Part shown: positions 1 to 64,000 of the stretch, one piece after another | How positions within the stretch are numbered: the first letter of the stretch is position 1 | How the letters are laid out: each line of letters begins with the position of its first letter | From: Chromohalobacter beijerinckii | Lineage (GTDB): Bacteria; Pseudomonadota; Gammaproteobacteria; Pseudomonadales; Halomonadaceae | Length of the DNA: 64,000 bases | Assembly (NCBI RefSeq): GCF_023061185.1 | Contig: NZ_JAKGAK010000015.1 | Location: 1-64,000 of the forward strand | Direction of reading: 5' to 3' | Program-made: the position numbers and the translations under genes | The notes under the pieces: generated by a model | What the model was told of the DNA's origin: nothing | What the model saw: only the letters and a program-made list of their open reading frames with translations | Databases searched by the model: none

Positions 1-186
1 CCGATGGCACCCAGTCATTCAAAAAAGCCCAAGGCACTTGAGTAATGGCGCTAGCCAGTATCAGCAGGGGCCTGGCGTCAGGAAAGAACGTTCATCATGT
101 GCGGTGGGAGTTGGTGAGGCAGGTAGTGAATAGCGATGCTGGAAACTCAACGTCAGGCGAAATCTCGCGTTTCTGGCACGCAGAAA

Positions 187-216
187 CACCAAAGCCCGCC
201 GAAGCGGGCTTTGGTG
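187..216 (-). terminator. Hairpin terminator downstream of the cold-shock gene
   Basis: A perfect 13-bp inverted repeat (CACCAAAGCCCGC and GCGGGCTTTGGTG) encloses the tetraloop CGAA. It lies 40 bp past the stop codon of the minus-strand cold-shock gene. The T-run after the stem on the minus strand is short (TTTCTG), so termination may be partial. Positions 1-186 hold no gene I can support. Confidence 0.65.
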
Positions 217-256
217 CTCGAAGCCTTGCGGCTCGACAGCGCGGGCTAACCCAGAG

Positions 257-460
257 TTAGTCAGCCTTTACGTTTGAAGCCTGAAGGCCTTTCTTGCCCT
301 GAGTCACGTCAAACGAGACTTGTTGACCATCCTGCAGGGATTTAAAGCCTTCAGCTTGAATTTCGGAGAAATGGACGAACAGATCGTCACCACCTTCGGC
401 GGGAGAAATGAAGCCAAAACCTTTTGCGTCGTTAAACCACTTAACTGTACCAGTTGCCAT
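257..460 (-). CDS. CspA-family cold-shock protein
   Basis: This is a 67-residue single-domain cold-shock protein that binds single-stranded RNA and DNA and melts mRNA secondary structure in the cytoplasm. The start [18 protein letters not shown] carries the RNP1 motif (KGFGFI), and RNP2 follows in [10 protein letters not shown]; family length is 65-70 residues. A longer reading frame exists, but the ATG at 460 has AAGGA seven bases upstream and matches the family N-terminus exactly. A small hairpin (474-487, AGCGC, loop GAAA, GCGCT) sits directly before the ribosome binding site and might mask it at some temperatures; that is inference. Which csp paralogue it is cannot be told from sequence alone. 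Confidence 0.95.
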
Positions 461-870
461 TTTCGAATTCCTTAGCGCGAAAGCGCTTTTACTACGATTG
501 CCGGGTACTACCCCAGATGAAGTGGATAAAACAAGGGGATATAACCAGACTACCGAACGATTCGAGTACAACTGACATATGCGACTTGCTAACCAACGGG
601 ACACATCGTTTCATGCTGGCTAGAGATCGTCAATGGGGTTTAGGGCCACCGAATTGAGATATGCGGATTCACCCGGAGTCCGCTGCGCTCACCGGGTCTA
701 CGAGAGGAACACGAAGACTGACATAGTCTAGCCCCCTACTTCGCCAGTCACCCAGTGCGCGAAAGCCTCGGCCTGAGGATCCGTCTCCTGTACGGCATAG
801 ACCACTCAATCTCGCCGAGATGGCGCTGGTCGCGACGCGCGGGCCGGCGGGCTTGACCCGTGCCGCCTTG
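461..870. other. Intergenic region between csp and hipA
   Basis: This stretch holds the 5' leader and presumably the promoter of the cold-shock gene, leaving leftward, and an imperfect hairpin near 670-700 (ACCCGG and CCGGGT). The only coding trace is the short antirepressor-like remnant listed separately. Short frames here lack family features and ribosome binding sites. Confidence 0.5.
728..802 (-). pseudogene. Possible Bro-N phage antirepressor remnant
   Basis: A 24-codon minus-strand stretch ending in TAG reads like the part of a Bro-N antirepressor domain that typically has the form AEAFxRWVTxEVLP; here it is AEAFAHWVTGEV and then stops. No start codon or upstream domain is present. If the match is right, this is debris from a prophage. 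The similarity is judged by eye over few residues, so confidence is low. Confidence 0.3.
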
Positions 871-2190
871 TTAGCCGAGCAACTGCGCGCGTGCGGCCGC
901 AAAGCCATCCCGTATCGAGCTATGCGCGACGCCGAGGCCTTCGACGCAGTAGCTGTTCAAAAACTGACGGCCGGCGAAAAGCCTGCGGTCGGTCTCGGTC
1001 AGTTTGGCTTGCTCGCAGACCCCGCCCCATTCACTGGCGATCGTGACGAGTTGGTTCTCGATGATGGCCTGGGCCTGTTCGTCATTGAGCAGGAAGTCCG
1101 GGGCGGCCGCGAGACAGCTGTGCAGCGTACTCATACGGTTTTCGCCCTTGATCAGCATCGCCTGCGTCGCCTCGTTGCCCGCTCGCCCCTGCGGGCAGAT
1201 GTCATAGGCCGGGGTCAACGAGAGCATCCTGCCGTCCCAGAACGCGGCATGGTTGCGGGCATGATCGTCCGTGTTGCCGCACAGGATATTGAAGACGATC
1301 CGAGCGTAGAGCTCTCGCAGCGTTGGCTTCGGGTCGGTGAAGCGGTGACGGATGACTTCGGCAAGGTCTTCGTAAGACGCATAGCGCACCATCATTTCGT
1401 CAAGGCCGAGCATCGTCAGCGCTGACACCATCGCTTTGCGCTGCCAGCCAGCCCCTGACTTGATGCGATCAAAGCGGTCGATGAGCAGCACATCCTTGCC
1501 GGCCGCCGCGGTCATCGAGACCGGGGCGACATCGAGCTCACATGCAGCCGCCAGCTTCATGGCGATAAATTCCGCCTTCACGACGCTGTAAATATCCGTG
1601 CTCGACGAGAACTTGGCGATCATTTTGCGATCGCCATGGTCGATCAGGGCCTTCGGGCGGGCGCCGCCGATCGAAGTGCCATGGTTCAACGCCTGGTCGA
1701 GGGCTGGCGTCAGCGGGACACCCTTCTCGATCCGTTCAGCCGCTTCCAGCAACTCTTCATAAGACGCCTCGGCCTTGAGGCGAGGCACGTATTCCGTGGC
1801 GGAATGCTGGAAGTCGAGGGCACCGATCCGGTCCGACCCCGATTCGAGCCAATAGGTGAGTTCGGAGATGTCGTCAGCTGCGGCACCACCAGTCTTGCCC
1901 CCCATCATACGATTGATGATCACCCGGCGCCCCCAGGCATCGGGCGAGGCGTCACGCAGGCAACTGGCCATCGACAGGCCAGCGGTCGGTTCGATTAAGC
2001 CGCGGCGCAGTGGCAGTTCGGGGCCATAGATCGGAATCGCACCATCGCGTGCCAGGTAGCTGGCGCCATAGTTGAAGCTGTAGCTATCGCCGTGCTGCGT
2101 GACGCGACCGGCCACCACGGGTTGTGTCTCTCCCGGCAACCAGATCCAGACATAGGCCTCTCGTGGCTGCGCCAGTCTAGAAGTCATCAT
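871..2190 (-). CDS. hipA: HipA-family serine/threonine kinase toxin
   Basis: This 439-residue protein has the HipA layout: an N-terminal couplet domain (residues 1-100, with DASPDAWGRR), a P-loop-like segment IGGARPKALI, and the kinase core with the catalytic loop NTDDHARNHA and the metal-binding DICPQG (HipA D-H-x-x-N and DxxP types). Known HipA proteins phosphorylate aminoacyl-tRNA synthetases such as GltX and induce dormancy. The gene overlaps hipB by 14 bp, so the two are translationally coupled and the antitoxin is made first. All catalytic motifs look intact, so the toxin is probably active. Its exact target is not deducible from sequence. Confidence 0.92.
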   Translation of the reverse strand: MMTSRLAQPREAYVWIWLPGETQPVVAGRVTQHGDSYSFNYGASYLARDGAIPIYGPELPLRRGLIEPTAGLSMASCLRDASPDAWGRRVIINRMMGGKTGGAAADDISELTYWLESGSDRIGALDFQHSATEYVPRLKAEASYEELLEAAERIEKGVPLTPALDQALNHGTSIGGARPKALIDHGDRKMIAKFSSSTDIYSVVKAEFIAMKLAAACELDVAPVSMTAAAGKDVLLIDRFDRIKSGAGWQRKAMVSALTMLGLDEMMVRYASYEDLAEVIRHRFTDPKPTLRELYARIVFNILCGNTDDHARNHAAFWDGRMLSLTPAYDICPQGRAGNEATQAMLIKGENRMSTLHSCLAAAPDFLLNDEQAQAIIENQLVTIASEWGGVCEQAKLTETDRRLFAGRQFLNSYCVEGLGVAHSSIRDGFAAARAQLLG

Positions 2191-2515
2191 CGACCTCCTG
2201 CCTGCTCGGGCGAACCCGCTTCGGCAGCAGCGTCAGTTTTTCCTCGAGATGGGCGTTATGCATCGCACCTGCCCGGTCATCGACATCGAACAACCGCACG
2301 CCAACGAGTGTGGCGACCTCGAAGACGATGCCGATCTCGGTGCCGGCTTCGCCATTTTCGATGTTGCGGAGGGTCTTACGCGAGATGCCTGCGCGTTCAG
2401 ACAGTTCGGCAGCGGTGAGCTCCCGCTCCAAACGGCCAGCCTTGATCAGCTTGCCGAGGATCGAGAGTGTCTGCTTGGTGACACGGGAGTAGCTGCGCGG
2501 CCGTTTCATTGCCAT
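2177..2515 (-). CDS. hipB: HipB-like HTH antitoxin
   Basis: This 112-residue protein has a Cro/C1-type helix-turn-helix at about residues 30-75 (LTAAELSERAGISRKTLRNI). It lies immediately upstream of hipA and overlaps it, the standard antitoxin-first order. Known HipB dimers bind HipA and repress the operon through paired palindromes. Two such palindromes lie just upstream (2555-2574 and 2607-2624). The C-terminus is acidic (QEVDDDF), consistent with a degradable tail, though that is inference. An internal ATG at 2509 is an alternative start. Confidence 0.88.
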   Translation of the reverse strand: MAMKRPRSYSRVTKQTLSILGKLIKAGRLERELTAAELSERAGISRKTLRNIENGEAGTEIGIVFEVATLVGVRLFDVDDRAGAMHNAHLEEKLTLLPKRVRPSRQEVDDDF

Positions 2516-2554
2516 CTCGTCAGATTAGGTATTTAAAGACTCATTAGGCGTCTT

Positions 2555-2574
2555 GTGAGTATTAAAGTACTCAC
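2555..2574. promoter_or_regulatory. hip operator 1
   Basis: This is a perfect inverted repeat GTGAGTA-N6-TACTCAC, 40 bp upstream of hipB. Its core TGRGTA-N6-TACYCA is shared with a second palindrome 51 bp away. Paired palindromes with a short spacer match the architecture of HipB-type operators. Confidence 0.6.
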
Positions 2575-2606
2575 TATGGTGCGGTCTGCATGAGATAGCA
2601 AGATAA

Positions 2607-2624
2607 TGGGTATTTTATTACCCA
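2607..2624. promoter_or_regulatory. hip operator 2
   Basis: This is a perfect inverted repeat TGGGTA-N6-TACCCA with the same arm design as operator 1. The centres are 51 bp apart, close to five helical turns, as expected for cooperative HipBA binding. Confidence 0.55.
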
Positions 2625-3001
2625 CAAGGCTATGAGATGAAACTTTAAATGCTCATTACTCAGGCAGTTGGTGATCACCACCTGGATCAATCGTGCTATG
2701 GGCGCCGTCGGCACCTCGCTCAGTGGGCTCGCCCTCGCGCTGCAGATGCCTGTCGATATGCTATCCATCGTCGCCGGCCTCATGGCGCTATCGGTCATGG
2801 GCGAGCAGGCATGGCTGTGTCAGCCAGCCCATGCACGCGGCATGGCCTGCCCCGATTCGTGAACTCGCCACACTCCGTGGTACTGAGCGCCGCCGACCGA
2901 GCGACGCTTGGTGCTACCATTGGGGTTCGAGGTTGTCGGTCAGCATAGTGGGCAGCAACGTAGCGTCTAGGGGTTGCCTCGACTCCAAACCGCCCGATGC
3001 C
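2625..3001. other. Degenerate intergenic stretch upstream of hipBA
   Basis: There is no gene I can support here. A short hydrophobic plus-strand frame (2668-2862, reading ALQMPVDMLSIVAGLMAL in its middle) might be a scrap of a membrane protein, but it lacks a ribosome binding site and any recognisable family. The stretch lies between the hip operators and a clear pseudogene and is probably recombination debris. Confidence 0.4.
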
Positions 3002-3172
3002 TCAATCGAACAGCAAATCACCCTCGATCGGACTCGCGGCGTTGATAAGGGAATTGGCGGTGAGCTTGGGCACGCCGTAGACCTCAACGCGCTTGCCATG
3101 CACCACGCGGATTTTCCGCGCCAGCAGATCGAAGTCGCCATCGCCGGGAGGCGAGCGTTGGCTGGCGTGCAT
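3002..3172 (-). pseudogene. C-terminal fragment of a NYN-domain (LabA/DUF88-like) protein
   Basis: The minus strand reads GDGDFDLLARKIRVVHGKRV, then EVYGVPKLTANSLI, and ends with EGDLLFD and a stop at 3002. This is the typical end of LabA/DUF88-like NYN proteins, a PIN-related fold often linked to RNA cleavage, where GDGDFD supplies acidic metal-binding residues. Only about 50 residues remain. The N-terminal half with the first catalytic aspartates is missing, so the fragment is not functional as it stands. It indicates deletion or rearrangement between hipBA and the marR cluster. Positions 3173-3313 hold nothing recognisable. Confidence 0.6.
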
Positions 3173-3313
3173 GGTACGTGATAACCGACGCGCCCGGCTT
3201 CAGAGAAGAGGCCTGATGGTCCGCTGGATTTCATCAACGAAACGGTCACCATTCAGCGACTTACTGGCAGAGGCTCACGCACATTGAGGCCGAGGCATTC
3301 AGGCTTCACTGGG

Positions 3314-3760
3314 CTACGCCGCTGTCTTTTGGATCATTTGGCGCAGACAAGCGACGATGTCGCTATTTGCTGGCTGACTGCCGGCTTCGTCAAGAGCGGC
3401 CTCAAGAAAAGCATCGTAGTCCTTGCCAGCTTCTTCTTGAATTTGCCTTCCTCGACTAGTGATTACGGTATAGACCCCTCGCTTATCATTAGGACACATG
3501 TCACGGATCGTATACTGGTTGCGTTCCATACGTTCAACCAAGCGCGTAACGGAACTCTGGTTCAGCCCTAGGCGGTTGGCCAACTCTTGCATGCGAAGCT
3601 CTGAGTCCGGCGCCGTAGATAACAATTGCAGGGCGCGATACTCGGTCAGGCCGAGTCCATGCTCACGTTGCAGTGCCTTCGCCACCTGATTTTCGACCGA
3701 CTCGAAAACATTTCTCACCTGCTGCCAAACTACCGATTTCGGTGGCATCTCTGTTCTCAT
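3314..3760 (-). CDS. MarR-family transcriptional regulator
   Basis: This 148-residue winged-helix regulator has the MarR recognition helix region at about residues 55-85 (MQELANRLGLNQSSVTRLVE) and the wing region DMCPNDKRGVYTVIT. It is divergent from the biosynthetic cluster starting at 4139 and separated from it by a 378-bp region full of related TTGxAxATGCAT-like motifs. MarR proteins usually repress a divergent operon until a small phenolic or pathway-related ligand binds, so this is the likely cluster regulator. The downstream ATG at 3748 is an alternative start. Confidence 0.88.
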   Translation of the reverse strand: MRTEMPPKSVVWQQVRNVFESVENQVAKALQREHGLGLTEYRALQLLSTAPDSELRMQELANRLGLNQSSVTRLVERMERNQYTIRDMCPNDKRGVYTVITSRGRQIQEEAGKDYDAFLEAALDEAGSQPANSDIVACLRQMIQKTAA

Positions 3761-4138
3761 CCTAAGCTGTCAAAGTTGTCGCTATCCAATTACGCAATTA
3801 CTTGTACATGCATACACTATCTGAATTCCAGCCTTCCGGCCAGTCTGAGGCTCTGTACTTGTAAGCGATTTACCACACTCCACGTGCGTAATAGCTGAAT
3901 TTTTCTTCTACCACAGCCTTGTCGCCCGGCACCACATAGCGCAGATACGCGATATTTTTCAATTAGATATGGTTAATGTTTATTCATACCACCATGCTTT
4001 GAAAGGTAGCTGATTTACAAAACTCCATGTATTTGCATGCGCAAGCATATTGACAGCGACACACCCCTGCCCTACCTTAATAATACTTGCACATACAAAT
4101 ACATGTGCCATCAGCTTACAATTCCACGGGGCACGCAC
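3761..4138. promoter_or_regulatory. Divergent marR/biosynthetic-cluster control region
   Basis: This AT-rich 378-bp region contains related purine/pyrimidine-alternating elements: TTGTACATGCATACA (3802-3816), TTGCATGCGCAAGC (about 4032-4045), and a perfect inverted repeat GCACAT-N8-ATGTGC at 4089-4108. A similar TTGTATGCACAAC lies near 8247, just before the DsbA-like gene. They are good candidates for binding sites of the divergent MarR protein. No coding region is supported: the frame running into the adenylation gene from 4037 lacks a suitable ribosome binding site. Confidence 0.45.
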
Positions 4139-5644
4139 ATGAAATTGTCTCTACTACTCACCTCGCTTGCGGACAGTGCTACTCATTATCCCAATGACAT
4201 CGCCTTTCTCACGGATGCGGCCGCTTGGAGCTACGAGCAGCTATGGGCTCGAGTCTCACAATATGAGTCGGTTCTGGCCAAGATCGCCTTGCCTGATGGT
4301 GTTGTTGTAGCAATCACCGCATACAAAACCGTAGACACCATTGCGCTGATGCTGGCGCTGGGCAAGCAGGGCCACACGCCGTTGGTGGTTTCGCCCGGAT
4401 TGGGCACCTCGGTCAAACCCACGATGTATGCTACCGCTGGCGTATATTGTGAGCTGGCTGCGGACAGTGCTCTGGGCAGGCCTGAGGTTTCTTTCGAAGT
4501 GCCGACTGTACTGCAAGTCAATTCGATTCCTAGCGCCTATACAACCACAACCTCCCCACTCATGCTGACCACATCTGGCTCCACGGGCACTCCCAAAGTA
4601 GTCGAACTCACTACCGAGGGGATAAACGCCTTCGTCGGCTGGGGTGCCGAGTATTTCCAGTTGACCCGTGGCAGCCGAGTCCTCAGCTACGCCCCGCTTA
4701 ATTTCGACCTGAGTCTGCTCGAAATTTGGGCACCCCTGCTACAGGGCGCCACGGTGATCTTGGTCGATACCGCTCGAGCAACCCAGGCCGACTACCTTCA
4801 CGGCTTGGTCCGTGAACAGCGCCCCGATCTTCTTCAAGCCGTACCAATGTTTTATAACCTGCTCTGTCCGGAAGATGACTCTTACATGCTGAGCATGGAT
4901 AGCGTACGGCATGTCGTGTTCACCGGTGACACCATGCCCAAAGGCCTGTGTAAACGCGTCGCCACTGCTTTCCCTCAGGCAACATTCCATAACATCTATG
5001 GATGTACCGAAACCAACGACAGCTTCGTCTATTCCGGCGATGCCCTAGCGATCGTACAACACGAGCGGTTACCACTAGGTGGCCCAATCTCAGGCGTCCA
5101 CTATCGCATCGTAACCGAGGAAGGAATTGAACTAGCCGGTGCCGGCGAAGGCGAACTGCATACCTCCACACCGTTTCTCGCTCATGGCTATACCGATCCC
5201 AGTTTGACGGCCAGCGTCTTTTACCGTGAGCCGGACGGTTATCGCATTTATTACCGGACTGGTGATCGGGTCGCACGCGACGAACAGGGCCAATTGACCC
5301 TTCTCGGCCGCAAAGACTGCATTGTCAAGGTCCGTGGCGTGCGTACCAACCTACAGGACATCGAGCAAGTCTTGGCCAAGATGCCTATCGTCAAGAATGC
5401 CGTTGTAATCCCAGTGAATGACGAGCTGGCCGGTGTCGTCCTGCATGCAGTAATCGAACTCACTCAGAGCCAAAAACTGGATGGCATGGCCATGCGGTTG
5501 TTCTGTGCCCAGTATTTGCCACAAACCTCCGTTCCACGCCGCTTCCATCTGCATGAAAGCCCGTTACCTACGACCTCGACCGGCAAACCGGATCGAAAAA
5601 CCATCGCTCTATCCATCCAGCCCAAAGAGAGTGAACCCGCATGA
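4139..5644 (+). CDS. Free-standing NRPS-type adenylation enzyme
   Basis: This 501-residue AMP-forming ligase should activate an amino or other carboxylic acid as adenylate and load it on the carrier protein encoded next. The core motifs are in order: A3 LTTSGSTGTPK (143-153), A4 NFDLSLLEIW with Asp190, A5 YGCTE (287-291), A7 YRTGD, A8 LLGRKDCIVKVRG, and A10 with Lys483 in TGKPDRK. It has no fused carrier or condensation domain, like the PigI/PltF stand-alone enzymes. A by-eye alignment to PheA gives the pocket residues D-L-L-Q-V-T-I-D-S plus K; Asp236-like D-L-L resembles proline-activating enzymes, while the later Asp could favour a basic side chain. The substrate remains unknown. The start was chosen by family length. 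Its stop overlaps the next ATG (ATGA). Confidence 0.85.
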   Translation: MKLSLLLTSLADSATHYPNDIAFLTDAAAWSYEQLWARVSQYESVLAKIALPDGVVVAITAYKTVDTIALMLALGKQGHTPLVVSPGLGTSVKPTMYATAGVYCELAADSALGRPEVSFEVPTVLQVNSIPSAYTTTTSPLMLTTSGSTGTPKVVELTTEGINAFVGWGAEYFQLTRGSRVLSYAPLNFDLSLLEIWAPLLQGATVILVDTARATQADYLHGLVREQRPDLLQAVPMFYNLLCPEDDSYMLSMDSVRHVVFTGDTMPKGLCKRVATAFPQATFHNIYGCTETNDSFVYSGDALAIVQHERLPLGGPISGVHYRIVTEEGIELAGAGEGELHTSTPFLAHGYTDPSLTASVFYREPDGYRIYYRTGDRVARDEQGQLTLLGRKDCIVKVRGVRTNLQDIEQVLAKMPIVKNAVVIPVNDELAGVVLHAVIELTQSQKLDGMAMRLFCAQYLPQTSVPRRFHLHESPLPTTSTGKPDRKTIALSIQPKESEPA

Positions 5645-5898
5645 TTCATGAACAGAACATCAAAACGTACATCTGTGAGGAACTCGCCCCAGATGTGGAT
5701 CCGGCCGCGTTGCCTACCGATGTCGACCTGCTGACTACCGGCGTTACCGACAGCCTTTCCCTGGTGCGCCTGATCGCCTGGATTGGCGAGGAGTATGACA
5801 TTCCGATCGCTGACATGGAGATCGCCCCTGAGGATTTCAGTTCGGTGGAGAAGGTCAACGCCTTTATCGAGCGCCATACGGTCTCCGGGGTCGCCTGA
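5641..5898 (+). CDS. Stand-alone acyl/peptidyl carrier protein
   Basis: This 85-residue carrier protein has the phosphopantetheine attachment motif GVTDSLSLVRL, with Ser38 as the expected modification site. It starts inside the stop codon of the adenylation gene, so translation is coupled and the pair probably forms a loading module. The protein is acidic, with four predicted helices, as usual for carriers. The cargo would be the amino acid activated by the upstream enzyme and then worked on by the dehydrogenase and transglutaminase-like domains downstream. Confidence 0.85.
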   Translation: MIHEQNIKTYICEELAPDVDPAALPTDVDLLTTGVTDSLSLVRLIAWIGEEYDIPIADMEIAPEDFSSVEKVNAFIERHTVSGVA

Positions 5899-5966
5899 GA
5901 CACGAGCTTCAGCAACGAAACTTGCAGTAACACCACCACAGCACTGATCACACAAGGAAGAGACTC

Positions 5967-6344
5967 ATGTTTTCACGCAAGCGCAACGACATCGCCGGTA
6001 TCCAGTGGGGCAACGGCACCAGCCATCGCATGCTAACCGAGAAGGACGGCATGGGCTTCACCGTGGCGCATACCGTCGTCAACGCAGGATCGGAGTCGCG
6101 CCTGCAGTACCGCCGTCATCTCGAGGCATGCTACTGCATTTCCGGTCGAGGCTGCGTGCTCTCAGCCAATGGTAGCGAAGAGCATATCCTCGAGCCGGGC
6201 TCCATCTATGTCCTGGATAAGCACGACCCACACGTCCTGAAGGCCGATGATGGCGAAGATATGCATCTGGTTAGCGTGTTTAACCCACCGCTCACCGGTA
6301 AAGAGCGCCACCAGTTGAGTGCCGACGGGTTCTCTCAATACTGA
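5967..6344 (+). CDS. Ectoine-synthase-like (EctC family) cupin
   Basis: This 125-residue single cupin matches EctC across its length (DGMGFTVAHTVVNAG, HLEACYCISGRG, IYVLDKHDPHVLKA, VFNPPLTGKERH). EctC closes the ring of N-acetyl-diaminobutyrate to ectoine with an iron cofactor. The three iron ligands I recall from the Paenibacillus EctC structure align as Glu53, Tyr81 and His89. Of the substrate-pocket residues, Tyr48, His51, Glu113 and His115 are kept, while the Trp becomes Gly17 and a Cys becomes Ser103. No ectA, ectB or ask_ect is adjacent. It therefore probably catalyses a related cyclodehydration on another substrate in this pathway. An AAGGAAG ribosome binding site precedes the ATG. Confidence 0.82.
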   Translation: MFSRKRNDIAGIQWGNGTSHRMLTEKDGMGFTVAHTVVNAGSESRLQYRRHLEACYCISGRGCVLSANGSEEHILEPGSIYVLDKHDPHVLKADDGEDMHLVSVFNPPLTGKERHQLSADGFSQY

Positions 6345-6384
6345 GCCGGGTCCGACTTTCAAGCTGCCATTGTAAGGAAGAAAC

Positions 6385-8235
6385 ATGCACCCCCAGGACA
6401 AACAGATCGCCAAACAGGCCCGTGCTTCGATCGATGCCATTGCACGTGCCCTGGATGCGGAATACCCCACCGGGAGCGAATTTCCCCGGGAAAAATGGCT
6501 GGCGGTGTCCAGTACCGGAGTCTTCCGGCGTGCCGCCAATGCCGAGTCCAAGCGTGACGCCATCTTGTCAACGATGACCGCGCTTGAGCGATTGGGCGAG
6601 GTCTGCAAGGATTCCGGCCTAACGTTCTCTGTCGCTACACACTTGGCCAGCACGATCACTGCCCTCGACAAGTTCGGAAGTCCCGAACTGAAGGCCCGGT
6701 ATATGGAGGAGCTGGTCGCAGGTCAATTGATTGGCGCCCACGCCATCAGCGAGCCCAATGCAGGGTCCGATGCGCTGAGCATGACCACCACCGCCCTCGA
6801 GGATGGTGATGACTTTATCATCAACGGGCATAAGGCCTTCGTGACTAACGGCTCGGTGGCCGATGTGATCGTGGTCTATGCCAAGACCAGTCAGGCGGCC
6901 ACTGCTGATTGCGTCTCCGCATTTCTGGTAGACACTCGCTCCTCTGGGGTACATCTCGGCCCCACCATGGAAAAGGTCGGCTTAAGCACCTCGCCGCTGT
7001 GTGAGCTTACGCTAGACAATTGCCGGATACCGAAGGAAAACATGGTCGGCCGCCGCGGCGCTGGGTTCTTCGTGCTCAGCCACGTGATGCAACGGGAGAT
7101 CCTCTACTCATTCATTATCAGCGTGGGAGAGATGCAGCGACGTTTGCAGCGTTGCGTGCGCTACGCCAACTCCCGGCGCCAGTTTGGCTCATCCATCGGT
7201 GCGTTCCAGTCCGTCGCCAATAAGACCGCCGACATGAAGATCCGTTATGAGTTAAGTCGGCAATGGTTGTATTACGTCGCCGAGCGCATGATCGCCAACA
7301 AGGACGTAACGACCGATGTTGCGATCGCCAAGGTCTTCGTCAGCGAAAATGCCCTGGCTACCTCCGTCGATGCCCTGCATATCCATGGGGGGTACGGCTA
7401 CATTGCCTCGAACGGCCTAGGTACCGAAGTTTGCAACGCCCTGGCAGGCCCAATCTACTCAGGCACGAACGAGATCCAGCGCGGACGCATCGCGGCCATG
7501 ATCGGGGTCAGTCAAAGTAAGACAAAGCCGACCGGGGTTAGCACGGATCAAGAAGTTGTTCGCCCGGAAACTCGCATCGTGCACCAGGTGGATATCGAGC
7601 GCACCCATAGCGAGTTGCTCGATTTCATGCATGACGATGTGCAGAACTTCGTGAGCGCGGCCCTGGGTGACGAGCCTTTAGACGAACGCGACACGGCTGT
7701 GAAGCTCTACTACGCCGTGCGCGACAAGATTGCCTACGAGGTATTCAATACCGACATCAGCAACACGGGGCTACGCGCCAGCAAGATCGTCAACGACCGT
7801 CGCGGTTTCTGTCTGCATAAAGCGTTGCTCTACGCTGCGGCTTGCCGATCGCAAGGCTTGCCATGTCGTCTGGTTGCAAGCCGCGTAACCAATCACATTG
7901 CCACACCGGAACTGCAGGACTTGGTAGGCGGTGATGTCTTCCTGCATTGGTACAACGAGGTCAAGGTGGGCGACGCTTGGCTGCAGGTCTCACCAGTATT
8001 CAACAAGCTGCTTTGCAAGCTGTATGGCATTGAGCCATTGGAATTCGACGGTTACAGCAGCGCAATTCACCAGCCTTTCAGCGGTGGTGCAGCGATGAAT
8101 TACCTCGATGACCCGGTGGTATTCACCAACCCACGCTATGCCGAGCTGATCGAGCTAGTGAATACCTATCACCCGAACATGGTCACGCCGGTGGGAAGGG
8201 TTCCGCAAGCCAAGTCCTCTAAAGCAGCTCTTTAA
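6385..8235 (+). CDS. Acyl-CoA dehydrogenase / transglutaminase-like fusion
   Basis: This 616-residue protein joins an FAD-dependent acyl-CoA dehydrogenase (about 1-375) to a transglutaminase-like domain (about 400-600). In the first part HAISEPNAGSD, the RRQFG segment and the IYSGTNEIQR end are typical. The usual catalytic Glu of YEGT is Ser359, but Glu238 aligns with the isovaleryl-CoA-dehydrogenase base, the position also used by prolyl-carrier dehydrogenases such as PigA. In the second part Cys476 (RRGFCLHKALL) and His521 (HWYNEV) fit the Cys-His pair, while the third residue, normally Asp, is Ser536. I infer oxidation of a carrier-bound aminoacyl group by the first domain and amide formation or release by the second, as for AdmF of andrimid biosynthesis. 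The strong AAGGAAG site supports the start. Confidence 0.85.
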   Translation: MHPQDKQIAKQARASIDAIARALDAEYPTGSEFPREKWLAVSSTGVFRRAANAESKRDAILSTMTALERLGEVCKDSGLTFSVATHLASTITALDKFGSPELKARYMEELVAGQLIGAHAISEPNAGSDALSMTTTALEDGDDFIINGHKAFVTNGSVADVIVVYAKTSQAATADCVSAFLVDTRSSGVHLGPTMEKVGLSTSPLCELTLDNCRIPKENMVGRRGAGFFVLSHVMQREILYSFIISVGEMQRRLQRCVRYANSRRQFGSSIGAFQSVANKTADMKIRYELSRQWLYYVAERMIANKDVTTDVAIAKVFVSENALATSVDALHIHGGYGYIASNGLGTEVCNALAGPIYSGTNEIQRGRIAAMIGVSQSKTKPTGVSTDQEVVRPETRIVHQVDIERTHSELLDFMHDDVQNFVSAALGDEPLDERDTAVKLYYAVRDKIAYEVFNTDISNTGLRASKIVNDRRGFCLHKALLYAAACRSQGLPCRLVASRVTNHIATPELQDLVGGDVFLHWYNEVKVGDAWLQVSPVFNKLLCKLYGIEPLEFDGYSSAIHQPFSGGAAMNYLDDPVVFTNPRYAELIELVNTYHPNMVTPVGRVPQAKSSKAAL

Positions 8236-8271
8236 TGTTCAGTATTTGTATGCACAACCATAGGTGAGAGT

Positions 8272-8922
8272 ATGACCCAGCAAATCATCATCTACACCGA
8301 TTACGTCTGCCCTTATTGCCTACTGGCGGAGCATATTGTCGAGGACGTGATCCAGGGACAGGACGTAGAGATCAATTGGCGTCCCTACGAGCTGCGGCCC
8401 GAGCCGGTGCCCACCCTGCGCGTTGAAGACCCGTATTTGCCACAGGTCTGGAAACAATCGGTTTACCCAATGGCCGAGCGTCTCGGCGTTCCGATCAAAC
8501 TGCCAGCTATTTCACCCCAGCCACGCACCGACAAGGCCTTCGAAGTTTTCGCGATGGCGGATGAGCAAGGGCTTGGCCACACATTTTCGATGGCAGCGCT
8601 GAAAGCGTTCTTCCAGGAAGAAATGGATATCGGCAACCCGGAGATTCTGGCCGATTTGGGAGCCGAGGTGGGCCTCGAGCGCGAGTCCGTACTGAACGTA
8701 CTGGCCAAGGGTACGTACCGGGAGCGTCACCGCGAGGCCCTGCGTCATGCCCGGGAGGACATGGTCATCACGTCCGTACCCACCATTGTGGTGGGCAAGC
8801 AGGTGTTCCGTGGCGTGCCGTCACCAGTAGAACTACGCCGGGCCCTCGACCAGGTCACGACCGAGACCGATCACGAGCAGCACCAGCCTGATGCCAAGGC
8901 CGCACACAACGCCGCACGCTAG
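8272..8922 (+). CDS. DsbA/FrnE-family dithiol oxidoreductase
   Basis: This 216-residue thioredoxin-fold protein has the active-site CPYC near residue 14 (VCPYCLLAE) and the cis-proline loop SVPTIVVG. It lacks a signal peptide, so it acts in the cytoplasm like FrnE and 2-hydroxychromene-2-carboxylate isomerase relatives, which occur in polyketide and other secondary-metabolite clusters. It follows the fusion gene by 36 bp, with an AGGTGAG site, and a TTGTATGCACAA motif lies in the gap, so it may have its own promoter. Its role here, oxidation or isomerisation of an intermediate, is inference. The last 25 residues are a hydrophilic tail. Confidence 0.85.
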   Translation: MTQQIIIYTDYVCPYCLLAEHIVEDVIQGQDVEINWRPYELRPEPVPTLRVEDPYLPQVWKQSVYPMAERLGVPIKLPAISPQPRTDKAFEVFAMADEQGLGHTFSMAALKAFFQEEMDIGNPEILADLGAEVGLERESVLNVLAKGTYRERHREALRHAREDMVITSVPTIVVGKQVFRGVPSPVELRRALDQVTTETDHEQHQPDAKAAHNAAR

Positions 8923-8988
8923 GCCCACGACAACGGGGCCAAACCCAACGTTCAAATAGAATGTTCAACAACCGTAGGAGTAAACATC

Positions 8989-9312
8989 ATGATCAGCTGG
9001 CTATACCTCGGCGTCGCCGTTCTTTTTGAAATCGCCGTCGCCTTCTCAGCAGGAAACGCACAGGGATTCACCCGCCTATGGTGGACGATCGCAACGCTTG
9101 TGAGCGGGGCCATTGCCACCTTCTTCCTCAGCCTCGCGCTTCTCGAGTTCGACGTCGGCGTGGGCTACTCCATCTGGACCTCCGTTGCCGGGGTCGGAAT
9201 CGTCATCCTGGGTGCGGTGTTCTTCCAGGAACGGCTCAACCTGAGAAAGCTCTCGGGCATTGCCATGGTCATTGGCGGTGTCATCGGGCTTCGGCTAAGT
9301 GGCGCAGCATAA
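8989..9312 (+). CDS. Small multidrug resistance (SMR) transporter subunit 1
   Basis: This 107-residue protein has four transmembrane helices and the membrane-embedded Glu of SMR proteins near residue 14 (LFEIAVAFSAG). The helix 3 and 4 motifs GVGYSIWTSVAGVG and LRKLSGIAMVIGGVIGL are typical. A second, different SMR gene follows 67 bp later, so the two probably work as a heterodimer (EbrAB/YkkCD style) exchanging protons for a cationic or polar product. Its place inside the cluster suggests export of the pathway product or self-protection. An AGGAG site lies before the ATG. Confidence 0.9.
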   Translation: MISWLYLGVAVLFEIAVAFSAGNAQGFTRLWWTIATLVSGAIATFFLSLALLEFDVGVGYSIWTSVAGVGIVILGAVFFQERLNLRKLSGIAMVIGGVIGLRLSGAA

Positions 9313-9379
9313 AGATTAATCAAGCAGTTACCGCAGTAGCGGTACCGAAGACATCAGCACTAGACCAAAGGAAATCGAC

Positions 9380-9772
9380 ATGACTAATACAACGTCAAAC
9401 CAAGCTAACAACGGGCGTGCATGGATCGCGCTACTGCTCGCCGGCGCCTTCGAAATCGTTTATGCCCTGAGTGTCGCCGGTAGCGAGGCCTTCACTGTTC
9501 TGAGCTGGTCGATCTCGGCGATCGTGTTCTTCCTGCTCACGCTGTACGCGCTCAGTGTTGCCCTGAAGACGATCGATGTGGGGATTGGCTACGCCGTATG
9601 GGCGGGCATCGGCGCGGTAGGTTCGGCTGTGTTCGGCAGCGTGCTGTTCGAACAATCCCTCACGCTGGGCCAGGCCTTTTGGCTGGCAGTCATCATCGCG
9701 GGCGTCATCTGGCTGAAACTGGCCAGTAGCGAGAAGCTGCAAGCCGACGAATCAGGCCTCACAGCATCTTGA
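9380..9772 (+). CDS. SMR transporter subunit 2
   Basis: This 130-residue four-helix SMR protein keeps the essential Glu (AFEIVYALSV, helix 1) and the GIGYAVWAGIGAVG segment of helix 3. Compared with the neighbouring subunit it has a longer hydrophilic N-terminus of about 12 residues and a C-terminal tail, features often seen in the larger partner of paired SMR systems. It is preceded by AAGGAAA and lies in the same operon. The pair likely exports one compound, and the substrate is unknown. Confidence 0.9.
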   Translation: MTNTTSNQANNGRAWIALLLAGAFEIVYALSVAGSEAFTVLSWSISAIVFFLLTLYALSVALKTIDVGIGYAVWAGIGAVGSAVFGSVLFEQSLTLGQAFWLAVIIAGVIWLKLASSEKLQADESGLTAS

Positions 9773-9850
9773 AAGATGCGCAATCACGCCCGGAGGGGCA
9801 AGCCGCCGTCATCCGCTTGCCCTTTCAGAACCACTCCATCGGAGACATTG

Positions 9851-10333
9851 ATGTCCACTAGCCCAACTGATCGCTTCTCGCAGCTCATGGATGATGTTGT
9901 TGCCTACTCCACTGAGCATGTCCGTAGTGGCGGCATACCCTTCACGGCCTTTGTCGTTGATGCCTCCGGAACGGTTCTGGGGCGTGGCGTAAACCGCGTT
10001 CTTGAACATCACGACCCGACCGCGCATGCGGAGGTAGAGGCAATCAGAGACGCGTGTCGTAACGTCGGCACCAGCCAATTGCGGGGAAAAACGCTCTTGG
10101 CATCAGGAGAGCCCTGCGCCATGTGCTACCTGAACGCACTCTTCGCAGATATCGACGAGGTGATCTATGCAGTCGATCGGGACAGTGCCGCCGAAGCGGG
10201 CTTCGATTACCGAGGTTCGTACCAACTGTTGGCACATTTCCCCGACCAGTGGCCCATGAAGGTACACAAGCACGCCACCACTCAAGCCCTAGAACCGTTC
10301 AACCTTTGGAGAAGAAAAAGGAGCTCCCTGTGA
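9851..10333 (+). CDS. Cytidine-deaminase-fold nucleoside/guanine deaminase
   Basis: This 160-residue zinc enzyme has the two deaminase motifs: HAEVEAIRDA, with the zinc His and the catalytic Glu, and PCAMCYLNA, with the two zinc cysteines. The family includes guanine deaminase, tRNA adenosine deaminase and pathway-specific aminohydrolases. Length and motif spacing fit the guanine-deaminase/TadA-like group, but the placement in a biosynthetic operon suggests deamination of a pathway intermediate such as an amidine or cyclic imine; that is inference. The ATG at 9851 has GGAGA upstream. The stop overlaps the GTG start of the next gene. Confidence 0.85.
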   Translation: MSTSPTDRFSQLMDDVVAYSTEHVRSGGIPFTAFVVDASGTVLGRGVNRVLEHHDPTAHAEVEAIRDACRNVGTSQLRGKTLLASGEPCAMCYLNALFADIDEVIYAVDRDSAAEAGFDYRGSYQLLAHFPDQWPMKVHKHATTQALEPFNLWRRKRSSL

Positions 10334-11145
10334 ATATCCCGATGAATCCGGCCCAGGCCGGTAACAATCCTGCCGCCCTGTTCCGCCCCGATGGATGGAA
10401 CCGTGCGATCCGCATTGGCACTGTGGTTCCGCATGCCGATGTTGGGCCGGAAGCCGAACTTCAGGCGATGGCCACCGATGACATCACCATCCATGGCAGC
10501 CGCCTGTATTTCTCAGCCATGCGAGCTGGCGGTGAAATGGATGAAAAAATCCCGCATGCTCCAGTGGCCTCGTTTGCTGAGCCGCCATATGTCGATGAAG
10601 CAGTAGAAAGTCTGGCCGCGTCGCCGCTGGATGTGGTGGGCCTGGCTTTCACCAGCTCAGCCTACAAGCACGGGCCAGACGGTGAACGTGCCCTTATCGA
10701 GCGGCTGCGTCCCCGGGCTCGCGAACTTCCGCTTGTCTCGACTTGCCTATCCGCAGAGCGAGCTTTGGCCAAACTGGGGACCAAGAGGCTAGCGATCGTC
10801 AACCCACCGTGGTTCGACGCCAACCTGGATAGACTGGGGGCACGTTACTTCGAGGAAGCGGGGTTCCGAGTGGTGCACCATGCCCCATGTGGGCTACCCA
10901 GTGGTCAGAAGTACATCACCCCGCAAAGCCTATATGACTGGATCGCAAGGATAGTCAACGAATCGGATGCAGACGCCGTCTTTGTCGGTGGCAACGGCCA
11001 ACGCTCAGTGGGCATCATCGATGCCGTAGAAAAGACCCTCGGTATATCAATGCTTACCGGTAACCAAGTCATACTCTGGGACGCCCTGCGTTCCATTAGT
11101 GCCAAAGTGAACATTGAAGGATATGGCAGGCTGTTCCACGCGTAG
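10330..11145 (+). CDS. Asp/Glu racemase-superfamily (maleate isomerase-like) protein lacking catalytic cysteines
   Basis: This 271-residue protein aligns with maleate cis-trans isomerase and arylmalonate decarboxylase (LAFTSSAYKHG, LAIVNPPWFDANLDRLGARY, and a C-terminal NQVILWDALR). These enzymes use one or two cysteines, in ACTS-type and SCTN-type loops. Here the first loop reads FTSS and the second VGGNGQR, so both are absent. It may be an altered enzyme or a binding protein. The GTG at 10330 is chosen because AGGAG lies 6 bp before it and it overlaps the upstream stop; the ATG at 10342 is the alternative. It is the last gene of the cluster, and no clear terminator follows. Confidence 0.78.
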   Translation: MNIPMNPAQAGNNPAALFRPDGWNRAIRIGTVVPHADVGPEAELQAMATDDITIHGSRLYFSAMRAGGEMDEKIPHAPVASFAEPPYVDEAVESLAASPLDVVGLAFTSSAYKHGPDGERALIERLRPRARELPLVSTCLSAERALAKLGTKRLAIVNPPWFDANLDRLGARYFEEAGFRVVHHAPCGLPSGQKYITPQSLYDWIARIVNESDADAVFVGGNGQRSVGIIDAVEKTLGISMLTGNQVILWDALRSISAKVNIEGYGRLFHA

Positions 11146-11205
11146 CTCGTACAGGACTCGATACAACGAAGAGCCCGTCTGTTTGAACCGTCCAACAATT
11201 GTGGC

Positions 11206-11735
11206 TCAGTTCAAAGCTTGCCATCGATCACCTCAAGGCCAGATGAACGCTCGGCCACGGATCTTACTCACGCGTGGTGCGGGAAGGATCGGCGTGCCAG
11301 CCTGGCGGTCATCATCGACTGCTGCACGCGTGAGATCCTCGGTTGGCGGTTATCGGACAATGGCAGCAGCAAGACAGCGGAGGCTGGCTGCCCTGGAAGA
11401 AGCACTGATTTATCGACTGGGGGCACTGGGGCGCGTTCAGCAACTGCTAGCACTTCGCTCTGATAACGGGCTCGTCTTTAGCAGTCGCCACGACACGGGC
11501 ACGGGGTGAAGGCCTATGGCCTCACGCAGGCGTTCACGACACCGTATACACCGGAACAGAACGGGCTCGTGGAACGCTTCTTCCGCTCTTTGAAGGAGGA
11601 GTGCATCTGACTTCACCGTTTCGAATCGTTGGGCCAAGCCAGGGTCGTGATCAATCGCTGGATCCGGTATTACAACGAAGAACGGCACATCAGTCTCTGG
11701 ACTACGTGGCACCCCGAGCATACCCAGGGTTGCAG
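11206..11735 (+). pseudogene. Decayed IS3-family transposase (OrfB)
   Basis: The integrase core can be followed through three frames: ATDLTHAWCGKDRRASLAVI and CCTREILGW, then LRSDNGLVFSSR, then TPYTPEQNGLVERFFRSLKE and a partner segment NRWIRYYNEERH. All three DDE residues are recognisable, but there are frameshifts near 11385 and 11500 and an in-frame TGA at about 11610 (a Trp position in relatives). OrfA and the terminal repeats are not identifiable. This dead element marks the join between the biosynthetic cluster and the AT-rich methyltransferase module. Confidence 0.8.
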
Positions 11736-11810
11736 CAACCAAGGGGCATACAGAGCCTCAAAAAAGTCGTTTTCATTTCCACCGACCTTCTCAATCGCAA
11801 CTTCAAAAAC

Positions 11811-11841
11811 AGGTGCCTACTTCCGGCACCTTCTATTTTAT
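11811..11841. terminator. Bidirectional hairpin terminator
   Basis: The arms AGGTGCC (11811-11817) and GGCACCT (11825-11831) are followed on the plus strand by TTCTATTTTAT and on the minus strand by TGTTTTTG. It lies about 60 bp past the end of the minus-strand methyltransferase operon and probably ends that transcript. Confidence 0.55.
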
Positions 11842-11890
11842 CAGGAAGATGAATTAAGAGCTCCCTCTTACCTATTTTAAAAATAAGCCA

Positions 11891-13045
11891 TCAAAAAAGA
11901 TCAACTTGATCTTTTAGAGTTGAGTCAAGGATATTGAAAAGCTTAGCCTCCCCACTTGTGCCCGGAGGAAATGTCTCAATATTAAAATCAGAATCGACCA
12001 TCTCAACCTTATCGAAGATATTAAAAAACTCTTCAACACCAGGAATCCTCAAGTCACTCATGTAATATGGAACAACCTCTTTATATGCTTTCCTAAGAAA
12101 GCGCATCAAGGCCTTTACACCATTGGACTTAGGAAGAACATTACCTTTTTTGTCAAAATCAGACCAAGACTCCGGCCATTTCCTCTCTACAGCCCTAAAA
12201 TAATTTATTATAATAGCCACAATCTTATGATCTTCTTCGGCGATCCAGAAAGGCCTAAATATATACTTCTCCTTAAGCTTTGTTTGCGAATAATTATTCG
12301 CAAACATTCTTTTCAGGAATTGATTCCTATCTTCCCAAGGGTCATCCGCAATAAAATCAATAATTGACTCAACAATAACCGCCTGCGTTAGAAGCTCTTT
12401 GCTTCTACCAGGGGTCGCAGTCCCAAGCCTTTTTATTCTTTTGAAGAAAGGACTATCTTCATACGAATCCAACGCCACAGCTATTTCATGACATGACTTC
12501 TGGGGACTTCTGGAAGTTTCGTACTCAAAGAGATCATAAACAAGACTTCTATTTACTTTTGTTTGCGCCAAATTTACAGTGGCAAAAATATTTGCTTGCG
12601 TAGGCATATCAGCACCAACAAATATTGTCACTGGAAGATCAAAAACTTCACGCGAAAAATTTTTAATCCCCTCAACTCGATGCTGACCATCCAAAATTTT
12701 TGCCACCGACTCTAGCCCATTACCAGCACCATCAAATATTCTTAAAACCCGTTCATCCTCGAACCACTCTATATTATCCTCATCAATTGCAATGACAATT
12801 GAAGTCGGAAATGTAGCATCAACATTTTCAACGTATTTGACTATATCTTTTATTCTCTTTTTATCAATCTTTCTCTGAATCCCCATATAACGATCAAGTT
12901 TTCTTTCATTACCCTCTTCAATTGCTCTAACATCAGCATAAGAAATTTCAGAAAGGAGGCCCCATGGAATAACTGCTTGGTAAAAATCCCCTACAGGCTG
13001 CCTGACCTTAATTGCAGAAACTTTTACTTCACTAATATCACTCAT
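11891..13045 (-). CDS. DGQHR-domain protein (DndB/DpdB-like)
   Basis: This 384-residue protein carries the DGQHR signature (LDGQHRVEGIKNF, about residues 119-131) that names the family including the DNA-phosphorothioation regulator DndB and related proteins of DNA-modification islands; the fold resembles ParB-like nuclease or binding domains. An upstream TTG overlaps the previous stop, but the ATG at 13045 with GGAGG before it is the likelier start. It is the last gene of an AT-rich three-gene operon with a membrane protein and a DNA adenine methyltransferase. I infer a DNA-processing or defence role. No dnd genes are in the window. Confidence 0.8.
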   Translation of the reverse strand: MSDISEVKVSAIKVRQPVGDFYQAVIPWGLLSEISYADVRAIEEGNERKLDRYMGIQRKIDKKRIKDIVKYVENVDATFPTSIVIAIDEDNIEWFEDERVLRIFDGAGNGLESVAKILDGQHRVEGIKNFSREVFDLPVTIFVGADMPTQANIFATVNLAQTKVNRSLVYDLFEYETSRSPQKSCHEIAVALDSYEDSPFFKRIKRLGTATPGRSKELLTQAVIVESIIDFIADDPWEDRNQFLKRMFANNYSQTKLKEKYIFRPFWIAEEDHKIVAIIINYFRAVERKWPESWSDFDKKGNVLPKSNGVKALMRFLRKAYKEVVPYYMSDLRIPGVEEFFNIFDKVEMVDSDFNIETFPPGTSGEAKLFNILDSTLKDQVDLF

Positions 13046-13047
13046 GA

Positions 13048-13599
13048 TCAATACTCCTCCCTCTTAACCTTTTCCAAAACATCATTACTTTTTGCCTTAG
13101 AAAAATTTTGTTCTTGCAGCGATCGGTAATATACGATTGAAAAATACCATAAGGAAAGAGACACCACATATAAAGACAGGGAGACCATATCCGCAAAATC
13201 ATTTTCAAAAAACTGAAGACTTCGGTACCTGAGGAAAAGATGAAGCCCTACCATCAAACATGCAAAAATAAGAATAAAATAAAGAGAGTGCCAAACCATA
13301 TTTGCATCTTTATACCATGCGAGAAAAGTGTATATCACCGGAGCCAAGAAAGCAGATATGTATATAAATATCTCACCTGGACGACCTTCCTCCGCTAAAA
13401 AACCAACCAAACCCACTGATTCTTTCTGCAAAGAAAGATCAAATGCAAGAATCAAGAAAGGCAAGTTACCCACTATGTAAGTAACAAGAAATTCAGCCAT
13501 CGACAGCCCATAAGTTTTAAGAGTTGGACTATAATCTCTCAGATTCCAAACAGCAAACGCAACAAATAAAAAATATGCAAAAAAACCTTCGAGCAGCAT
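13048..13599 (-). CDS. Hypothetical membrane protein of the methyltransferase-DGQHR operon
   Basis: This 183-residue protein has about five predicted membrane segments (roughly residues 3-20, 35-54, 77-95, 105-124 and 140-159) and a charged cytoplasmic tail ending KVKREEY. I do not recognise a family. Its stop overlaps the region of the DGQHR gene start, and it begins 32 bp after the methyltransferase, so the three are one operon. Base composition is as AT-rich as its neighbours. In defence modules, small membrane proteins of this kind often act as effectors, but nothing in the sequence proves this. Confidence 0.7.
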   Translation of the reverse strand: MLLEGFFAYFLFVAFAVWNLRDYSPTLKTYGLSMAEFLVTYIVGNLPFLILAFDLSLQKESVGLVGFLAEEGRPGEIFIYISAFLAPVIYTFLAWYKDANMVWHSLYFILIFACLMVGLHLFLRYRSLQFFENDFADMVSLSLYVVSLSLWYFSIVYYRSLQEQNFSKAKSNDVLEKVKREEY

Positions 13600-13631
13600 A
13601 CCTATTTACCTCATCTCTAAAACATGCTCTA

Positions 13632-14453
13632 TCAGCTAATGAGCAACTCGGTCGTCCTTGACCGGAAGTCCTTATTAGCTGAAATAACGCTTGCTCTCTC
13701 AATTTCTTGTATATCAAAAAACCCTTCATATAAGGACAATATTGAGGAATGATTAGCGTTTGTCAACATTATCTTAACCCCCCTTTCTTTGGCACGCCTC
13801 AGTGAATAAAACAACCTTTCCTGATCATCCCATGAAAATATTTTCTCATTATATTTAACAAAGCCATTCAAGTTATGCTTAACTGTATACGGGGGATCTA
13901 CAAACAAAAAGTCTCCCTCAACAGCCAAATCTACAACCTTCTCAAAATCTACATTTAAAATATTTGCATTCGACAAAATCTCGGATATCTCTAGAAACCC
14001 ATCTTCTAGTAGAACATTACTCTTAGTCCCAATGGGAACATTAAACTTCCCACTAAGATTAACTCTAAAGAGCCCATTCCAACATGTTCTATTTAGATAG
14101 ATAAACTGCGCCGCCCTTTCGATCTTGTCTTCAAGGGAAAACGCTCTCATTTCATAATAGTAATTTTTTGAATGCTTATGCTGATGCTTTTTCAGCAACT
14201 CAAAAACAGACTGCCAGTCATCTCTTAATGCAACATATGTGTCGATCAGCCACGAATTGGAATCTGAAATCACCGCATCTTCTGGCTTGAGGTGAAAAAA
14301 AACCGCTCCACTTCCCAAGAATGGCTCTATATACCTACCTGAAAAATCTGGAAAAAGATTCCCATGCTTGTGCACTAGCCAACGTTTCCCCCCCGCCCAC
14401 TTCAGAAAAGGCGCTATTGATCCTGAGCAAGCACTACTAACATTGCTATTCAT
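13632..14453 (-). CDS. Dam-family (D12 class) DNA adenine methyltransferase
   Basis: This 273-residue enzyme has the class D12 N6-adenine methyltransferase motifs: FLKWAGGKRWLV (AdoMet-binding motif I, about residues 17-28), YIEPFLGSGAVFFHL, and the catalytic FVDPPYTVKHNLNGF. It should methylate adenine in a short DNA site, perhaps GATC, but specificity is not visible. Its GC content is far below that of guaA next door, and it lies in an operon with a membrane protein and a DGQHR protein, so it is accessory and not the housekeeping Dam. A GAGGCG site precedes the ATG. No restriction endonuclease gene is evident beside it. Confidence 0.9.
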   Translation of the reverse strand: MNSNVSSACSGSIAPFLKWAGGKRWLVHKHGNLFPDFSGRYIEPFLGSGAVFFHLKPEDAVISDSNSWLIDTYVALRDDWQSVFELLKKHQHKHSKNYYYEMRAFSLEDKIERAAQFIYLNRTCWNGLFRVNLSGKFNVPIGTKSNVLLEDGFLEISEILSNANILNVDFEKVVDLAVEGDFLFVDPPYTVKHNLNGFVKYNEKIFSWDDQERLFYSLRRAKERGVKIMLTNANHSSILSLYEGFFDIQEIERASVISANKDFRSRTTELLIS

Positions 14454-14523
14454 AACGCCTCAATAAAGCTTAAAACACATCGAGAAAACTAACAATAAAT
14501 AACATACACATATGGTTAAGTCT

Positions 14524-14547
14524 ATAAAAACCCGCGCGGTAGCGGGT
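14524..14547 (-). terminator. guaA terminator
   Basis: On the minus strand ACCCGC-N6-GCGGGT is followed by TTTTTATAG, a standard intrinsic terminator about 30 bp after the guaA stop. Confidence 0.8.
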
Positions 14548-14577
14548 CTTAGTTACTGCAGTTGCGACAGCTAAACC

Positions 14578-16155
14578 TCACTCCCACTCGATCGTCGCGG
14601 GCGGCTTGCTGCTCACATCGTACGTGACGCGGGAGACGCCACTGATCTCGTTTATGATGCGGTTGGAAACTTTCTCCAGCAGCTCATACGGCAGGTGGGC
14701 CCATCTTGCGGTCATGAAGTCGATGGTTTCGACGGCGCGCAGGGCGATGACCCATTCGTAACGGCGGCCGTCGCCGACGACGCCGACGGATTTCACCGGG
14801 AGGAAGACGGCGAAGGCCTGGCTGGTCTTGTGGTACCAGTCGAAGTTGTGCAGTTCTTCGATGAAGATGGCGTCGGCTTCACGCAGGATGTCGGCGTATT
14901 CTTTCTTCACTTCGCCTAGGATGCGCACGCCGAGGCCCGGTCCCGGGAAGGGGTGACGGTAGACCATGTCGTACGGCAGGCCGAGTTCAAGGCCGAGCTT
15001 GCGCACTTCGTCCTTGAACAGCTCGCGCAGCGGTTCGACCAGCTTGAGCTTCATGGTCTCGGGCAGGCCGCCGACGTTGTGGTGCGACTTGATGACATGC
15101 GCCTTGCCGGTCTTGCTGGCGGCGGATTCGATCACGTCCGGGTAGATGGTGCCCTGGGCGAGAAAGTCCACACCGTCGATCTTGGCGGCTTCACGGTCGA
15201 ACACGTCGATGAAGGTGTTGCCGATGATCTTGCGCTTGGCTTCGGGGTCGCCCTCGCCTTCCAGTTTGGTGAGGAACTCGTCTTCGGCGTCGACACGCAG
15301 CACCCGCACGCCCATGTGGCTGGCGAAGGTTTCCATCACCTGGTCGCCTTCATTCTTGCGCAGCAGGCCGTTGTCGACGAACACGCAGGTGAGCTGATCG
15401 CCGATGGCCTTGTGCAGCAGCGCGGCAACGACGGAGGAATCCACCCCGCCGGAGAGGCCCAGCAGCACGTGGCGGTCGCCGACCTGCTCGCGCACGCGCA
15501 CGCAGAGGTCGTCGATGATCTGGGCCGGGGTCCACAGGCGCTCGGCCTGGCAGATACCCAGCACGAAGTGCTCGAGGATGCGCTGGCCCTGCTGGGTGTG
15601 AGTCACCTCGGGGTGGAACTGCACGCCGTAGAACTGCTTGTCTTCCCACGCCATGGCGGCGATCGGGCAGCTCGGTGTGGAGGCGGTGACGGTGAAGGTC
15701 TCCGGCACCTGGGCGACCTTGTCGCCATGGCTCATCCAGACGTCGAGCAGCGCGCGCCCGGTGTCATGGTCGACATGGTCCTTGATGTCCGTGAGCAGGG
15801 CGTTGTCGGCGTCGATGCGCACCTGCGCATAGCCGAATTCCTGTTTCTGCGAGCCCTCGACCTTGCCGCCCAGCTGCTCGGCCATGGTCTGCATGCCGTA
15901 GCAGATCCCCAGCACCGGCAGGCCCATCTCGAACACGCACTGCGGAGCGCGCGGCGAGGCCAGCTCGGTGACGGATTCCGGCCCGCCGGCGAGGATGATG
16001 CCGTTGGGCTGGTACTCGCGGATCTCTTCCTCGCTGATGTCGAAGGCGCGCACTTCGGAGTAGACGCCGATCTCGCGCACGCGGCGCGCGATGAGCTGGG
16101 TGTACTGGGAGCCGAAGTCGAGAATCAGGATCTTGTGGGCGTGAATGTCGGTCAT
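14578..16155 (-). CDS. guaA: GMP synthase (glutamine-hydrolysing)
   Basis: This 525-residue GuaA converts XMP, ATP and glutamine to GMP. The class I glutaminase domain (1-200) has the nucleophile loop [15 protein letters not shown] and the HPEVTHT His/Glu pair. The ATP pyrophosphatase domain has the P-loop [16 protein letters not shown], and the dimerisation domain ends PPATIEWE. It is the second gene after guaB in the usual order, with a 95-bp gap that contains a hairpin. The 3' end of guaA is a known integration site for genomic islands, and AT-rich accessory genes start right after it here, though I found no second copy of the end sequence. Confidence 0.98.
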
Positions 16156-16195
16156 CTGGCGTTCCTTTGAGAAGCAACAAGGGCCGAAAATGCGA

Positions 16196-16226
16196 AAGCT
16201 GGAAGCGGCGTAGCCACTTCCAGCTT
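16196..16226. repeat. Intergenic hairpin between guaB and guaA
   Basis: A 10-bp inverted repeat (AAGCTGGAAG and CTTCCAGCTT) surrounds an 11-nt loop and is followed by a partly repeated AAGCTT-rich sequence. It looks like a dispersed REP-type element, but could attenuate guaA relative to guaB. It lacks a T-run. Confidence 0.5.
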
Positions 16227-16250
16227 CAAGCTTCCGGCATCAAGCTTGAG

Positions 16251-17720
16251 TTAGCCCGCCCGGTAGTTGGGGGCCTCTTTCGTGATCTGCACGTCATGCA
16301 CGTGGGATTCGGCGAAGCCCGCGCCGGTGATCTTCACGAACTCCGGCTTGGTGCGCATCTCGTCGATATCGTGGCAGCCGGTGTAGCCCATGGAGGCGCG
16401 CAGCCCGCCCATCAGCTGATGAACGATGGCGCTCATCACACCCTTGTAGGGCACGCGGCCTTCGATGCCTTCCGGCACCAGCTTCTCGACGCCGGCGCTC
16501 TTGTCCTGGAAATAACGGTCGGACGAGCCCTGGGTCTGAGACATGGCGCCCATGGAGCCCATGCCGCGATAGGCCTTGTAGGTCCGGCCCTGGTAGAGCT
16601 CGATCTCGCCCGGTGCTTCCTCGGTGCCGGCCAGCAGCCCGCCGATCATCACCGTGCTGGCGCCGGCGGCGATGGCCTTGGCCAGGTCGCCGGAGAAGCG
16701 GATGCCGCCATCGGCAACGAGCGGGATATCGAACGGCTTGAGCGCGTCAGCCACATCGGAGACGGCGGAGATCTGCGGCACGCCGACCCCAGCGACGATA
16801 CGCGTGGTGCAGATGGAGCCGGGGCCGATGCCGACCTTGACGCCATCAGCACCGGCCTCGGCCAGCGCCTTGGCGGCGGCGGCCGTGGCGATGTTGCCGC
16901 CGATCACCTGCACCTGCGGATAATGCTCCTTGACCCAGCGTATGCGCTCGATGACGCCCTGGGAATGGCCATGCGCGGTATCCACCACGACCACGTCCAC
17001 CCCGGCCTCGGCCAGCGCGGCGATGCGATCCGGCGTTTCCGCCCCGGTGCCCACGGCGGCGCCGGCGAGCAAGCGGCCGTCGCCGTCCTTAGCGGCGTGC
17101 GGGTAGGTGCGCGCCTTCTCGATATCACGCACGGTCACCAAGCCACGCAGGCGGAACTGATCGTCGACCACCAGGATCTTCTCAATGCGGTGTTCCTGCA
17201 GCTTGGTCTTGATGATGTCCAGCGAGGTGCCTTCGGGCACGGTGACCAGCTTCTCGCGCGGGGTCATGATTTCCGCGACGCTGTCTCCCTTGTCGGGGCG
17301 GAAGCGCATGTCGCGCCCGGTAACGATGCCCATCAGGGTGTCGCCCTCGACCACCGGAAACCCAGAGTAGCCGTACTCGTTGGCCATCTCGAGCAGGTCG
17401 GCCAGCTTCGCCTTGGGGCTGACGGTTACCGGGTCCTTGACGATCACGCTCTCGTGCTTCTTCACCTTGCGCACTTCCGTCGCCTGCGCGGCGATGCTCA
17501 TGCTCTTGTGAATGATCCCGATGCCGCCTTCCTGCGCCATGGCAATCGCCAGGCGGGCTTCGGTCACGGTATCCATCGCGGAAGAAAGCAGCGGGATGTT
17601 GAGGTAAAGGTCGCGAGTCAGGCGGGATCTAAGGCTGACGTCTTTGGGCAGGACGTCGGAATAGCCGGGGACGAGTAAAACATCATCGAACGTAAGAGCT
17701 TCTTGCGCTATACGTAGCAT
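16251..17720 (-). CDS. guaB: IMP dehydrogenase
   Basis: This 489-residue GuaB oxidises IMP to XMP with NAD+, the first step to guanine nucleotides, upstream of guaA. It has the TIM-barrel start ([15 protein letters not shown]), two CBS domains at about 95-205, the catalytic-cysteine loop [15 protein letters not shown] and the flap RGMGSMGAM. Full family length. The ATG at 17720 follows a leader of about 70 bp shared with the convergent end of the tct regulatory operon. Expression is probably coupled to guaA. Confidence 0.98.
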
Positions 17721-17791
17721 GTTGCGACACCTGTGGGGAAGCGGGTGCGGGGAAGATTAATCCGCCATTATAAACCCCTATCCCCGTCCTC

Positions 17792-18883
17792 TCAACGTTT
17801 AGGAGATTTGTCAATGCGCGGTTCGGTGATGGCCGCGCCCTGGGCCGGTGCGGGTTGCGACAGGCGACGGAATTCCCGCTGCCAGCGGTCCATGAACGCC
17901 GTGCGCCGCGAGGGGTCGACGAACGCGAGCAGCGAGGCGTTCAGCGGAATCGGGTACAAGCGCTCTCCGACCTGGTCGCGCAGCCGCTGGGCGGTATAGG
18001 GGCCCACGACATCCGAGCGCACGCTGAAAAGCGGTGTCTCGCCAGCGATGACACGCTGCCCTTCGCGACCCAGCAGAAAGTCGAGAAACGCCCGGGCTGC
18101 CGCGGGGTGCGGGGCGTCGCGATGAATGAACGCCATGCGCATCATCACCAGCGAATAATCCTGCGGCACTTGTACGATGACCTCGGGATGCGATTGCGCC
18201 CACACCATGGCGTACGAGCCCAGCAGATTGTAGCCGAGCCAGTAGCGCCCTTCGCTGAGGCCCTCGAGCATGGACCGGGTGTTGGCCTCGAGGTTGGTGT
18301 CGGCCGCTCCCATCGCGGTCACCAGGTCCCAGAACCGGGTTGTATAGCGTGCGTCCTGCTGAAAGAGCGAGTAGCCGACGCCACTGCGTGACGGCGAATA
18401 GGTCGTCACCTTGTCGCGAAGCGTCTCGCGGTGCTGCGTGAGTAGCGTATGCATGTCGGCATGGGTCTTCGGCGGCATCATATGGCGCGATAGATCCAAC
18501 CGATACGCCATCACGATGGGCTCGAAGGTGAAACCGAACACTTCGTCGCGCCACTTGGCCCACTCCGGCCACGCCTGTGCCGCCGGTGAGTCGAGACGCT
18601 GGGCATAGCCTTCATTGACGCGCGACATCTGCCAGGGCATGGCGGAACTGATGACGACATCGGGCGGGTCGTCCGCATCGGCGACACGGGCATCGACTTC
18701 GAGTGTCGAGCGATCGCGAAAGGTCAACTGGATGTGCGGATGGGCCGCCTCGAAGGCGTCCAGCAAGGGGGCCGCGACCTCCCGGTCGAGCGCGGCCTCG
18801 ACGATGAGCGGATTGTCGGCCCAGGCGAGGCTCGGCGCCATGGCTCCCAAAAGCCAGACGAGCGCCACACGGCGAATCGACAT
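17792..18883 (-). CDS. Periplasmic solute-binding protein of the tct regulatory operon
   Basis: This 363-residue extracellular solute-binding protein (iron/polyamine-type fold) begins with a signal peptide ending near SLAWADNPL. Body motifs such as PPDVVISSAMPWQM and RSGVGYSLF fit the bacterial extracellular binding protein family. It is the third gene of a minus-strand operon with a TctE-like kinase and a TctD-like regulator, and no permease lies beside it. It may present a ligand to the sensor kinase rather than serve transport. The ATG at 18883 with GAGGAGAGG before it is preferred over the GTG at 18886. Confidence 0.82.
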   Translation of the reverse strand: MSIRRVALVWLLGAMAPSLAWADNPLIVEAALDREVAAPLLDAFEAAHPHIQLTFRDRSTLEVDARVADADDPPDVVISSAMPWQMSRVNEGYAQRLDSPAAQAWPEWAKWRDEVFGFTFEPIVMAYRLDLSRHMMPPKTHADMHTLLTQHRETLRDKVTTYSPSRSGVGYSLFQQDARYTTRFWDLVTAMGAADTNLEANTRSMLEGLSEGRYWLGYNLLGSYAMVWAQSHPEVIVQVPQDYSLVMMRMAFIHRDAPHPAAARAFLDFLLGREGQRVIAGETPLFSVRSDVVGPYTAQRLRDQVGERLYPIPLNASLLAFVDPSRRTAFMDRWQREFRRLSQPAPAQGAAITEPRIDKSPKR

Positions 18884-20286
18884 CACCTCTCCTCGTGTCG
18901 GGTGAGATAAGGAAACAACAGACGGACTCTCAGCCCGCCCTTCTCCGCCGACTCGACCTGCATCCGCGCTTCGTGACGACGCACGATCGAGTCCACGATG
19001 GCCAGCCCCAGACCGGAGCCTTCGGTATCCTGACGACCGCCGCGTTCGAAGGGGCGATGCAAGTGCTCTAGCGTCTCGGGCGACACACCAGGCCCATCAT
19101 CCTCGATATATAACTCCAACATCTGCGCATGACTTACCGCGCCCAGGGTAATAACGCTACCGGGAGGCGTATAACGCAAGGCATTGTCGATCAAATTGCC
19201 TAACAACTCGCGCAGAGCCCATGCCTCGCCTTGGATGTATTGCGGTGCTGCTGGAAGAGGCGCCAAACCGATGTCATGGGCTTGCGACACATCACGTTGC
19301 GCCCAGTCGAAAGTCGTTTCATGCAGCAGCGCCATCGCGTCGATACGCGATGTCGCGCTTGCTTCCACGGCATGGCGTAGGCGTGCCAGGCTCAATAGCT
19401 GGCTGGCTAGACGGCTCGTACGTCCCGCACTGCCATGGACCTCGGTGAGCGCCTGACGCCAGGCATCGGGGCTATCGCTTTTCAAGGCCAACTCGCTCGT
19501 AGTCTGCAATCCCGCGAGTGGCGTCTTGAGTTGATGGCTGGCATCGGCGGTGAAACGTAACAGCGCTTCTCGGCCTTCACGCTGGCGCGTAAAGAGAGAG
19601 TCCAAGGTTTCTGCCATTTCACGCATTTCCTCGGGTACCCGGGTCTCCAGTGGACGCATGTCGTCGGCATCGCGCTGGCGCAACTGGTGGCGCAGTCGGC
19701 GCATCGGCGCGAGGGCCACGCGCATCGCCAGCAGCATCAGGATGCCCGCCAGCAGCACCATGACCACGAAACGAGTGACCGCATGCTCGAAGAGCGTCTC
19801 GGTCAGGGCGTCGCGCCCCGACATTGTATGGCCGACCCAGATCTGCACCGGGTCCTGGGTTTCCCAGCCGGCGGAGTCGAGCTCCCGCCCATAAAGACGC
19901 CACTGGGTCCCATGGTATGAGTCATTCAGCCATGTCGGTTGTGAGGACACTCGTCGGCGCCAATCGGGGGAAATACCGAGATCCAAGTTACCCGACACCG
20001 TATGGCCGTCGGCGTCCAGCACGGCATAGAACACACGTTCCTGATGACGCGTCGCCAGGATCTGCAACGCCGCCGAGGGAATTTCCACCACCGGCTGGCC
20101 CTTTTCCCACTGTATGGCCTCGGCAATGGTCAAGGCGGCGGCTTCGAGCTGGCTATCATAGGCACGCTCGGCCGCGCGTTGCGAGCTGAAATAGGCTTCG
20201 ACCAGCAGCAAGACACCAAGTGCGCTGACGGTCGCCAACAACCAGAAAGCCAATCGGGATTTCAGCGTGCCATCCACCTCGATCAC
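18883..20286 (-). CDS. tctE: TctE-like sensor histidine kinase
   Basis: This 467-residue membrane kinase has a first helix at about 12-30, a periplasmic sensor with a TctE-type N-terminal domain, a second helix at about 165-185, HAMP, the His box DASHQLKTPLAG and an HATPase domain (LIDNALRYTPPGS, DDGPGV, GSGLGLAIV). It overlaps the regulator gene through GTGA and the binding-protein gene at its other end, so all three are cotranslated. With the divergent tctCBA genes, it should sense tricarboxylates such as citrate and control their uptake. Confidence 0.88.
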   Translation of the reverse strand: MIEVDGTLKSRLAFWLLATVSALGVLLLVEAYFSSQRAAERAYDSQLEAAALTIAEAIQWEKGQPVVEIPSAALQILATRHQERVFYAVLDADGHTVSGNLDLGISPDWRRRVSSQPTWLNDSYHGTQWRLYGRELDSAGWETQDPVQIWVGHTMSGRDALTETLFEHAVTRFVVMVLLAGILMLLAMRVALAPMRRLRHQLRQRDADDMRPLETRVPEEMREMAETLDSLFTRQREGREALLRFTADASHQLKTPLAGLQTTSELALKSDSPDAWRQALTEVHGSAGRTSRLASQLLSLARLRHAVEASATSRIDAMALLHETTFDWAQRDVSQAHDIGLAPLPAAPQYIQGEAWALRELLGNLIDNALRYTPPGSVITLGAVSHAQMLELYIEDDGPGVSPETLEHLHRPFERGGRQDTEGSGLGLAIVDSIVRRHEARMQVESAEKGGLRVRLLFPYLTRHEER

Positions 20287-20951
20287 AAGGACGCTTCCTC
20301 GAGCCGATAGCCGAGGCCGCGAAACGTGCGGATGCGCAACCCACTGCCGTCGAGCCGTTTGCGCAAGCGGCTGATGTACACCTCCAACGCGTTGGGCCCG
20401 ACATCGCCAAACCCGAAGAGACGATTCTCCAGGGTCTCGCGCGGCGTGATGCTGCCAGCATGCAGCAGCAGTCCTTCCAACAAGAGCAGCTCACGGCGCG
20501 GCAAGTCGAGAACCTGCTCGTTCAGCGTGGCGACGCCCGAGGCGGCGTCGAAGGCCAGCGGCCCGAACGTCAGGCGGTTGTCGGCGCGCTGCTGGCTGCG
20601 GCGCAGCAAGGCACGCACCCGGGCCTCCAGCTCGGCGAGCGAGAACGGCTTGGCCAGGTAATCGTCGGCGCCGAGATCCAGCCCTTCCACGCGCGCGTCG
20701 ATGCCGTCGCGGGCCGTCAGGATCAGCACCGGCGTGGTATCGCCGCGCTGGCGCAGTTCCGCCAGCAGCGTCAGGCCGTTGCCGTCGGGCAGCCCCAGGT
20801 CGAGCAGCACCAGATCGAACTGCCCGCTCTGCAGGGCCTCGCGCGCCTGCGCGTGGTGCGTGAACACGTCGACGGTGTTGCCCAGCGGGGTGAGCGCTTG
20901 CTCCAGCGAGCGCGCAATCAGGGGATCATCTTCGATGACGAGCAGGCGCAT
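20283..20951 (-). CDS. tctD: TctD-like response regulator
   Basis: This 222-residue OmpR-type regulator has the receiver with the phospho-acceptor Asp in LVLLDLGLPDGNG and the Lys switch in DDYLAKPFSL, and a C-terminal winged helix (VYISRLRKRLDGSG). It is the first gene of the minus-strand operon and is divergent from tctC across a 149-bp region, the standard layout for a regulator of the TctABC transporter. The binding site is probably within 20952-21100. Confidence 0.9.
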   Translation of the reverse strand: MRLLVIEDDPLIARSLEQALTPLGNTVDVFTHHAQAREALQSGQFDLVLLDLGLPDGNGLTLLAELRQRGDTTPVLILTARDGIDARVEGLDLGADDYLAKPFSLAELEARVRALLRRSQQRADNRLTFGPLAFDAASGVATLNEQVLDLPRRELLLLEGLLLHAGSITPRETLENRLFGFGDVGPNALEVYISRLRKRLDGSGLRIRTFRGLGYRLEEASL

Positions 20952-21100
20952 ACGACCAATGTCTCATGTAGGCGAACGTAAGATGACAGGTTGATGAAAG
21001 GTTACCTCCCTAGCATCGATACCCGTCATCCATGGCGATGACATCAGCCACCATCGGCATTATTCCAAAGCAGCGCAAAACAAGAGAACAGGAGTTCGCC

Positions 21101-22090
21101 ATGAAGATCAACAAAGGGCTTTCCACGTACGCCGGCATGCTGGCGCTGGCGGGTGGCCTGCTGGCCGCCGGCAACGTCCAGGCACAGTCCGAGGCCACCG
21201 AGTGCATCGCCCCCGCCAAGCCGGGCGGCGGCTACGACCTCACCTGCCGCCTGGCCGCCAACGGCCTGGAAAAGACCGGCATGATCGACAAGCCCATGGC
21301 CGTAAGCTACATGCCGGGCGGTATCGGTGCGGTGGCCTACAACCACGTCAACGGCGTGCGCGACAGCGACCCCAACCTCATCGTCGCCGCCAGCACCGGC
21401 GCGGCCGTGAACCTGGCGCTGGGCAAGTTCGGCCAGTACGACGCCGACGACGTACGCTGGCTGGGCGCCCTGGGCGTCGACTACGGCGCCATCGTGGTCA
21501 ACGCCGACGCCCCCTGGCAGTCGCTCGACGAACTGATGGAAGACCTCAAGGCCAACCCGGGCGATATCGCCTTCGGGGCGGGCGGCACCGTGGGCAGCCA
21601 GGACTGGATGAAGGCCGCGCTCACCGCCAAGGCCGCCGATCTCTCGCCGCGCAAGCTCAAGTACGTCTCCTTCGAAGGCGGCGGCGAAGCCCTGGCGGCG
21701 CTGCTGGGCGACCACATCCAGGTCTTCACGGGCGATCTCTCCGAGCTCAAGTCGCAGCTGGAAAGCGGCAAGATCCGCGTGCTGGCCTCGCTGTCCGAAG
21801 AACGCATGGGCGGCCCTTACGCCGATATCCCCACTGCGGCGGAGCAAGGCTATGACGTGCAATGGCCCATCTGGCGCGGCTATTACATGGGCCCCAACGT
21901 CAGCGACGAGGCCTACCAGAAGTGGGTGGATCGCATGTCCCAGCTCGCCCAGTCCAAGGAATTCGCCGAACTGCGCAAGGACCGAGGCCTCTTCCCGATG
22001 TCGCGCTTCGGACCCGAGTTCAATGACTACGTGCTGGAGCAGGTCGACCAGTTCGAATCCCTGGCCAATGAAGTAGGGCTGAAGCAATGA
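21101..22090 (+). CDS. tctC: Tripartite tricarboxylate transporter binding protein TctC
   Basis: This 329-residue periplasmic protein has a signal peptide (MKINKGLSTYAGMLALAGG, cleaved near VQAQSEA) and the TctC/Bug fold motifs (APAKPGGGYDLTCR, YMPGGIGAVAYN). It captures citrate or a similar carboxylate for TctAB. The ATG at 21101 is chosen since AGGAG precedes it and the signal peptide begins there. It overlaps tctB by 4 bp. Confidence 0.95.
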   Translation: MKINKGLSTYAGMLALAGGLLAAGNVQAQSEATECIAPAKPGGGYDLTCRLAANGLEKTGMIDKPMAVSYMPGGIGAVAYNHVNGVRDSDPNLIVAASTGAAVNLALGKFGQYDADDVRWLGALGVDYGAIVVNADAPWQSLDELMEDLKANPGDIAFGAGGTVGSQDWMKAALTAKAADLSPRKLKYVSFEGGGEALAALLGDHIQVFTGDLSELKSQLESGKIRVLASLSEERMGGPYADIPTAAEQGYDVQWPIWRGYYMGPNVSDEAYQKWVDRMSQLAQSKEFAELRKDRGLFPMSRFGPEFNDYVLEQVDQFESLANEVGLKQ

Positions 22091-22536
22091 AACTCGCCGC
22101 CGACCGGTTGTTGGGCATCGTCCTGATCGGTCTGGCGGCGTTCGTCGCCGTCCAGGCCATGCAACTGGAAGTGCCCTTCAGCTACGACCCCGTAGGCCCC
22201 CGCGCCTTTCCGCTCGGTCTTGCCATCCTGCTGGCGGCACTGGCCAGCGTGTTGATCGTGAAACCCGGCACCAACGAGGCGTGGCCCGGTCGCCAGCTCG
22301 GCGTGAAGTTGCTGCTGGTGCTGGCCACGCTCCTGGTCTATGCCCTGCTTTTTACCAAGCTCGGCTTCATCATCACCTCGCTGTTGGCCGTCGCGAGCCT
22401 ATCTCGCATCTTTGGCGCGCCATGGGGCAAGGCACTGCTGACCGGCGGGCTCATGGCCGTCGTCAGCTATTTCCTTTTTGCGCATGCCTTGGGGATCTCG
22501 CTGCCTAGTGGTTACTGGGTCGAGCCCTTGCTATAA
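22087..22536 (+). CDS. tctB: Tripartite tricarboxylate transporter small subunit TctB
   Basis: This 149-residue protein has four hydrophobic segments (about 8-28, 40-58, 75-105 and 115-135), as in TctB, the small membrane subunit of the sodium-driven carrier. The ATGA overlap with tctC and a 13-bp gap to tctA show a single transcript. Conservation in this family is low, so the assignment rests mainly on context and topology. Confidence 0.9.
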   Translation: MKLAADRLLGIVLIGLAAFVAVQAMQLEVPFSYDPVGPRAFPLGLAILLAALASVLIVKPGTNEAWPGRQLGVKLLLVLATLLVYALLFTKLGFIITSLLAVASLSRIFGAPWGKALLTGGLMAVVSYFLFAHALGISLPSGYWVEPLL

Positions 22537-22549
22537 CGGAGCCCCACTC

Positions 22550-24052
22550 ATGTTCGATTTCCTGATTCATGGCTTCGACGTCGCGCTGAGCCCGCTGAAC
22601 CTCGGTTTGGCGTTGCTCGGCGCGCTTCTCGGCACGCTCTTCGGGGCGCTGCCCGGCATCGGTCCGATCAACGGGATCGCGATCCTGATGCCGTTGGCCT
22701 ATACGCTCGGCCTGCCCGCCGAGTCGGCGTTGATCCTGCTCGCCGCCATCTACACGGGGGCCGAGTACGGCGGACGCATGTCGAGCATCCTGCTCAACGT
22801 GCCCGGCGATGCCGGGGCCGTGATGACCACACTCGACGGCCACCCGCTGGCCAAGAAAGGTCTGGCCGGACCGGCGCTCGGCCTGTCGGCGGTCAGCTCG
22901 TTCGTCGGCGCGACCATCGCCATCATCGGCCTGACACTGTTCGCGCCACTACTGGCGGAAGTGGCGGTGATGTTCGGTCCTGCCGAGTTCTTCGCGCTGA
23001 TGGTGTTCGCCTTCGCCTCCATGTCCGTGATGATGGGCAAGGATCCCGTCAAGACCGCCATCGGCGCCGTGCTGGGGATCTTGATCGGCACCGTGGGCGT
23101 CGATTCAAGCACCGGCGTGCTGCGCTATACCTTCGGCCTGCCCGAGCTTTACGACGGTATCGATTTCGTCGTCATGATCATCGGCTTGTTCGCGATCAGC
23201 GAAATTCTTTTGATGCTGGAACACGCCAATCGCAAGGACGGCAACGACGGTCTCCCACCTCTTGGGCGCGTCTTCGTCAGCCTCAAGGAAGTGCTGGCCT
23301 GCAAGTGGACGATGGGACGCTCGGGCCTGATCGGTTTTATCATCGGCATATTGCCCGGCACCGGTGCCTCGGTGGGCGGCGCGGTCGCCTATACCACGGA
23401 GAAGCGCCTGAGCGACAAGGACAATTCATTCGGCACGGGCAACATGCGCGGCCTAGCGGCGCCGGAGGCGGCCAATAACGCCTCGGCGGTGGGCTCGTTC
23501 GTGCCCATGCTGACGCTGGGCATTCCCGGCTCCGGCACCACGGCGGTGCTACTCGGCGCGTTGATGCTCTACAACATCACCCCCGGCCCCATGATGTTCA
23601 GCGAACGCCCGGAAGTCGCTGGCGGCCTGATCGCCTCGCTGTATATTGGCAATATCGTACTGCTGGCGCTCAACCTGCCGCTGGCCGGCGTCTTCGCCCG
23701 CGTGCTGACGATCCCGCGCTGGGTGCTGGTGCCAGGCATCGCGATTCTGGCCTTCGTCGGCGTTTTCCAGCTCCATTCCAATCTTGCGGCCATCTACCTG
23801 ATGCTCATCATCGGCGTGTTCGGCTACCTGCTGCGCAAGCTGGGCTTCTCGCTGGCGCCCGTCATCCTGGGCTACGTCCTCGGCGGGCTGATGGAGCAGA
23901 ACCTGCGGCGCGCGCTGTCCATCAGCGGCGGCGACCTGGGCATCCTGTGGCAATCCGGCATCTCGCTCGGCCTCTGGATCGCCGCGCTCGCCCTGCTACT
24001 TCTGCCCTGGCTGCTGCCCAAGCTGTGGCAAGCCAAGACCAGCAAGGCTTGA
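22550..24052 (+). CDS. tctA: Tripartite tricarboxylate transporter large subunit TctA
   Basis: This 500-residue protein has about twelve membrane helices and the TctA signatures GALPGIGPINGIAILMPLAY near residue 30 and GILPGTGASVGGAVAY near 270, two related re-entrant glycine-rich loops expected to bind substrate and sodium. Its start has ACGGAG upstream. It ends the tctCBA operon and is followed by a strong terminator. Confidence 0.96.
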   Translation: MFDFLIHGFDVALSPLNLGLALLGALLGTLFGALPGIGPINGIAILMPLAYTLGLPAESALILLAAIYTGAEYGGRMSSILLNVPGDAGAVMTTLDGHPLAKKGLAGPALGLSAVSSFVGATIAIIGLTLFAPLLAEVAVMFGPAEFFALMVFAFASMSVMMGKDPVKTAIGAVLGILIGTVGVDSSTGVLRYTFGLPELYDGIDFVVMIIGLFAISEILLMLEHANRKDGNDGLPPLGRVFVSLKEVLACKWTMGRSGLIGFIIGILPGTGASVGGAVAYTTEKRLSDKDNSFGTGNMRGLAAPEAANNASAVGSFVPMLTLGIPGSGTTAVLLGALMLYNITPGPMMFSERPEVAGGLIASLYIGNIVLLALNLPLAGVFARVLTIPRWVLVPGIAILAFVGVFQLHSNLAAIYLMLIIGVFGYLLRKLGFSLAPVILGYVLGGLMEQNLRRALSISGGDLGILWQSGISLGLWIAALALLLLPWLLPKLWQAKTSKA

Positions 24053-24069
24053 AGCGGCAAAGCAACAGG

Positions 24070-24110
24070 CCCACGCATCAGACATCGAGATGCGTGGGCT
24101 TCTTTTTTTA
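24070..24110 (+). terminator. tctCBA terminator
   Basis: The arms CCCACGCATC (24070-24079) and GATGCGTGGG (24089-24098) form a 10-bp stem followed by CTTCTTTTTTT. Confidence 0.9.
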
Positions 24111-24156
24111 GGCCTCTTCCCGGGAATTCGTCGACGACTTGCCACGCATCAGGTGT

Positions 24157-24188
24157 ACACATAAACTATTTATAAATAGCATTTGTGT
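24157..24188. promoter_or_regulatory. Palindromic operator of the abiE operon
   Basis: The perfect palindrome CTATTTATAAATAG (24166-24179) is extended by ACACA and TGTGT arms exactly centred on it, giving two 16-base half-sites with three mismatches. It lies 8 bp before the AbiEi start and contains a -10-like TATAAAT, so a bound repressor would block transcription. Known AbiEi antitoxins autorepress through inverted repeats of this kind. Confidence 0.6.
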
Positions 24189-24195
24189 AGACTTG

Positions 24196-24735
24196 ATGAA
24201 TCAGATCACCGCCCGTGAGCGTCTCGACTACTGGGACCGCCAACACCGGTATGTATTTACCCTCTCGGACCTGGCCAAGATCTTTCCCGAAGACAGCCCA
24301 AAGACGCTTCAGGAGGGGATCAATCGACTACGTCGACATGGCATGCTCGAGGCAGTCAGTCGCGGCGTGTATGTCTACAAGCTGTCACGGAACCATGACG
24401 CCGACCTACTCGAACGAATCGCCAAAGCCATGCGCCGCGGCGAGTACAGCTATGTCAGCCTCGAGTCCGCACTCTCGGAATATGGCGCGATCTCACAAAT
24501 TCCTGTCGATCGGCTGACGATCATGACCACAGGCCGCAAGGGGGAATATCGAACCCCTTATGGCACCATTGAATTCACCCATACCAAACGATCCGTTCCC
24601 CAATTACTGGATCGGATGCGCGACGTCGGGCGTCCCTTGCGGCTCGCGACACCCCAAGCTGCCTGGGCCGACCTCAAGCGTGTCGGGCGCAATACCCACC
24701 TTGTCGACCAAGCGAGCCTGCCGCATGAACAATGA
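24196..24735 (+). CDS. abiEi: AbiEi-type antitoxin
   Basis: This 179-residue protein has an N-terminal winged helix (about 10-65; TLSDLAKIFPEDSPKTLQEG, INRLRRHGMLEAVSRGVYVY) and the AbiEi C-terminal region (YVSLESALSEYG, TTGRKGEY). In known systems it represses the operon and neutralises the AbiEii nucleotidyltransferase, giving phage abortive infection or plasmid stability. It starts at the ATG after the operator palindrome and overlaps the toxin gene by 11 bp. Confidence 0.85.
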   Translation: MNQITARERLDYWDRQHRYVFTLSDLAKIFPEDSPKTLQEGINRLRRHGMLEAVSRGVYVYKLSRNHDADLLERIAKAMRRGEYSYVSLESALSEYGAISQIPVDRLTIMTTGRKGEYRTPYGTIEFTHTKRSVPQLLDRMRDVGRPLRLATPQAAWADLKRVGRNTHLVDQASLPHEQ

Positions 24736-25654
24736 ACGCGTTAACTTCGACGAACTGGTCGCTCGGGCGATGGCCCAACCCGGCCGTGCCGCCATGCGCC
24801 CGGTAATCGAGAAGGAGCTGTTGCATCTCGACATCCTGTTCGCACTCGAGCGAGAACGGCTCCTGGACCAGCTGACCTTTCAGGGAGGAACGTCGCTTCG
24901 CTTGTGTCAGGGCTCACCACGCTTCAGCGAAGACTTGGATTTTGCCGGCGATTGGAATTTCTGCAGCCAAGACCTGTCCCGCATTCGCGAGTGTATCGAG
25001 GATTATGTCAGCAAGCGCTATCAGCTCGAGGTCAGCGTCAAGGAACCGAAGGAACTGCGCGAAGAACCCGGCTACCGAGATATTCGCGTCGACAAATGGC
25101 AGGTTTCCGTCGTGACAGCACCGGCCCGAAAGGACATTCCCAAGCAGCGCATCAAACTGGAAGTGGCCAGCCTCCCGGCGTATACGCGGGAAGCGCATGC
25201 GATCCAGGTCCACTACCCTTTTCTACCGGATGGCTACAATGACTTACTGATCATGACGGAAAGCCTAGAGGAGGTCATGGCAGACAAGCTGATCTCACTG
25301 GTCAACACAAAGAAATACGTGCGGCATCGTGACATCTGGGACCTGGCCTGGCTCAAGCAGCAAGGCGCATCTCCCGACGTCGAACTCGTCAAGCGCAAGA
25401 TTCAGGACTACACCATAGAACACTACCCTGACCGAGCCAGGGATATGCAATCACGTCTAGCCGGCATTGTGTCAGGTACGACTTTTCAGGGTGAAATGGC
25501 CCGCTTTCTGCCCACAGAGACAGTCGACCGGACGATAAGGAATCCCCGCTTTGCCGACTTTCTCACCCGCGAGATCACCGCCATGCTGGAGCAGGTAATC
25601 ACCACACTCGAAGGTCCGGCGCCCGGATCATCCAGCCCGGAATTTACTCTCTAG
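24725..25654 (+). CDS. abiEii: AbiEii-type nucleotidyltransferase toxin
   Basis: This 309-residue protein has the AbiEii/MenT nucleotidyltransferase signature FQGGTSLRLCQGSPRFSED, followed by LDFAG (GS and DxD elements), and a later helical region with KLISLVNTKKYVRHRDIWDL. Relatives add nucleotides to tRNA acceptor ends and block translation. It overlaps the antitoxin gene, which keeps the ratio fixed. It is placed between the tct transporter and xseA, likely as an inserted defence cassette. All key motifs are intact. The 25655-25791 gap shows no feature beyond the xseA leader. Confidence 0.88.
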   Translation: MNNERVNFDELVARAMAQPGRAAMRPVIEKELLHLDILFALERERLLDQLTFQGGTSLRLCQGSPRFSEDLDFAGDWNFCSQDLSRIRECIEDYVSKRYQLEVSVKEPKELREEPGYRDIRVDKWQVSVVTAPARKDIPKQRIKLEVASLPAYTREAHAIQVHYPFLPDGYNDLLIMTESLEEVMADKLISLVNTKKYVRHRDIWDLAWLKQQGASPDVELVKRKIQDYTIEHYPDRARDMQSRLAGIVSGTTFQGEMARFLPTETVDRTIRNPRFADFLTREITAMLEQVITTLEGPAPGSSSPEFTL

Positions 25655-25791
25655 GGAGCACCGCTCCCAAACACCTCTAGCCACCACGCTGACCGTGTGA
25701 GAGTCGGCGTGAAGTCCCCGATAGCGATGGCTCGTAGCCACAATGCTAGACTATCCCTCTTCCAAACTTACCCGATCTTGCGAGGCCTGCG

Positions 25792-27141
25792 ATGGACGAC
25801 ACTGGCACCCCCAACGCCCTGTCCGTCAGTGAACTCAACCGCCAGGCCCGTCTGATGCTGGAGCGTGGCTTCGGCGAGTGTTGGGTGGAGGGCGAGATTT
25901 CGGGCGTGGCGCGGCCGGCGTCGGGGCATATCTATTTCACGCTCAAGGACGACCGCGCGCAGTTACGCTGCGCGTTCTTCCGCAACCGTGCGCGCTTGAT
26001 GCGCGCGACGCTCAAGGATGGCGATCGGCTGCGGGTGCGCGGGCGCGTGTCGGTGTTCGAGCCGCGTGGCGACTACCAATTGATCGTCGAGGCGGTACAG
26101 GCATCGGGGGAAGGCGAGCTGCTGGCGTCGTTCGAGCGGCTCAAGGCGAAGCTTTCCGCTGAGGGCGTCTTCGTCAATGCGCGGCCGTTGCCCTGCCCGC
26201 CGCGCCATCTGGCCATCATCACCTCGCCCACCGGCGCGGCGATTCGTGACGTGCTGGCGGTGTTGCGCCGACGTTGGCCGTCACTGGAGATGACGATCCT
26301 GCCGGTGCCGGTGCAGGGGCGCGAGGCGTCGCCGGCGATCATCCGCGCCATCGCCCAGGCCAATCAGCGCGCCCAGTCGCCGGACGACACTGTCGATACC
26401 CTGCTCGTCACGCGCGGCGGCGGCAGTCTGGAGGATCTGTGGGCGTTCAATGACGAACATCTGGCGCGGGCGATTCATCATTCTCGCCTGCCGGTGATGT
26501 CGGCGGTGGGCCATGAAGTGGATGTCACGCTGGCGGATTTCGCCGCCGATGAGCGTGCGCCCACGCCGTCCGCCGCCGCCGAGCGCCTGGTGCCCGACTG
26601 GCGCGAGTGGCGGGCGCAGTTGCAAGCCGCCGCGCGTGGCCTGGCACGTGCCATGCAGGCACGCCTGGAGCGCGACGGCCAGCGCCTCGATCATGCCCGG
26701 GCGCGATTGCGGCATCCCGGCGAGCGTCTGGCCGAACAGCGTCGGCGCCTGGAGAGTTGGGAAACGCGTCTTAAGCTTGCCATGCAGCGACGTCTCGACC
26801 GCGAGCGTCAGCATCACGAGACGCTGACTCGCCGCGTGGAACGCCAGGACCCACGCCTTGCCATCGAGGCGTATCGGCAACGCCTGACGACGCTAGAACG
26901 TCAGCTACATACCGCCCTGCCGCGCCGCCTCGATCAGTCCCGGGAGCGCCTCGAAGCCCTGGCTCGCGAGCTCAACGCGGTGAGCCCGCTGGCGGTATTG
27001 GGACGCGGTTATGCGATTCTCGAGGACGACGAGCGCCATATCGTGCGCCACGCCCATGACACCCAGCCCGGCCAGACCCTCACCGCGCGACTCGGCGAGG
27101 GGCGGTTGAAGGTGGAGGTGAAGCGCCGTTTCAAACGTTGA
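25792..27141 (+). CDS. xseA: Exodeoxyribonuclease VII large subunit
   Basis: This 449-residue XseA has an N-terminal OB fold (LSVSELNRQARLMLERGFGE; WVEGEISGVARPASGHIYFT), the catalytic core ITSPTGAAIRDVLAVLRRRW and RGGGSLEDLWAFNDE, and long coiled coils (about 270-400) that bind several XseB subunits. It degrades single-stranded DNA in both directions. xseB is not adjacent. It converges with glrR with 9 bp between stops. Confidence 0.97.
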   Translation: MDDTGTPNALSVSELNRQARLMLERGFGECWVEGEISGVARPASGHIYFTLKDDRAQLRCAFFRNRARLMRATLKDGDRLRVRGRVSVFEPRGDYQLIVEAVQASGEGELLASFERLKAKLSAEGVFVNARPLPCPPRHLAIITSPTGAAIRDVLAVLRRRWPSLEMTILPVPVQGREASPAIIRAIAQANQRAQSPDDTVDTLLVTRGGGSLEDLWAFNDEHLARAIHHSRLPVMSAVGHEVDVTLADFAADERAPTPSAAAERLVPDWREWRAQLQAAARGLARAMQARLERDGQRLDHARARLRHPGERLAEQRRRLESWETRLKLAMQRRLDRERQHHETLTRRVERQDPRLAIEAYRQRLTTLERQLHTALPRRLDQSRERLEALARELNAVSPLAVLGRGYAILEDDERHIVRHAHDTQPGQTLTARLGEGRLKVEVKRRFKR

Positions 27142-27150
27142 AAACGTGGC

Positions 27151-28551
27151 TCAGCGTTGCACGCGACGCGGCTGGGCGTCATCGTTCTGCGCCGACTGCG
27201 GTTGAGTGCTGGGCTTGAAGCTGCTCGGTTCCAGGTCGTGCCGAGCCAGTAGCTTGTAGAAATCGGTGCGATTGCGCCCGGCGATGCGCGCGGCCTGGGT
27301 GACGTTGCCTTCGGTAATCTTGAGCACCTTGACGAGATAGCTGCGTTCAAAGCCCGCGCGCGCCTCGTTGAATGACGGCAAGGCGTTTTCTTCGGCCGCC
27401 AGCGCCTGCGCCACCAACGCTTCGGGGATGATCGGCGAGCTGGTCAGCGCCACGCACTGCTCGACGACGTTGACCAGCTGGCGCACGTTGCCCGGCCAAG
27501 CGCTGGAGGCCAGCAAGTTGAGCGCTTCCGACGAAAAGCCCTTGACGAAGGGCTTGTGGCGCTCGGCGGCCTGCCCCACCAGGTACTTGGCCAGCAGCGG
27601 TACGTCCTCGGCACGCTCCTTGAGGGCCGGCAACTTGAGATTGACGACGTTGAGGCGGTAGTAAAGGTCCTCGCGGAAGTCGCCCTCGTGCATGGCACGG
27701 TCGAGATCGCGGTGCGTAGCGGAGATGATGCGCACGTCGATGGGCACCGAGGTGGTCGAGCCTAGTGGGCGGATCTGACGTTCCTGCAACGCGCGAAGCA
27801 GCTTGACCTGCAGCGTCAGCGGCATGTCGCCGATCTCATCGAGGAACAGACTGCCCCCATCGGCGGCGAGGAACAGCCCTTCGTGCTGACTGACCGCACC
27901 GGTGAAGGCGCCCTTGGCGTGGCCGAACAATTCGCTTTCAAGCAATTGCTCGGGCAGTGCACCGCAGTTGATCGCCACGAACGGCTTGTCGGCTCGTCCA
28001 CTGGCCTGGTGGATGGCGTTGGCGAGGAGTTCCTTGCCCGAGCCGGAGGCACCGGTGATCAGCACGCTGACATCCGAGGCGGCCACCATGCGGGCCTGCT
28101 CGAGGATGCGTTCCATCTGCGGGCTGCGGGTGATGATCTCGGCGCGCCAGGCATCGTCGCCGGCGCCATGCGTGCCCGGCGTCTGCGATAGAGCTTCCTC
28201 GATGGCGGCGAACAGCTCGTCGCGGTCCACCGGCTTGGTGAGGAAGCTGAACACGCCTTGGCGCGTAGCGCTCACCGCATCGGGAATCGAGCCATGCGCG
28301 GTCAGAATGATCACCGGCATGCCCGGCGCGCGACGCTGCAATTCACGGAACAGCGCCATGCCGTCCATTTCATCCATGCGCAGATCGGAAAGCACCAGGT
28401 CGGGGCGGTCCTCGGCAAGGCACTCCAACGCCTGCCGTCCACTTTCGGCAGTGGTCACACGGTACCCCCGGCTTTCTAGGCGCATGCCCAAAAGCTTGAG
28501 GAGGCTAGGGTCGTCATCGACCAGCAGAATATGGGCGGCGGCGTGCTTCAC
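27151..28551 (-). CDS. glrR: GlrR-like sigma-54 response regulator
   Basis: This roughly 466-residue protein has a receiver (Asp in [13 protein letters not shown]), an AAA+ domain with Walker [13 protein letters not shown] and the sigma-54 contact loop GAFTGA, and a Fis-type helix-turn-helix ([20 protein letters not shown]). The order glrK-qseG-glrR is that of enterobacteria, where GlrR activates the GlmY small RNA and rpoE. The start is uncertain: GTG at 28551 has AAGGAG before it, ATG at 28572 is an alternative. A sigma-54-type promoter lies upstream of glrK. Confidence 0.92.
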
Positions 28552-28579
28552 GAATCTCTCCTTGGTAACCATCGCGACA

Positions 28580-29110
28580 TCATGGCGATTGCTCATGGCG
28601 CGAGTTGATGCTCTGTTCAATGGCCGTCAGCGCGTCGAGTTTCTCGGCGAGATCATCGCGCTCGCGTCCTAACGCTTGGCGGCGCGATTCACTCTTGGCG
28701 AGATCGCTGGCCAAATCGCGGCGTGTCTCGAGCTCGTTGAGCCATTGCCGCAGCAAGGGCTGCAAACGGCTCGGCGCCGCTGAGATATCGGCCTTGTAAA
28801 GCTCGGATGCTTGCTCCCAGCCATCGCGTTCCCCCCATGCCAGCACTACGGCGCGTGCCAGCTTGAGATGCGGCATATCGCCCTTGAGGCGCGTCAGCAT
28901 GGTGTCGCGCCACTCGCTGTCACCGCGTTGCGAGGCGAGCCCGAAGGCGATCCAGTCATCCACCAGGCAGACATTGTCAGCCAACTTGGGGATGTCGTCA
29001 TTGCAGGAGGTGACCGGGGCTGCCGGAGCGGACGTCTCTTGCGTCATCCACTGGCACCCGGTCAACAGCGAGCCAGCGCACAATGCCACTAGCAGCATCC
29101 GGATGTTCAT
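28580..29110 (-). CDS. qseG: QseG-like outer-membrane lipoprotein
   Basis: This 176-residue protein starts MNIRMLLVALCAGSLLTGC, with a clear lipobox (LTGC) and Cys19 as the lipidation site, followed by a helical region with a coiled coil near the end (about 130-170). In enterobacteria QseG sits in the outer membrane and activates the kinase GlrK directly. It overlaps the glrK stop by ATGA. The sequence is weakly conserved and the name rests on lipobox, size and operon position. Confidence 0.8.
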   Translation of the reverse strand: MNIRMLLVALCAGSLLTGCQWMTQETSAPAAPVTSCNDDIPKLADNVCLVDDWIAFGLASQRGDSEWRDTMLTRLKGDMPHLKLARAVVLAWGERDGWEQASELYKADISAAPSRLQPLLRQWLNELETRRDLASDLAKSESRRQALGRERDDLAEKLDALTAIEQSINSRHEQSP

Positions 29111-30627
29111 GCGTTCGAGTTCCTTGCGTTTAGCGCCGGCTGCGTCGTGGCCGGCGTCGTTATGGAAGCGTCGTCGCCATCGGCTCCTTCCTCCGGCGAC
29201 GTCACCTCGGGTAGTGTCAGTCGGAAGCAAACCGGGAAGGTGTCATCCTCGACCAACTCCAAGCGTCCATCTTGAACCTTGGCGCAATCGGCAGCTACCG
29301 ACAAGCCGATGCCCGAGCCCTTGAGGGCACCCTGGCGCCGCATACGGCCTTGATAGAACGCCTCGAAAAGGTGCGCGCTATCATCATCATCGATGGGCTC
29401 GCCGGTATTGGCGACCTCGACGATCAGCGAGGCGTGATGTTGTCTAGCACGCAGTGCCAGATGGCCGCCGTCCTCGCCGTATGCGATGGCGTTGGAAATC
29501 AGGTTATCCAGAATGCTGGCCGTACGTTCGCGATCAGCCTGCCAGGGCAAGGGCGTGTGCCGAGGCCAGTCGACATGCATCCCCTTTTTGTCGAGCGCCA
29601 AACGATGTTTGGCGAGCACTTCCTGGATCACCGTGACCAGATCGAAACGCGTCACCTTGAGCCCTCGGCTGTGCTGCAACAGATTATAGTCGAGCAACTG
29701 CTCGATCAGGGCCTGGAGTTCCTGACCACTGACATCGATCAAACCTACGATTTCCCGCTGACGCTCGCTGAGTTCGCCGACCACACCATCGGAAAGCAGC
29801 GCCGTGCCTTCCCGCACGCTGGCCAGCGGGGTTTTCAGCTCGTGGGACATATGCCGCAGGAACTGCTGCTTTTGCGCCTCGAGCTCGGTGAGGCGCCCGG
29901 ATAGCCAAGTCAACCGCTCGCCGAGCCTGACCAGCTCCGCCGGCCCCTGGATATGCTGCGGCGAGGCCGGCTCCATGCCACTGCCCAGGCTGAAGATGCG
30001 TCGCTCGAGCTGGCGAATGGGGCGGATGATCAGCCAGGTGAAGATCAGCATCAGCCCCAGGCTGACCGAGACCAGCGCTGCGGTCTGCATCCACAGCTGC
30101 CCACGTACGGTACTGGCACGCTCGCGAATGTTTTCGATACGCTCATCGATCAGTTGGTTGGTGGCATGGCGCACATTATCGGTCCGCTGGGAGAAGTCAC
30201 CGAACGCCGCCAGCTGATCGCGGAATTCCTCGATGGGCATTTCCGGCAGGGCCTCGAGTTCGCCCAGTTGCTCACGCAGGCGCGGGATATCGGGGTCGTC
30301 GGGCAGCAAGGGGGCATGCTCGTCGAGCAGTTCTGCGTAGCGTTGAGCTTTCTCGGTATAGATGCTGAGCAATCCTTCCTGCTCGAGCACCGCGTATTGA
30401 CGCGCGCTGCGCTCCATTTCCAATGCTAGATTGCTCAACGTGCGCGCACGGCGGGTTTGCTCCACCGCTTGGCGTGCGCTGACATCGGCCAACGACGAGA
30501 GCTCGGAGAGTGCCTGGCCGGCCTGAAACATGAGCACGGCAATTGGCAGCATCACCATCACAAAGGCGAGCATTACCAACTGCAGTAACGAACGAGGACG
30601 CCAGCGGCGGGAGACCTGAGTGGTCAT
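29107..30627 (-). CDS. glrK: GlrK-like sensor histidine kinase
   Basis: This 506-residue kinase has membrane helices at about 15-37 and 175-200, a periplasmic helical sensor, HAMP, the His box LRHMSHELKTPLASVREG and a HATPase domain (LISNAIAYGED, GSGIGLSVAADCA). E. coli GlrK begins MKRWP-x-x-PRSLRQLVMLAF, which aligns with the ATG at 30627 and argues against the ATG at 30663. The C-terminus beyond the kinase core carries about 30 extra residues rich in Asp, Thr and Ala. Confidence 0.92.
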   Translation of the reverse strand: MTTQVSRRWRPRSLLQLVMLAFVMVMLPIAVLMFQAGQALSELSSLADVSARQAVEQTRRARTLSNLALEMERSARQYAVLEQEGLLSIYTEKAQRYAELLDEHAPLLPDDPDIPRLREQLGELEALPEMPIEEFRDQLAAFGDFSQRTDNVRHATNQLIDERIENIRERASTVRGQLWMQTAALVSVSLGLMLIFTWLIIRPIRQLERRIFSLGSGMEPASPQHIQGPAELVRLGERLTWLSGRLTELEAQKQQFLRHMSHELKTPLASVREGTALLSDGVVGELSERQREIVGLIDVSGQELQALIEQLLDYNLLQHSRGLKVTRFDLVTVIQEVLAKHRLALDKKGMHVDWPRHTPLPWQADRERTASILDNLISNAIAYGEDGGHLALRARQHHASLIVEVANTGEPIDDDDSAHLFEAFYQGRMRRQGALKGSGIGLSVAADCAKVQDGRLELVEDDTFPVCFRLTLPEVTSPEEGADGDDASITTPATTQPALNARNSNA

Positions 30628-30809
30628 GAGCGCGATTCTATGCAGAAAGAGAGTGGATGCCATGTCATCTTATCCGCACAGGATAACAGAGTTGCGTTCG
30701 CATGCCGGTTTTCGCATCGCCGCACCGATCGAAAGCGAGGAGTAAGTCCCATTCAGCAATGAGCACCCGACGCATCCGCTAGACACACCACGGCGGCCAC
30801 AAGACGCGC

Positions 30810-30837
30810 AAAAAAATGGGCCGGAAAGACCGGCCCA
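30810..30837 (-). terminator. Intrinsic terminator upstream of glrK
   Basis: On the minus strand TGGGCCGG-N5-CCGGCCCA is followed by seven Ts. It lies 180 bp before glrK on the same strand and must end a transcript that begins further up; no convincing gene lies in between. Confidence 0.85.
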
Positions 30838-31255
30838 AGGTACGCAGGGAACTGAAGGGTCAAGTGAACACTCTCGAACATCCACCTGGCTGAATTCTCG
30901 AGAGTGATCGAGGGGCTCGAAAGCCCACGAAGCCATGAGGTCCACACATTGCCAGGAAAAGGCCCTCATGTTGACGGCGCAGCCGCCACTTCGTTTCGTG
31001 TGCCGCGTCGCCAAGGGCGGCGCGGCGAAGTTAGCCCCCGAAGGGGTGGCATCCATGCCTGAGCATCCTTGCCCTTTTGGTACCTTTCCATGCCCGTAGG
31101 CGGTACCCGTCTCATCGCAACCTAAGTCACACATCGCGTGGAGCAGACGCTGATCAATCCAGCCGGGACATTGCGCACAGGGTTGTGGTCGAAACGCCCT
31201 GGCTTGATCGATCGAGAAACGGCTCGAGCCGTATTGAACCGTTTCCCGTTGCTCA
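30810..31255 (-). ncRNA. Predicted GlmY-like structured regulatory RNA
   Basis: A transcript is bounded by a sigma-54-type promoter (31266-31281, minus) and a strong terminator (30810-30837). It would be about 445 nt and contains several hairpins, for example GGGCT-TTCG-AGCCC (about 30915-30930), CCCC-TTC-GGGG near 31035 and the palindrome ACGGCTCGAGCCGT near 31220. No frame in it looks coding. In E. coli the GlrR-controlled small RNA glmY lies at the same place, upstream of glrK on the same strand. It is longer than E. coli GlmY (about 184 nt) and could be processed. The assignment is by position and signals only. Confidence 0.45.
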
Positions 31256-31265
31256 CCCTATATAT

Positions 31266-31281
31266 TGCGATAGCCGTGCCA
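31266..31281 (-). promoter_or_regulatory. Sigma-54-type promoter
   Basis: The minus strand reads TGGCAC-N5-TCGCA, with GG and GC at the exact -24/-12 spacing and one mismatch to TTGCA. It points toward the structured intergenic region and glrK. GlrR encoded downstream is a sigma-54 activator, which supports this site. Confidence 0.6.
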
Positions 31282-31387
31282 GTTTTTAAAAAACCATTTA
31301 AAAACATGAAGTTAAAAGCATAGCTTGCAGGCCAAAACCGCACGAAAGGTTCTTACATCGAAAATCGAGGGCATTACGGCGCTCATA

Positions 31388-31493
31388 GTGTCGCTATCCA
31401 CCAACGCTATTCCGAACGTATAAATAAATATCAACAAAAACATGTACTTATTGCGTATCTATTTGGCGACACCCTATCAGATGGGAGCGACAC
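31388..31493. promoter_or_regulatory. Candidate GlrR upstream activator sites
   Basis: Three GCGACAC half-sites (31388-31394 inverted, 31466-31472 and 31487-31493 direct, the last two 21 bp apart) lie 110-220 bp upstream of the sigma-54-type promoter. The core GACA matches the half-site of the enterobacterial GlrR consensus TGTC-N10-GACA, but no full palindrome with that spacing is present. The remainder of 31282-31559 is AT-rich non-coding DNA. Confidence 0.35.
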
Positions 31494-31559
31494 TGCATGC
31501 CGCCGGACAGGCGAGTATCGATGCCGCCTTGCCGTTGAGCGGCGGCACAGGGCTGGCGT

Positions 31560-32873
31560 TCAACCGAGGGGTTTGAGCAACACCTTGGATTGGCGCGCAT
31601 GGTTATAGGAATCGCGCCGCAGATGCGGCAATACGTCCAGGCCGTCGAGTCGGAAGCCGTGCTCGAGGAACCAGTGCGTGGTGTGGGTGGTGAGAGCAAA
31701 CAAGGCGCTGTAGCCACGCCGACGGGATTCACGCTCGACCTCGGCCAATAGCAGATCGCCGCGCGCACCACCGCGATAATCGCCATGCACGGCGACACAC
31801 GCCAGTTCCCCCATACCCGCCTCGGGATAGGCATGCATGGCACTGCAACCGATGATCATGCCGTCGCGTTCGATCACCCAGTAGTCGTCGATCTGATGTT
31901 CGAGCCGCTCCCGCGAACGCGCCACGAGCATGCCGCGCTCCTCGAGCGGACGCAGCAGTTCGAGCAAGCCGCCCACGTCTTCCAGCGTCGCGCGGCGCAA
32001 CTGCTCGTAGCGATGCTGAGTGATCATGGTCCCCACCCCATCGCGGGTGAACAGCTCACCAAGCAAGGCGTCGCGATCGTGCCAGGAAAGCAGGTGTGTG
32101 CGGGCTACGCCATGCCGCGCCGCTTCGCACGCCGCACCCAGGTGCCGCGCCAATTCGCTGCCCGGCGCCGCCTGACGCCGTAACGGGTCCGCCTCCAAAG
32201 GGGTAAGTTGGCGCTGCAACATGCCGCTGGCATCGTGCAGACCTGCCGCATCGCCAAGCAGAATCAGTTTGTCGGCGCCCAGCCCCATGGCAACGTGTTG
32301 GGCGACATCGGCCGCGTCGAGATCGAATACCTCGCCGGTGCTCGAATAACCCAGCGGCGGTACCAGTACCAAGGTTTCCTTCGCCAGCAAGTCGGCGATG
32401 GCCTGGCTACGCACGCGGCGTACCTCGCCACTGTGGTGAAAATCGACGCCATCGCGCACGCCCAGCGGTTTGGCGGTCACCAGATTACCGGAGACCACCG
32501 TCAGCTCGACGCCATGCAGCGGCGTGTTGGGCAGCCCCAACGAGAGACGCGCCTCGATCTTGAGGCGCAGCTCGGCAGCGATGCGTTCGACATGGCGCAT
32601 GATCGCCTCGTCGGCCACCCAACGCCCTTCGATCCGGCGCGGCTCGATCCCCGCTTCGCTCAGTGCCTCGCCCACCTGCGGACGAATTCCGAAGACCATC
32701 ACCAAGCGCACGCCCAGGGTATGCAGCAATGCCAGGTCCTGAAGCAGTGGCTCCCATCGCTCGGATGCCAATGCCTCGCCTTCGATGAGCACCACGAACG
32801 TACGCCCGCGATGCGCATTGATATACGGAGACGAATTGCGAAACCAATCGGCGAAGGGGAAACGCGTGTTCAA
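31560..32873 (-). CDS. argA: N-acetylglutamate synthase ArgA
   Basis: This 437-residue enzyme makes N-acetylglutamate from acetyl-CoA and glutamate, the first step of arginine synthesis. The N-terminal amino-acid-kinase domain (1-280; TFVVLIEGEAL, GVRLVMVFGIRP) binds arginine for feedback, and the C-terminal GNAT domain has the acetyl-CoA loop VHGDYRGGARGDLLL. Length equals E. coli ArgA. The start is TTG with GGAG six bases upstream. Confidence 0.96.
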   Translation of the reverse strand: MNTRFPFADWFRNSSPYINAHRGRTFVVLIEGEALASERWEPLLQDLALLHTLGVRLVMVFGIRPQVGEALSEAGIEPRRIEGRWVADEAIMRHVERIAAELRLKIEARLSLGLPNTPLHGVELTVVSGNLVTAKPLGVRDGVDFHHSGEVRRVRSQAIADLLAKETLVLVPPLGYSSTGEVFDLDAADVAQHVAMGLGADKLILLGDAAGLHDASGMLQRQLTPLEADPLRRQAAPGSELARHLGAACEAARHGVARTHLLSWHDRDALLGELFTRDGVGTMITQHRYEQLRRATLEDVGGLLELLRPLEERGMLVARSRERLEHQIDDYWVIERDGMIIGCSAMHAYPEAGMGELACVAVHGDYRGGARGDLLLAEVERESRRRGYSALFALTTHTTHWFLEHGFRLDGLDVLPHLRRDSYNHARQSKVLLKPLG

Positions 32874-32927
32874 GGCCCGCTCCAGCTGCAGGAAGAAAGA
32901 GATACTGACTATATCAGAGGCAATGAA

Positions 32928-32959
32928 AAGGCGGGACCGGTGTTCTCCGATCCCGCCTT
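32928..32959 (-). terminator. pit operon terminator
   Basis: AAGGCGGGA and TCCCGCCTT arms flank a 14-nt loop, with TTTTC after the stem on the minus strand; it lies between pit and argA. Confidence 0.75.
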
Positions 32960-32987
32960 GCGTACGCGCCCGATGCTCGGCGATGCG

Positions 32988-34265
32988 TTAGCCGAAGAAG
33001 CCCTTGAACATGAAGAAGAACATGATCGACAGCAACGCCCCGGCCGGCAGGGTGATCACCCAGGACAACACGATAGTGCCCAGCACGCGCATGTTGAGTG
33101 CCGTGATGCCACGGGCCAGGCCGACGCCGAGCACCGCACCGACCAGCGTCTGCGTGGTGGAGACCGGCAAACCGGTCCCCGAGGCCAGCACCACGGTCGT
33201 CGCCGCCGCCAGGGTCGCCGCGAAACCACGACTCGGCGTCAGTTCAGTGATGCCCGTGCCCACCGTGGCGATGACCTTGTGGCCATAGGTGATCAAGCCG
33301 ACGACGATACCGCCGCCGCCCAGCACCAGCACCCACCACGGCAATGCGGCGGCGCCGCTAACATCGCCGCTCGATTCGACGACGCTGATGACCGCTGCCA
33401 GTGGCCCCACGGCGTTGGCGACATCGTTGGAGCCATGCGCGAACGCCATGGCGCAGGCAGTAAACATCATCAGCACGCCGAACACGCGTTCGACGCTGTT
33501 GAAATCGAACGCCGAGCTGCCGCGCTTGCGTTTGGCGCGGTCGACGCGATTTTCCATCAGGATGCCGACGACCATCACCACCAAGCCAATGCCGATCGCG
33601 ATCAGCAGGCTATCGCCAAAGCTCATTTTCAGCCCGACATGGGAGAGCCCCTTGACCAGGGTGACCATCGCCACGATAAAGCCGACCAGAAAAATATAAC
33701 CAGGCACATAACGCTTGGCGGCCGCGAAGGGGTCGCGGTTCTCGAAGATCAGGAACTGTACCGACTTGAACAACGCGAAGGCGATGGACCCCGCCAATAA
33801 CGGCGACACCACCCAGCTTGCCGCGATCTGCCCCACCTTGGGCCAGCCGACGGAGTCGACGCCAAGCCCAGCGACCGCGAAACCGACAATGGCCCCGACG
33901 ATGGAGTGCGTGGTGGACACTGGCCAGCCGCGCATGGAAGCGATGAACAGCCACACGCCCGCCGCCAGCAACGAGGCCAGCATGCCGTAGACCAACAACT
34001 GCGGGTCATCGGAAAGCAAGCTGGGGTCGATGATCCCTTTGCGGATGGTGTCGGTGACCTGGCCCCCCGCCAGCCATGCCCCGAGAAACTCGAATACCAC
34101 GGCGATGAGAATCGCCTGACGAATGGTGATGGCCTTGGACCCCACGGAGGTCCCCATGGCATTGGCCACATCGTTGGCCCCTACCCCCCAGGCCATGAAG
34201 AAACCGAAAATGCAGGCGAGAATGATGAAGACATCGCCGTACTGCGCAATGATGGACATAGGCAA
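32988..34265 (-). CDS. pit: Low-affinity inorganic phosphate transporter (PiT family)
   Basis: This 425-residue membrane protein has ten to twelve helices and the duplicated PiT signature GANDVANAMGTSVGSKAIT near residue 28 and GSNDVANAVGP in the second half. It imports phosphate or metal phosphate with a cation. It is the second gene after a DUF47 PhoU-like protein, with a hairpin between them. The ATG at 34259 is an alternative start. Confidence 0.95.
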   Translation of the reverse strand: MPMSIIAQYGDVFIILACIFGFFMAWGVGANDVANAMGTSVGSKAITIRQAILIAVVFEFLGAWLAGGQVTDTIRKGIIDPSLLSDDPQLLVYGMLASLLAAGVWLFIASMRGWPVSTTHSIVGAIVGFAVAGLGVDSVGWPKVGQIAASWVVSPLLAGSIAFALFKSVQFLIFENRDPFAAAKRYVPGYIFLVGFIVAMVTLVKGLSHVGLKMSFGDSLLIAIGIGLVVMVVGILMENRVDRAKRKRGSSAFDFNSVERVFGVLMMFTACAMAFAHGSNDVANAVGPLAAVISVVESSGDVSGAAALPWWVLVLGGGGIVVGLITYGHKVIATVGTGITELTPSRGFAATLAAATTVVLASGTGLPVSTTQTLVGAVLGVGLARGITALNMRVLGTIVLSWVITLPAGALLSIMFFFMFKGFFG

Positions 34266-34297
34266 GTTCTATCTGGCTGGCGTGAGACGGAAAATCA

Positions 34298-34322
34298 CAC
34301 GGCCCGCGTTTAGCGGGCCGTG
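34298..34322 (-). terminator. Hairpin overlapping the DUF47 stop codon
   Basis: A perfect 10-bp stem (CACGGCCCGC and GCGGGCCGTG) holds the TAA stop of the DUF47 gene in its loop, with TGATTTTCC after it on the minus strand. It may reduce transcription into pit or stabilise the upstream mRNA end. Confidence 0.5.
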
Positions 34323-34990
34323 AGGATTTGGAGACGACTGCCGACGCGCTCGGCGCGGTCGGACAATTCACCGATCCATTCGATGATCTTATAGAGGAAG
34401 ATCACATCGACCGGCGGCAACTCGGCCTCCAGCTCGAAGAGCTGGCGACGAATATGCACCTGCTGATCGTCGGCCTGATGCTCGAGATCATGAAGCTCGC
34501 GGATAAAATCCTGCATGAGATCGCCGACGTTACGCCCAAAGCCGGAATCGAGAAGCTCCTGGAGCTCTTCGAGTGCCTTGCGCGCTTGGCCCACGGTGGC
34601 GATAGCGGTTTCGAGATAGGCGCGCATCGAAGGTGCCAGCGACTCCGGCACCTGCATCTGGCGGCCCAGCATGATGCCGGTAATATCGCGCGCCTTGTTG
34701 GCGATCTTATCCTGTACGCTGATCAACTCCAGCAGATCGGAACGCGAGACCGGCAAGAACATGCTGTTGGGAAGGTTGAGACGCAATTCGGTCTTGAGGG
34801 TATCGGCCTCATGCTCGAGTTCGGTGATCGCTTCTCGATGCGTGGCGGCGTCGTCCCAGTTGCCCGCCTGCGTGGCATCGAAAAACGGCAGGAGTCGTTC
34901 GGCGCATTCGCTGGTCTTGACGATGTGCGCGAGCAAGGGCTCGAAAGGCGAGCGCCCGAACAAGGCCGAAAACGGATTGGAAGTCACCAT
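34310..34990 (-). CDS. DUF47 (TIGR00153) PhoU-like protein
   Basis: This 226-residue all-helical protein matches the DUF47 family (ITELEHEADTLKTELRLNLP; LEHQADDQQVHIRRQLFELE), distant relatives of PhoU with metal-binding E-x-x-x-D repeats. Members are almost always encoded with a PiT transporter and are thought to control it. Here it precedes pit by 44 bp. Confidence 0.93.
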   Translation of the reverse strand: MVTSNPFSALFGRSPFEPLLAHIVKTSECAERLLPFFDATQAGNWDDAATHREAITELEHEADTLKTELRLNLPNSMFLPVSRSDLLELISVQDKIANKARDITGIMLGRQMQVPESLAPSMRAYLETAIATVGQARKALEELQELLDSGFGRNVGDLMQDFIRELHDLEHQADDQQVHIRRQLFELEAELPPVDVIFLYKIIEWIGELSDRAERVGSRLQILTAR

Positions 34991-35095
34991 AATGTCAGAT
35001 TCGATGCGTTGGGGAATGGCGGCGTCAGTATAGTGACTGCACCCCTTCTCGTCATGGAAAATTCACCCTCTTGTCATCAACGCTCAAGGACAGGC

Positions 35096-35944
35096 ATGGC
35101 TCAGGAAATCGAACTCAAGCTCGCCCTCGGCGCTAGCGGCCCGCAGGCGCTGCGCCAGCATCCGCGACTCGCGCACCACAGCATGCAGCGTGCGTGGCTC
35201 GCCAACACCTACTACGACACGCCAGGACGCGCCCTGGAGCGCGCGCGTATCGCCTTGCGCATTCGCCGCACGCCAGACGGCTACCTGCAGACTCTCAAGA
35301 CGGCAGGTAGCGGCCAGGGCGGCCTGCACGCACGCGGCGAATGGGAATGGCCGATCGATGGCGACGAACTGGATATCGACGGCATCCGTCAGCATGCGCC
35401 GGACACCATCGACGAAGCGGATCTCGCCCAACTTGCTCCGCGCTTCACCACTGACTTCACTCGCGAGCGCTGGGACATCGTCGAGGCAGACGCCACCATC
35501 GAGGTGGCGCTAGATATCGGCACTATTCATGCCGGTGACCGGCAAGTACCGATCCGCGAGCTGGAGCTCGAGCTCAAGGCAGGCAGCGCCGAGGCTCTAT
35601 GGCAACTGGCTGCCTCCCTCGCCGACGGCGTAGCACTCCGCCCCGCCAATGCCAGCAAGGCCCAGCGCGGCGCCGCCCTGCATGACGGCTGGACGCTCAC
35701 CGACAACGCCGCAGACGCCCAAAGTCACTGGAACGCGGCGCTCGAGGCGCTGGATGCTTGGCAGGACACGGGGCATGCGGACTATCGTTACCGCGCCGGC
35801 AGTCATCTGGAGGCACTTGGCGGCAGCGCCGCTCACCGCTTGGCGAGCGCCTTGCGTGACGCCGACGACGCGCGTCTCGATACCTGGCTCACGCCCGAGA
35901 TGAGCCGCGACTGGCTCGCCGCCTGGCACCACGCCACCACCTGA
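35096..35944 (+). CDS. CYTH-domain inorganic triphosphatase-like protein
   Basis: This 282-residue protein begins with the CYTH signature MAQEIELKLAL (ExExK at residues 4-8) and continues with the tunnel residues RIALRIRRTPDGYLQTLKTA and GEWEWPI. Relatives such as YgiF hydrolyse triphosphate; the last 80 residues look like a shortened CHAD domain. The ATG at 35096 directly precedes the motif. It is divergent from the DUF47-pit pair, which suggests a shared phosphate theme. Confidence 0.88.
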   Translation: MAQEIELKLALGASGPQALRQHPRLAHHSMQRAWLANTYYDTPGRALERARIALRIRRTPDGYLQTLKTAGSGQGGLHARGEWEWPIDGDELDIDGIRQHAPDTIDEADLAQLAPRFTTDFTRERWDIVEADATIEVALDIGTIHAGDRQVPIRELELELKAGSAEALWQLAASLADGVALRPANASKAQRGAALHDGWTLTDNAADAQSHWNAALEALDAWQDTGHADYRYRAGSHLEALGGSAAHRLASALRDADDARLDTWLTPEMSRDWLAAWHHATT

Positions 35945-35969
35945 CTGACGCGATGCAGGAGACCGACCT

Positions 35970-36851
35970 TTGACGTTGCCTTTCGAACCCGCCGACACAG
36001 GCCTGCGCAAGACGCTGTTCCACATCATCTTCGAGTCCGACACCAGGGCCGCGAAGATCTTCGACATCGTCCTCATCACGCTGATTCTCCTCAGCGTGGC
36101 GGTGGTGTTCGTGGACAGCGTGCCGAGCCTTCACGCCCGCTTCGGTGGGGCGTTCTACCTGCTCGAGTGGGGCTTCACGCTACTCTTCACATTGGAGCTG
36201 GCGGTACGGCTTTACTGCCTGGAACGCCCGCTACGCTACTTGAAGAGCTTCTATGGCATCGTCGATCTACTCTCCATCCTGCCCACCTGGCTCAGCCTGC
36301 TGATACCCGGCGCCCAGTCGCTTCTCGTGGTGCGTGTGCTACGTGCACTACGCGTCTTCAGAGTACTGCGCTTGATGGAATTCGTCGGTGAAGGCCGCAT
36401 GCTGACGCAGGCACTTACACGCAGCTATCGCAAGATCATGCTGTTTTTGTTCACAGTGCTGTTGATCATCACCATCTTCGGCGCTCTGATTTACATGATC
36501 GAGCCACCGGAGGCGGGCTTCACCAGCATGCCGCGTGCGATGTACTGGGCCATCGTCACGCTAACCACGGTGGGTTATGGCGACATCACTCCCACCACCC
36601 CGCTCGGCCAGTTCATCTCGGCGTGCATGATGATATTGGGGTACTCGATCATCGCCGTGCCCACGGGTGTCTTCTCGGCGGAGGTGATCCGCTCGATCCA
36701 TGAAGAACGCTACTCCGAAGAAGCCTGCCCTGGCTGCGGGCACGAAGGGCACGAGCGCGACGCCAAGTATTGCCGCAAATGTGGCACCTGGCTCGACGAA
36801 GACACCCAGGACCCCCGCCAGAGAGACGAGGCAGATGGCGCCTCCCAGTAG
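35970..36851 (+). CDS. Voltage-gated potassium channel with C-terminal zinc ribbon
   Basis: This 293-residue channel has six helices. The S4 segment (121-136) shows Arg at 122, 125, 128, 131 and 134, one every third residue, and the filter TVGYGD is at 200-205. After S6, residues 253-271 form a zinc ribbon with CPGC and CRKC pairs, an uncommon addition. It starts at TTG with AGGAG upstream. It probably sets potassium flux or membrane potential in a halophile. Confidence 0.9.
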   Translation: MTLPFEPADTGLRKTLFHIIFESDTRAAKIFDIVLITLILLSVAVVFVDSVPSLHARFGGAFYLLEWGFTLLFTLELAVRLYCLERPLRYLKSFYGIVDLLSILPTWLSLLIPGAQSLLVVRVLRALRVFRVLRLMEFVGEGRMLTQALTRSYRKIMLFLFTVLLIITIFGALIYMIEPPEAGFTSMPRAMYWAIVTLTTVGYGDITPTTPLGQFISACMMILGYSIIAVPTGVFSAEVIRSIHEERYSEEACPGCGHEGHERDAKYCRKCGTWLDEDTQDPRQRDEADGASQ

Positions 36852-37005
36852 AGGCACTGAAACCATAGTCGTTTCGTGAGAGCCATGCCGGTGACAAGCC
36901 GGCGCGAGGGTCATTCGTCATGGATGACGAATGTAGCGCCCAAGGAAGGGTTCATAGCGCCCTCGCGAAGGCTTGTTACCGCAGCTTTCCACCTTGTCTC
37001 CGTGC

Positions 37006-37626
37006 TTACTGGAACGGCGCCGTGTCGCCGCGCCCTTCACGGACGACAGTAGGCGGCATCTCGCGCATATCGACCACCGTGGTCGGGTCGAGATGGCAGG
37101 CACCGCCGTCGATGACGGCATCGAGATGCGCGCCAAAGCGTTCGCGGATCGCCTCGGGGTCGGTCATTGGTAGATCGTCGTCGACTGGGATCAACGTCAC
37201 GCTCATCAACGGCTCGCCCAGCGCCGCGAGCAACGCATGGCTGATGCGATGATCCGGCACGCGAACCCCGATGGAGCGCCGCTTGGGATGCAAGAGCAGA
37301 CGCGGCACCTCGTTGGTGGCGTTGAGAATGAAGGTATACGGCCCCGGCGTATGCGCCTTGAGCAGGCGGAACACGTCGTTATCGACCTTGGCGTAAGTGC
37401 CGATCTCGGACAGGTCGGAACACACCAGCGTGAAGTTATGCTTGTCATCCAGCGAGCGCAGCCACTTGATCTTCTCGATGGCCTTCTTCTCGCCCAGGCA
37501 GCAACCGAGCGCATAGCCCGAATCGGTCGGATAAGCGATCACGCCGCCACCGCGCAACAACGAGATCGTCTGATCGATGAGCCGTTTCTGCGGGTTGTCG
37601 GGATGAATCTGAAAGAACTGGGTCAT
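37006..37626 (-). CDS. yciO: Sua5/YciO/YrdC-family protein (YciO)
   Basis: This 206-residue protein has the YrdC fold (RGGGVIAYPTDSGYALGCCL; LKAHTPGPYTFIL; KRRSIGVRVPDH). The family includes threonylcarbamoyl-AMP synthase; YciO is a close but poorly active relative. A longer frame exists, but the ATG at 37626 has AAGGAGGCAGGC before it. It lies beside rnm, as yciO and yciV do in E. coli. Its physiological role is not settled. Confidence 0.92.
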   Translation of the reverse strand: MTQFFQIHPDNPQKRLIDQTISLLRGGGVIAYPTDSGYALGCCLGEKKAIEKIKWLRSLDDKHNFTLVCSDLSEIGTYAKVDNDVFRLLKAHTPGPYTFILNATNEVPRLLLHPKRRSIGVRVPDHRISHALLAALGEPLMSVTLIPVDDDLPMTDPEAIRERFGAHLDAVIDGGACHLDPTTVVDMREMPPTVVREGRGDTAPFQ

Positions 37627-37726
37627 GCCTGCCTCCTTGGGCCGGAAGAACGAACCGGAAGAACCGAGGACCGAACGTGCTGAGTAGCGTAGGTGCTGGG
37701 CCGCACGACGTGCCTCGTCCCCAGCA

Positions 37727-37995
37727 TAGGGCCTGTTGCCGTTTCGGCGCGAACCGCGTTGCTGCGCCAAATGGCGCCAGGCAAGGCGCAGGATGCAGAG
37801 AAGGGTGGTTCCCTTTTCCAATCCTGCAACGCCGCATGGCGCCATTTGCCGCGCAACCCGAAGGGCCGGTCCAGTTTTTGCACAGTGCTGCGTTATTCGT
37901 CGTTCATTTGGAACGACCAAACATCTCGCCTCATGCCTTGCTCCGCACAAAAACTGGCTCCGGCGCGGCCGTGCCTGAAACGGCAACAGGCCCTA
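37727..37995. mobile_element. MITE-like element with 19-bp inverted repeats
   Basis: The ends TAGGGCCTGTTGCCGTTTC (37727-37745) and its perfect complement (37977-37995) bound 269 bp that encode nothing. Nested inverted repeats (ATGGCGCC and GGCGCCAT) occur inside. TA at both outer ends fits a TA target duplication of the IS630/Tc1 type. It sits between yciO and rnm. Confidence 0.7.
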
Positions 37996-37998
37996 GCC

Positions 37999-38871
37999 TT
38001 ACGCGGCGAATCTCGCAAGCCTGGGGTGACGCCACACTGGTGTCACCGAACAGCGTGGCGGCGCACTCATCACGCCCGGTGCCAGCGGTCCACCCGGATA
38101 GTGAAAATCGCTGCCTTGCGAGCCCATGAGATCGCGCGCCTCGAGCTGGCGGGCCAGATCGCGTCCCACGTCGGCATTCTGGTGGCCGCTGATCAACTCG
38201 GCGGCCTCGCCCCCCGCCTCGCGGAAGGCATCCAGCAGCTGACCGCGCTTGCGATGCGTCAGCCGATAACGCAAGGGATGCGCCAGCACCGCGATGCCCT
38301 GGCTGTCGCGAATCCATTCGACTACCTCGCTGAGATAAGGCCAATGGGTCTTCACGTCGCCGGGCTTCCCGGCGCCCAGATACTTCTTGAAGGCCGTCGG
38401 CATGTCCGGGACCAAGCCCGCGGCCACCAGAGCCTTGGCGAAGTCCGGCCGCCCCAGAGGACGCTCGCTGCCGGCCTGCTCGCGGGCACGCGCCAGGGCG
38501 TCTTCGAGGCCGATCTTTTCGAGGCGCCGGGCGATTTCCTCGGCGCGCGCGTCGCGCGCTCGGGCCTGCGCCTCGAGCCCGGACAACAGGGCACCGCTGG
38601 CACCCTCGGGTAACAGCGCCACCACGTGAATGCCGATGCCACGCCACAAGGTGGATAACTCGCTCCCCGCCAGGCAACGCATGCCTAAGCTTTCAGCATG
38701 GCGCTGGGCCTCGGTGACACCGGCCACGGTGTCATGATCGGTCAGGGAAAAACGCGTGACGCCCTTGGCGTGGCAGACGTCGGTCAACGCTTGTGGCGAG
38801 AGCGCGCCATCGGAGGCGGTCGAATGCATGTGCAGATCGAGCCCAAGATCGGTCTCGAAGGTCTCGGGCAA
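37999..38871 (-). CDS. rnm: PHP-domain exoribonuclease/phosphoesterase (RNase AM, YciV)
   Basis: This 290-residue protein has the PHP metal-site motifs DLHMHSTASDGAL, LTDHDTV and AVLAHPLRYRL. The E. coli relative removes 5' nucleotides from RNAs, including rRNA precursors and pAp-like substrates. The only in-frame start is TTG at 38871, poorly placed. An ATG 24 bases further up (MSQPLPP) would be in frame if the C7 run at about 38872-38878 had one C fewer. Its stop is 4 bp from the MITE end, so the element lies right after the gene. Confidence 0.88.
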   Translation of the reverse strand: MPETFETDLGLDLHMHSTASDGALSPQALTDVCHAKGVTRFSLTDHDTVAGVTEAQRHAESLGMRCLAGSELSTLWRGIGIHVVALLPEGASGALLSGLEAQARARDARAEEIARRLEKIGLEDALARAREQAGSERPLGRPDFAKALVAAGLVPDMPTAFKKYLGAGKPGDVKTHWPYLSEVVEWIRDSQGIAVLAHPLRYRLTHRKRGQLLDAFREAGGEAAELISGHQNADVGRDLARQLEARDLMGSQGSDFHYPGGPLAPGVMSAPPRCSVTPVWRHPRLARFAA

Positions 38872-39003
38872 GGGGGGGTAAGGGTTGGCTCATGGGCATG
38901 ACGCGGTGCGGCGTCTTTGTCAGAATAGGCTCGCCATAGTGCTCGCTCGCGCCGCGCTGGGTCAATTCCCGTGCCGCGCCGGCACCTCACAGGATGCTCG
39001 CCG

Positions 39004-39573
39004 ATGAAAATGTTCTTGGATTTTCTGCCCATCGTATTGTTTTTCGCGGTGTATCACTTCAGCGGCGATATTCTGCTCGCCACCCTGGTGCTGATTCCCG
39101 CCACACTGCTGCAGGTCGCCTTCATGTGGTGGCGCTACCGCCGTGTGGAAAAGATGCAACTGGTGACCCTGGTACTGGTCGTCGTTATGGGTGGGGCGAC
39201 CGTGCTGTTTCACAACGCGGCGTTCATTCAATGGAAACCGACCGTGGTCAACTGGCTGTTCGCCTTCGCGTTTCTGATCGCACCGCTGTTCGGTGGCAAG
39301 ACCCTCGTGGAGCGTATGATGGGCAAAGCCATCACGCTTCCCGCCGCGACCTGGCGCCGCCTCAACCTCGCCTGGGCGCTCTTCTTCATTGTGCTGGGCG
39401 CGATCAATGTGTATGTCTTCAAGACCTACGACGAGGCCACTTGGGTCAACTTCAAGCTGTTCGGCATGCTGGGGCTGACTCTGTTGTTCGTGATCGGCCA
39501 GGGTCTCTACCTGGCGCGTCACATGTCCCACGATACGCTTCATCAAAACGACCACCAGAAGGATGACGTCTGA
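39004..39573 (+). CDS. yciB: Inner membrane septation protein YciB
   Basis: This 189-residue protein has five membrane helices and the family start [20 protein letters not shown] and the end of YciB/IspA proteins ([20 protein letters not shown]). It takes part in envelope maintenance and septation. The stop overlaps the yciI start. Confidence 0.95.
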
Positions 39574-39872
39574 TGCTTTACTCAATCGTTAGCGACGATG
39601 TGCAAGACAGTCTCGAACGCCGCAAGGCGGCGCGTCCCGATCACCTGGCGCGTCTCGAGAAACTCCGCGACGAAGGGCGCCTGGTCCTCGCCGGCCCCAG
39701 CCCCGCCGTGGATGCCAACGACCCGGGCGAGGCCGGCTTCACCGGCAGCGTGGTGATCGCCGAGTTCGACAGCTTGCAGGATGCCCAGGCGTGGGCCGAC
39801 GCCGACCCCTTCGTGATCGCCGGCGTCTACGCCAAGGTCACCGTCAAGCCGTTCAAGAAGGTCTTGCCGTAA
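39573..39872 (+). CDS. yciI: YciI-family protein
   Basis: This 99-residue ferredoxin-like-fold protein matches YciI ([38 protein letters not shown]) with the His-Asp pair of a possible hydrolase. Function is unknown in detail. It overlaps yciB by one base and is cotranscribed. Confidence 0.93.
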
Positions 39873-39880
39873 CCGCACGT

Positions 39881-39928
39881 TTATCCACACCCGGAAGACA
39901 AACTCTTATGCACACCAGGTGTGGATAA
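39881..39928. promoter_or_regulatory. Cluster of three perfect DnaA boxes
   Basis: TTATCCACA (39881-39889), TTATGCACA (39906-39914) and the inverted TGTGGATAA (39920-39928) all match TTATNCACA exactly within 48 bp between yciI and mnmC. Three boxes at this density resemble DARS or datA-type sites, or a DnaA-regulated promoter for mnmC-ligA. The function is inferred. Confidence 0.65.
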
Positions 39929-40030
39929 CACTGTGAAGAGGCGGCGGACGACTTTCTCGATAGCGGTCGTCACGCCGCCTAGCCAATTTCGATCATTTTT
40001 TAACCAGTTTCCACGTCCTTGCCGAGAGCC

Positions 40031-44423
<4,393 letters not shown>

Positions 44424-44456
44424 GTCGCTTCCCGGCGTACCCCGCTTAAAACTCAA

Positions 44457-44510
44457 ACGGCGCCCTCCAAGGGGCGCCGTTGATCGTTTCGCCGGACCGA
44501 ATCCGGCGAA
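44457..44510. terminator. Convergent double hairpin terminator
   Basis: Two perfect stems follow each other: ACGGCGCCC and GGGCGCCGT (44457-44480) and TTCGCCGGA and TCCGGCGAA (44488-44510). They separate ligA-yheU from the convergent transporter gene. Confidence 0.75.
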
Positions 44511-44517
44511 GAACGCT

Positions 44518-45834
44518 TCAAGTAAAGAACATTGGCACGAGGATGCTGGAGATCAGCAGGATCAAGGCGCCACCCAGCCGCGAGGAGATCTGCGCGAAAG
44601 GCATCAGCTGCATGCGCTTGGCGGCGGAGAGTACCGCGACATCACCGGTGCCGCCCATATTGGCCATGCACAGCCCCGCGGTAATCGCCGACTCGACGGG
44701 ATAGAAGCCGACCAGCTTGCCGACCAGCCCGGCGCCAAAGGCGGCCCCGGCCACTACGGCGAGCACGATCATTACATAGGTCGGCGTGATGGCATCGATC
44801 ACCTGGCCGAGATCGGTATAGGCAATGCCGATCCCGAACAGCAGTGCGAAGGTCCAGTTCTTGGCGACGAACTGGAACCACTGCGAGGCGGACTCGTTGA
44901 TGCTTTCCGGCACTACGTTGGCGATCTTGAGCACGGCGACCAAGATGATCATCAGCGCATAGGGGTGCAGCGGGATGAAGCTACCCAGAATCTGCCCGGC
45001 GGTGAAGAACGTCAGCGCAGCGACGACACCGATGCCCAGCTTGGAGAGATCGAAGGTGCTCTTGCGCTCCTCGATTTCCACACCCGGCATCATCTGACCG
45101 TTACCCGTCAGTTTCGGAAAACGCTTGGCCAACCCGTTGAGCAGGCCCGCGATGATGATCGCGAAGACGTTACCCAGCGCCAGCGCCGGCACCAGAATCG
45201 AGATGTAGTAGCTCGCCGGCTGACCGAGAAGCTGCTCGTAGATCTGACTCAAGGGCACCGCGCCCGCGCCCATGCCGCCACCGAGAATCGGCAGAGTGAT
45301 GACCACCAGGGCGTCCTGCGGCGAAAAGCCCATCAATGCGCCAACGATCACCGCGAACAGCCCCGCGAAGAACACCGCGCAAATCAAGGGGAGCGCGTAA
45401 CGCGAGCCGACCTTGACCAACACCTTGGAATCCATGCCCAGGATACTGCCGGTAATCAGAGCGGCGATATAGAAATTGAGGAAGCCTCCGCCTTTCATGA
45501 ACTGGGTGACATTCTCGGAGATACTGGTAGGCAGCCAACCCACATAGACCAATGCGGCCGCGCCGAAGATGGCCAGGATCGCGCCACCGCCCAGGTAGCT
45601 TTTGACGATCGGCAGGCGATCACCGATGAAGCCCAGTAATTCACCGAGTATCATCATGACCAGCAGGGCACCGATCATGCCGCTGGGCAGCGTGTCGGTG
45701 AACATGGCCACGACCATGACAGCGAAAGAGATAAAGAAAACCGGCAGTGGCATGCCGAAGATGCGCAACGTACCCAGCGCGCTCGAAGCGTGCTGGGTAT
45801 CGTCCAGGCTTTGTGTAGCGGCACTGGTATTCAT
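44518..45834 (-). CDS. 2-hydroxycarboxylate transporter (CitS/MaeN family)
   Basis: This 438-residue membrane carrier has about eleven helices and the two GGxG-type re-entrant loops (LPILGGGMGAGAVPLSQIYE and LCMANMGGTGDVAVLSAAKR) of the 2HCT family, which takes up citrate or malate with sodium. The ATG at 45834 (MNTSAATQSL, GGGAGC upstream) is preferred over an earlier start. It is divergent from a CitAB-type two-component pair that should control it. Confidence 0.93.
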   Translation of the reverse strand: MNTSAATQSLDDTQHASSALGTLRIFGMPLPVFFISFAVMVVAMFTDTLPSGMIGALLVMMILGELLGFIGDRLPIVKSYLGGGAILAIFGAAALVYVGWLPTSISENVTQFMKGGGFLNFYIAALITGSILGMDSKVLVKVGSRYALPLICAVFFAGLFAVIVGALMGFSPQDALVVITLPILGGGMGAGAVPLSQIYEQLLGQPASYYISILVPALALGNVFAIIIAGLLNGLAKRFPKLTGNGQMMPGVEIEERKSTFDLSKLGIGVVAALTFFTAGQILGSFIPLHPYALMIILVAVLKIANVVPESINESASQWFQFVAKNWTFALLFGIGIAYTDLGQVIDAITPTYVMIVLAVVAGAAFGAGLVGKLVGFYPVESAITAGLCMANMGGTGDVAVLSAAKRMQLMPFAQISSRLGGALILLISSILVPMFFT

Positions 45835-46035
45835 TGGCGTGCTCCCATGTGTTGGAATCCACCCGCGCGGGCGGAGAACGTGAACGCCGCCGAGGATAAG
45901 CCGCACGTGCCGTGAACCAAGCTTTGCCAACTTATTAAAGCGTTTTGAAATTATTGAAAACGACGATCTTGTATCCGGCATAGCACGTCATGCTTGGGTA
46001 TTACACCAAGGTCGAAAATCACCCCATATGGCCCG

Positions 46036-47667
46036 ATGCGCATGCCCCGCTTGCCGACTGTTCGTCTCAATGTGCTGATCTCGCTACTCGTTGCCTCGAC
46101 GGTGATCGTTACGCTGGGCGTGGCGTTGTGGATGTTCGATGCCACCTTGCGCGACACTCAGGAAGAGGCCCAGGCGGCCCGTGTCACCGATATCGCCCAG
46201 GTCGTGGCGTCGCGACGGCGTGTCGTCAACGTGCTGAAGGAAGCAGGAGACAAGCGCGATTTCGCCGCCGATAGCGACGTTCAGGGGGAAATCGACGCCT
46301 TGCGCCAGCGTCTGAACGTGGACTTCATCGTGGTGATGAATCCCCATGCCATTCGTCTCACGCACCCCGATCCAACGCGTATCGGCGAGCATTTCCAGGG
46401 CGGCGACGAAGGCCCGGCACTGCAGGGCGAGCATTACGCCTCGCGGGCCGAGGGAACCCTGGGCGTCAGCATTCGCGGCTTCGCACCGGTACGCAATGAT
46501 GCCGGCGAGGTGATCGGCGCCGTCTCGGTAGGGGTGACACTGGATACGCTGGGCGCCCGCCTGTCCGACAACCGCCTGCACATGGTGCTGGGCATCGGGC
46601 TTCTAATGATTCTCGGCACCCTGGGTGCCAGCTGGCTGGCCCGTTACATCAAGCGTGTACTGATGGGTCTGGAACCGCACCAGATCACGCGTCTGGTGGA
46701 AGAACGCCAGGCGATTCTCGGCTCGGTGCACGAAGGCATTCTCGCGGTGGATGTCGCCGGGCGTATTACCCTGACCAACGCTGCCGCCTGCTCGCTGCTA
46801 GCCCAAGCGGGTCTTGAAGCGCCGGCGCTGGGCACGCCAATCATCGACTACCTACCGCAGAGCGGGCTGCCGGATGTGTTGCAAAACGGCAAGGCGTCGC
46901 TTGACCAGGAAGTCTTCATCAACGGCCAGGCGCTGCTCGCCAATCGCATGCCGATTCGCCACCAGGGCCAGGTGATTGGGGCAGTGGCGACCTTCCGCGA
47001 CAAGAGCGAAATACGTCTGCTTGCCGAGGAGCTGACCGGCGTCCGACGTTACGCCGAAGCTCTGCGCGCAGCGACGCATGAGTTCAAGAACAAGCTGCAT
47101 GTCATGCTCGGTCTGATGCAACTCGAGGAATACCCCGCACTGCACCGCTACCTGCGCGACGTGGCGGACCACCATGTCGCGCCGGGGGCGTCCCTGGTCG
47201 AAGGCATCGGCGAGCCGGTGTTGGCGGGCTTCCTGCTCGGCAAGCAGAGCGAGGCCCGCGAACGCGACATTACCTTGATGGTGGACGTCGAGGACGCCAT
47301 CCCCGCGCCGCGAGACCCCGCCATGATTCACACGCTGGTCATCGTGCTGGGCAACCTGCTGGAGAACGCCTTCGATGCTGTCGACGAACAACACGAGCGC
47401 CACGTCACGCTCACCATGGGCGTCGATGCCGCCCTGCTATCGCTGCATGTACAGGACACCGGCCCCGGCATCCCCGAGGCCATGCGAGAGCACATCTTCG
47501 CCAGCGGCACCTCGTCCAAGGGGCACCAACGCGGCCTCGGGCTGGCGATGGTGCACGAGCATGTCGGAGCACATGACGGTACCCTGGCGCTGTATTCCGA
47601 ACCCGGGCGCGGCACCTTGATCGAGGTCGCCCTGCCCTATCCCGTTTCGTCCACCACCGAGAATTGA
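46036..47667 (+). CDS. CitA/DcuS-type sensor histidine kinase
   Basis: This 543-residue kinase has a helix at about 14-34, a periplasmic PAS-like (sCache) sensor up to about 175, a second helix, a cytoplasmic PAS, the His box ATHEFKNKLHVMLGLMQLEE and HATPase (LENAFDAVDE, KGHQRGLGLAM). Residues such as the Arg and Lys pair in a periplasmic citrate pocket cannot be named with certainty. It probably senses citrate or another hydroxycarboxylate. ATG at 46042 is an alternative. Confidence 0.9.
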   Translation: MRMPRLPTVRLNVLISLLVASTVIVTLGVALWMFDATLRDTQEEAQAARVTDIAQVVASRRRVVNVLKEAGDKRDFAADSDVQGEIDALRQRLNVDFIVVMNPHAIRLTHPDPTRIGEHFQGGDEGPALQGEHYASRAEGTLGVSIRGFAPVRNDAGEVIGAVSVGVTLDTLGARLSDNRLHMVLGIGLLMILGTLGASWLARYIKRVLMGLEPHQITRLVEERQAILGSVHEGILAVDVAGRITLTNAAACSLLAQAGLEAPALGTPIIDYLPQSGLPDVLQNGKASLDQEVFINGQALLANRMPIRHQGQVIGAVATFRDKSEIRLLAEELTGVRRYAEALRAATHEFKNKLHVMLGLMQLEEYPALHRYLRDVADHHVAPGASLVEGIGEPVLAGFLLGKQSEARERDITLMVDVEDAIPAPRDPAMIHTLVIVLGNLLENAFDAVDEQHERHVTLTMGVDAALLSLHVQDTGPGIPEAMREHIFASGTSSKGHQRGLGLAMVHEHVGAHDGTLALYSEPGRGTLIEVALPYPVSSTTEN

Positions 47668-47688
47668 GCGAGCAATGAGAACGCCGGC

Positions 47689-48429
47689 ATGAGCGATACG
47701 CCACTGCAAGTACTCATCGTCGAGGATGACCCCATGGTCATGCGCCTCAACGTCGAATACCTCAACCGACTCGATGACGTCGCGCTGGTCGCGCAATGCG
47801 GCGATGTTCCCGGTGCCCTGGACGTGCTGGAGCGCGACGCCGTCGACGTCATCCTGCTCGACGTCTATCTGCGCGGCCGCAACGGGCTGGAAATCATCCG
47901 TTACCTGCAGCGGCTGGGCCGCGACATCGATGTCATCCTGATCACCGCCGCCAGCGAGACCGAGACCGTGCGCGCCGCACGGCGCCTCGGCGTGCGCGAT
48001 TATCTGGTCAAACCCTTCGAGTTCGAGCGCTTCAAGGTCGCCGTCGATGCCTGCCGACGTGTGCGTGCCACACTGGAGCACCTCCCCGAACAAGCCGACC
48101 AACGCGACCTCGACCGGCTTTTCCAACCCGCCAGGCCACGCCAGACGCGTAGCGATGGGCTGCCCAAGGGACTGACGACGCCCTCATTGGCGCAAATCGC
48201 CCAGGCCATTCTGAGTCTCGACGAGGAAACCTTCACCACCGAAAGCCTGATACCGGCCACCGGCATGTCTCGCGTCTCGGTGCGCAAGTATTTGAAATAC
48301 CTGACCGAGCACGGCTATCTCGGCGAGTCCTTCCACTACGGGCAGGTGGGGCGCCCTTCGTTTACCTATCGCTGCCTGGATACGGCCGCCCTGCAAGGAA
48401 TCCTCGCAGCTAATCGCACGACACCATGA
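47689..48429 (+). CDS. CitB/DcuR-type response regulator
   Basis: This 246-residue regulator has a receiver with Asp in VILLDVYLRGRNGLEI and Lys in DYLVKPFEFERF, and a C-terminal helix-turn-helix (TTESLIPATGMSRVSVRKYL). It follows the kinase by 21 bp. Its likely target is the divergent transporter promoter in 45835-46035. Confidence 0.92.
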   Translation: MSDTPLQVLIVEDDPMVMRLNVEYLNRLDDVALVAQCGDVPGALDVLERDAVDVILLDVYLRGRNGLEIIRYLQRLGRDIDVILITAASETETVRAARRLGVRDYLVKPFEFERFKVAVDACRRVRATLEHLPEQADQRDLDRLFQPARPRQTRSDGLPKGLTTPSLAQIAQAILSLDEETFTTESLIPATGMSRVSVRKYLKYLTEHGYLGESFHYGQVGRPSFTYRCLDTAALQGILAANRTTP

Positions 48430-48474
48430 AATCGACCATCGACATGCATAAAAACGGTTCTTTGCTCACCGCTA

Positions 48475-48544
48475 TCGGGAATAAATTCCCTCCCACAAGC
48501 ACAAGCTAACCGGCAGGGGGCTGTGGGAGCGAACTTGTTCGCGA
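48475..48544. repeat. Paired REP (BIME-like) element
   Basis: Two inverted copies of a Pseudomonas-type REP, TCGGGAATAAATTCCCTCCC at the left and TGTGGGAGCGAACTTGTTCG at the right, face each other across about 24 bp, close to the zipA terminator. Confidence 0.7.
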
Positions 48545-48583
48545 TGATCTGTGCCGCATTTCCCGGCAAAGTGCGATGAACCC

Positions 48584-48610
48584 AAAAAAACGAGGCCCCG
48601 AAGGGCCCCG
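48584..48610 (-). terminator. zipA terminator
   Basis: On the minus strand CGGGGCCC-TTCG-GGGCCTCG (one G-U pair) is followed by seven Ts. Confidence 0.85.
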
Positions 48611-48683
48611 CTGGTTTTCAAGAGTGGCCGTCTTAAAGAACAAGCATCAGCGAGAACAGGCAAGAATCGCGATGCTAACGCTC

Positions 48684-49976
48684 TCAATTCGCCTGATAGC
48701 GATGCAGGCGATGGCGGCGCTCGAATTCCTGCACGCGCTGCCGGGCGAACTCCACCGTCTGCGCGGTCATCACGCTGCGGTTTTCGTCCTTCAACTCGCC
48801 GCTGAGATTGCGTACCAGCACCATGGCGGTTTCGAACATGGCCTCGAACGCCGCCGCGCTGTCATGCGCGCTGGGCAACGGCATCAAAAACGTCACCCCC
48901 GGCGTCGCGAACTCGTCCATGTCATCGAGATCGAACACGCCCGGCTTGAGCACGTTGACCATCGTGAACTGCAAGGCGCTGTCGTCCGACTCGGTCTCGA
49001 AACGGTGGAAAACACCCATTTCATGGCAGTAACGCAACCCGCAGGCCAGCATCAGATTGAGCAGGTCCGGGCCTTGGAAACCTGCCTCATCGCGTGACAG
49101 CACGCTGATGACGATGACTTCTTCGGCGTCGGACAACGCCTCGCGTGCGCGATCGGCATGTACCGGGTTACGCTTGGCACGCTCTATTGCCGGATGATCG
49201 GTGACTACCTCGCGGTGTGCCGTACGTTCCTCGGCACGCGCTGGCTGCGAGGGCGGCGCCTCGGCCTCTTCGTCCGTGGCACGAACCGCCGATGGCTCGT
49301 CAGGCATTGCCCGTCGCGTGGACGCTTCCTCACGACGCTGCGGGGCCTCGTCCATTGCCGGACGCGCCGCCTCGGCACGAGCCGAGTCGGGCGCAGGCTC
49401 ACGAGCTGACGATGACTCAAGCGTCGGCTCGTGATGCGAATGCTCGTCATCAGACAGGTACTCGTCATCGTGGTCACGAGACGCCGTGAAGCGCTGGGCC
49501 GAGGCGCTCATACGCTGAGCCCCCGCGCGCACGGCATCCTTCATGCCCTGCATGCCGGAACGTTTGCCCTCCTGAGCGTTATCATTCCGATGTGCATTGC
49601 CCTCCTCATAAGCGTGGTCCTCATAAGCATGGTCCCGGCCACGCTTGAGCACGCTGGGCTTGAGCTTTTCCTCGGGGATTCGCTCCTGGCGCAAGGGGGA
49701 TTCCGGCCGTACCGGTTCACGCTCCTCGCTACGATCGAAGGTGGCATCGCGCACGACACGCGCACCTCCATTGGGCAACTCCCGCCGGACCTCAGCCTCG
49801 CGGGCCGCTTTTTCCGGATCCTCTTCCTCGGCGTCCCTGCCCTCGGATACCCGACTATGCGCTGCCTGGTCGAGGCGCGGGACGCGGCGCTGGCGCTGGA
49901 GCCGACGCACACCGTCGATCACGATGGTCGTCACCAGTACCAGCCCCAGGATGATTAGCCACTCTCTTAGTTCCAT
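48684..49976 (-). CDS. zipA: Cell division protein ZipA
   Basis: This 430-residue protein has an N-terminal anchor (MELREWLIILGLVLVTTIVI), a long unstructured linker rich in Glu and Arg (about 35-285) with a repeated DHAYE, and the C-terminal ZipA domain (EVIVISVLSRDEAGFQGPDL; FATPGVTFLMPLP) that binds the FtsZ tail. It tethers the FtsZ ring to the inner membrane. The linker is charged rather than Pro/Gln-rich, as expected for a halophile. It follows smc by 197 bp. Confidence 0.96.
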   Translation of the reverse strand: MELREWLIILGLVLVTTIVIDGVRRLQRQRRVPRLDQAAHSRVSEGRDAEEEDPEKAAREAEVRRELPNGGARVVRDATFDRSEEREPVRPESPLRQERIPEEKLKPSVLKRGRDHAYEDHAYEEGNAHRNDNAQEGKRSGMQGMKDAVRAGAQRMSASAQRFTASRDHDDEYLSDDEHSHHEPTLESSSAREPAPDSARAEAARPAMDEAPQRREEASTRRAMPDEPSAVRATDEEAEAPPSQPARAEERTAHREVVTDHPAIERAKRNPVHADRAREALSDAEEVIVISVLSRDEAGFQGPDLLNLMLACGLRYCHEMGVFHRFETESDDSALQFTMVNVLKPGVFDLDDMDEFATPGVTFLMPLPSAHDSAAAFEAMFETAMVLVRNLSGELKDENRSVMTAQTVEFARQRVQEFERRHRLHRYQAN

Positions 49977-50047
49977 GGGTCGTCTTGCCTGTTCGCTATT
50001 GGCGCCATGATTAAAACTCGTTCGTGAAGAAGCATAGCGCGATTAAC

Positions 50048-50068
50048 AAAAAAAGGGCCACTTTTTTT
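50048..50068. terminator. A/T-arm hairpin between smc and zipA
   Basis: AAAAAAAG and CTTTTTTT arms around GGCCA form a weak, symmetric hairpin. It could act as a terminator in either direction. The rest of 49977-50173 shows no gene. Confidence 0.35.
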
Positions 50069-50173
50069 GAATGTCAAGTAGTACCCTTAGCTCAGAGCAA
50101 TCACCCTTCAATATCCCTGTCGAGGCTCACACAATAGTGTTGGTAACCCTTTTGGCGATTTTCTGCAAGTCGT

Positions 50174-53100
50174 TCATGCGTCTGCCAGGGTCGCCGCCTC
50201 GTCGATTCCTACCGATACCAGCCGGGATACCCCGGCTTCCTGCATGGTCACGCCCATCAATCGTTCGGCCGCTTCCATGGCAATCTTATTGTGTGTGATG
50301 TAAATGAACTGAACACTCTCGGACATTTCTTTCACCAGCTTGGCGTAACGTCCCACGTTGGCATCATCCAACGGTGCATCGACTTCGTCGAGCATACAGA
50401 ATGGTGCCGGGTTAAGCTGAAAGATAGCAAATACCAGCGACAATGCCGTCAGTGCTTTTTCACCCCCCGACAGCAGATGAATGGTGGTGTTTTTCTTGCC
50501 CGGTGGGCGCGCCATGATGGCTACCCCCGTCTCTAGCAAATCGTCGCCGGTTAGCGTCAACCATGCGGCCCCACCGCCGAAGACCTTGGGAAAAAGCTCG
50601 CCGAAGCCGGCATTGACCTGATCGAAAGTCTGCTTGAAACGCGTCCGCGTTTCCTGGTCGATACGCCGAATTGCCTTTTCCAGGGTCTCGATGGCCTCGC
50701 TCAACTCGGCATGCTGGGCCTCGAGATAGTCGCGACGCTCGGCCTGCTGGTCGTACTCCTCGATGGCCGCCAGGTTGATGGCGCCGAGGCGGCGGATCTT
50801 ATCGCCGAGCTCATCAAGCCGGGTCTGCCATGCCGATTCGGTGGCGTTGGGGTCGAGCCCTTCACGCAGCGCGTCGACATCGTGCCCGAGTTCTTCGAGG
50901 TGTGAATCCTGCGTATCGGCTTTCAGTGTCAGGGCCTGCACCTGCATGCGCGCTTCTTCGAGCTTGCCACGTAGACCATCGAGATTGCGTTCGTGTTCCT
51001 GGCGCTTGGCTTCGGTGTTGCGTAGCGTTTCGGCCAGTTGGTGGGCGCGATCGCGCGAGGCGTTGAGCGTCGCTTCCTCGCGACTGCGGCGGTCGAGCAA
51101 TTCGTCGAGCCGTTCCCGCGTTTCCTCTTCCGGTTCACACAGAGTCGCGCGCTGCTCTTCGAGCATGGCGAGCTTCTCGGCCAGGCGCTCGCGCTGATCA
51201 CGCGAGCGCGCATGCTGCTGATCGAGCCCTGAGCGCTCCGTCTCCAAACGCTGACGCTCCATCGCCAGATGTTGCTGGCGCTCGCGCGCAGGCGCTACCT
51301 GCTGGCGTAGGGACTGGGCTTTTTCCCGCGCATCGCGACGCTGATTTTCCAATGCCTCGCGCGTCTGGCTATTGGCGTCCACGTCACTCATCGCCGCCTG
51401 CCAGCGCTCACGCGTTTCCTCGAGTTCCAGGCGTCGCTCGGCATGGCGCTCGACGAGCTGCGCCACATCATCATCGAGCTCACGAGAGCGTGCGTCGAGC
51501 TGTTCCAGGCGGCTCGCCAGCCCAGCCTCGCGCGAGGCCAGCTGCTGCCGACGCTGTCCAAGGTCACGCTCCTGAAGACGCAGCGATTCGAGCTCCGCCA
51601 CCGCGTGTTCCACCGCTTCACGCGCGGTATGCAACGTTTTCTCGAGGGTCTCGAGCGAGGCTTCGAGCGCCGCGAGATCGGCTTGCAGTGTCTCGCGTCG
51701 ACGGCGCTGAACCAGCACGCCATCATCGGATGCCGACTCGCCACGCCGGCGCACCCAATCCGGGCCCAGCCACAGCCCGCCAGGGGTGACCACGCTCTCG
51801 CCTGCCATCAAGCGCGTGCGCGTCGACCAGGCGGCCTCCTCATCGGCGGCGCAGTGAATGCCATTGAGCCAAGTGCCCAGCGCCCCGGCGCCATCGACTT
51901 GTGCTCTCAATGTGCCGGCAACCGGCACCACGTCATCGCCACCTAGCAAGGCCAATTCAGCAGGCGGGGCGTCGGCGACGATCTCGGCCATGGTGGAGGT
52001 CGTCGCGAGGCGCGCCTTGAGCCACGGCGACAAAACCCAAGCCACGACCGTCTCCCAGGGCGCGGCGACTTCCAACCGTTCGGCCAGACGCGGCGCCTCG
52101 GCCAGGCCATGGCGCTCGAGATGCGACTCCAGGGCGGCGTCGTCATCGGTCAGGGCGGCATCGAGCAAGGCCTCTACCGACGCCAGCTCGCCCTGCAGGC
52201 GGCTCAGCTGCGAACGCTGGGTATCGCGCTGAGCTGCTGCTTCGTCGAGGCGTGTCTGGGCGTCCTCGCGTTGTTGTTGCAGGCGCTCACGTTGACTTTC
52301 TAACGCCTCCTGATCGAGATCCAGCGCCTCGAGTTGCTCGCGCAGTTCACCGCGCTCGCCGCGCAACGCTTCGACATCAGGCAGCTCCTGGCGTTGCTGG
52401 CGACGCTTGCCGATCTGATCGTCCAATTCGGCGATGGTGTTTTCGAGGCGACGCACGTCGTCCTGGGCACGCTCGGCTCCGTGCGCCACATCACGATCGC
52501 TTTCGTTGAAACGCTCCCACTCTTGTTGCGCGGTGGCAGCTTCTTCGTCGGCGGCGTCTAGAGATTCTTGCAGCATCTCCAGCGTTTCCTGGGCCTCTTC
52601 AAGCTCGGGAGCGATGCTCTCAAGACGCTCGTCCAAGGCCGCACGACGCTCGTCGTCCTGGGATCCCAACTGTTCGAGTTCGTTCAGCTCACGGCGCGCA
52701 TCCTCTATATCCTGCGCCAGTTGCTGATCGCGCGAACGCGCATGCTCGATGGACTGCTCGATCCGCGCTATCTCGGCACCGGTCTCATAGAAGCGAGCTT
52801 GATGGGTCTCCAGCTCGGCGGCGACCTCATCGTGCGCCAGCCGCGATTCTTCCAAACGACTTTCGCATTGGCGCTGGCCGAGGATCTCGTGCTCGACCTG
52901 ATTTTCCAGCTCGCGGACGTGCTGTTCCTGGGTATGCTGCTGGGTACGAAACGCCCGTGTGCGCAGCAGCGCCAGCTCGCCCTTGAGGCGATATTCCTCG
53001 TCTTTCAGAGTCTGGTAGCGCCGCGCGGCATCGGCCTGGCGCTTCAGACGCTCGAGCTGCTTGTCGAGCTCTTCGCGAATGTCGTCGAGGCGGTCGAGGT

Positions 53101-53668
53101 TCTCCTGAGTGCGGCGCAGGCGATTCTCGGTTTCGCGACGGCGTTCCTTGTACTTGGAAACGCCCGCCGCTTCCTCCAGTGTCGAGCGCAGCTCCTCGGG
53201 GCGCGCCTCGACCAGCCGCGAGATCATGCCCTGGCCGATGATGGCGTAGGAACGCGGCCCCAACCCCGTACCCAGGAAGAGATCGGAAATATCGCGACGT
53301 CGACACTTCTGGCCGTTGAAGAAATAGTTGGATTGGCTGTCGCGGGTGACCTGGCGCTTGACGGAGATTTCAGCGTACTGGGCGTAAACGCCGCCCATGG
53401 TCCCGTCACTGTTGTCGAAGACCAGTTCGATGGACGCCTGCCCCACCGGCGAGCGCCCGGTGGAGCCGTTGAAGATGACATCGGTCATCGACTCGCCGCG
53501 CAGCGTCTTGGCAGAGGATTCACCCATCACCCAGCGCACGGCGTCGATGATGTTCGACTTGCCGCAGCCATTGGGGCCGACGATGGCGGTCATATTGCCG
53601 GCGAACGGCACATTGACCGCATCGACGAACGACTTGAAGCCGACCAATTTGATGGACGTGAGGCGCAT
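50174..53668 (-). CDS. smc: Chromosome segregation protein SMC
   Basis: This 1164-residue protein has the Walker A head GPNGCGKSNIIDAVRWVMGE at about 32, two long coiled coils (about 170-500 and 670-1000) around a hinge (about 510-640), the ABC signature LLSGGEKALTALSLVFAIF and Walker B FCMLDEVDAPLDD. It condenses and holds DNA with ScpA and ScpB, which are not encoded here. A MukBEF system would make smc unnecessary, so its presence fits non-enteric gammaproteobacteria. Confidence 0.98.
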   Translation of the reverse strand: MRLTSIKLVGFKSFVDAVNVPFAGNMTAIVGPNGCGKSNIIDAVRWVMGESSAKTLRGESMTDVIFNGSTGRSPVGQASIELVFDNSDGTMGGVYAQYAEISVKRQVTRDSQSNYFFNGQKCRRRDISDLFLGTGLGPRSYAIIGQGMISRLVEARPEELRSTLEEAAGVSKYKERRRETENRLRRTQENLDRLDDIREELDKQLERLKRQADAARRYQTLKDEEYRLKGELALLRTRAFRTQQHTQEQHVRELENQVEHEILGQRQCESRLEESRLAHDEVAAELETHQARFYETGAEIARIEQSIEHARSRDQQLAQDIEDARRELNELEQLGSQDDERRAALDERLESIAPELEEAQETLEMLQESLDAADEEAATAQQEWERFNESDRDVAHGAERAQDDVRRLENTIAELDDQIGKRRQQRQELPDVEALRGERGELREQLEALDLDQEALESQRERLQQQREDAQTRLDEAAAQRDTQRSQLSRLQGELASVEALLDAALTDDDAALESHLERHGLAEAPRLAERLEVAAPWETVVAWVLSPWLKARLATTSTMAEIVADAPPAELALLGGDDVVPVAGTLRAQVDGAGALGTWLNGIHCAADEEAAWSTRTRLMAGESVVTPGGLWLGPDWVRRRGESASDDGVLVQRRRRETLQADLAALEASLETLEKTLHTAREAVEHAVAELESLRLQERDLGQRRQQLASREAGLASRLEQLDARSRELDDDVAQLVERHAERRLELEETRERWQAAMSDVDANSQTREALENQRRDAREKAQSLRQQVAPARERQQHLAMERQRLETERSGLDQQHARSRDQRERLAEKLAMLEEQRATLCEPEEETRERLDELLDRRSREEATLNASRDRAHQLAETLRNTEAKRQEHERNLDGLRGKLEEARMQVQALTLKADTQDSHLEELGHDVDALREGLDPNATESAWQTRLDELGDKIRRLGAINLAAIEEYDQQAERRDYLEAQHAELSEAIETLEKAIRRIDQETRTRFKQTFDQVNAGFGELFPKVFGGGAAWLTLTGDDLLETGVAIMARPPGKKNTTIHLLSGGEKALTALSLVFAIFQLNPAPFCMLDEVDAPLDDANVGRYAKLVKEMSESVQFIYITHNKIAMEAAERLMGVTMQEAGVSRLVSVGIDEAATLADA

Positions 53669-53849
53669 GCGCTGCCGGAATTCCCCAGGATGAGTCGCGG
53701 CCCGATGCTCGAGCCATGCATGAGAGCCCGCAGTCTATCCGAGGCGCGGGCGCGGCCCAAGCCCCTTTACCAACTCCATATCGCCACCGGGATTTGCCGC
53801 CTCGCCCCGCCTTGCTATGATGCCGCAGGATCATCCGAGGGAGAGGGTC

Positions 53850-54323
53850 ATGTCGCACGTTACGCCGCACTACCTGCAGCGCCTGCCGAACCTGCCACTA
53901 TCGGACGCCGCCTGGGAAGAGATCGACCCGACCGATTTCGTCGAGATTCCCCTGTTGGGCGTGGTCGCCGCCGGTCTGCCCATGGAGGCCTGCCTCGACG
54001 ATGAGGCGATTCATGTACCGTCGCGCATGGTGCGACGCAATACCTACGCCTTGCGCGTGCGCGGCGACTCGATGATCGACAGCCACATTTTCGATGGCGA
54101 CATCATTATCATCGAGCGCTTCGAGTCCGCCGAAAACGGCGAAACCGCCGTGGTACAAATCAACAATCAGGAAGTCACGCTCAAGCGGCTTTACATCGAG
54201 AAGTCCGGTGTGCGCCTACAACCCGCCAACGATGACATGCCGCCCATCTATCTCAAGAACGACGATGTACAAGTACTGGGGCTGGTGATGGGCGTGATGC
54301 GTCACGCGCCCACGAGTCACTGA
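53850..54323 (+). CDS. LexA-like S24 peptidase without DNA-binding domain
   Basis: This 157-residue protein corresponds to the C-terminal half of LexA or UmuD: a candidate cleavage site Ala41-Gly42 in GVVAAGLPME, Ser74 in RGDSMIDSH and Lys112 in EVTLKRLY. Spacing of the three matches LexA. There is no helix-turn-helix, and the N-terminus (1-35) is unlike UmuD; no umuC is adjacent. It may be a UmuD-like or regulatory peptidase cleaved with RecA. It is divergent from smc and overlaps yigZ by one base. Confidence 0.85.
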   Translation: MSHVTPHYLQRLPNLPLSDAAWEEIDPTDFVEIPLLGVVAAGLPMEACLDDEAIHVPSRMVRRNTYALRVRGDSMIDSHIFDGDIIIIERFESAENGETAVVQINNQEVTLKRLYIEKSGVRLQPANDDMPPIYLKNDDVQVLGLVMGVMRHAPTSH

Positions 54324-54946
54324 TGCGTTACGCAATTCCCGATCTCGCATCCGGTGAGCATCGCTACCATGAGATCGAAATCGAGAAGAGCCGCTTCATT
54401 ACCTGGACGGCTTTTATCCCCGATATCGCCAGTTTCGACACGTTACTGGCGCAAGCGCGGGCCGCTCATCCCCACGCTAGCCATCACTGCACGGCCTATA
54501 TTGCCGGTGCTCCCGGTGAGCAGAACGCCATCGGCTTTTCCGACGACGGTGAGCCCGGCGGCACCGCGGGGAGGCCCATGTATCAGGCGCTAGAAGGCTC
54601 GGGACTGGGGCAGGTCGGCTGCGTGGTGATTCGTTACTTCGGCGGCACCAAGCTGGGCACCGGCGGCCTGGTCCGCGCCTATACACAGGCGGTCATCCAG
54701 GCACTCGAGGACCTACCACGACGCCCTTTCATTGAGCGCCGAACGCTGCGGATACGCATCGATTTCGCCGGTGAAGCCATTGCCCGCGAGTGGCTCGCCA
54801 CACAGGATGCGATCATCGAAAACGCCGATTACGAAGCCGACGGCGTGACACTCGACATCGCCTGGCCCCGCGAACGCGCAAGCGACCTGAGCGAGCTGAC
54901 CTCGCGCCTCAAAGGGCGGCTCACCCAGCTCGACGTTTCATTGTAG
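54323..54946 (+). CDS. yigZ: IMPACT/YigZ-family protein
   Basis: This 207-residue protein has the UPF0029 N-terminal signature (SRFITWTAFIPDIASFDTLL; HHCTAYIAG; DDGEPGGTAGRPM; YFGGTKLGTGGLVRAY) and a ferredoxin-like C-terminal domain. Eukaryotic IMPACT affects translation control; the bacterial role is unclear. The start overlaps the peptidase stop, so the genes are coupled. Confidence 0.94.
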   Translation: MRYAIPDLASGEHRYHEIEIEKSRFITWTAFIPDIASFDTLLAQARAAHPHASHHCTAYIAGAPGEQNAIGFSDDGEPGGTAGRPMYQALEGSGLGQVGCVVIRYFGGTKLGTGGLVRAYTQAVIQALEDLPRRPFIERRTLRIRIDFAGEAIAREWLATQDAIIENADYEADGVTLDIAWPRERASDLSELTSRLKGRLTQLDVSL

Positions 54947-55072
54947 GCAGCGAAATCTCACCCTCACCGCTCTCGCGGCAACTGGCGTTTTTCTTATCGT
55001 CCGGGGGTAATGACATAATACCCTGCCCGGTTCAGGGGATTTTGTAATGACACCAAGGGTGATGGCGCAGAC

Positions 55073-56095
55073 ATGACGCAAGTGGCCAGCGGGCGCATCG
55101 GCCTGGCACCGATGGAAGGCGTGATCGACGTGGTCACGCGAGATTTGTTGAGCGCCGACGGGGCGCTCGACTGGACGGTGACCGAATTCGTGCGCGTGGT
55201 CGACGCACGTCTGCCGGCGCGTGTGTTCCTGCGTCACTGCCCCGAGCTCGAACACGCCACTTGCGCGACCTCGAACGGTACGCCGGTTCATCTACAGCTA
55301 CTGGGTTCCGACCCCGATGCCCTAGCCGCAAACGCGGTGCACGCCCAGGCACTCGGCGCCCGTCAAGTCGATCTCAACTTCGGCTGCCCGGCCAAGACCG
55401 TCAATCGCCATGACGGCGGCGCCTCGCTGCTGCGCGACCCTGAGCGCGTCTACCGCGTCGTGCGTGCCGTACATGAGGCGCTGACGCCCCTGGGGATCGA
55501 TGTCACCGCCAAGGTGCGCTTGGGCTTCGACGACAAGCAACTGGCACTCGCCTGCGCCGAGGCCGCCGAAGCCGGAGGCGCGGCACACCTGGTGGTGCAT
55601 GCCCGCACCCGCCGCGAAGGGTATCGACCACCGGCGCATTGGGAATGGATCGGACGGATTCGCGCCCGACTCTCAATTCCGGTGATCGCCAACGGCGATA
55701 TCTGGACACTGGAAGACTATTGGAAGGCCCGTACGCTATCGGGCTGCACGGATGTGATGCTGGGACGCGGCATGCTTGCCGACCCTTGGCTTGCGCGGCG
55801 CATCAAGCATTGGCAGCGTACCGGCGAGCACTTGCCGGAGACACCCTGGGCGGCGCGTGCCGAGGTGCTGGCGGCCTATGCCCAGCGTATGCGCATGCAC
55901 CTGCCGGAAAAGATCGTCGTCTCGTTGCTCAAGCAGTGGCTCAATCAGATGCGTGGACGTGACGATGAAGCTGCCAGGCGCTTCACCGCCCTGCGACGCC
56001 GTACCGAGTTGCAGGCGTTTCTTGACGGTCTAACACCCGTCATGCAGGACGACATCTCTGCCCGCCAAGAGGTCGCTATCGGGATGAACGGCTGA
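55073..56095 (+). CDS. dusC: tRNA-dihydrouridine synthase DusC
   Basis: This 340-residue FMN enzyme starts with LAPMEGVIDVVTRDLL, has the catalytic cysteine in LNFGCPAKTVNRHDGGA, and the phosphate-binding NGDIWTLEDY and DVMLGRGMLADPW. The MEGV rather than MAGV entry is typical of DusC, which reduces U16 of tRNA. Confidence 0.95.
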   Translation: MTQVASGRIGLAPMEGVIDVVTRDLLSADGALDWTVTEFVRVVDARLPARVFLRHCPELEHATCATSNGTPVHLQLLGSDPDALAANAVHAQALGARQVDLNFGCPAKTVNRHDGGASLLRDPERVYRVVRAVHEALTPLGIDVTAKVRLGFDDKQLALACAEAAEAGGAAHLVVHARTRREGYRPPAHWEWIGRIRARLSIPVIANGDIWTLEDYWKARTLSGCTDVMLGRGMLADPWLARRIKHWQRTGEHLPETPWAARAEVLAAYAQRMRMHLPEKIVVSLLKQWLNQMRGRDDEAARRFTALRRRTELQAFLDGLTPVMQDDISARQEVAIGMNG

Positions 56096-56173
56096 ACCTC
56101 GAGTTATCAAACGCTGTTCACAATGATAACGAAGCGTTAGAATCCAAGGTTCATCCACCCTACTTTCACGTCC

Positions 56174-56884
56174 ATGAAAATCACCCGCATCGCTTGCTAC
56201 AACATACTGGGGTTGGCCTTGCTCCTCAGTTGGTGGCTGCCTCATTTCCCCTTCTGGTCGACCCTCGATGACGACATTTTCTGGTTCTTCAATCAGACGC
56301 TGTCGATCACCGATCATCCGCTTTGGACGACACTGGTCGCCGTGCTCAACAACCGTGATTTCGATATCGCCAGCTTCCTGGCCCTGGCCGCCGTTTTCGC
56401 ATGGGCCATGCGCCTGGACACACGTCCCGAACGCCTGAAACGCTGGAGCGCCATCGGCGTGAGCATGCTAGTCACTGCTGGATTATTAAGCTTACTGGTC
56501 AATAAACTGGTGACCTACGGACACCCCAGTCCGACCCTGACGCACAGCGGAATCCATCTGTTGTCGCAGGAGGTGAGCTTCGCCACTAAGGATCGCTCAG
56601 GCAACAGCTTTCCCGGCGATCATGGCCTGATGCTGATGACCTTTACAGCGTTCATGTGGCATTTCGCGGGACGTCGCGTCGGCCTCGTCAGCGCCGTATT
56701 GGCTGTCGCCTTGAGCGCGCCACGCATCATCGGCGGCGGCCACTGGTTCAGCGATGTTTACATGGGGGCACTTGCCATTGCCCTGCTGTTCCTGCCTTGG
56801 GTGTTGTGTACCTCATTGGCCAACCGCATGGTCGCCTGGTGTCAGCGCGGCCTCGAACGTCTTTCTTCACGCCTTGACCACTGA
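56174..56884 (+). CDS. PAP2-family membrane phosphatase
   Basis: This 236-residue membrane protein has about six helices and an altered PAP2 triad: KLVTYGHPSP, GNSFPGDHGLM (normally PSGH) and SAPRIIGGGHWFSDVYMGA (catalytic His). This variant fits lipid A 1-phosphatase/kdo-type or undecaprenyl phosphate phosphatases. The end overlaps the convergent diguanylate cyclase by 18 bp. Confidence 0.88.
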   Translation: MKITRIACYNILGLALLLSWWLPHFPFWSTLDDDIFWFFNQTLSITDHPLWTTLVAVLNNRDFDIASFLALAAVFAWAMRLDTRPERLKRWSAIGVSMLVTAGLLSLLVNKLVTYGHPSPTLTHSGIHLLSQEVSFATKDRSGNSFPGDHGLMLMTFTAFMWHFAGRRVGLVSAVLAVALSAPRIIGGGHWFSDVYMGALAIALLFLPWVLCTSLANRMVAWCQRGLERLSSRLDH

Positions 56885-58048
56885 ATCGTCATGCCGCCGA
56901 GGCGATTCGAACGGGCACGCCTCGGCGCCTTCGACGACACACCGGGTCGGCATGGGGGGCAATGTATCGAATGCCTCCCAGGACATGACGCGATCGCGCC
57001 CTGCGCCTTTGGCGGCATACAACCGTCGATCGGCCAAGGCGATTATGGCGCTTAGCGTCGCCGCCTCGTCTTGGGTGGCGAGGCCTTGACTGACGGTCAT
57101 TCCGAGCGACTTGTCGGGTAGCACCAGCGGCTGGTCGCGCACGAAGCTCGCGACACGCTCGGCAACCGTCATGGCGGCGACACGCGACGTTCCCGGGAGC
57201 AACAGCATGAATTCCTCGCCGCCGTAACGCCCTAACATATCGCCGTCGCGCAAACCCTGGCGCAGGCACTTCACGAGGTGGCAGAGCGCCGCATCGCCCG
57301 TGGCATGCCCATGTAGATCATTGAACCGCTTGAAATGATCGACATCCAGTAACACGATCGCAAAGGGTCGCTTGGCGCGCTGCCAACGTTCAGCAATGGC
57401 GATGATCGCACGACGATTGAGAGCGCCGGTCAGCATGTCGTGCAACGCTTCACGGCGATACGCACGTTCAAGCCGCTCGGTGACACCTTCCAGCCCCATC
57501 AGTACACCGCCGAATAGCACCCCCGTCAGCACCAGGTTGACCCACAACAGCCACGTCGCCACCGTCGGTGATAGCTCAACCGAGGGTGCCCCCTGGTGCA
57601 TGCTCATCAACAACACGCCGACCACGCCCAGCAGCAACAGCGACAACACGATCTTATAACTACGCGGGATCGCGCTGATGTGCAGCACTAGCAATGCCAA
57701 ACCCACGTAGAACTCAAAGCCGACGCCGGCTCCGTAGAGGCGAATCGACTCGCCAATCAGCAGCAGCATCATGCCCCACAACAAGGTCGCGCCCCAGGCC
57801 ATGTAGCCTCGATGATGCAACCCGCGCGCACCGAGCGTCATCAAGACACTGAATAGGACGATCAATATCGGGCCGGGACGTCCTAGCCACACAAACAGCG
57901 GTAGCATCAAGCCGGCATAGGCCACCAACGCCATGGCGTAAAGGTGGGCGAAGGTATCGAAATAACGACGATATTCCGGCGGCAGGGGGCAATATGGAGG
58001 CAACGATGTACCTCGGCTTCCCCAGAGGCGGTAGGCGCGTAGCGGCAT
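56867..58048 (-). CDS. Membrane diguanylate cyclase 1
   Basis: This 393-residue protein has six membrane helices (about 25-190) and a GGDEF domain with the active site RYGGEEFMLL, preceded by LLDVDHFKRFNDLHGHATGD. It should make c-di-GMP. No RxxD inhibitory site is clear. The ATG at 58048 has AAGGGAT upstream. The N-terminal sensor resembles that of the next gene, so the two may be paralogues. Confidence 0.93.
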   Translation of the reverse strand: MPLRAYRLWGSRGTSLPPYCPLPPEYRRYFDTFAHLYAMALVAYAGLMLPLFVWLGRPGPILIVLFSVLMTLGARGLHHRGYMAWGATLLWGMMLLLIGESIRLYGAGVGFEFYVGLALLVLHISAIPRSYKIVLSLLLLGVVGVLLMSMHQGAPSVELSPTVATWLLWVNLVLTGVLFGGVLMGLEGVTERLERAYRREALHDMLTGALNRRAIIAIAERWQRAKRPFAIVLLDVDHFKRFNDLHGHATGDAALCHLVKCLRQGLRDGDMLGRYGGEEFMLLLPGTSRVAAMTVAERVASFVRDQPLVLPDKSLGMTVSQGLATQDEAATLSAIIALADRRLYAAKGAGRDRVMSWEAFDTLPPMPTRCVVEGAEACPFESPRRHDDSVVKA

Positions 58049-58289
58049 GATGAACGAATCCCTTTTTATTGCGTTAGGCCACGTCATACGACGGGCCTCC
58101 CCCTGCATCGATTCCCTAGCAAGGTTAGCCATATTCGGCGTATCAAAAGGACGATTCGTGTATGAATTTAGCCGCTTTGCAGCATGAAATTCGTCAAACG
58201 CCAAATAAGCAAAATGCCATGTTGTCGCTTCGTTGCGCTAGGGTGTCCGTATTAGATAAAACGCTATCCACAAGGCGTTCCGAGACATG

Positions 58290-59387
58290 TCACAACACCG
58301 CCGCCGGCCCGATGATTTCCAGGTCACTCATGACCAACTGATCGCGCCCGGCGGACTTGGCGCGATACAGGCGGCGATCGGCCATGTCGATGAGCGCTTG
58401 CAATGAAGTGGCTTCCTGGGCCGTGGCCATGCCCATGGAGAACGTCACCGGGAGAGTCAACGCTTCCATCCGACACGGCTGCTCCACCAGGCATCGACGT
58501 ATGCGCGATGCGACCGACAGCACCTCGTCCCGCGTGCTGTCGGGGAATATCATTAGAAACTCCTCGCCGCCTACGCGCCCGAGCCGGTCGTCTTCACGCA
58601 AGGCGGCCCGTAATATATACGCTAGGTGACGCAAGACTTCGTCGCCTGCGGTGTGGCCATGGGTATCATTGACTTGCTTGAAGTGGTCGGCATCGAGCAG
58701 CAATAGCGTGAAATCCCGCCCCTGCTGCCAGAGCATGCTGGCCTCGTGAAAGATAGCGCGCCGGTTGAGCACCGTGGTGAGGTAATCATGGGTGGCGTCA
58801 CGCCGGAAATGGTGTTCGCAGCGTTCGGTGATCACGTGCAGCCGCCACAGGATCAGGCTCAGAATCAGGAAGACCATGACCAGATTGGTCAGGCGGATGT
58901 CCTCGCGAAACTCCTTGGCTTCCAGCATCCAGGGGGTGGAATGCGGGGCCATCAGCAAGGTCGCCAGCGCCACGCTGCCGACCGTGGCACTCATCACGAT
59001 CTTGTAACGCGCCGCCATGTCGCTGATCAACATCTCGCAAAGCAGCAGGAAAAAGTAATATTCGAAGCCGGCATCGGGGCCGATCAGCCACACACTCGAC
59101 GTGATCAAAAGCAGGGTGGCGGTCAGCTTGACGGTCATCGCCCAATGCAGCTGCAAACGTCGGTGCAACATCAATGCTGCGGTATTGGTCGCCACGCAGG
59201 CGAGATTCAAGACGATCAGCAGCGAAGTCTGTAAACCGATCAGCACACATGCAAACAGCAGATGCCCCAGGCTTGCGAGCACAAACGTCTGTGCTATCAC
59301 CTCATAGCTTCGTCGTTGCTCCAGTGGCAGTGCCCCTGGAGCACTGCACGACCAATCCCAGAGCCGCTGCAAGGCCCTTGAAGTCAT
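58290..59387 (-). CDS. Membrane diguanylate cyclase 2
   Basis: This 365-residue protein has six helices (about 30-185) and GGDEF with RVGGEEFLMIF and LLDADHFKQVNDTHGHTAGD. It lies 241 bp behind the start of diguanylate cyclase 1 on the same strand; the gap contains a leader but no gene. Two adjacent cyclases of the same layout suggest a tandem duplication. Confidence 0.93.
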   Translation of the reverse strand: MTSRALQRLWDWSCSAPGALPLEQRRSYEVIAQTFVLASLGHLLFACVLIGLQTSLLIVLNLACVATNTAALMLHRRLQLHWAMTVKLTATLLLITSSVWLIGPDAGFEYYFFLLLCEMLISDMAARYKIVMSATVGSVALATLLMAPHSTPWMLEAKEFREDIRLTNLVMVFLILSLILWRLHVITERCEHHFRRDATHDYLTTVLNRRAIFHEASMLWQQGRDFTLLLLDADHFKQVNDTHGHTAGDEVLRHLAYILRAALREDDRLGRVGGEEFLMIFPDSTRDEVLSVASRIRRCLVEQPCRMEALTLPVTFSMGMATAQEATSLQALIDMADRRLYRAKSAGRDQLVMSDLEIIGPAAVL

Positions 59388-59719
59388 CTTGGATATCCCT
59401 TTGTACCCGCGTACCGTTGCGTGATTCGCAACGTAGCATCTTCGCCTCCGCCCCCTTTTCGTTGGACCTCAGGGCAAGGATCGTTATTTGACGCCACCGG
59501 ATGACGGCCTTATCCGCCAGTATCGGTGCCAATATCTGCAAGGATCCGCTTCCAGCGACATTTGCTAAGAAAGCTTAGTTAATGCGCACCAAAGTGTTAG
59601 TAAAACGTAAATAAATGTTACTAAGTATCGTGACTGGTGAGCGACGCGCGAACATGCGAAGGTTCACACGCCTTGCCCGGCTAGATGCCGGTTTCATACG
59701 ACTAAAGGATGCCGAGCCT
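59388..59719. promoter_or_regulatory. Divergent control region of the cyclase and doxX genes
   Basis: No gene is supported. Inverted repeats CTAAG-AAAG-CTTAG (59565-59578) and TTAGTAA-N14-TTACTAA (59597-59624) lie in the AT-rich middle and share the core CTTAGTAA. They may bind a regulator of either gene. Confidence 0.4.
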
Positions 59720-60124
59720 ATGCAACGACTGCTGCATCATGATGACCTGGGAAAACTGATTCTGCGCCTGGCCGTGGGTGGGCTGATTCTGTTGCACGGC
59801 ATCGACAAGCTCTTGTCACCTGCCAGCATCACTGACATCGGCAATATGCTCGACGCCATGGGCGTCCCGGTCTTTCTCGCGTATGGGGTACTCATCGGGG
59901 AGATCGTCGCGCCGTTGATGGCCATCTTGGGCTGGCAGGCACGCATCGGCGGCCTGTTGATGGCCGGCGACATGCTGGTGGCGTTTATCCTCGTCCACCA
60001 CGACGAGTTGCTGACGCTCAATGCGCAAGGCGGCTGGACGCTAGAGTTGCAGGGCATGTTCCTGTGCGGTGCCCTGGCGATCATGTTCATGGGCAGCGGG
60101 CGCTTGGCGATGCACCCTGACTAA
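59720..60124 (+). CDS. DoxX-family membrane protein
   Basis: This 134-residue protein has four helices and the DoxX start LGKLILRLAVGGLILLHGID. Family members associate with thiosulfate oxidation or redox stress. The ATG at 59720 is preferred to upstream ones because of AAGGA and family start. Confidence 0.9.
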   Translation: MQRLLHHDDLGKLILRLAVGGLILLHGIDKLLSPASITDIGNMLDAMGVPVFLAYGVLIGEIVAPLMAILGWQARIGGLLMAGDMLVAFILVHHDELLTLNAQGGWTLELQGMFLCGALAIMFMGSGRLAMHPD

Positions 60125-60154
60125 TCCGGCGCCTTATACCACTCCTCACACTAC

Positions 60155-60844
60155 TCAGTGGGCGCACTCCAGAGCAGCGAGGCGTGCCTCCAACAATGCC
60201 GGAAAGCGCTTGAACCAGGTTTGATTGAGAGGTGAGGGATGCGGCAGCGGCGCCAGCTGGAACTCGGCACTACGCCCGTCAGGGAGTGACAGCATGGTGG
60301 TATGCAGCGCCTCAAAGCGGTCCTCGCGCGCCCAGAACGCCTCCAGTTCACGCTTGATCTCGCGCGACTGGCCGATGGCGAACCACAAGAACGCCTCGCG
60401 CCCCAGAGTAATCAAAGTGCGACCCTGCCAGTGCGCGATCAACAGCTCCGCCATCAAGGGCTGAAAGCGCTTCTTGACCGCCATCGACCACGCTTTATTG
60501 CCGGTCGGCTTGTAGGGCACGGTATTGGCCCAGAAATAACGCCGCCCCACGGCGAGTGACGCTTCGAAATTGGGCAGTGCCTCCCCGTGCAGATGTTCAT
60601 ATAGCCCGGCCCGCACCTTCTGACCGCCGCTACCCACGAAGGGCGCACCATGCGCGACCTCCTGACGGCCGGGGTCGCGGCCGAAAAAGCCCACCGGCGC
60701 ATTGCGGGGGCCCAAGCCGATGATCGGTTCCAATGGGTCACGCCGGTTGGCGAGGTAGACATCGCGATCGATGCCGTCGAGCTTGTCGGCTTCACGGCGA
60801 AATGCATCGCGCAGCGCCGGCGTGAGGGTCACGTCTTGTGACAT
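60155..60844 (-). CDS. Uracil-DNA glycosylase superfamily protein
   Basis: This 229-residue protein has a motif GFFGRDPGRQEVAHGAPFVG similar to the family 4 motif GEAPG-x-x-E-D-x-x-G-x-PFVG, and the DNA-binding loop PLPHPSPLNQ. No four-cysteine iron-sulfur set is evident. It may remove uracil or other damaged bases. Start ATG 60844 has AAGGA at good spacing. Confidence 0.85.
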   Translation of the reverse strand: MSQDVTLTPALRDAFRREADKLDGIDRDVYLANRRDPLEPIIGLGPRNAPVGFFGRDPGRQEVAHGAPFVGSGGQKVRAGLYEHLHGEALPNFEASLAVGRRYFWANTVPYKPTGNKAWSMAVKKRFQPLMAELLIAHWQGRTLITLGREAFLWFAIGQSREIKRELEAFWAREDRFEALHTTMLSLPDGRSAEFQLAPLPHPSPLNQTWFKRFPALLEARLAALECAH

Positions 60845-60937
60845 GCTTGGCATCCTTTCCAGCTCAAAGGGTTCGTTCAGCCTCCAACGATAGTCGCGCC
60901 CCGTTCATCGCGAGAATGGGGCGCGGCATTTGGTGAC

Positions 60938-61378
60938 TTACCAGCTGCCGGTATTTTCCATCGACGACCACGGTTCCTGAGCGGGCAACGCATCGCCCTT
61001 TTGCAACAATTCCACGGAGATGCCGTCCGGCGAACGAACGAAGGCCATGTGGCCGTCGCGCGGCGGGCGATTGATGGTCACGCCGTTATCCATTAAATAT
61101 TGGCAAAGTGCGTAGATGTCGTCGACACGATATGCCAAGTGGCCGAAGTTGCGACCGCCGGTATAAGTCTCCGGATCCCAGTTGTAGGTGAGCTCGACCT
61201 CCGGGGCCTTTTCCTCGTGCGAACGCTGCTCGTCTTCCGGCGCGGCGAGGAACACCAGAGTGAAGCGGCCTTTTTCGTTCTCCTTGCGCCGCACTTCCTT
61301 GAGGCCCAGCAGGTCACAGTAGAAACGCAGCGAGGCGTCGAGATCGGCGACACGGACCATCGTATGCAGGTACTGCAT
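60938..61378 (-). CDS. gloA: Lactoylglutathione lyase (glyoxalase I)
   Basis: This 146-residue GloA has the four metal ligands in LHTMVRV (His5), VELTYNW (Glu), FGHLAYRV (His) and GISVELLQ (Glu). It converts the methylglyoxal-glutathione adduct to lactoylglutathione. Length is slightly above the usual 135 because of a C-terminal tail. Confidence 0.95.
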
Positions 61379-61492
61379 GGTAAGCTCCTCATGATGTTAT
61401 GCAGGCTAAATGTCTATGGTAAACCAGCCCACCGGTCACAGCGAATTCATCCCCGGCGTGGCGATTCGTCAACACTTCGCGAGGCACTCCCC

Positions 61493-62032
61493 ATGAGCAC
61501 GTATTGCGACCATGCCCCCGGCCATCCCTTTCATGGTCCTTACCATGATCACGAGTATGGGTTTCCCGTGCGCGACGACGACCGACTCTTCGAGCGCCTG
61601 ATCCTTGAGATCAACCAAGCCGGCCTTTCCTGGCTGACCGTGCTCAAGAAGCGCGAGGCGTTCTCGGCAGCCTTCGATGACTTCGTCGTGGCACGCGTCG
61701 CCGCTTACGACGATACGCAAAGGGCGCGCCTGCTCGCGGATGCAGGTATCATCCGTAATCGGCGCAAGGTCGACGCCGCGATTCACAATGCCAACGTCGT
61801 GCTCGCCTTGCAGGAGTCTCACGGTAGCTTCGCCGTCTGGCTCGATGCGCATCATCCACGCCCGCTGGACGAGTGGGTGCGATTGTTCAAACGCACTTTC
61901 CGTTTCACCGGCCCCGAAATCGTCAACGAATTTCTGATGAGTACCGGCTATCTACCGGGGGCCCATCGCGAAGACTGCCCGGCCCAGCACCAGGTACGCG
62001 CACAACGGCCACCGTGGCTCAACACCGAATGA
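61493..62032 (+). CDS. tag: DNA-3-methyladenine glycosylase I-like protein
   Basis: This 179-residue Tag-family protein has YHDHEYGFPVRDDDRLFERL, LEINQAGLSWLTVLKKREAF and a helix-hairpin region. The N-terminal zinc Cys is in TYCDHA and a later Cys in REDCPAQH. Tag removes 3-methyladenine from DNA. A longer frame exists, but only the ATG at 61493 gives the family start. It is divergent from gloA. Confidence 0.9.
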   Translation: MSTYCDHAPGHPFHGPYHDHEYGFPVRDDDRLFERLILEINQAGLSWLTVLKKREAFSAAFDDFVVARVAAYDDTQRARLLADAGIIRNRRKVDAAIHNANVVLALQESHGSFAVWLDAHHPRPLDEWVRLFKRTFRFTGPEIVNEFLMSTGYLPGAHREDCPAQHQVRAQRPPWLNTE

Positions 62033-62075
62033 ATGATCATCGGAAACACGCCGCCGCAAGGGGAGATCACAGCGC

Positions 62076-63149
62076 ATGGATTCACTGACGCAGGCCTGCC
62101 TCGGCGCCGCCATCGGCGGTACCGTGCTGGGCCGCCGTCTAGGCCGAAAGGCCGTCATCGCCGGCGCCGTGCTCGGCACATTGCCCGATCTCGACGTAGT
62201 CATCGACTATGGCGACGCCGTGGCCGATTACACCTATCACCGAGGGTTCAGTCACTCCCTGTGGGTACTCGGCGCCCTCGCCGTCCTACTGACCGGGCTG
62301 GCTCGAGCAGGCGAACGTTGGCGTCAGGTCTCGCCTCCCATCGGCACATGGCGCTGGGGCCTACTGTTTGGCGGCTGCCTGCTGACACATCCAATGCTAG
62401 ATGCCTTCACCACCTATGGCACCCAGCTCTGGTGGCCGATGACGACGCCACCGGTGAGTTGGCACAGTATTTTCATCATCGACCCGCTGTTTACGCTGCC
62501 ACTGCTGGTGGGCGTGGTCGCCGCCCTGATCAAGGGCTACTCACCGCGCCTGCTGGGCTGGGGGCTGACGCTCGCTTGTTTTTATCTGACGTTCGCCGTC
62601 GCCGCGCAGAACACAGTGAACGCGCGCATCGGCCCGAGCCTGGCCAGTCAAGGGCTCGAGAACGCCCCGCGCCTGGTCCAGCCAACGCCTTTCAACACCC
62701 TGCTCTGGCGCATCACAGTCGTCCAGGACGACGCCTACTACGAAGGCGTCGTGAGTCTCTTCGATGGCCACACGCCGATGGCGCTGACCCAGCTGCCACG
62801 TGGCGGCGAATGGCAGGATGCCGCTTTGGAAACGGCGGCCGGGCAGCGTCTTGCGTGGTTCGCCGGTCCTTTTCTGCGCTATCGCACCGAGAAACACCAC
62901 GGTTCGACCCGACTGATCGCCACCGACCTGCGTCTGGGCACGCCCGGCTATCACATGTTCAACTTCACGCTGGCCGAGCGCCGCGGCGATGATTGGCACC
63001 CCATCGACAGCGAACGTATCGCAGGCGCGCGTCCCGACAGAACAGCCTTCGCCGCACTTTTTCAACGCCTGATCGCTCCGCAAGCCAGCGCCTGCCTGCC
63101 GCTGGATGACCGTCAGGCGCGGTGCCTCACGCCGGGGGCCTCGCTCTAG
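62076..63149 (+). CDS. YdjM-like membrane-bound metal-dependent hydrolase
   Basis: This 357-residue protein matches the YdjM/DUF457 family (MDSLTQACLGAAIGG, LPDLDVVIDYG, HRGFSHSLWVL, HPMLDAFTTYGTQLWWP) with conserved His and Asp that can bind metal. It has four or five membrane helices and a soluble C-terminal half. E. coli YdjM is LexA-regulated; here no LexA site is evident. Confidence 0.88.
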   Translation: MDSLTQACLGAAIGGTVLGRRLGRKAVIAGAVLGTLPDLDVVIDYGDAVADYTYHRGFSHSLWVLGALAVLLTGLARAGERWRQVSPPIGTWRWGLLFGGCLLTHPMLDAFTTYGTQLWWPMTTPPVSWHSIFIIDPLFTLPLLVGVVAALIKGYSPRLLGWGLTLACFYLTFAVAAQNTVNARIGPSLASQGLENAPRLVQPTPFNTLLWRITVVQDDAYYEGVVSLFDGHTPMALTQLPRGGEWQDAALETAAGQRLAWFAGPFLRYRTEKHHGSTRLIATDLRLGTPGYHMFNFTLAERRGDDWHPIDSERIAGARPDRTAFAALFQRLIAPQASACLPLDDRQARCLTPGASL

Positions 63150-63155
63150 TACGAA

Positions 63156-63182
63156 GAAGGCGGCTCATTGTGAGCCGCCTTC
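63156..63182. terminator. Convergent terminator
   Basis: A perfect 12-bp stem (GAAGGCGGCTCA and TGAGCCGCCTTC) around TTG, between the YdjM-like gene and azoR. Confidence 0.85.
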
Positions 63183-63210
63183 GCCTTTCTACCGTGTGCC
63201 GCTGTCTGTG

Positions 63211-63825
63211 TCAGAGACGCTCCGCCGTGTAATTCGCCACCGCCTGACGCGCTTCACCCATGGCCTGGTCACGCACCCCCTCGCCCATGTTGAGACCTTC
63301 CGCGTAGATCCAGTCGATGTCGCGAATGCCGATCAAGCCCAGCAGGCTGCTGACATGGCCGGTCTGAGTATCCATCGCAGTACCAGCATACTGGCCGCCG
63401 CGTGCCGCGAGCACCAGGGCGCGCTTGCCTTCGACCAAGCCTACCGGACCATTTTCCGTATACTTGAACGTCTTGCCGGCCCGCAGGATACGGTCGAACC
63501 ACGCCTTGAGCTGGCTCGGAATGCCGAGGTTGTAAAGCGGTACTGCCAACACGATCAGATCATGCGCCAGCACCTCCTGGATCAACGTCTCGGAACGCGC
63601 CGCCAGCTCATGCTGGGCCGCATCACGCTCGTCGGGAGCGGTCATCCAACTGGCCATTTCAGCGCCATCGAGATGCGGAAGGTCGAGGGACACGACATCG
63701 CGCTCGGTGAGTTGGATATCGTCGCGCGCGCCGAGCTGCGCTTTGAAATGCGTCGCCAGCGCACGTGACTGGCCATTTTCACCGAGGATGGAAGCGGTCA
63801 CCAACAAGATATTGCGAACGGCCAT
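63211..63825 (-). CDS. azoR: FMN-dependent NADH-azoreductase
   Basis: This 204-residue flavodoxin-fold enzyme has VTASILGENGQSRALATHF, DLIVLAVPLYNLGIPSQLKA and LVLAARGGQYAG, as in AzoR. It reduces quinones and azo compounds. Confidence 0.93.
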   Translation of the reverse strand: MAVRNILLVTASILGENGQSRALATHFKAQLGARDDIQLTERDVVSLDLPHLDGAEMASWMTAPDERDAAQHELAARSETLIQEVLAHDLIVLAVPLYNLGIPSQLKAWFDRILRAGKTFKYTENGPVGLVEGKRALVLAARGGQYAGTAMDTQTGHVSSLLGLIGIRDIDWIYAEGLNMGEGVRDQAMGEARQAVANYTAERL

Positions 63826-64000
63826 GCGAAAGTCCTTTCATTGGTTTCAGAGCAAATAATGCGAATAGCGCTATTATTCGTTGCCCTTTTTGAAAAGAAA
63901 AACGCAAAAAAGCCCATGAACCGTTCTACAAAAACGAATGCTTGTACCTCCCCGCTTTCTTGGCTGGCGGGCTTGGCTGGCGAGGGGGACCGAGACTCAG
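63826..64000. promoter_or_regulatory. azoR upstream region
   Basis: It contains the palindrome AATAGCGCTATT (63864-63875), about 40 bp before the start, a possible operator for a regulator encoded beyond the window. No other feature is seen. Confidence 0.4.

What the first reader, a model, noticed from the sequence alone, without database searches (positions are those of the whole stretch)
4139..11145. Compact, apparently undescribed carrier-protein-based biosynthetic cluster
Seen: nine same-strand genes with overlaps or short gaps, divergent from a marR gene: adenylation enzyme, carrier protein, EctC-like cupin, dehydrogenase/transglutaminase-like fusion, CPYC oxidoreductase, two SMR transporters, a deaminase and a racemase-fold protein. 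Known: A + PCP + acyl-CoA dehydrogenase is the trio that makes pyrrolyl-PCP (PigI/PigG/PigA, PltF/PltL/PltE); AdmF shows that transglutaminase homologues make amide bonds; EctC makes a cyclic amidine. Inference: an activated amino acid is oxidised on the carrier, cyclised and released or joined as an amide, then exported by the SMR pair. I know of no described pathway with this set.
Basis: partly seen in the sequence, partly recalled or inferred. Interest (0 to 1): 0.88.

Follow-up and report, generated by a model that had tools for sequence, protein, structure and literature searches.

The report
Aminopyrrole toxin cluster with immunity cassette
This gene cluster in a salt-loving bacterium looks like a way to turn glutamine into a small toxic aminopyrrole, using the first steps of a known antibiotic pathway (showdomycin), together with a set of self-protection genes that some related bacteria keep even after losing the production genes.

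Summary
The nine genes and the divergent marR are real and form one conserved unit. Of 88 loci examined, 39 carry the full 11-component set, in Gammaproteobacteria, Alphaproteobacteria and Actinomycetota. The first half is not undescribed. Adenylation enzyme, carrier protein, EctC-like cyclase, prolyl-PCP-dehydrogenase-like enzyme and transglutaminase-fold hydrolase fit the steps given for showdomycin's aminopyrrole (L-Gln to 2-amino-1-pyrroline-5-carboxylate to the pyrrole acid; review PMC8724604, passages). The adenylation pocket is nearly invariant between window-type and showdomycin-like loci. The second half differs: no C-ribosylation genes, but marR, a FrnE-like CPYC protein, two SMR transporters, a guanine-deaminase-like enzyme and a maleate-isomerase/AMDase-fold protein without the AMDase cysteine. 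Three congeneric genomes lack exactly the five core functions yet keep marR-dsbA-SMR-SMR-deaminase intact under purifying selection, while the racemase-fold gene is broken or cut short. Four further genomes of the family hold the cassette without the core. I read the cassette as self-immunity and the racemase-fold gene as biosynthetic. The product is unknown; I propose a non-ribosylated, cationic aminopyrrole. New variant of a known kind.

The parts
3314..3760 (-). marR regulator, divergent; kept in core-less relatives
   Evidence: MarR 8.2e-11; dN/dS 0.06-0.09 among three core-less strains
3802..3815 (.). operator-like site next to the marR start (TTGTACATGCATAC)
   Evidence: 4 mismatches to the pattern used
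4026..4105 (.). region upstream of A with two operator-like inverted repeats (arms 4026-4048 and 4083-4105) around a TTGACA box seen by eye at 4050-4055
   Evidence: repeat I1; same layout in Vibrio and in core-less relatives, by eye
4139..5644 (+). stand-alone adenylation enzyme, pocket code DLLAVTIDS
5641..5898 (+). carrier protein, Ser38
   Evidence: Ser in 84/84
5967..6344 (+). EctC-like cyclase: iron ligands kept, Asn38 of true EctC lost
6385..8235 (+). fusion: prolyl-PCP-dehydrogenase-like ACAD (about aa 1-376) and transglutaminase-fold domain (about 385-616), read as thioester hydrolase
8242..8257 (.). operator-like site upstream of dsbA
   Evidence: repeat I3
8272..8922 (+). FrnE/DsbA-like protein, CPYC; immunity cassette
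   Evidence: CPYC 13 or CPFC 26 of 39
8989..9312 (+). SMR transporter subunit 1; immunity cassette
9380..9772 (+). SMR transporter subunit 2; immunity cassette
9776..10333 (+). guanine-deaminase-like zinc deaminase (start perhaps 9851); immunity cassette
10330..11145 (+). maleate-isomerase/AMDase-fold protein without the AMDase cysteine; read as biosynthetic (possible decarboxylase)
   Evidence: broken, cut or absent in core-less strains

Best explanation
The locus makes and survives a small aminopyrrole. (1) The EctC-like enzyme closes L-glutamine to 2-amino-1-pyrroline-5-carboxylate. (2) The adenylation enzyme loads it on the carrier protein. (3) The ACAD half of the fusion takes off two hydrogens, giving 2-aminopyrrole-5-carbonyl-PCP. 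(4) The transglutaminase-fold half hydrolyses the thioester. (5) The racemase-fold protein acts on the free acid, most likely as a decarboxylase. (6) The SMR pair exports the cationic product. (7) MarR senses it; the deaminase and the CPYC protein protect the cytoplasm. Steps 1-4 rest on homology and on shared gene content with showdomycin-like clusters. The split into production and immunity rests on natural deletions in relatives. Step 5, the role of each cassette gene and the product are inference.
For: Same five functions in showdomycin-like loci with PsuG and HAD; SdmE/C/D chemistry in a review (passages). True EctC is reported to cyclise Gln (passages). Adenylation code close to DLL[GA]xT[VIL]DS shared by window-type, showdomycin-like and T-type loci, Asp at 330 in 82 of 84 readable codes. 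ACAD nearest solved protein is a prolyl-ACP dehydrogenase; its Glu is in 86/86. Iron ligands in 83/83 cyclases while Asn38 is lost in 83/83. An ectB-like/ectC pair lies elsewhere in the genome. Seven genomes of the family keep marR-dsbA-SMR-SMR-deaminase without the core; dN/dS among three of them 0.01-0.30. Operator-like palindromes in front of both units.
Against: No product is known. The sdm genes themselves were not fetched; the review passages give names and steps but do not name the oxidase or hydrolase. The racemase-fold protein lacks the AMDase Cys188, and its showdomycin-like counterpart is distant (29% to L026; 22-31%), so a shared role is weakly supported. The cassette may protect against other compounds. 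In 14 of the 23 family genomes whose context I read the DsbA homologue stands without the cassette. One T-type locus (L010) has no transglutaminase match, so the hydrolase is not universal. The operator pattern is absent near marR in 29 of 39 window-type loci.
Confidence: 0.63

Rival explanations
1. Deaminase and CPYC protein are tailoring enzymes of the pathway, for example deaminating the aminopyrrole on the way to a maleimide-like product, and core-less strains keep them for other reasons.
For: The review calls deamination and decarboxylation of the showdomycin intermediate non-enzymatic, so enzymes for them would fit; the deaminase gene lies beside the racemase-fold gene in the window.
Against: The deaminase is kept with marR, dsbA and both SMR genes in 7 genomes that lack the core, while the racemase-fold gene is absent, cut or broken there; in S. 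globosus it lies in a same-strand run with dsbA and the SMR genes, apart from the core.
Confidence: 0.24
2. The transglutaminase-fold domain condenses the pyrrole acyl group with an amine, giving an amide.
Against: Hydrolysis is the step described after on-carrier oxidation in showdomycin, and the same domain sits in PsuG loci; I see no gene in the set that would supply an amine.
Confidence: 0.12
3. An ectoine-like compatible solute is made.
For: NCBIfam ectoine synthase score above cut-off.
Against: No ectA/ectB in the set; an ectB-like/ectC pair lies elsewhere in the genome; Asn38, a substrate contact, is lost in 83/83.
Confidence: 0.03
4. A C-ribosylated showdomycin is made with PsuG and HAD encoded elsewhere.
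For: Hybrid loci with both modules exist (L032, L146).
Against: 38 of the 39 full window-type loci have no PsuG match in the stretch read. The rest of the window's genome was not searched for PsuG.
Confidence: 0.06

Closest known systems
Showdomycin (sdm) pathway of Streptomyces showdoensis, aminopyrrole part
   Same: Gln cyclase, A, PCP, oxidation and hydrolysis to the aminopyrrole acid (review PMC8724604, passages); showdomycin-like loci such as L006, L019 and L022 share all five core functions and a like adenylation pocket
   Different: No PsuG C-glycosynthase or HAD phosphatase; adds marR, FrnE-like protein, SMR pair and deaminase; ACAD and hydrolase fused in the window and in Vibrio
Ectoine synthase EctC (5onn, 5bxx)
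   Same: Sequence family, iron ligands, Tyr52 and Thr40 equivalents in 83/83, Trp21 in 82/83
   Different: Asn38 replaced by Cys/Ala/Thr in 83/83; GNG insertion after the Trp in the seven rows aligned
Prolyl-PCP dehydrogenases (4irn, PigA, RedW)
   Same: Best solved and NCBIfam matches, catalytic Glu kept (the role of that Glu is recalled)
   Different: 311 and 288 bits, below the PigA (500) and RedW (650) cut-offs; fused to a hydrolase domain; two rather than four hydrogens would be removed
Arylmalonate decarboxylase / maleate isomerase
   Same: Fold, Z 27-30 over 221-231 residues at 1.8-2.4 A
   Different: No Cys at the G74 or C188 places; 21-24% identity
Guanine deaminase GuaD (1wkq) and, by role, blasticidin S deaminase (recalled)
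   Same: Best solved match, zinc motif HAE...PCxxC
   Different: Found with the SMR pair in 39 of 44 loci that have a deaminase match; activity untested

Membership tests
Showdomycin-type aminopyrrole (APC) core | EctC-like Gln cyclase | tested here: met
   Present; match in 83 of 88 loci; iron ligands 83/83. Activity not tested
Showdomycin-type aminopyrrole (APC) core | A enzyme with the same pocket as in PsuG-bearing loci, plus PCP | tested here: met
   Codes shared between window-type and S-type loci; compared with showdomycin-like loci, not with sdm itself
Showdomycin-type aminopyrrole (APC) core | ACAD and a releasing hydrolase | tested here: inconclusive
   ACAD match in 86 and TG in 87 of 88 loci, but the review passages do not name the sdm oxidase or hydrolase and sdm was not fetched
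Showdomycin biosynthesis proper | PsuG-like C-glycosynthase and HAD phosphatase | tested here: not met
   No match at 1e-6 in window 1-15000 (hits further on were dropped by the script)
Ectoine synthase | Asn38 and ect operon context | tested here: not met
   Ala34 at that place; no ectAB here; ectB-like/ectC elsewhere
Prolyl-PCP dehydrogenase (PigA/RedW equivalogs) | NCBIfam cut-off | tested here: not met
   311 vs 500 and 288 vs 650 bits
Arylmalonate decarboxylase | Catalytic Cys188 | tested here: not met
   Gly in the aligned place
SMR exporter pair | Two Multi_Drug_Res proteins encoded side by side | tested here: met
   9.8e-18 and 4.8e-20
SMR exporter pair | Export of the cluster product | not testable with these tools
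   No transport assay

The most novel reading that the evidence does not exclude
A widespread, unnamed class of very small antibiotics: non-ribosylated 2-aminopyrroles made by the front end of showdomycin biosynthesis, finished by a new cysteine-less decarboxylase of the maleate-isomerase fold, and countered by a portable MarR-controlled immunity cassette in which a guanine-deaminase relative destroys the toxin. The same aminopyrrole would also feed C-ribosylation, a shadow tryptophan pathway and a TrpB-like branch in other loci.
Probability: 0.37. Interest if true: 0.82.

Novelty: new variant of a known kind. Interest (0 to 1): 0.64.

Why it matters
It ties a conserved orphan cluster to a concrete chemistry that can be tested with a few purified proteins, and it offers a natural experiment that separates production from immunity genes. 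It suggests that the aminopyrrole of showdomycin is a shared building block with several outlets, and that a deaminase plus an SMR pair can be a resistance unit that persists without its antibiotic.

Tried and rejected
Rejected: true ectoine synthesis; PsuG-type ribosylation in window 1-15000; an AMDase-type mechanism that needs Cys188 for the last gene; iso-maleimycin as relative (its cluster is LysW-based, passages of PMC12022981). The structure model of the last gene (mean pLDDT 89.8) only confirmed the maleate isomerase/AMDase fold and does not choose between functions. Alignment A4 contained one faulty reference and was not used.

Literature, openly licensed PMC papers only. (showdomycin, aminopyrrole carboxylate, ectoine synthase, two terms together): 0 papers. 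Searches held 1,785, 625 and 402 papers, of which I saw 20 rows each; some searches listed 1, 4 and 7. Nothing on this gene set stood in those titles and abstracts. One search held 39 papers (30 listed) and held 5; I read passages of PMC8724604, PMC12022981 and PMC13055916 only. The primary showdomycin papers named in the review's reference list (Palmu 2017, Ren 2021) are not held, so sdm gene roles come from passages of one review. (non-producers keeping immunity) was seen as a listing of 6 of 19.

Weak points kept in view: the MarR-box pattern at one mismatch or less lies within 450 bases of marR in 10 of 39 window-type loci (18 of all 39 hits; no shuffle control), and three gammaproteobacterial loci (L012-L014) have none there. 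The sigma-70 scan found 2 sites against 4.6 in shuffles and did not list the TTGACA box. Tree support values were not read. At the Asn38 place two relatives outside the genus have Cys (L135) and His (L136). Residue numbers of the adenylation code, the place of the usual transglutaminase Asp, the catalytic Glu of the ACAD, and blasticidin S deaminase are recalled. After this check I lowered the main confidence from 0.66 to 0.63 and the novel case from 0.40 to 0.37, because the racemase-fold proteins of showdomycin-like loci proved more distant from the window's (22-31%) than I had first written.
Full report
WHAT IS THERE. The proteins are a stand-alone adenylation enzyme, a carrier protein, an EctC-like cupin, an acyl-CoA-dehydrogenase/transglutaminase fusion, a CPYC thioredoxin-fold protein nearest to FrnE among solved proteins, two SMR proteins, a zinc deaminase nearest to guanine deaminase, and a protein of the maleate isomerase/arylmalonate decarboxylase fold. 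The genome belongs to Halomonadaceae: a genome of the same family (G104) has the contig of 235,533 bases that is named Modicisalibacter coralii.

CONSERVATION. A tblastn search of plasmids found the same set, same order, in Vibrio (68.8% for the fusion), and a rearranged full set, with ACAD and transglutaminase as two genes, in Streptomyces globosus. A scan of genome contigs with the transglutaminase domain gave 504 relatives, of which the best 80 were kept. Of 88 loci in all (window, 7 plasmid loci, 80 genome loci), 39 carry all five core and all six accessory components, among them Leisingera of the Alphaproteobacteria (L018). By type the 88 are 38 W (window type), 1 W plus PsuG, 15 S (PsuG), 1 S with SMR, 15 T (tryptophan-like genes), 4 with SMR only, 14 other. 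The sample leans towards relatives of the window. In 295 Streptomyces genomes the transglutaminase was found in 24 and the deaminase in 11, with both within 8 kb in 10 of those 11; the draw is centred on one genome that I knew to have the cluster, so 9 of 10 without it. The eleventh, G715, has A, carrier protein, marR, deaminase, dsbA, both SMR genes and a PsuG/HAD/MFS module with a showdomycin-like racemase-fold gene, but no EctC, ACAD or TG match in the stretch read, and no TG match in the genome at 1e-25.

THE CORE IS THE AMINOPYRROLE PART OF SHOWDOMYCIN. Passages of a review (PMC8724604) give the proposed steps: SdmE cyclises L-glutamine to 2-amino-1-pyrroline-5-carboxylate, SdmC activates it, SdmD carries it, oxidation and hydrolysis follow, then SdmA adds ribose and SdmB removes phosphate. 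The review calls the pathway incompletely understood. True EctC is reported to make the same cyclic amidine from glutamine as a side reaction (passages of PMC6344544 and PMC4795551). Burkholderia stagnalis and others carry the same five core genes followed by PsuG and HAD. The adenylation pocket (numbering recalled) reads DLLAVTIDS in the window. Of 85 sequences 84 are readable (L046 is misaligned); codes close to DLL[GA]xT[VIL]DS dominate in all types, with Asp at 330 in 82 of 84 and Asn in the other two. I take this as one substrate for all types, and the Asp as a partner for an amidine; both are inference.

CATALYTIC RESIDUES. The cupin keeps the three iron ligands in 83 of 83 sequences, but the position of EctC Asn38, which touches the substrate carboxylate, is Cys 37, Ala 29 or Thr 17. 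EctC proteins of nine genomes of the window's genus keep Asn; two relatives from other families have Cys and His. The window's own genome has an ectB-like gene followed by ectC elsewhere. The ACAD keeps its Glu in 86 of 86 and is closest to a prolyl-ACP dehydrogenase, yet scores below the PigA and RedW cut-offs. From the cyclic amidine only two hydrogens need be removed to reach the pyrrole, against four from proline. The transglutaminase domain keeps Cys and His in 87 of 87; the place where I expect the usual Asp, judged by eye, is Thr, Ser or Ala.

PRODUCTION AND IMMUNITY COME APART. The transglutaminase gene is in 2 of 250 sampled genomes of the family, and the fusion in 1 of 10 held genomes of the genus. 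Three other genomes of the genus (G053, G075, G085) keep marR, dsbA, both SMR genes and the deaminase, with the five core functions missing; the remaining six have no deaminase match. By eye the three share one junction, from just before the A start codon to near the end of the fusion gene. In them the last gene has a stop (G085) or is cut to 57 (G053) and 21 residues (G075). Four more family members (G125, G121, G003, G111) have the cassette without core or last gene; G125 keeps a 45-residue scrap of the A gene, so its loss looks separate. I read the context of 23 of the 37 family genomes with a DsbA match: 2 have cassette and core, 7 cassette without core, 14 DsbA without the cassette, two of these with a dissimilar SMR gene (35%) nearby. 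In 321 genomes of the class only 2 have such a DsbA, both with the core. Among the three core-less congeners dN/dS is 0.06-0.09 for marR, 0.01-0.06 and 0.06-0.10 for the SMR genes, 0.12-0.14 for the deaminase and 0.08-0.30 for dsbA. dS differs between genes of one pair of strains, so the locus is mosaic and the deletion may have spread by recombination.

REGULATION. Two operator-like inverted repeats lie around a TTGACA box upstream of A, and another copy lies before dsbA. By eye the layout is kept in core-less relatives and in Vibrio. A TTGCAyrTGCAA-like palindrome lies within 450 bases of marR in 10 of 39 window-type loci at one mismatch or less; of all 39 such hits in these loci 18 are there and 21 elsewhere. 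The evidence is suggestive for the gammaproteobacterial members and thin for the rest.

HOW IT MOST LIKELY WORKS. Shown by sequence: the gene set, its conservation, its residues, the natural deletions. Inferred from homology: glutamine to 2-aminopyrrole-5-carboxylate by the five core functions. Inferred from relatives: MarR, CPYC protein, SMR pair and deaminase form an immunity cassette against the product. Guesses: the last gene decarboxylates the acid, because it has the AMDase fold, decays when the core is lost, and has a distant counterpart in showdomycin-like loci (29% to L026; 22-31%); the product is a cationic aminopyrrole that the SMR pair exports and the deaminase inactivates. The last gene lacks the AMDase cysteine, but the 35 window-type and other copies aligned share invariant D37, E41, E43, R58, W161 and N245.

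NOVELTY. The core is known; the window's branch (no ribosylation, with the immunity cassette) was not found in the searches listed under Tried and rejected. W and S types interleave on a tree of the core from 81 loci, support values not read, so outlets seem to have been swapped on a shared front end.

Noticed in passing
L010:7694-12578; L052, L064, L071, L077, L086, L088: In T-type loci the aminopyrrole core sits beside TrpD-like (PF00591), TrpA-, TrpF- and TrpC-like genes, and in 6 of 15 a TrpB-like PLP enzyme lies next to the transglutaminase (in L086 on the other strand): a shadow tryptophan pathway that may build a pyrrolopyrrole or tryptophan analogue. A passage of PMC13055916 reports a trpF close to the showdomycin cluster.
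   Followed up: partly
L066:10649-12922 and ten other 'other' loci: 11 of 14 'other' loci have a TrpB-like PLP enzyme next to the transglutaminase, some with an EamA exporter or an ATP-grasp gene: perhaps aminopyrrolyl-alanine.
   Followed up: partly
L032:12-11456; L146:5533-14805: Hybrid loci hold window-type accessory genes and the PsuG/HAD/MFS module together.
   Followed up: partly
L009:14947-16128 and 23 other actinobacterial loci: A gene family whose L009 member is a DDE_5 transposase-like protein recurs near window-type and showdomycin-type clusters; mobile element or regulator is open.
   Followed up: no
window 3033-3147: A 115-base stretch occurs in more than one copy near the locus in two relatives; nature unknown.
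   Followed up: no
window 11160-11800: Broken IS3-like transposase pieces (judged by eye from the ORFs) follow the last gene, in keeping with horizontal gain.
   Followed up: no
L009:18836-19783 and 12 other loci: AfsA/ScbA-type butyrolactone genes near actinobacterial clusters.
   Followed up: no
L135: A genome of another family of the same order has a cluster-type EctC (Cys at the Asn38 place, WGNG motif), context not read.
   Followed up: no
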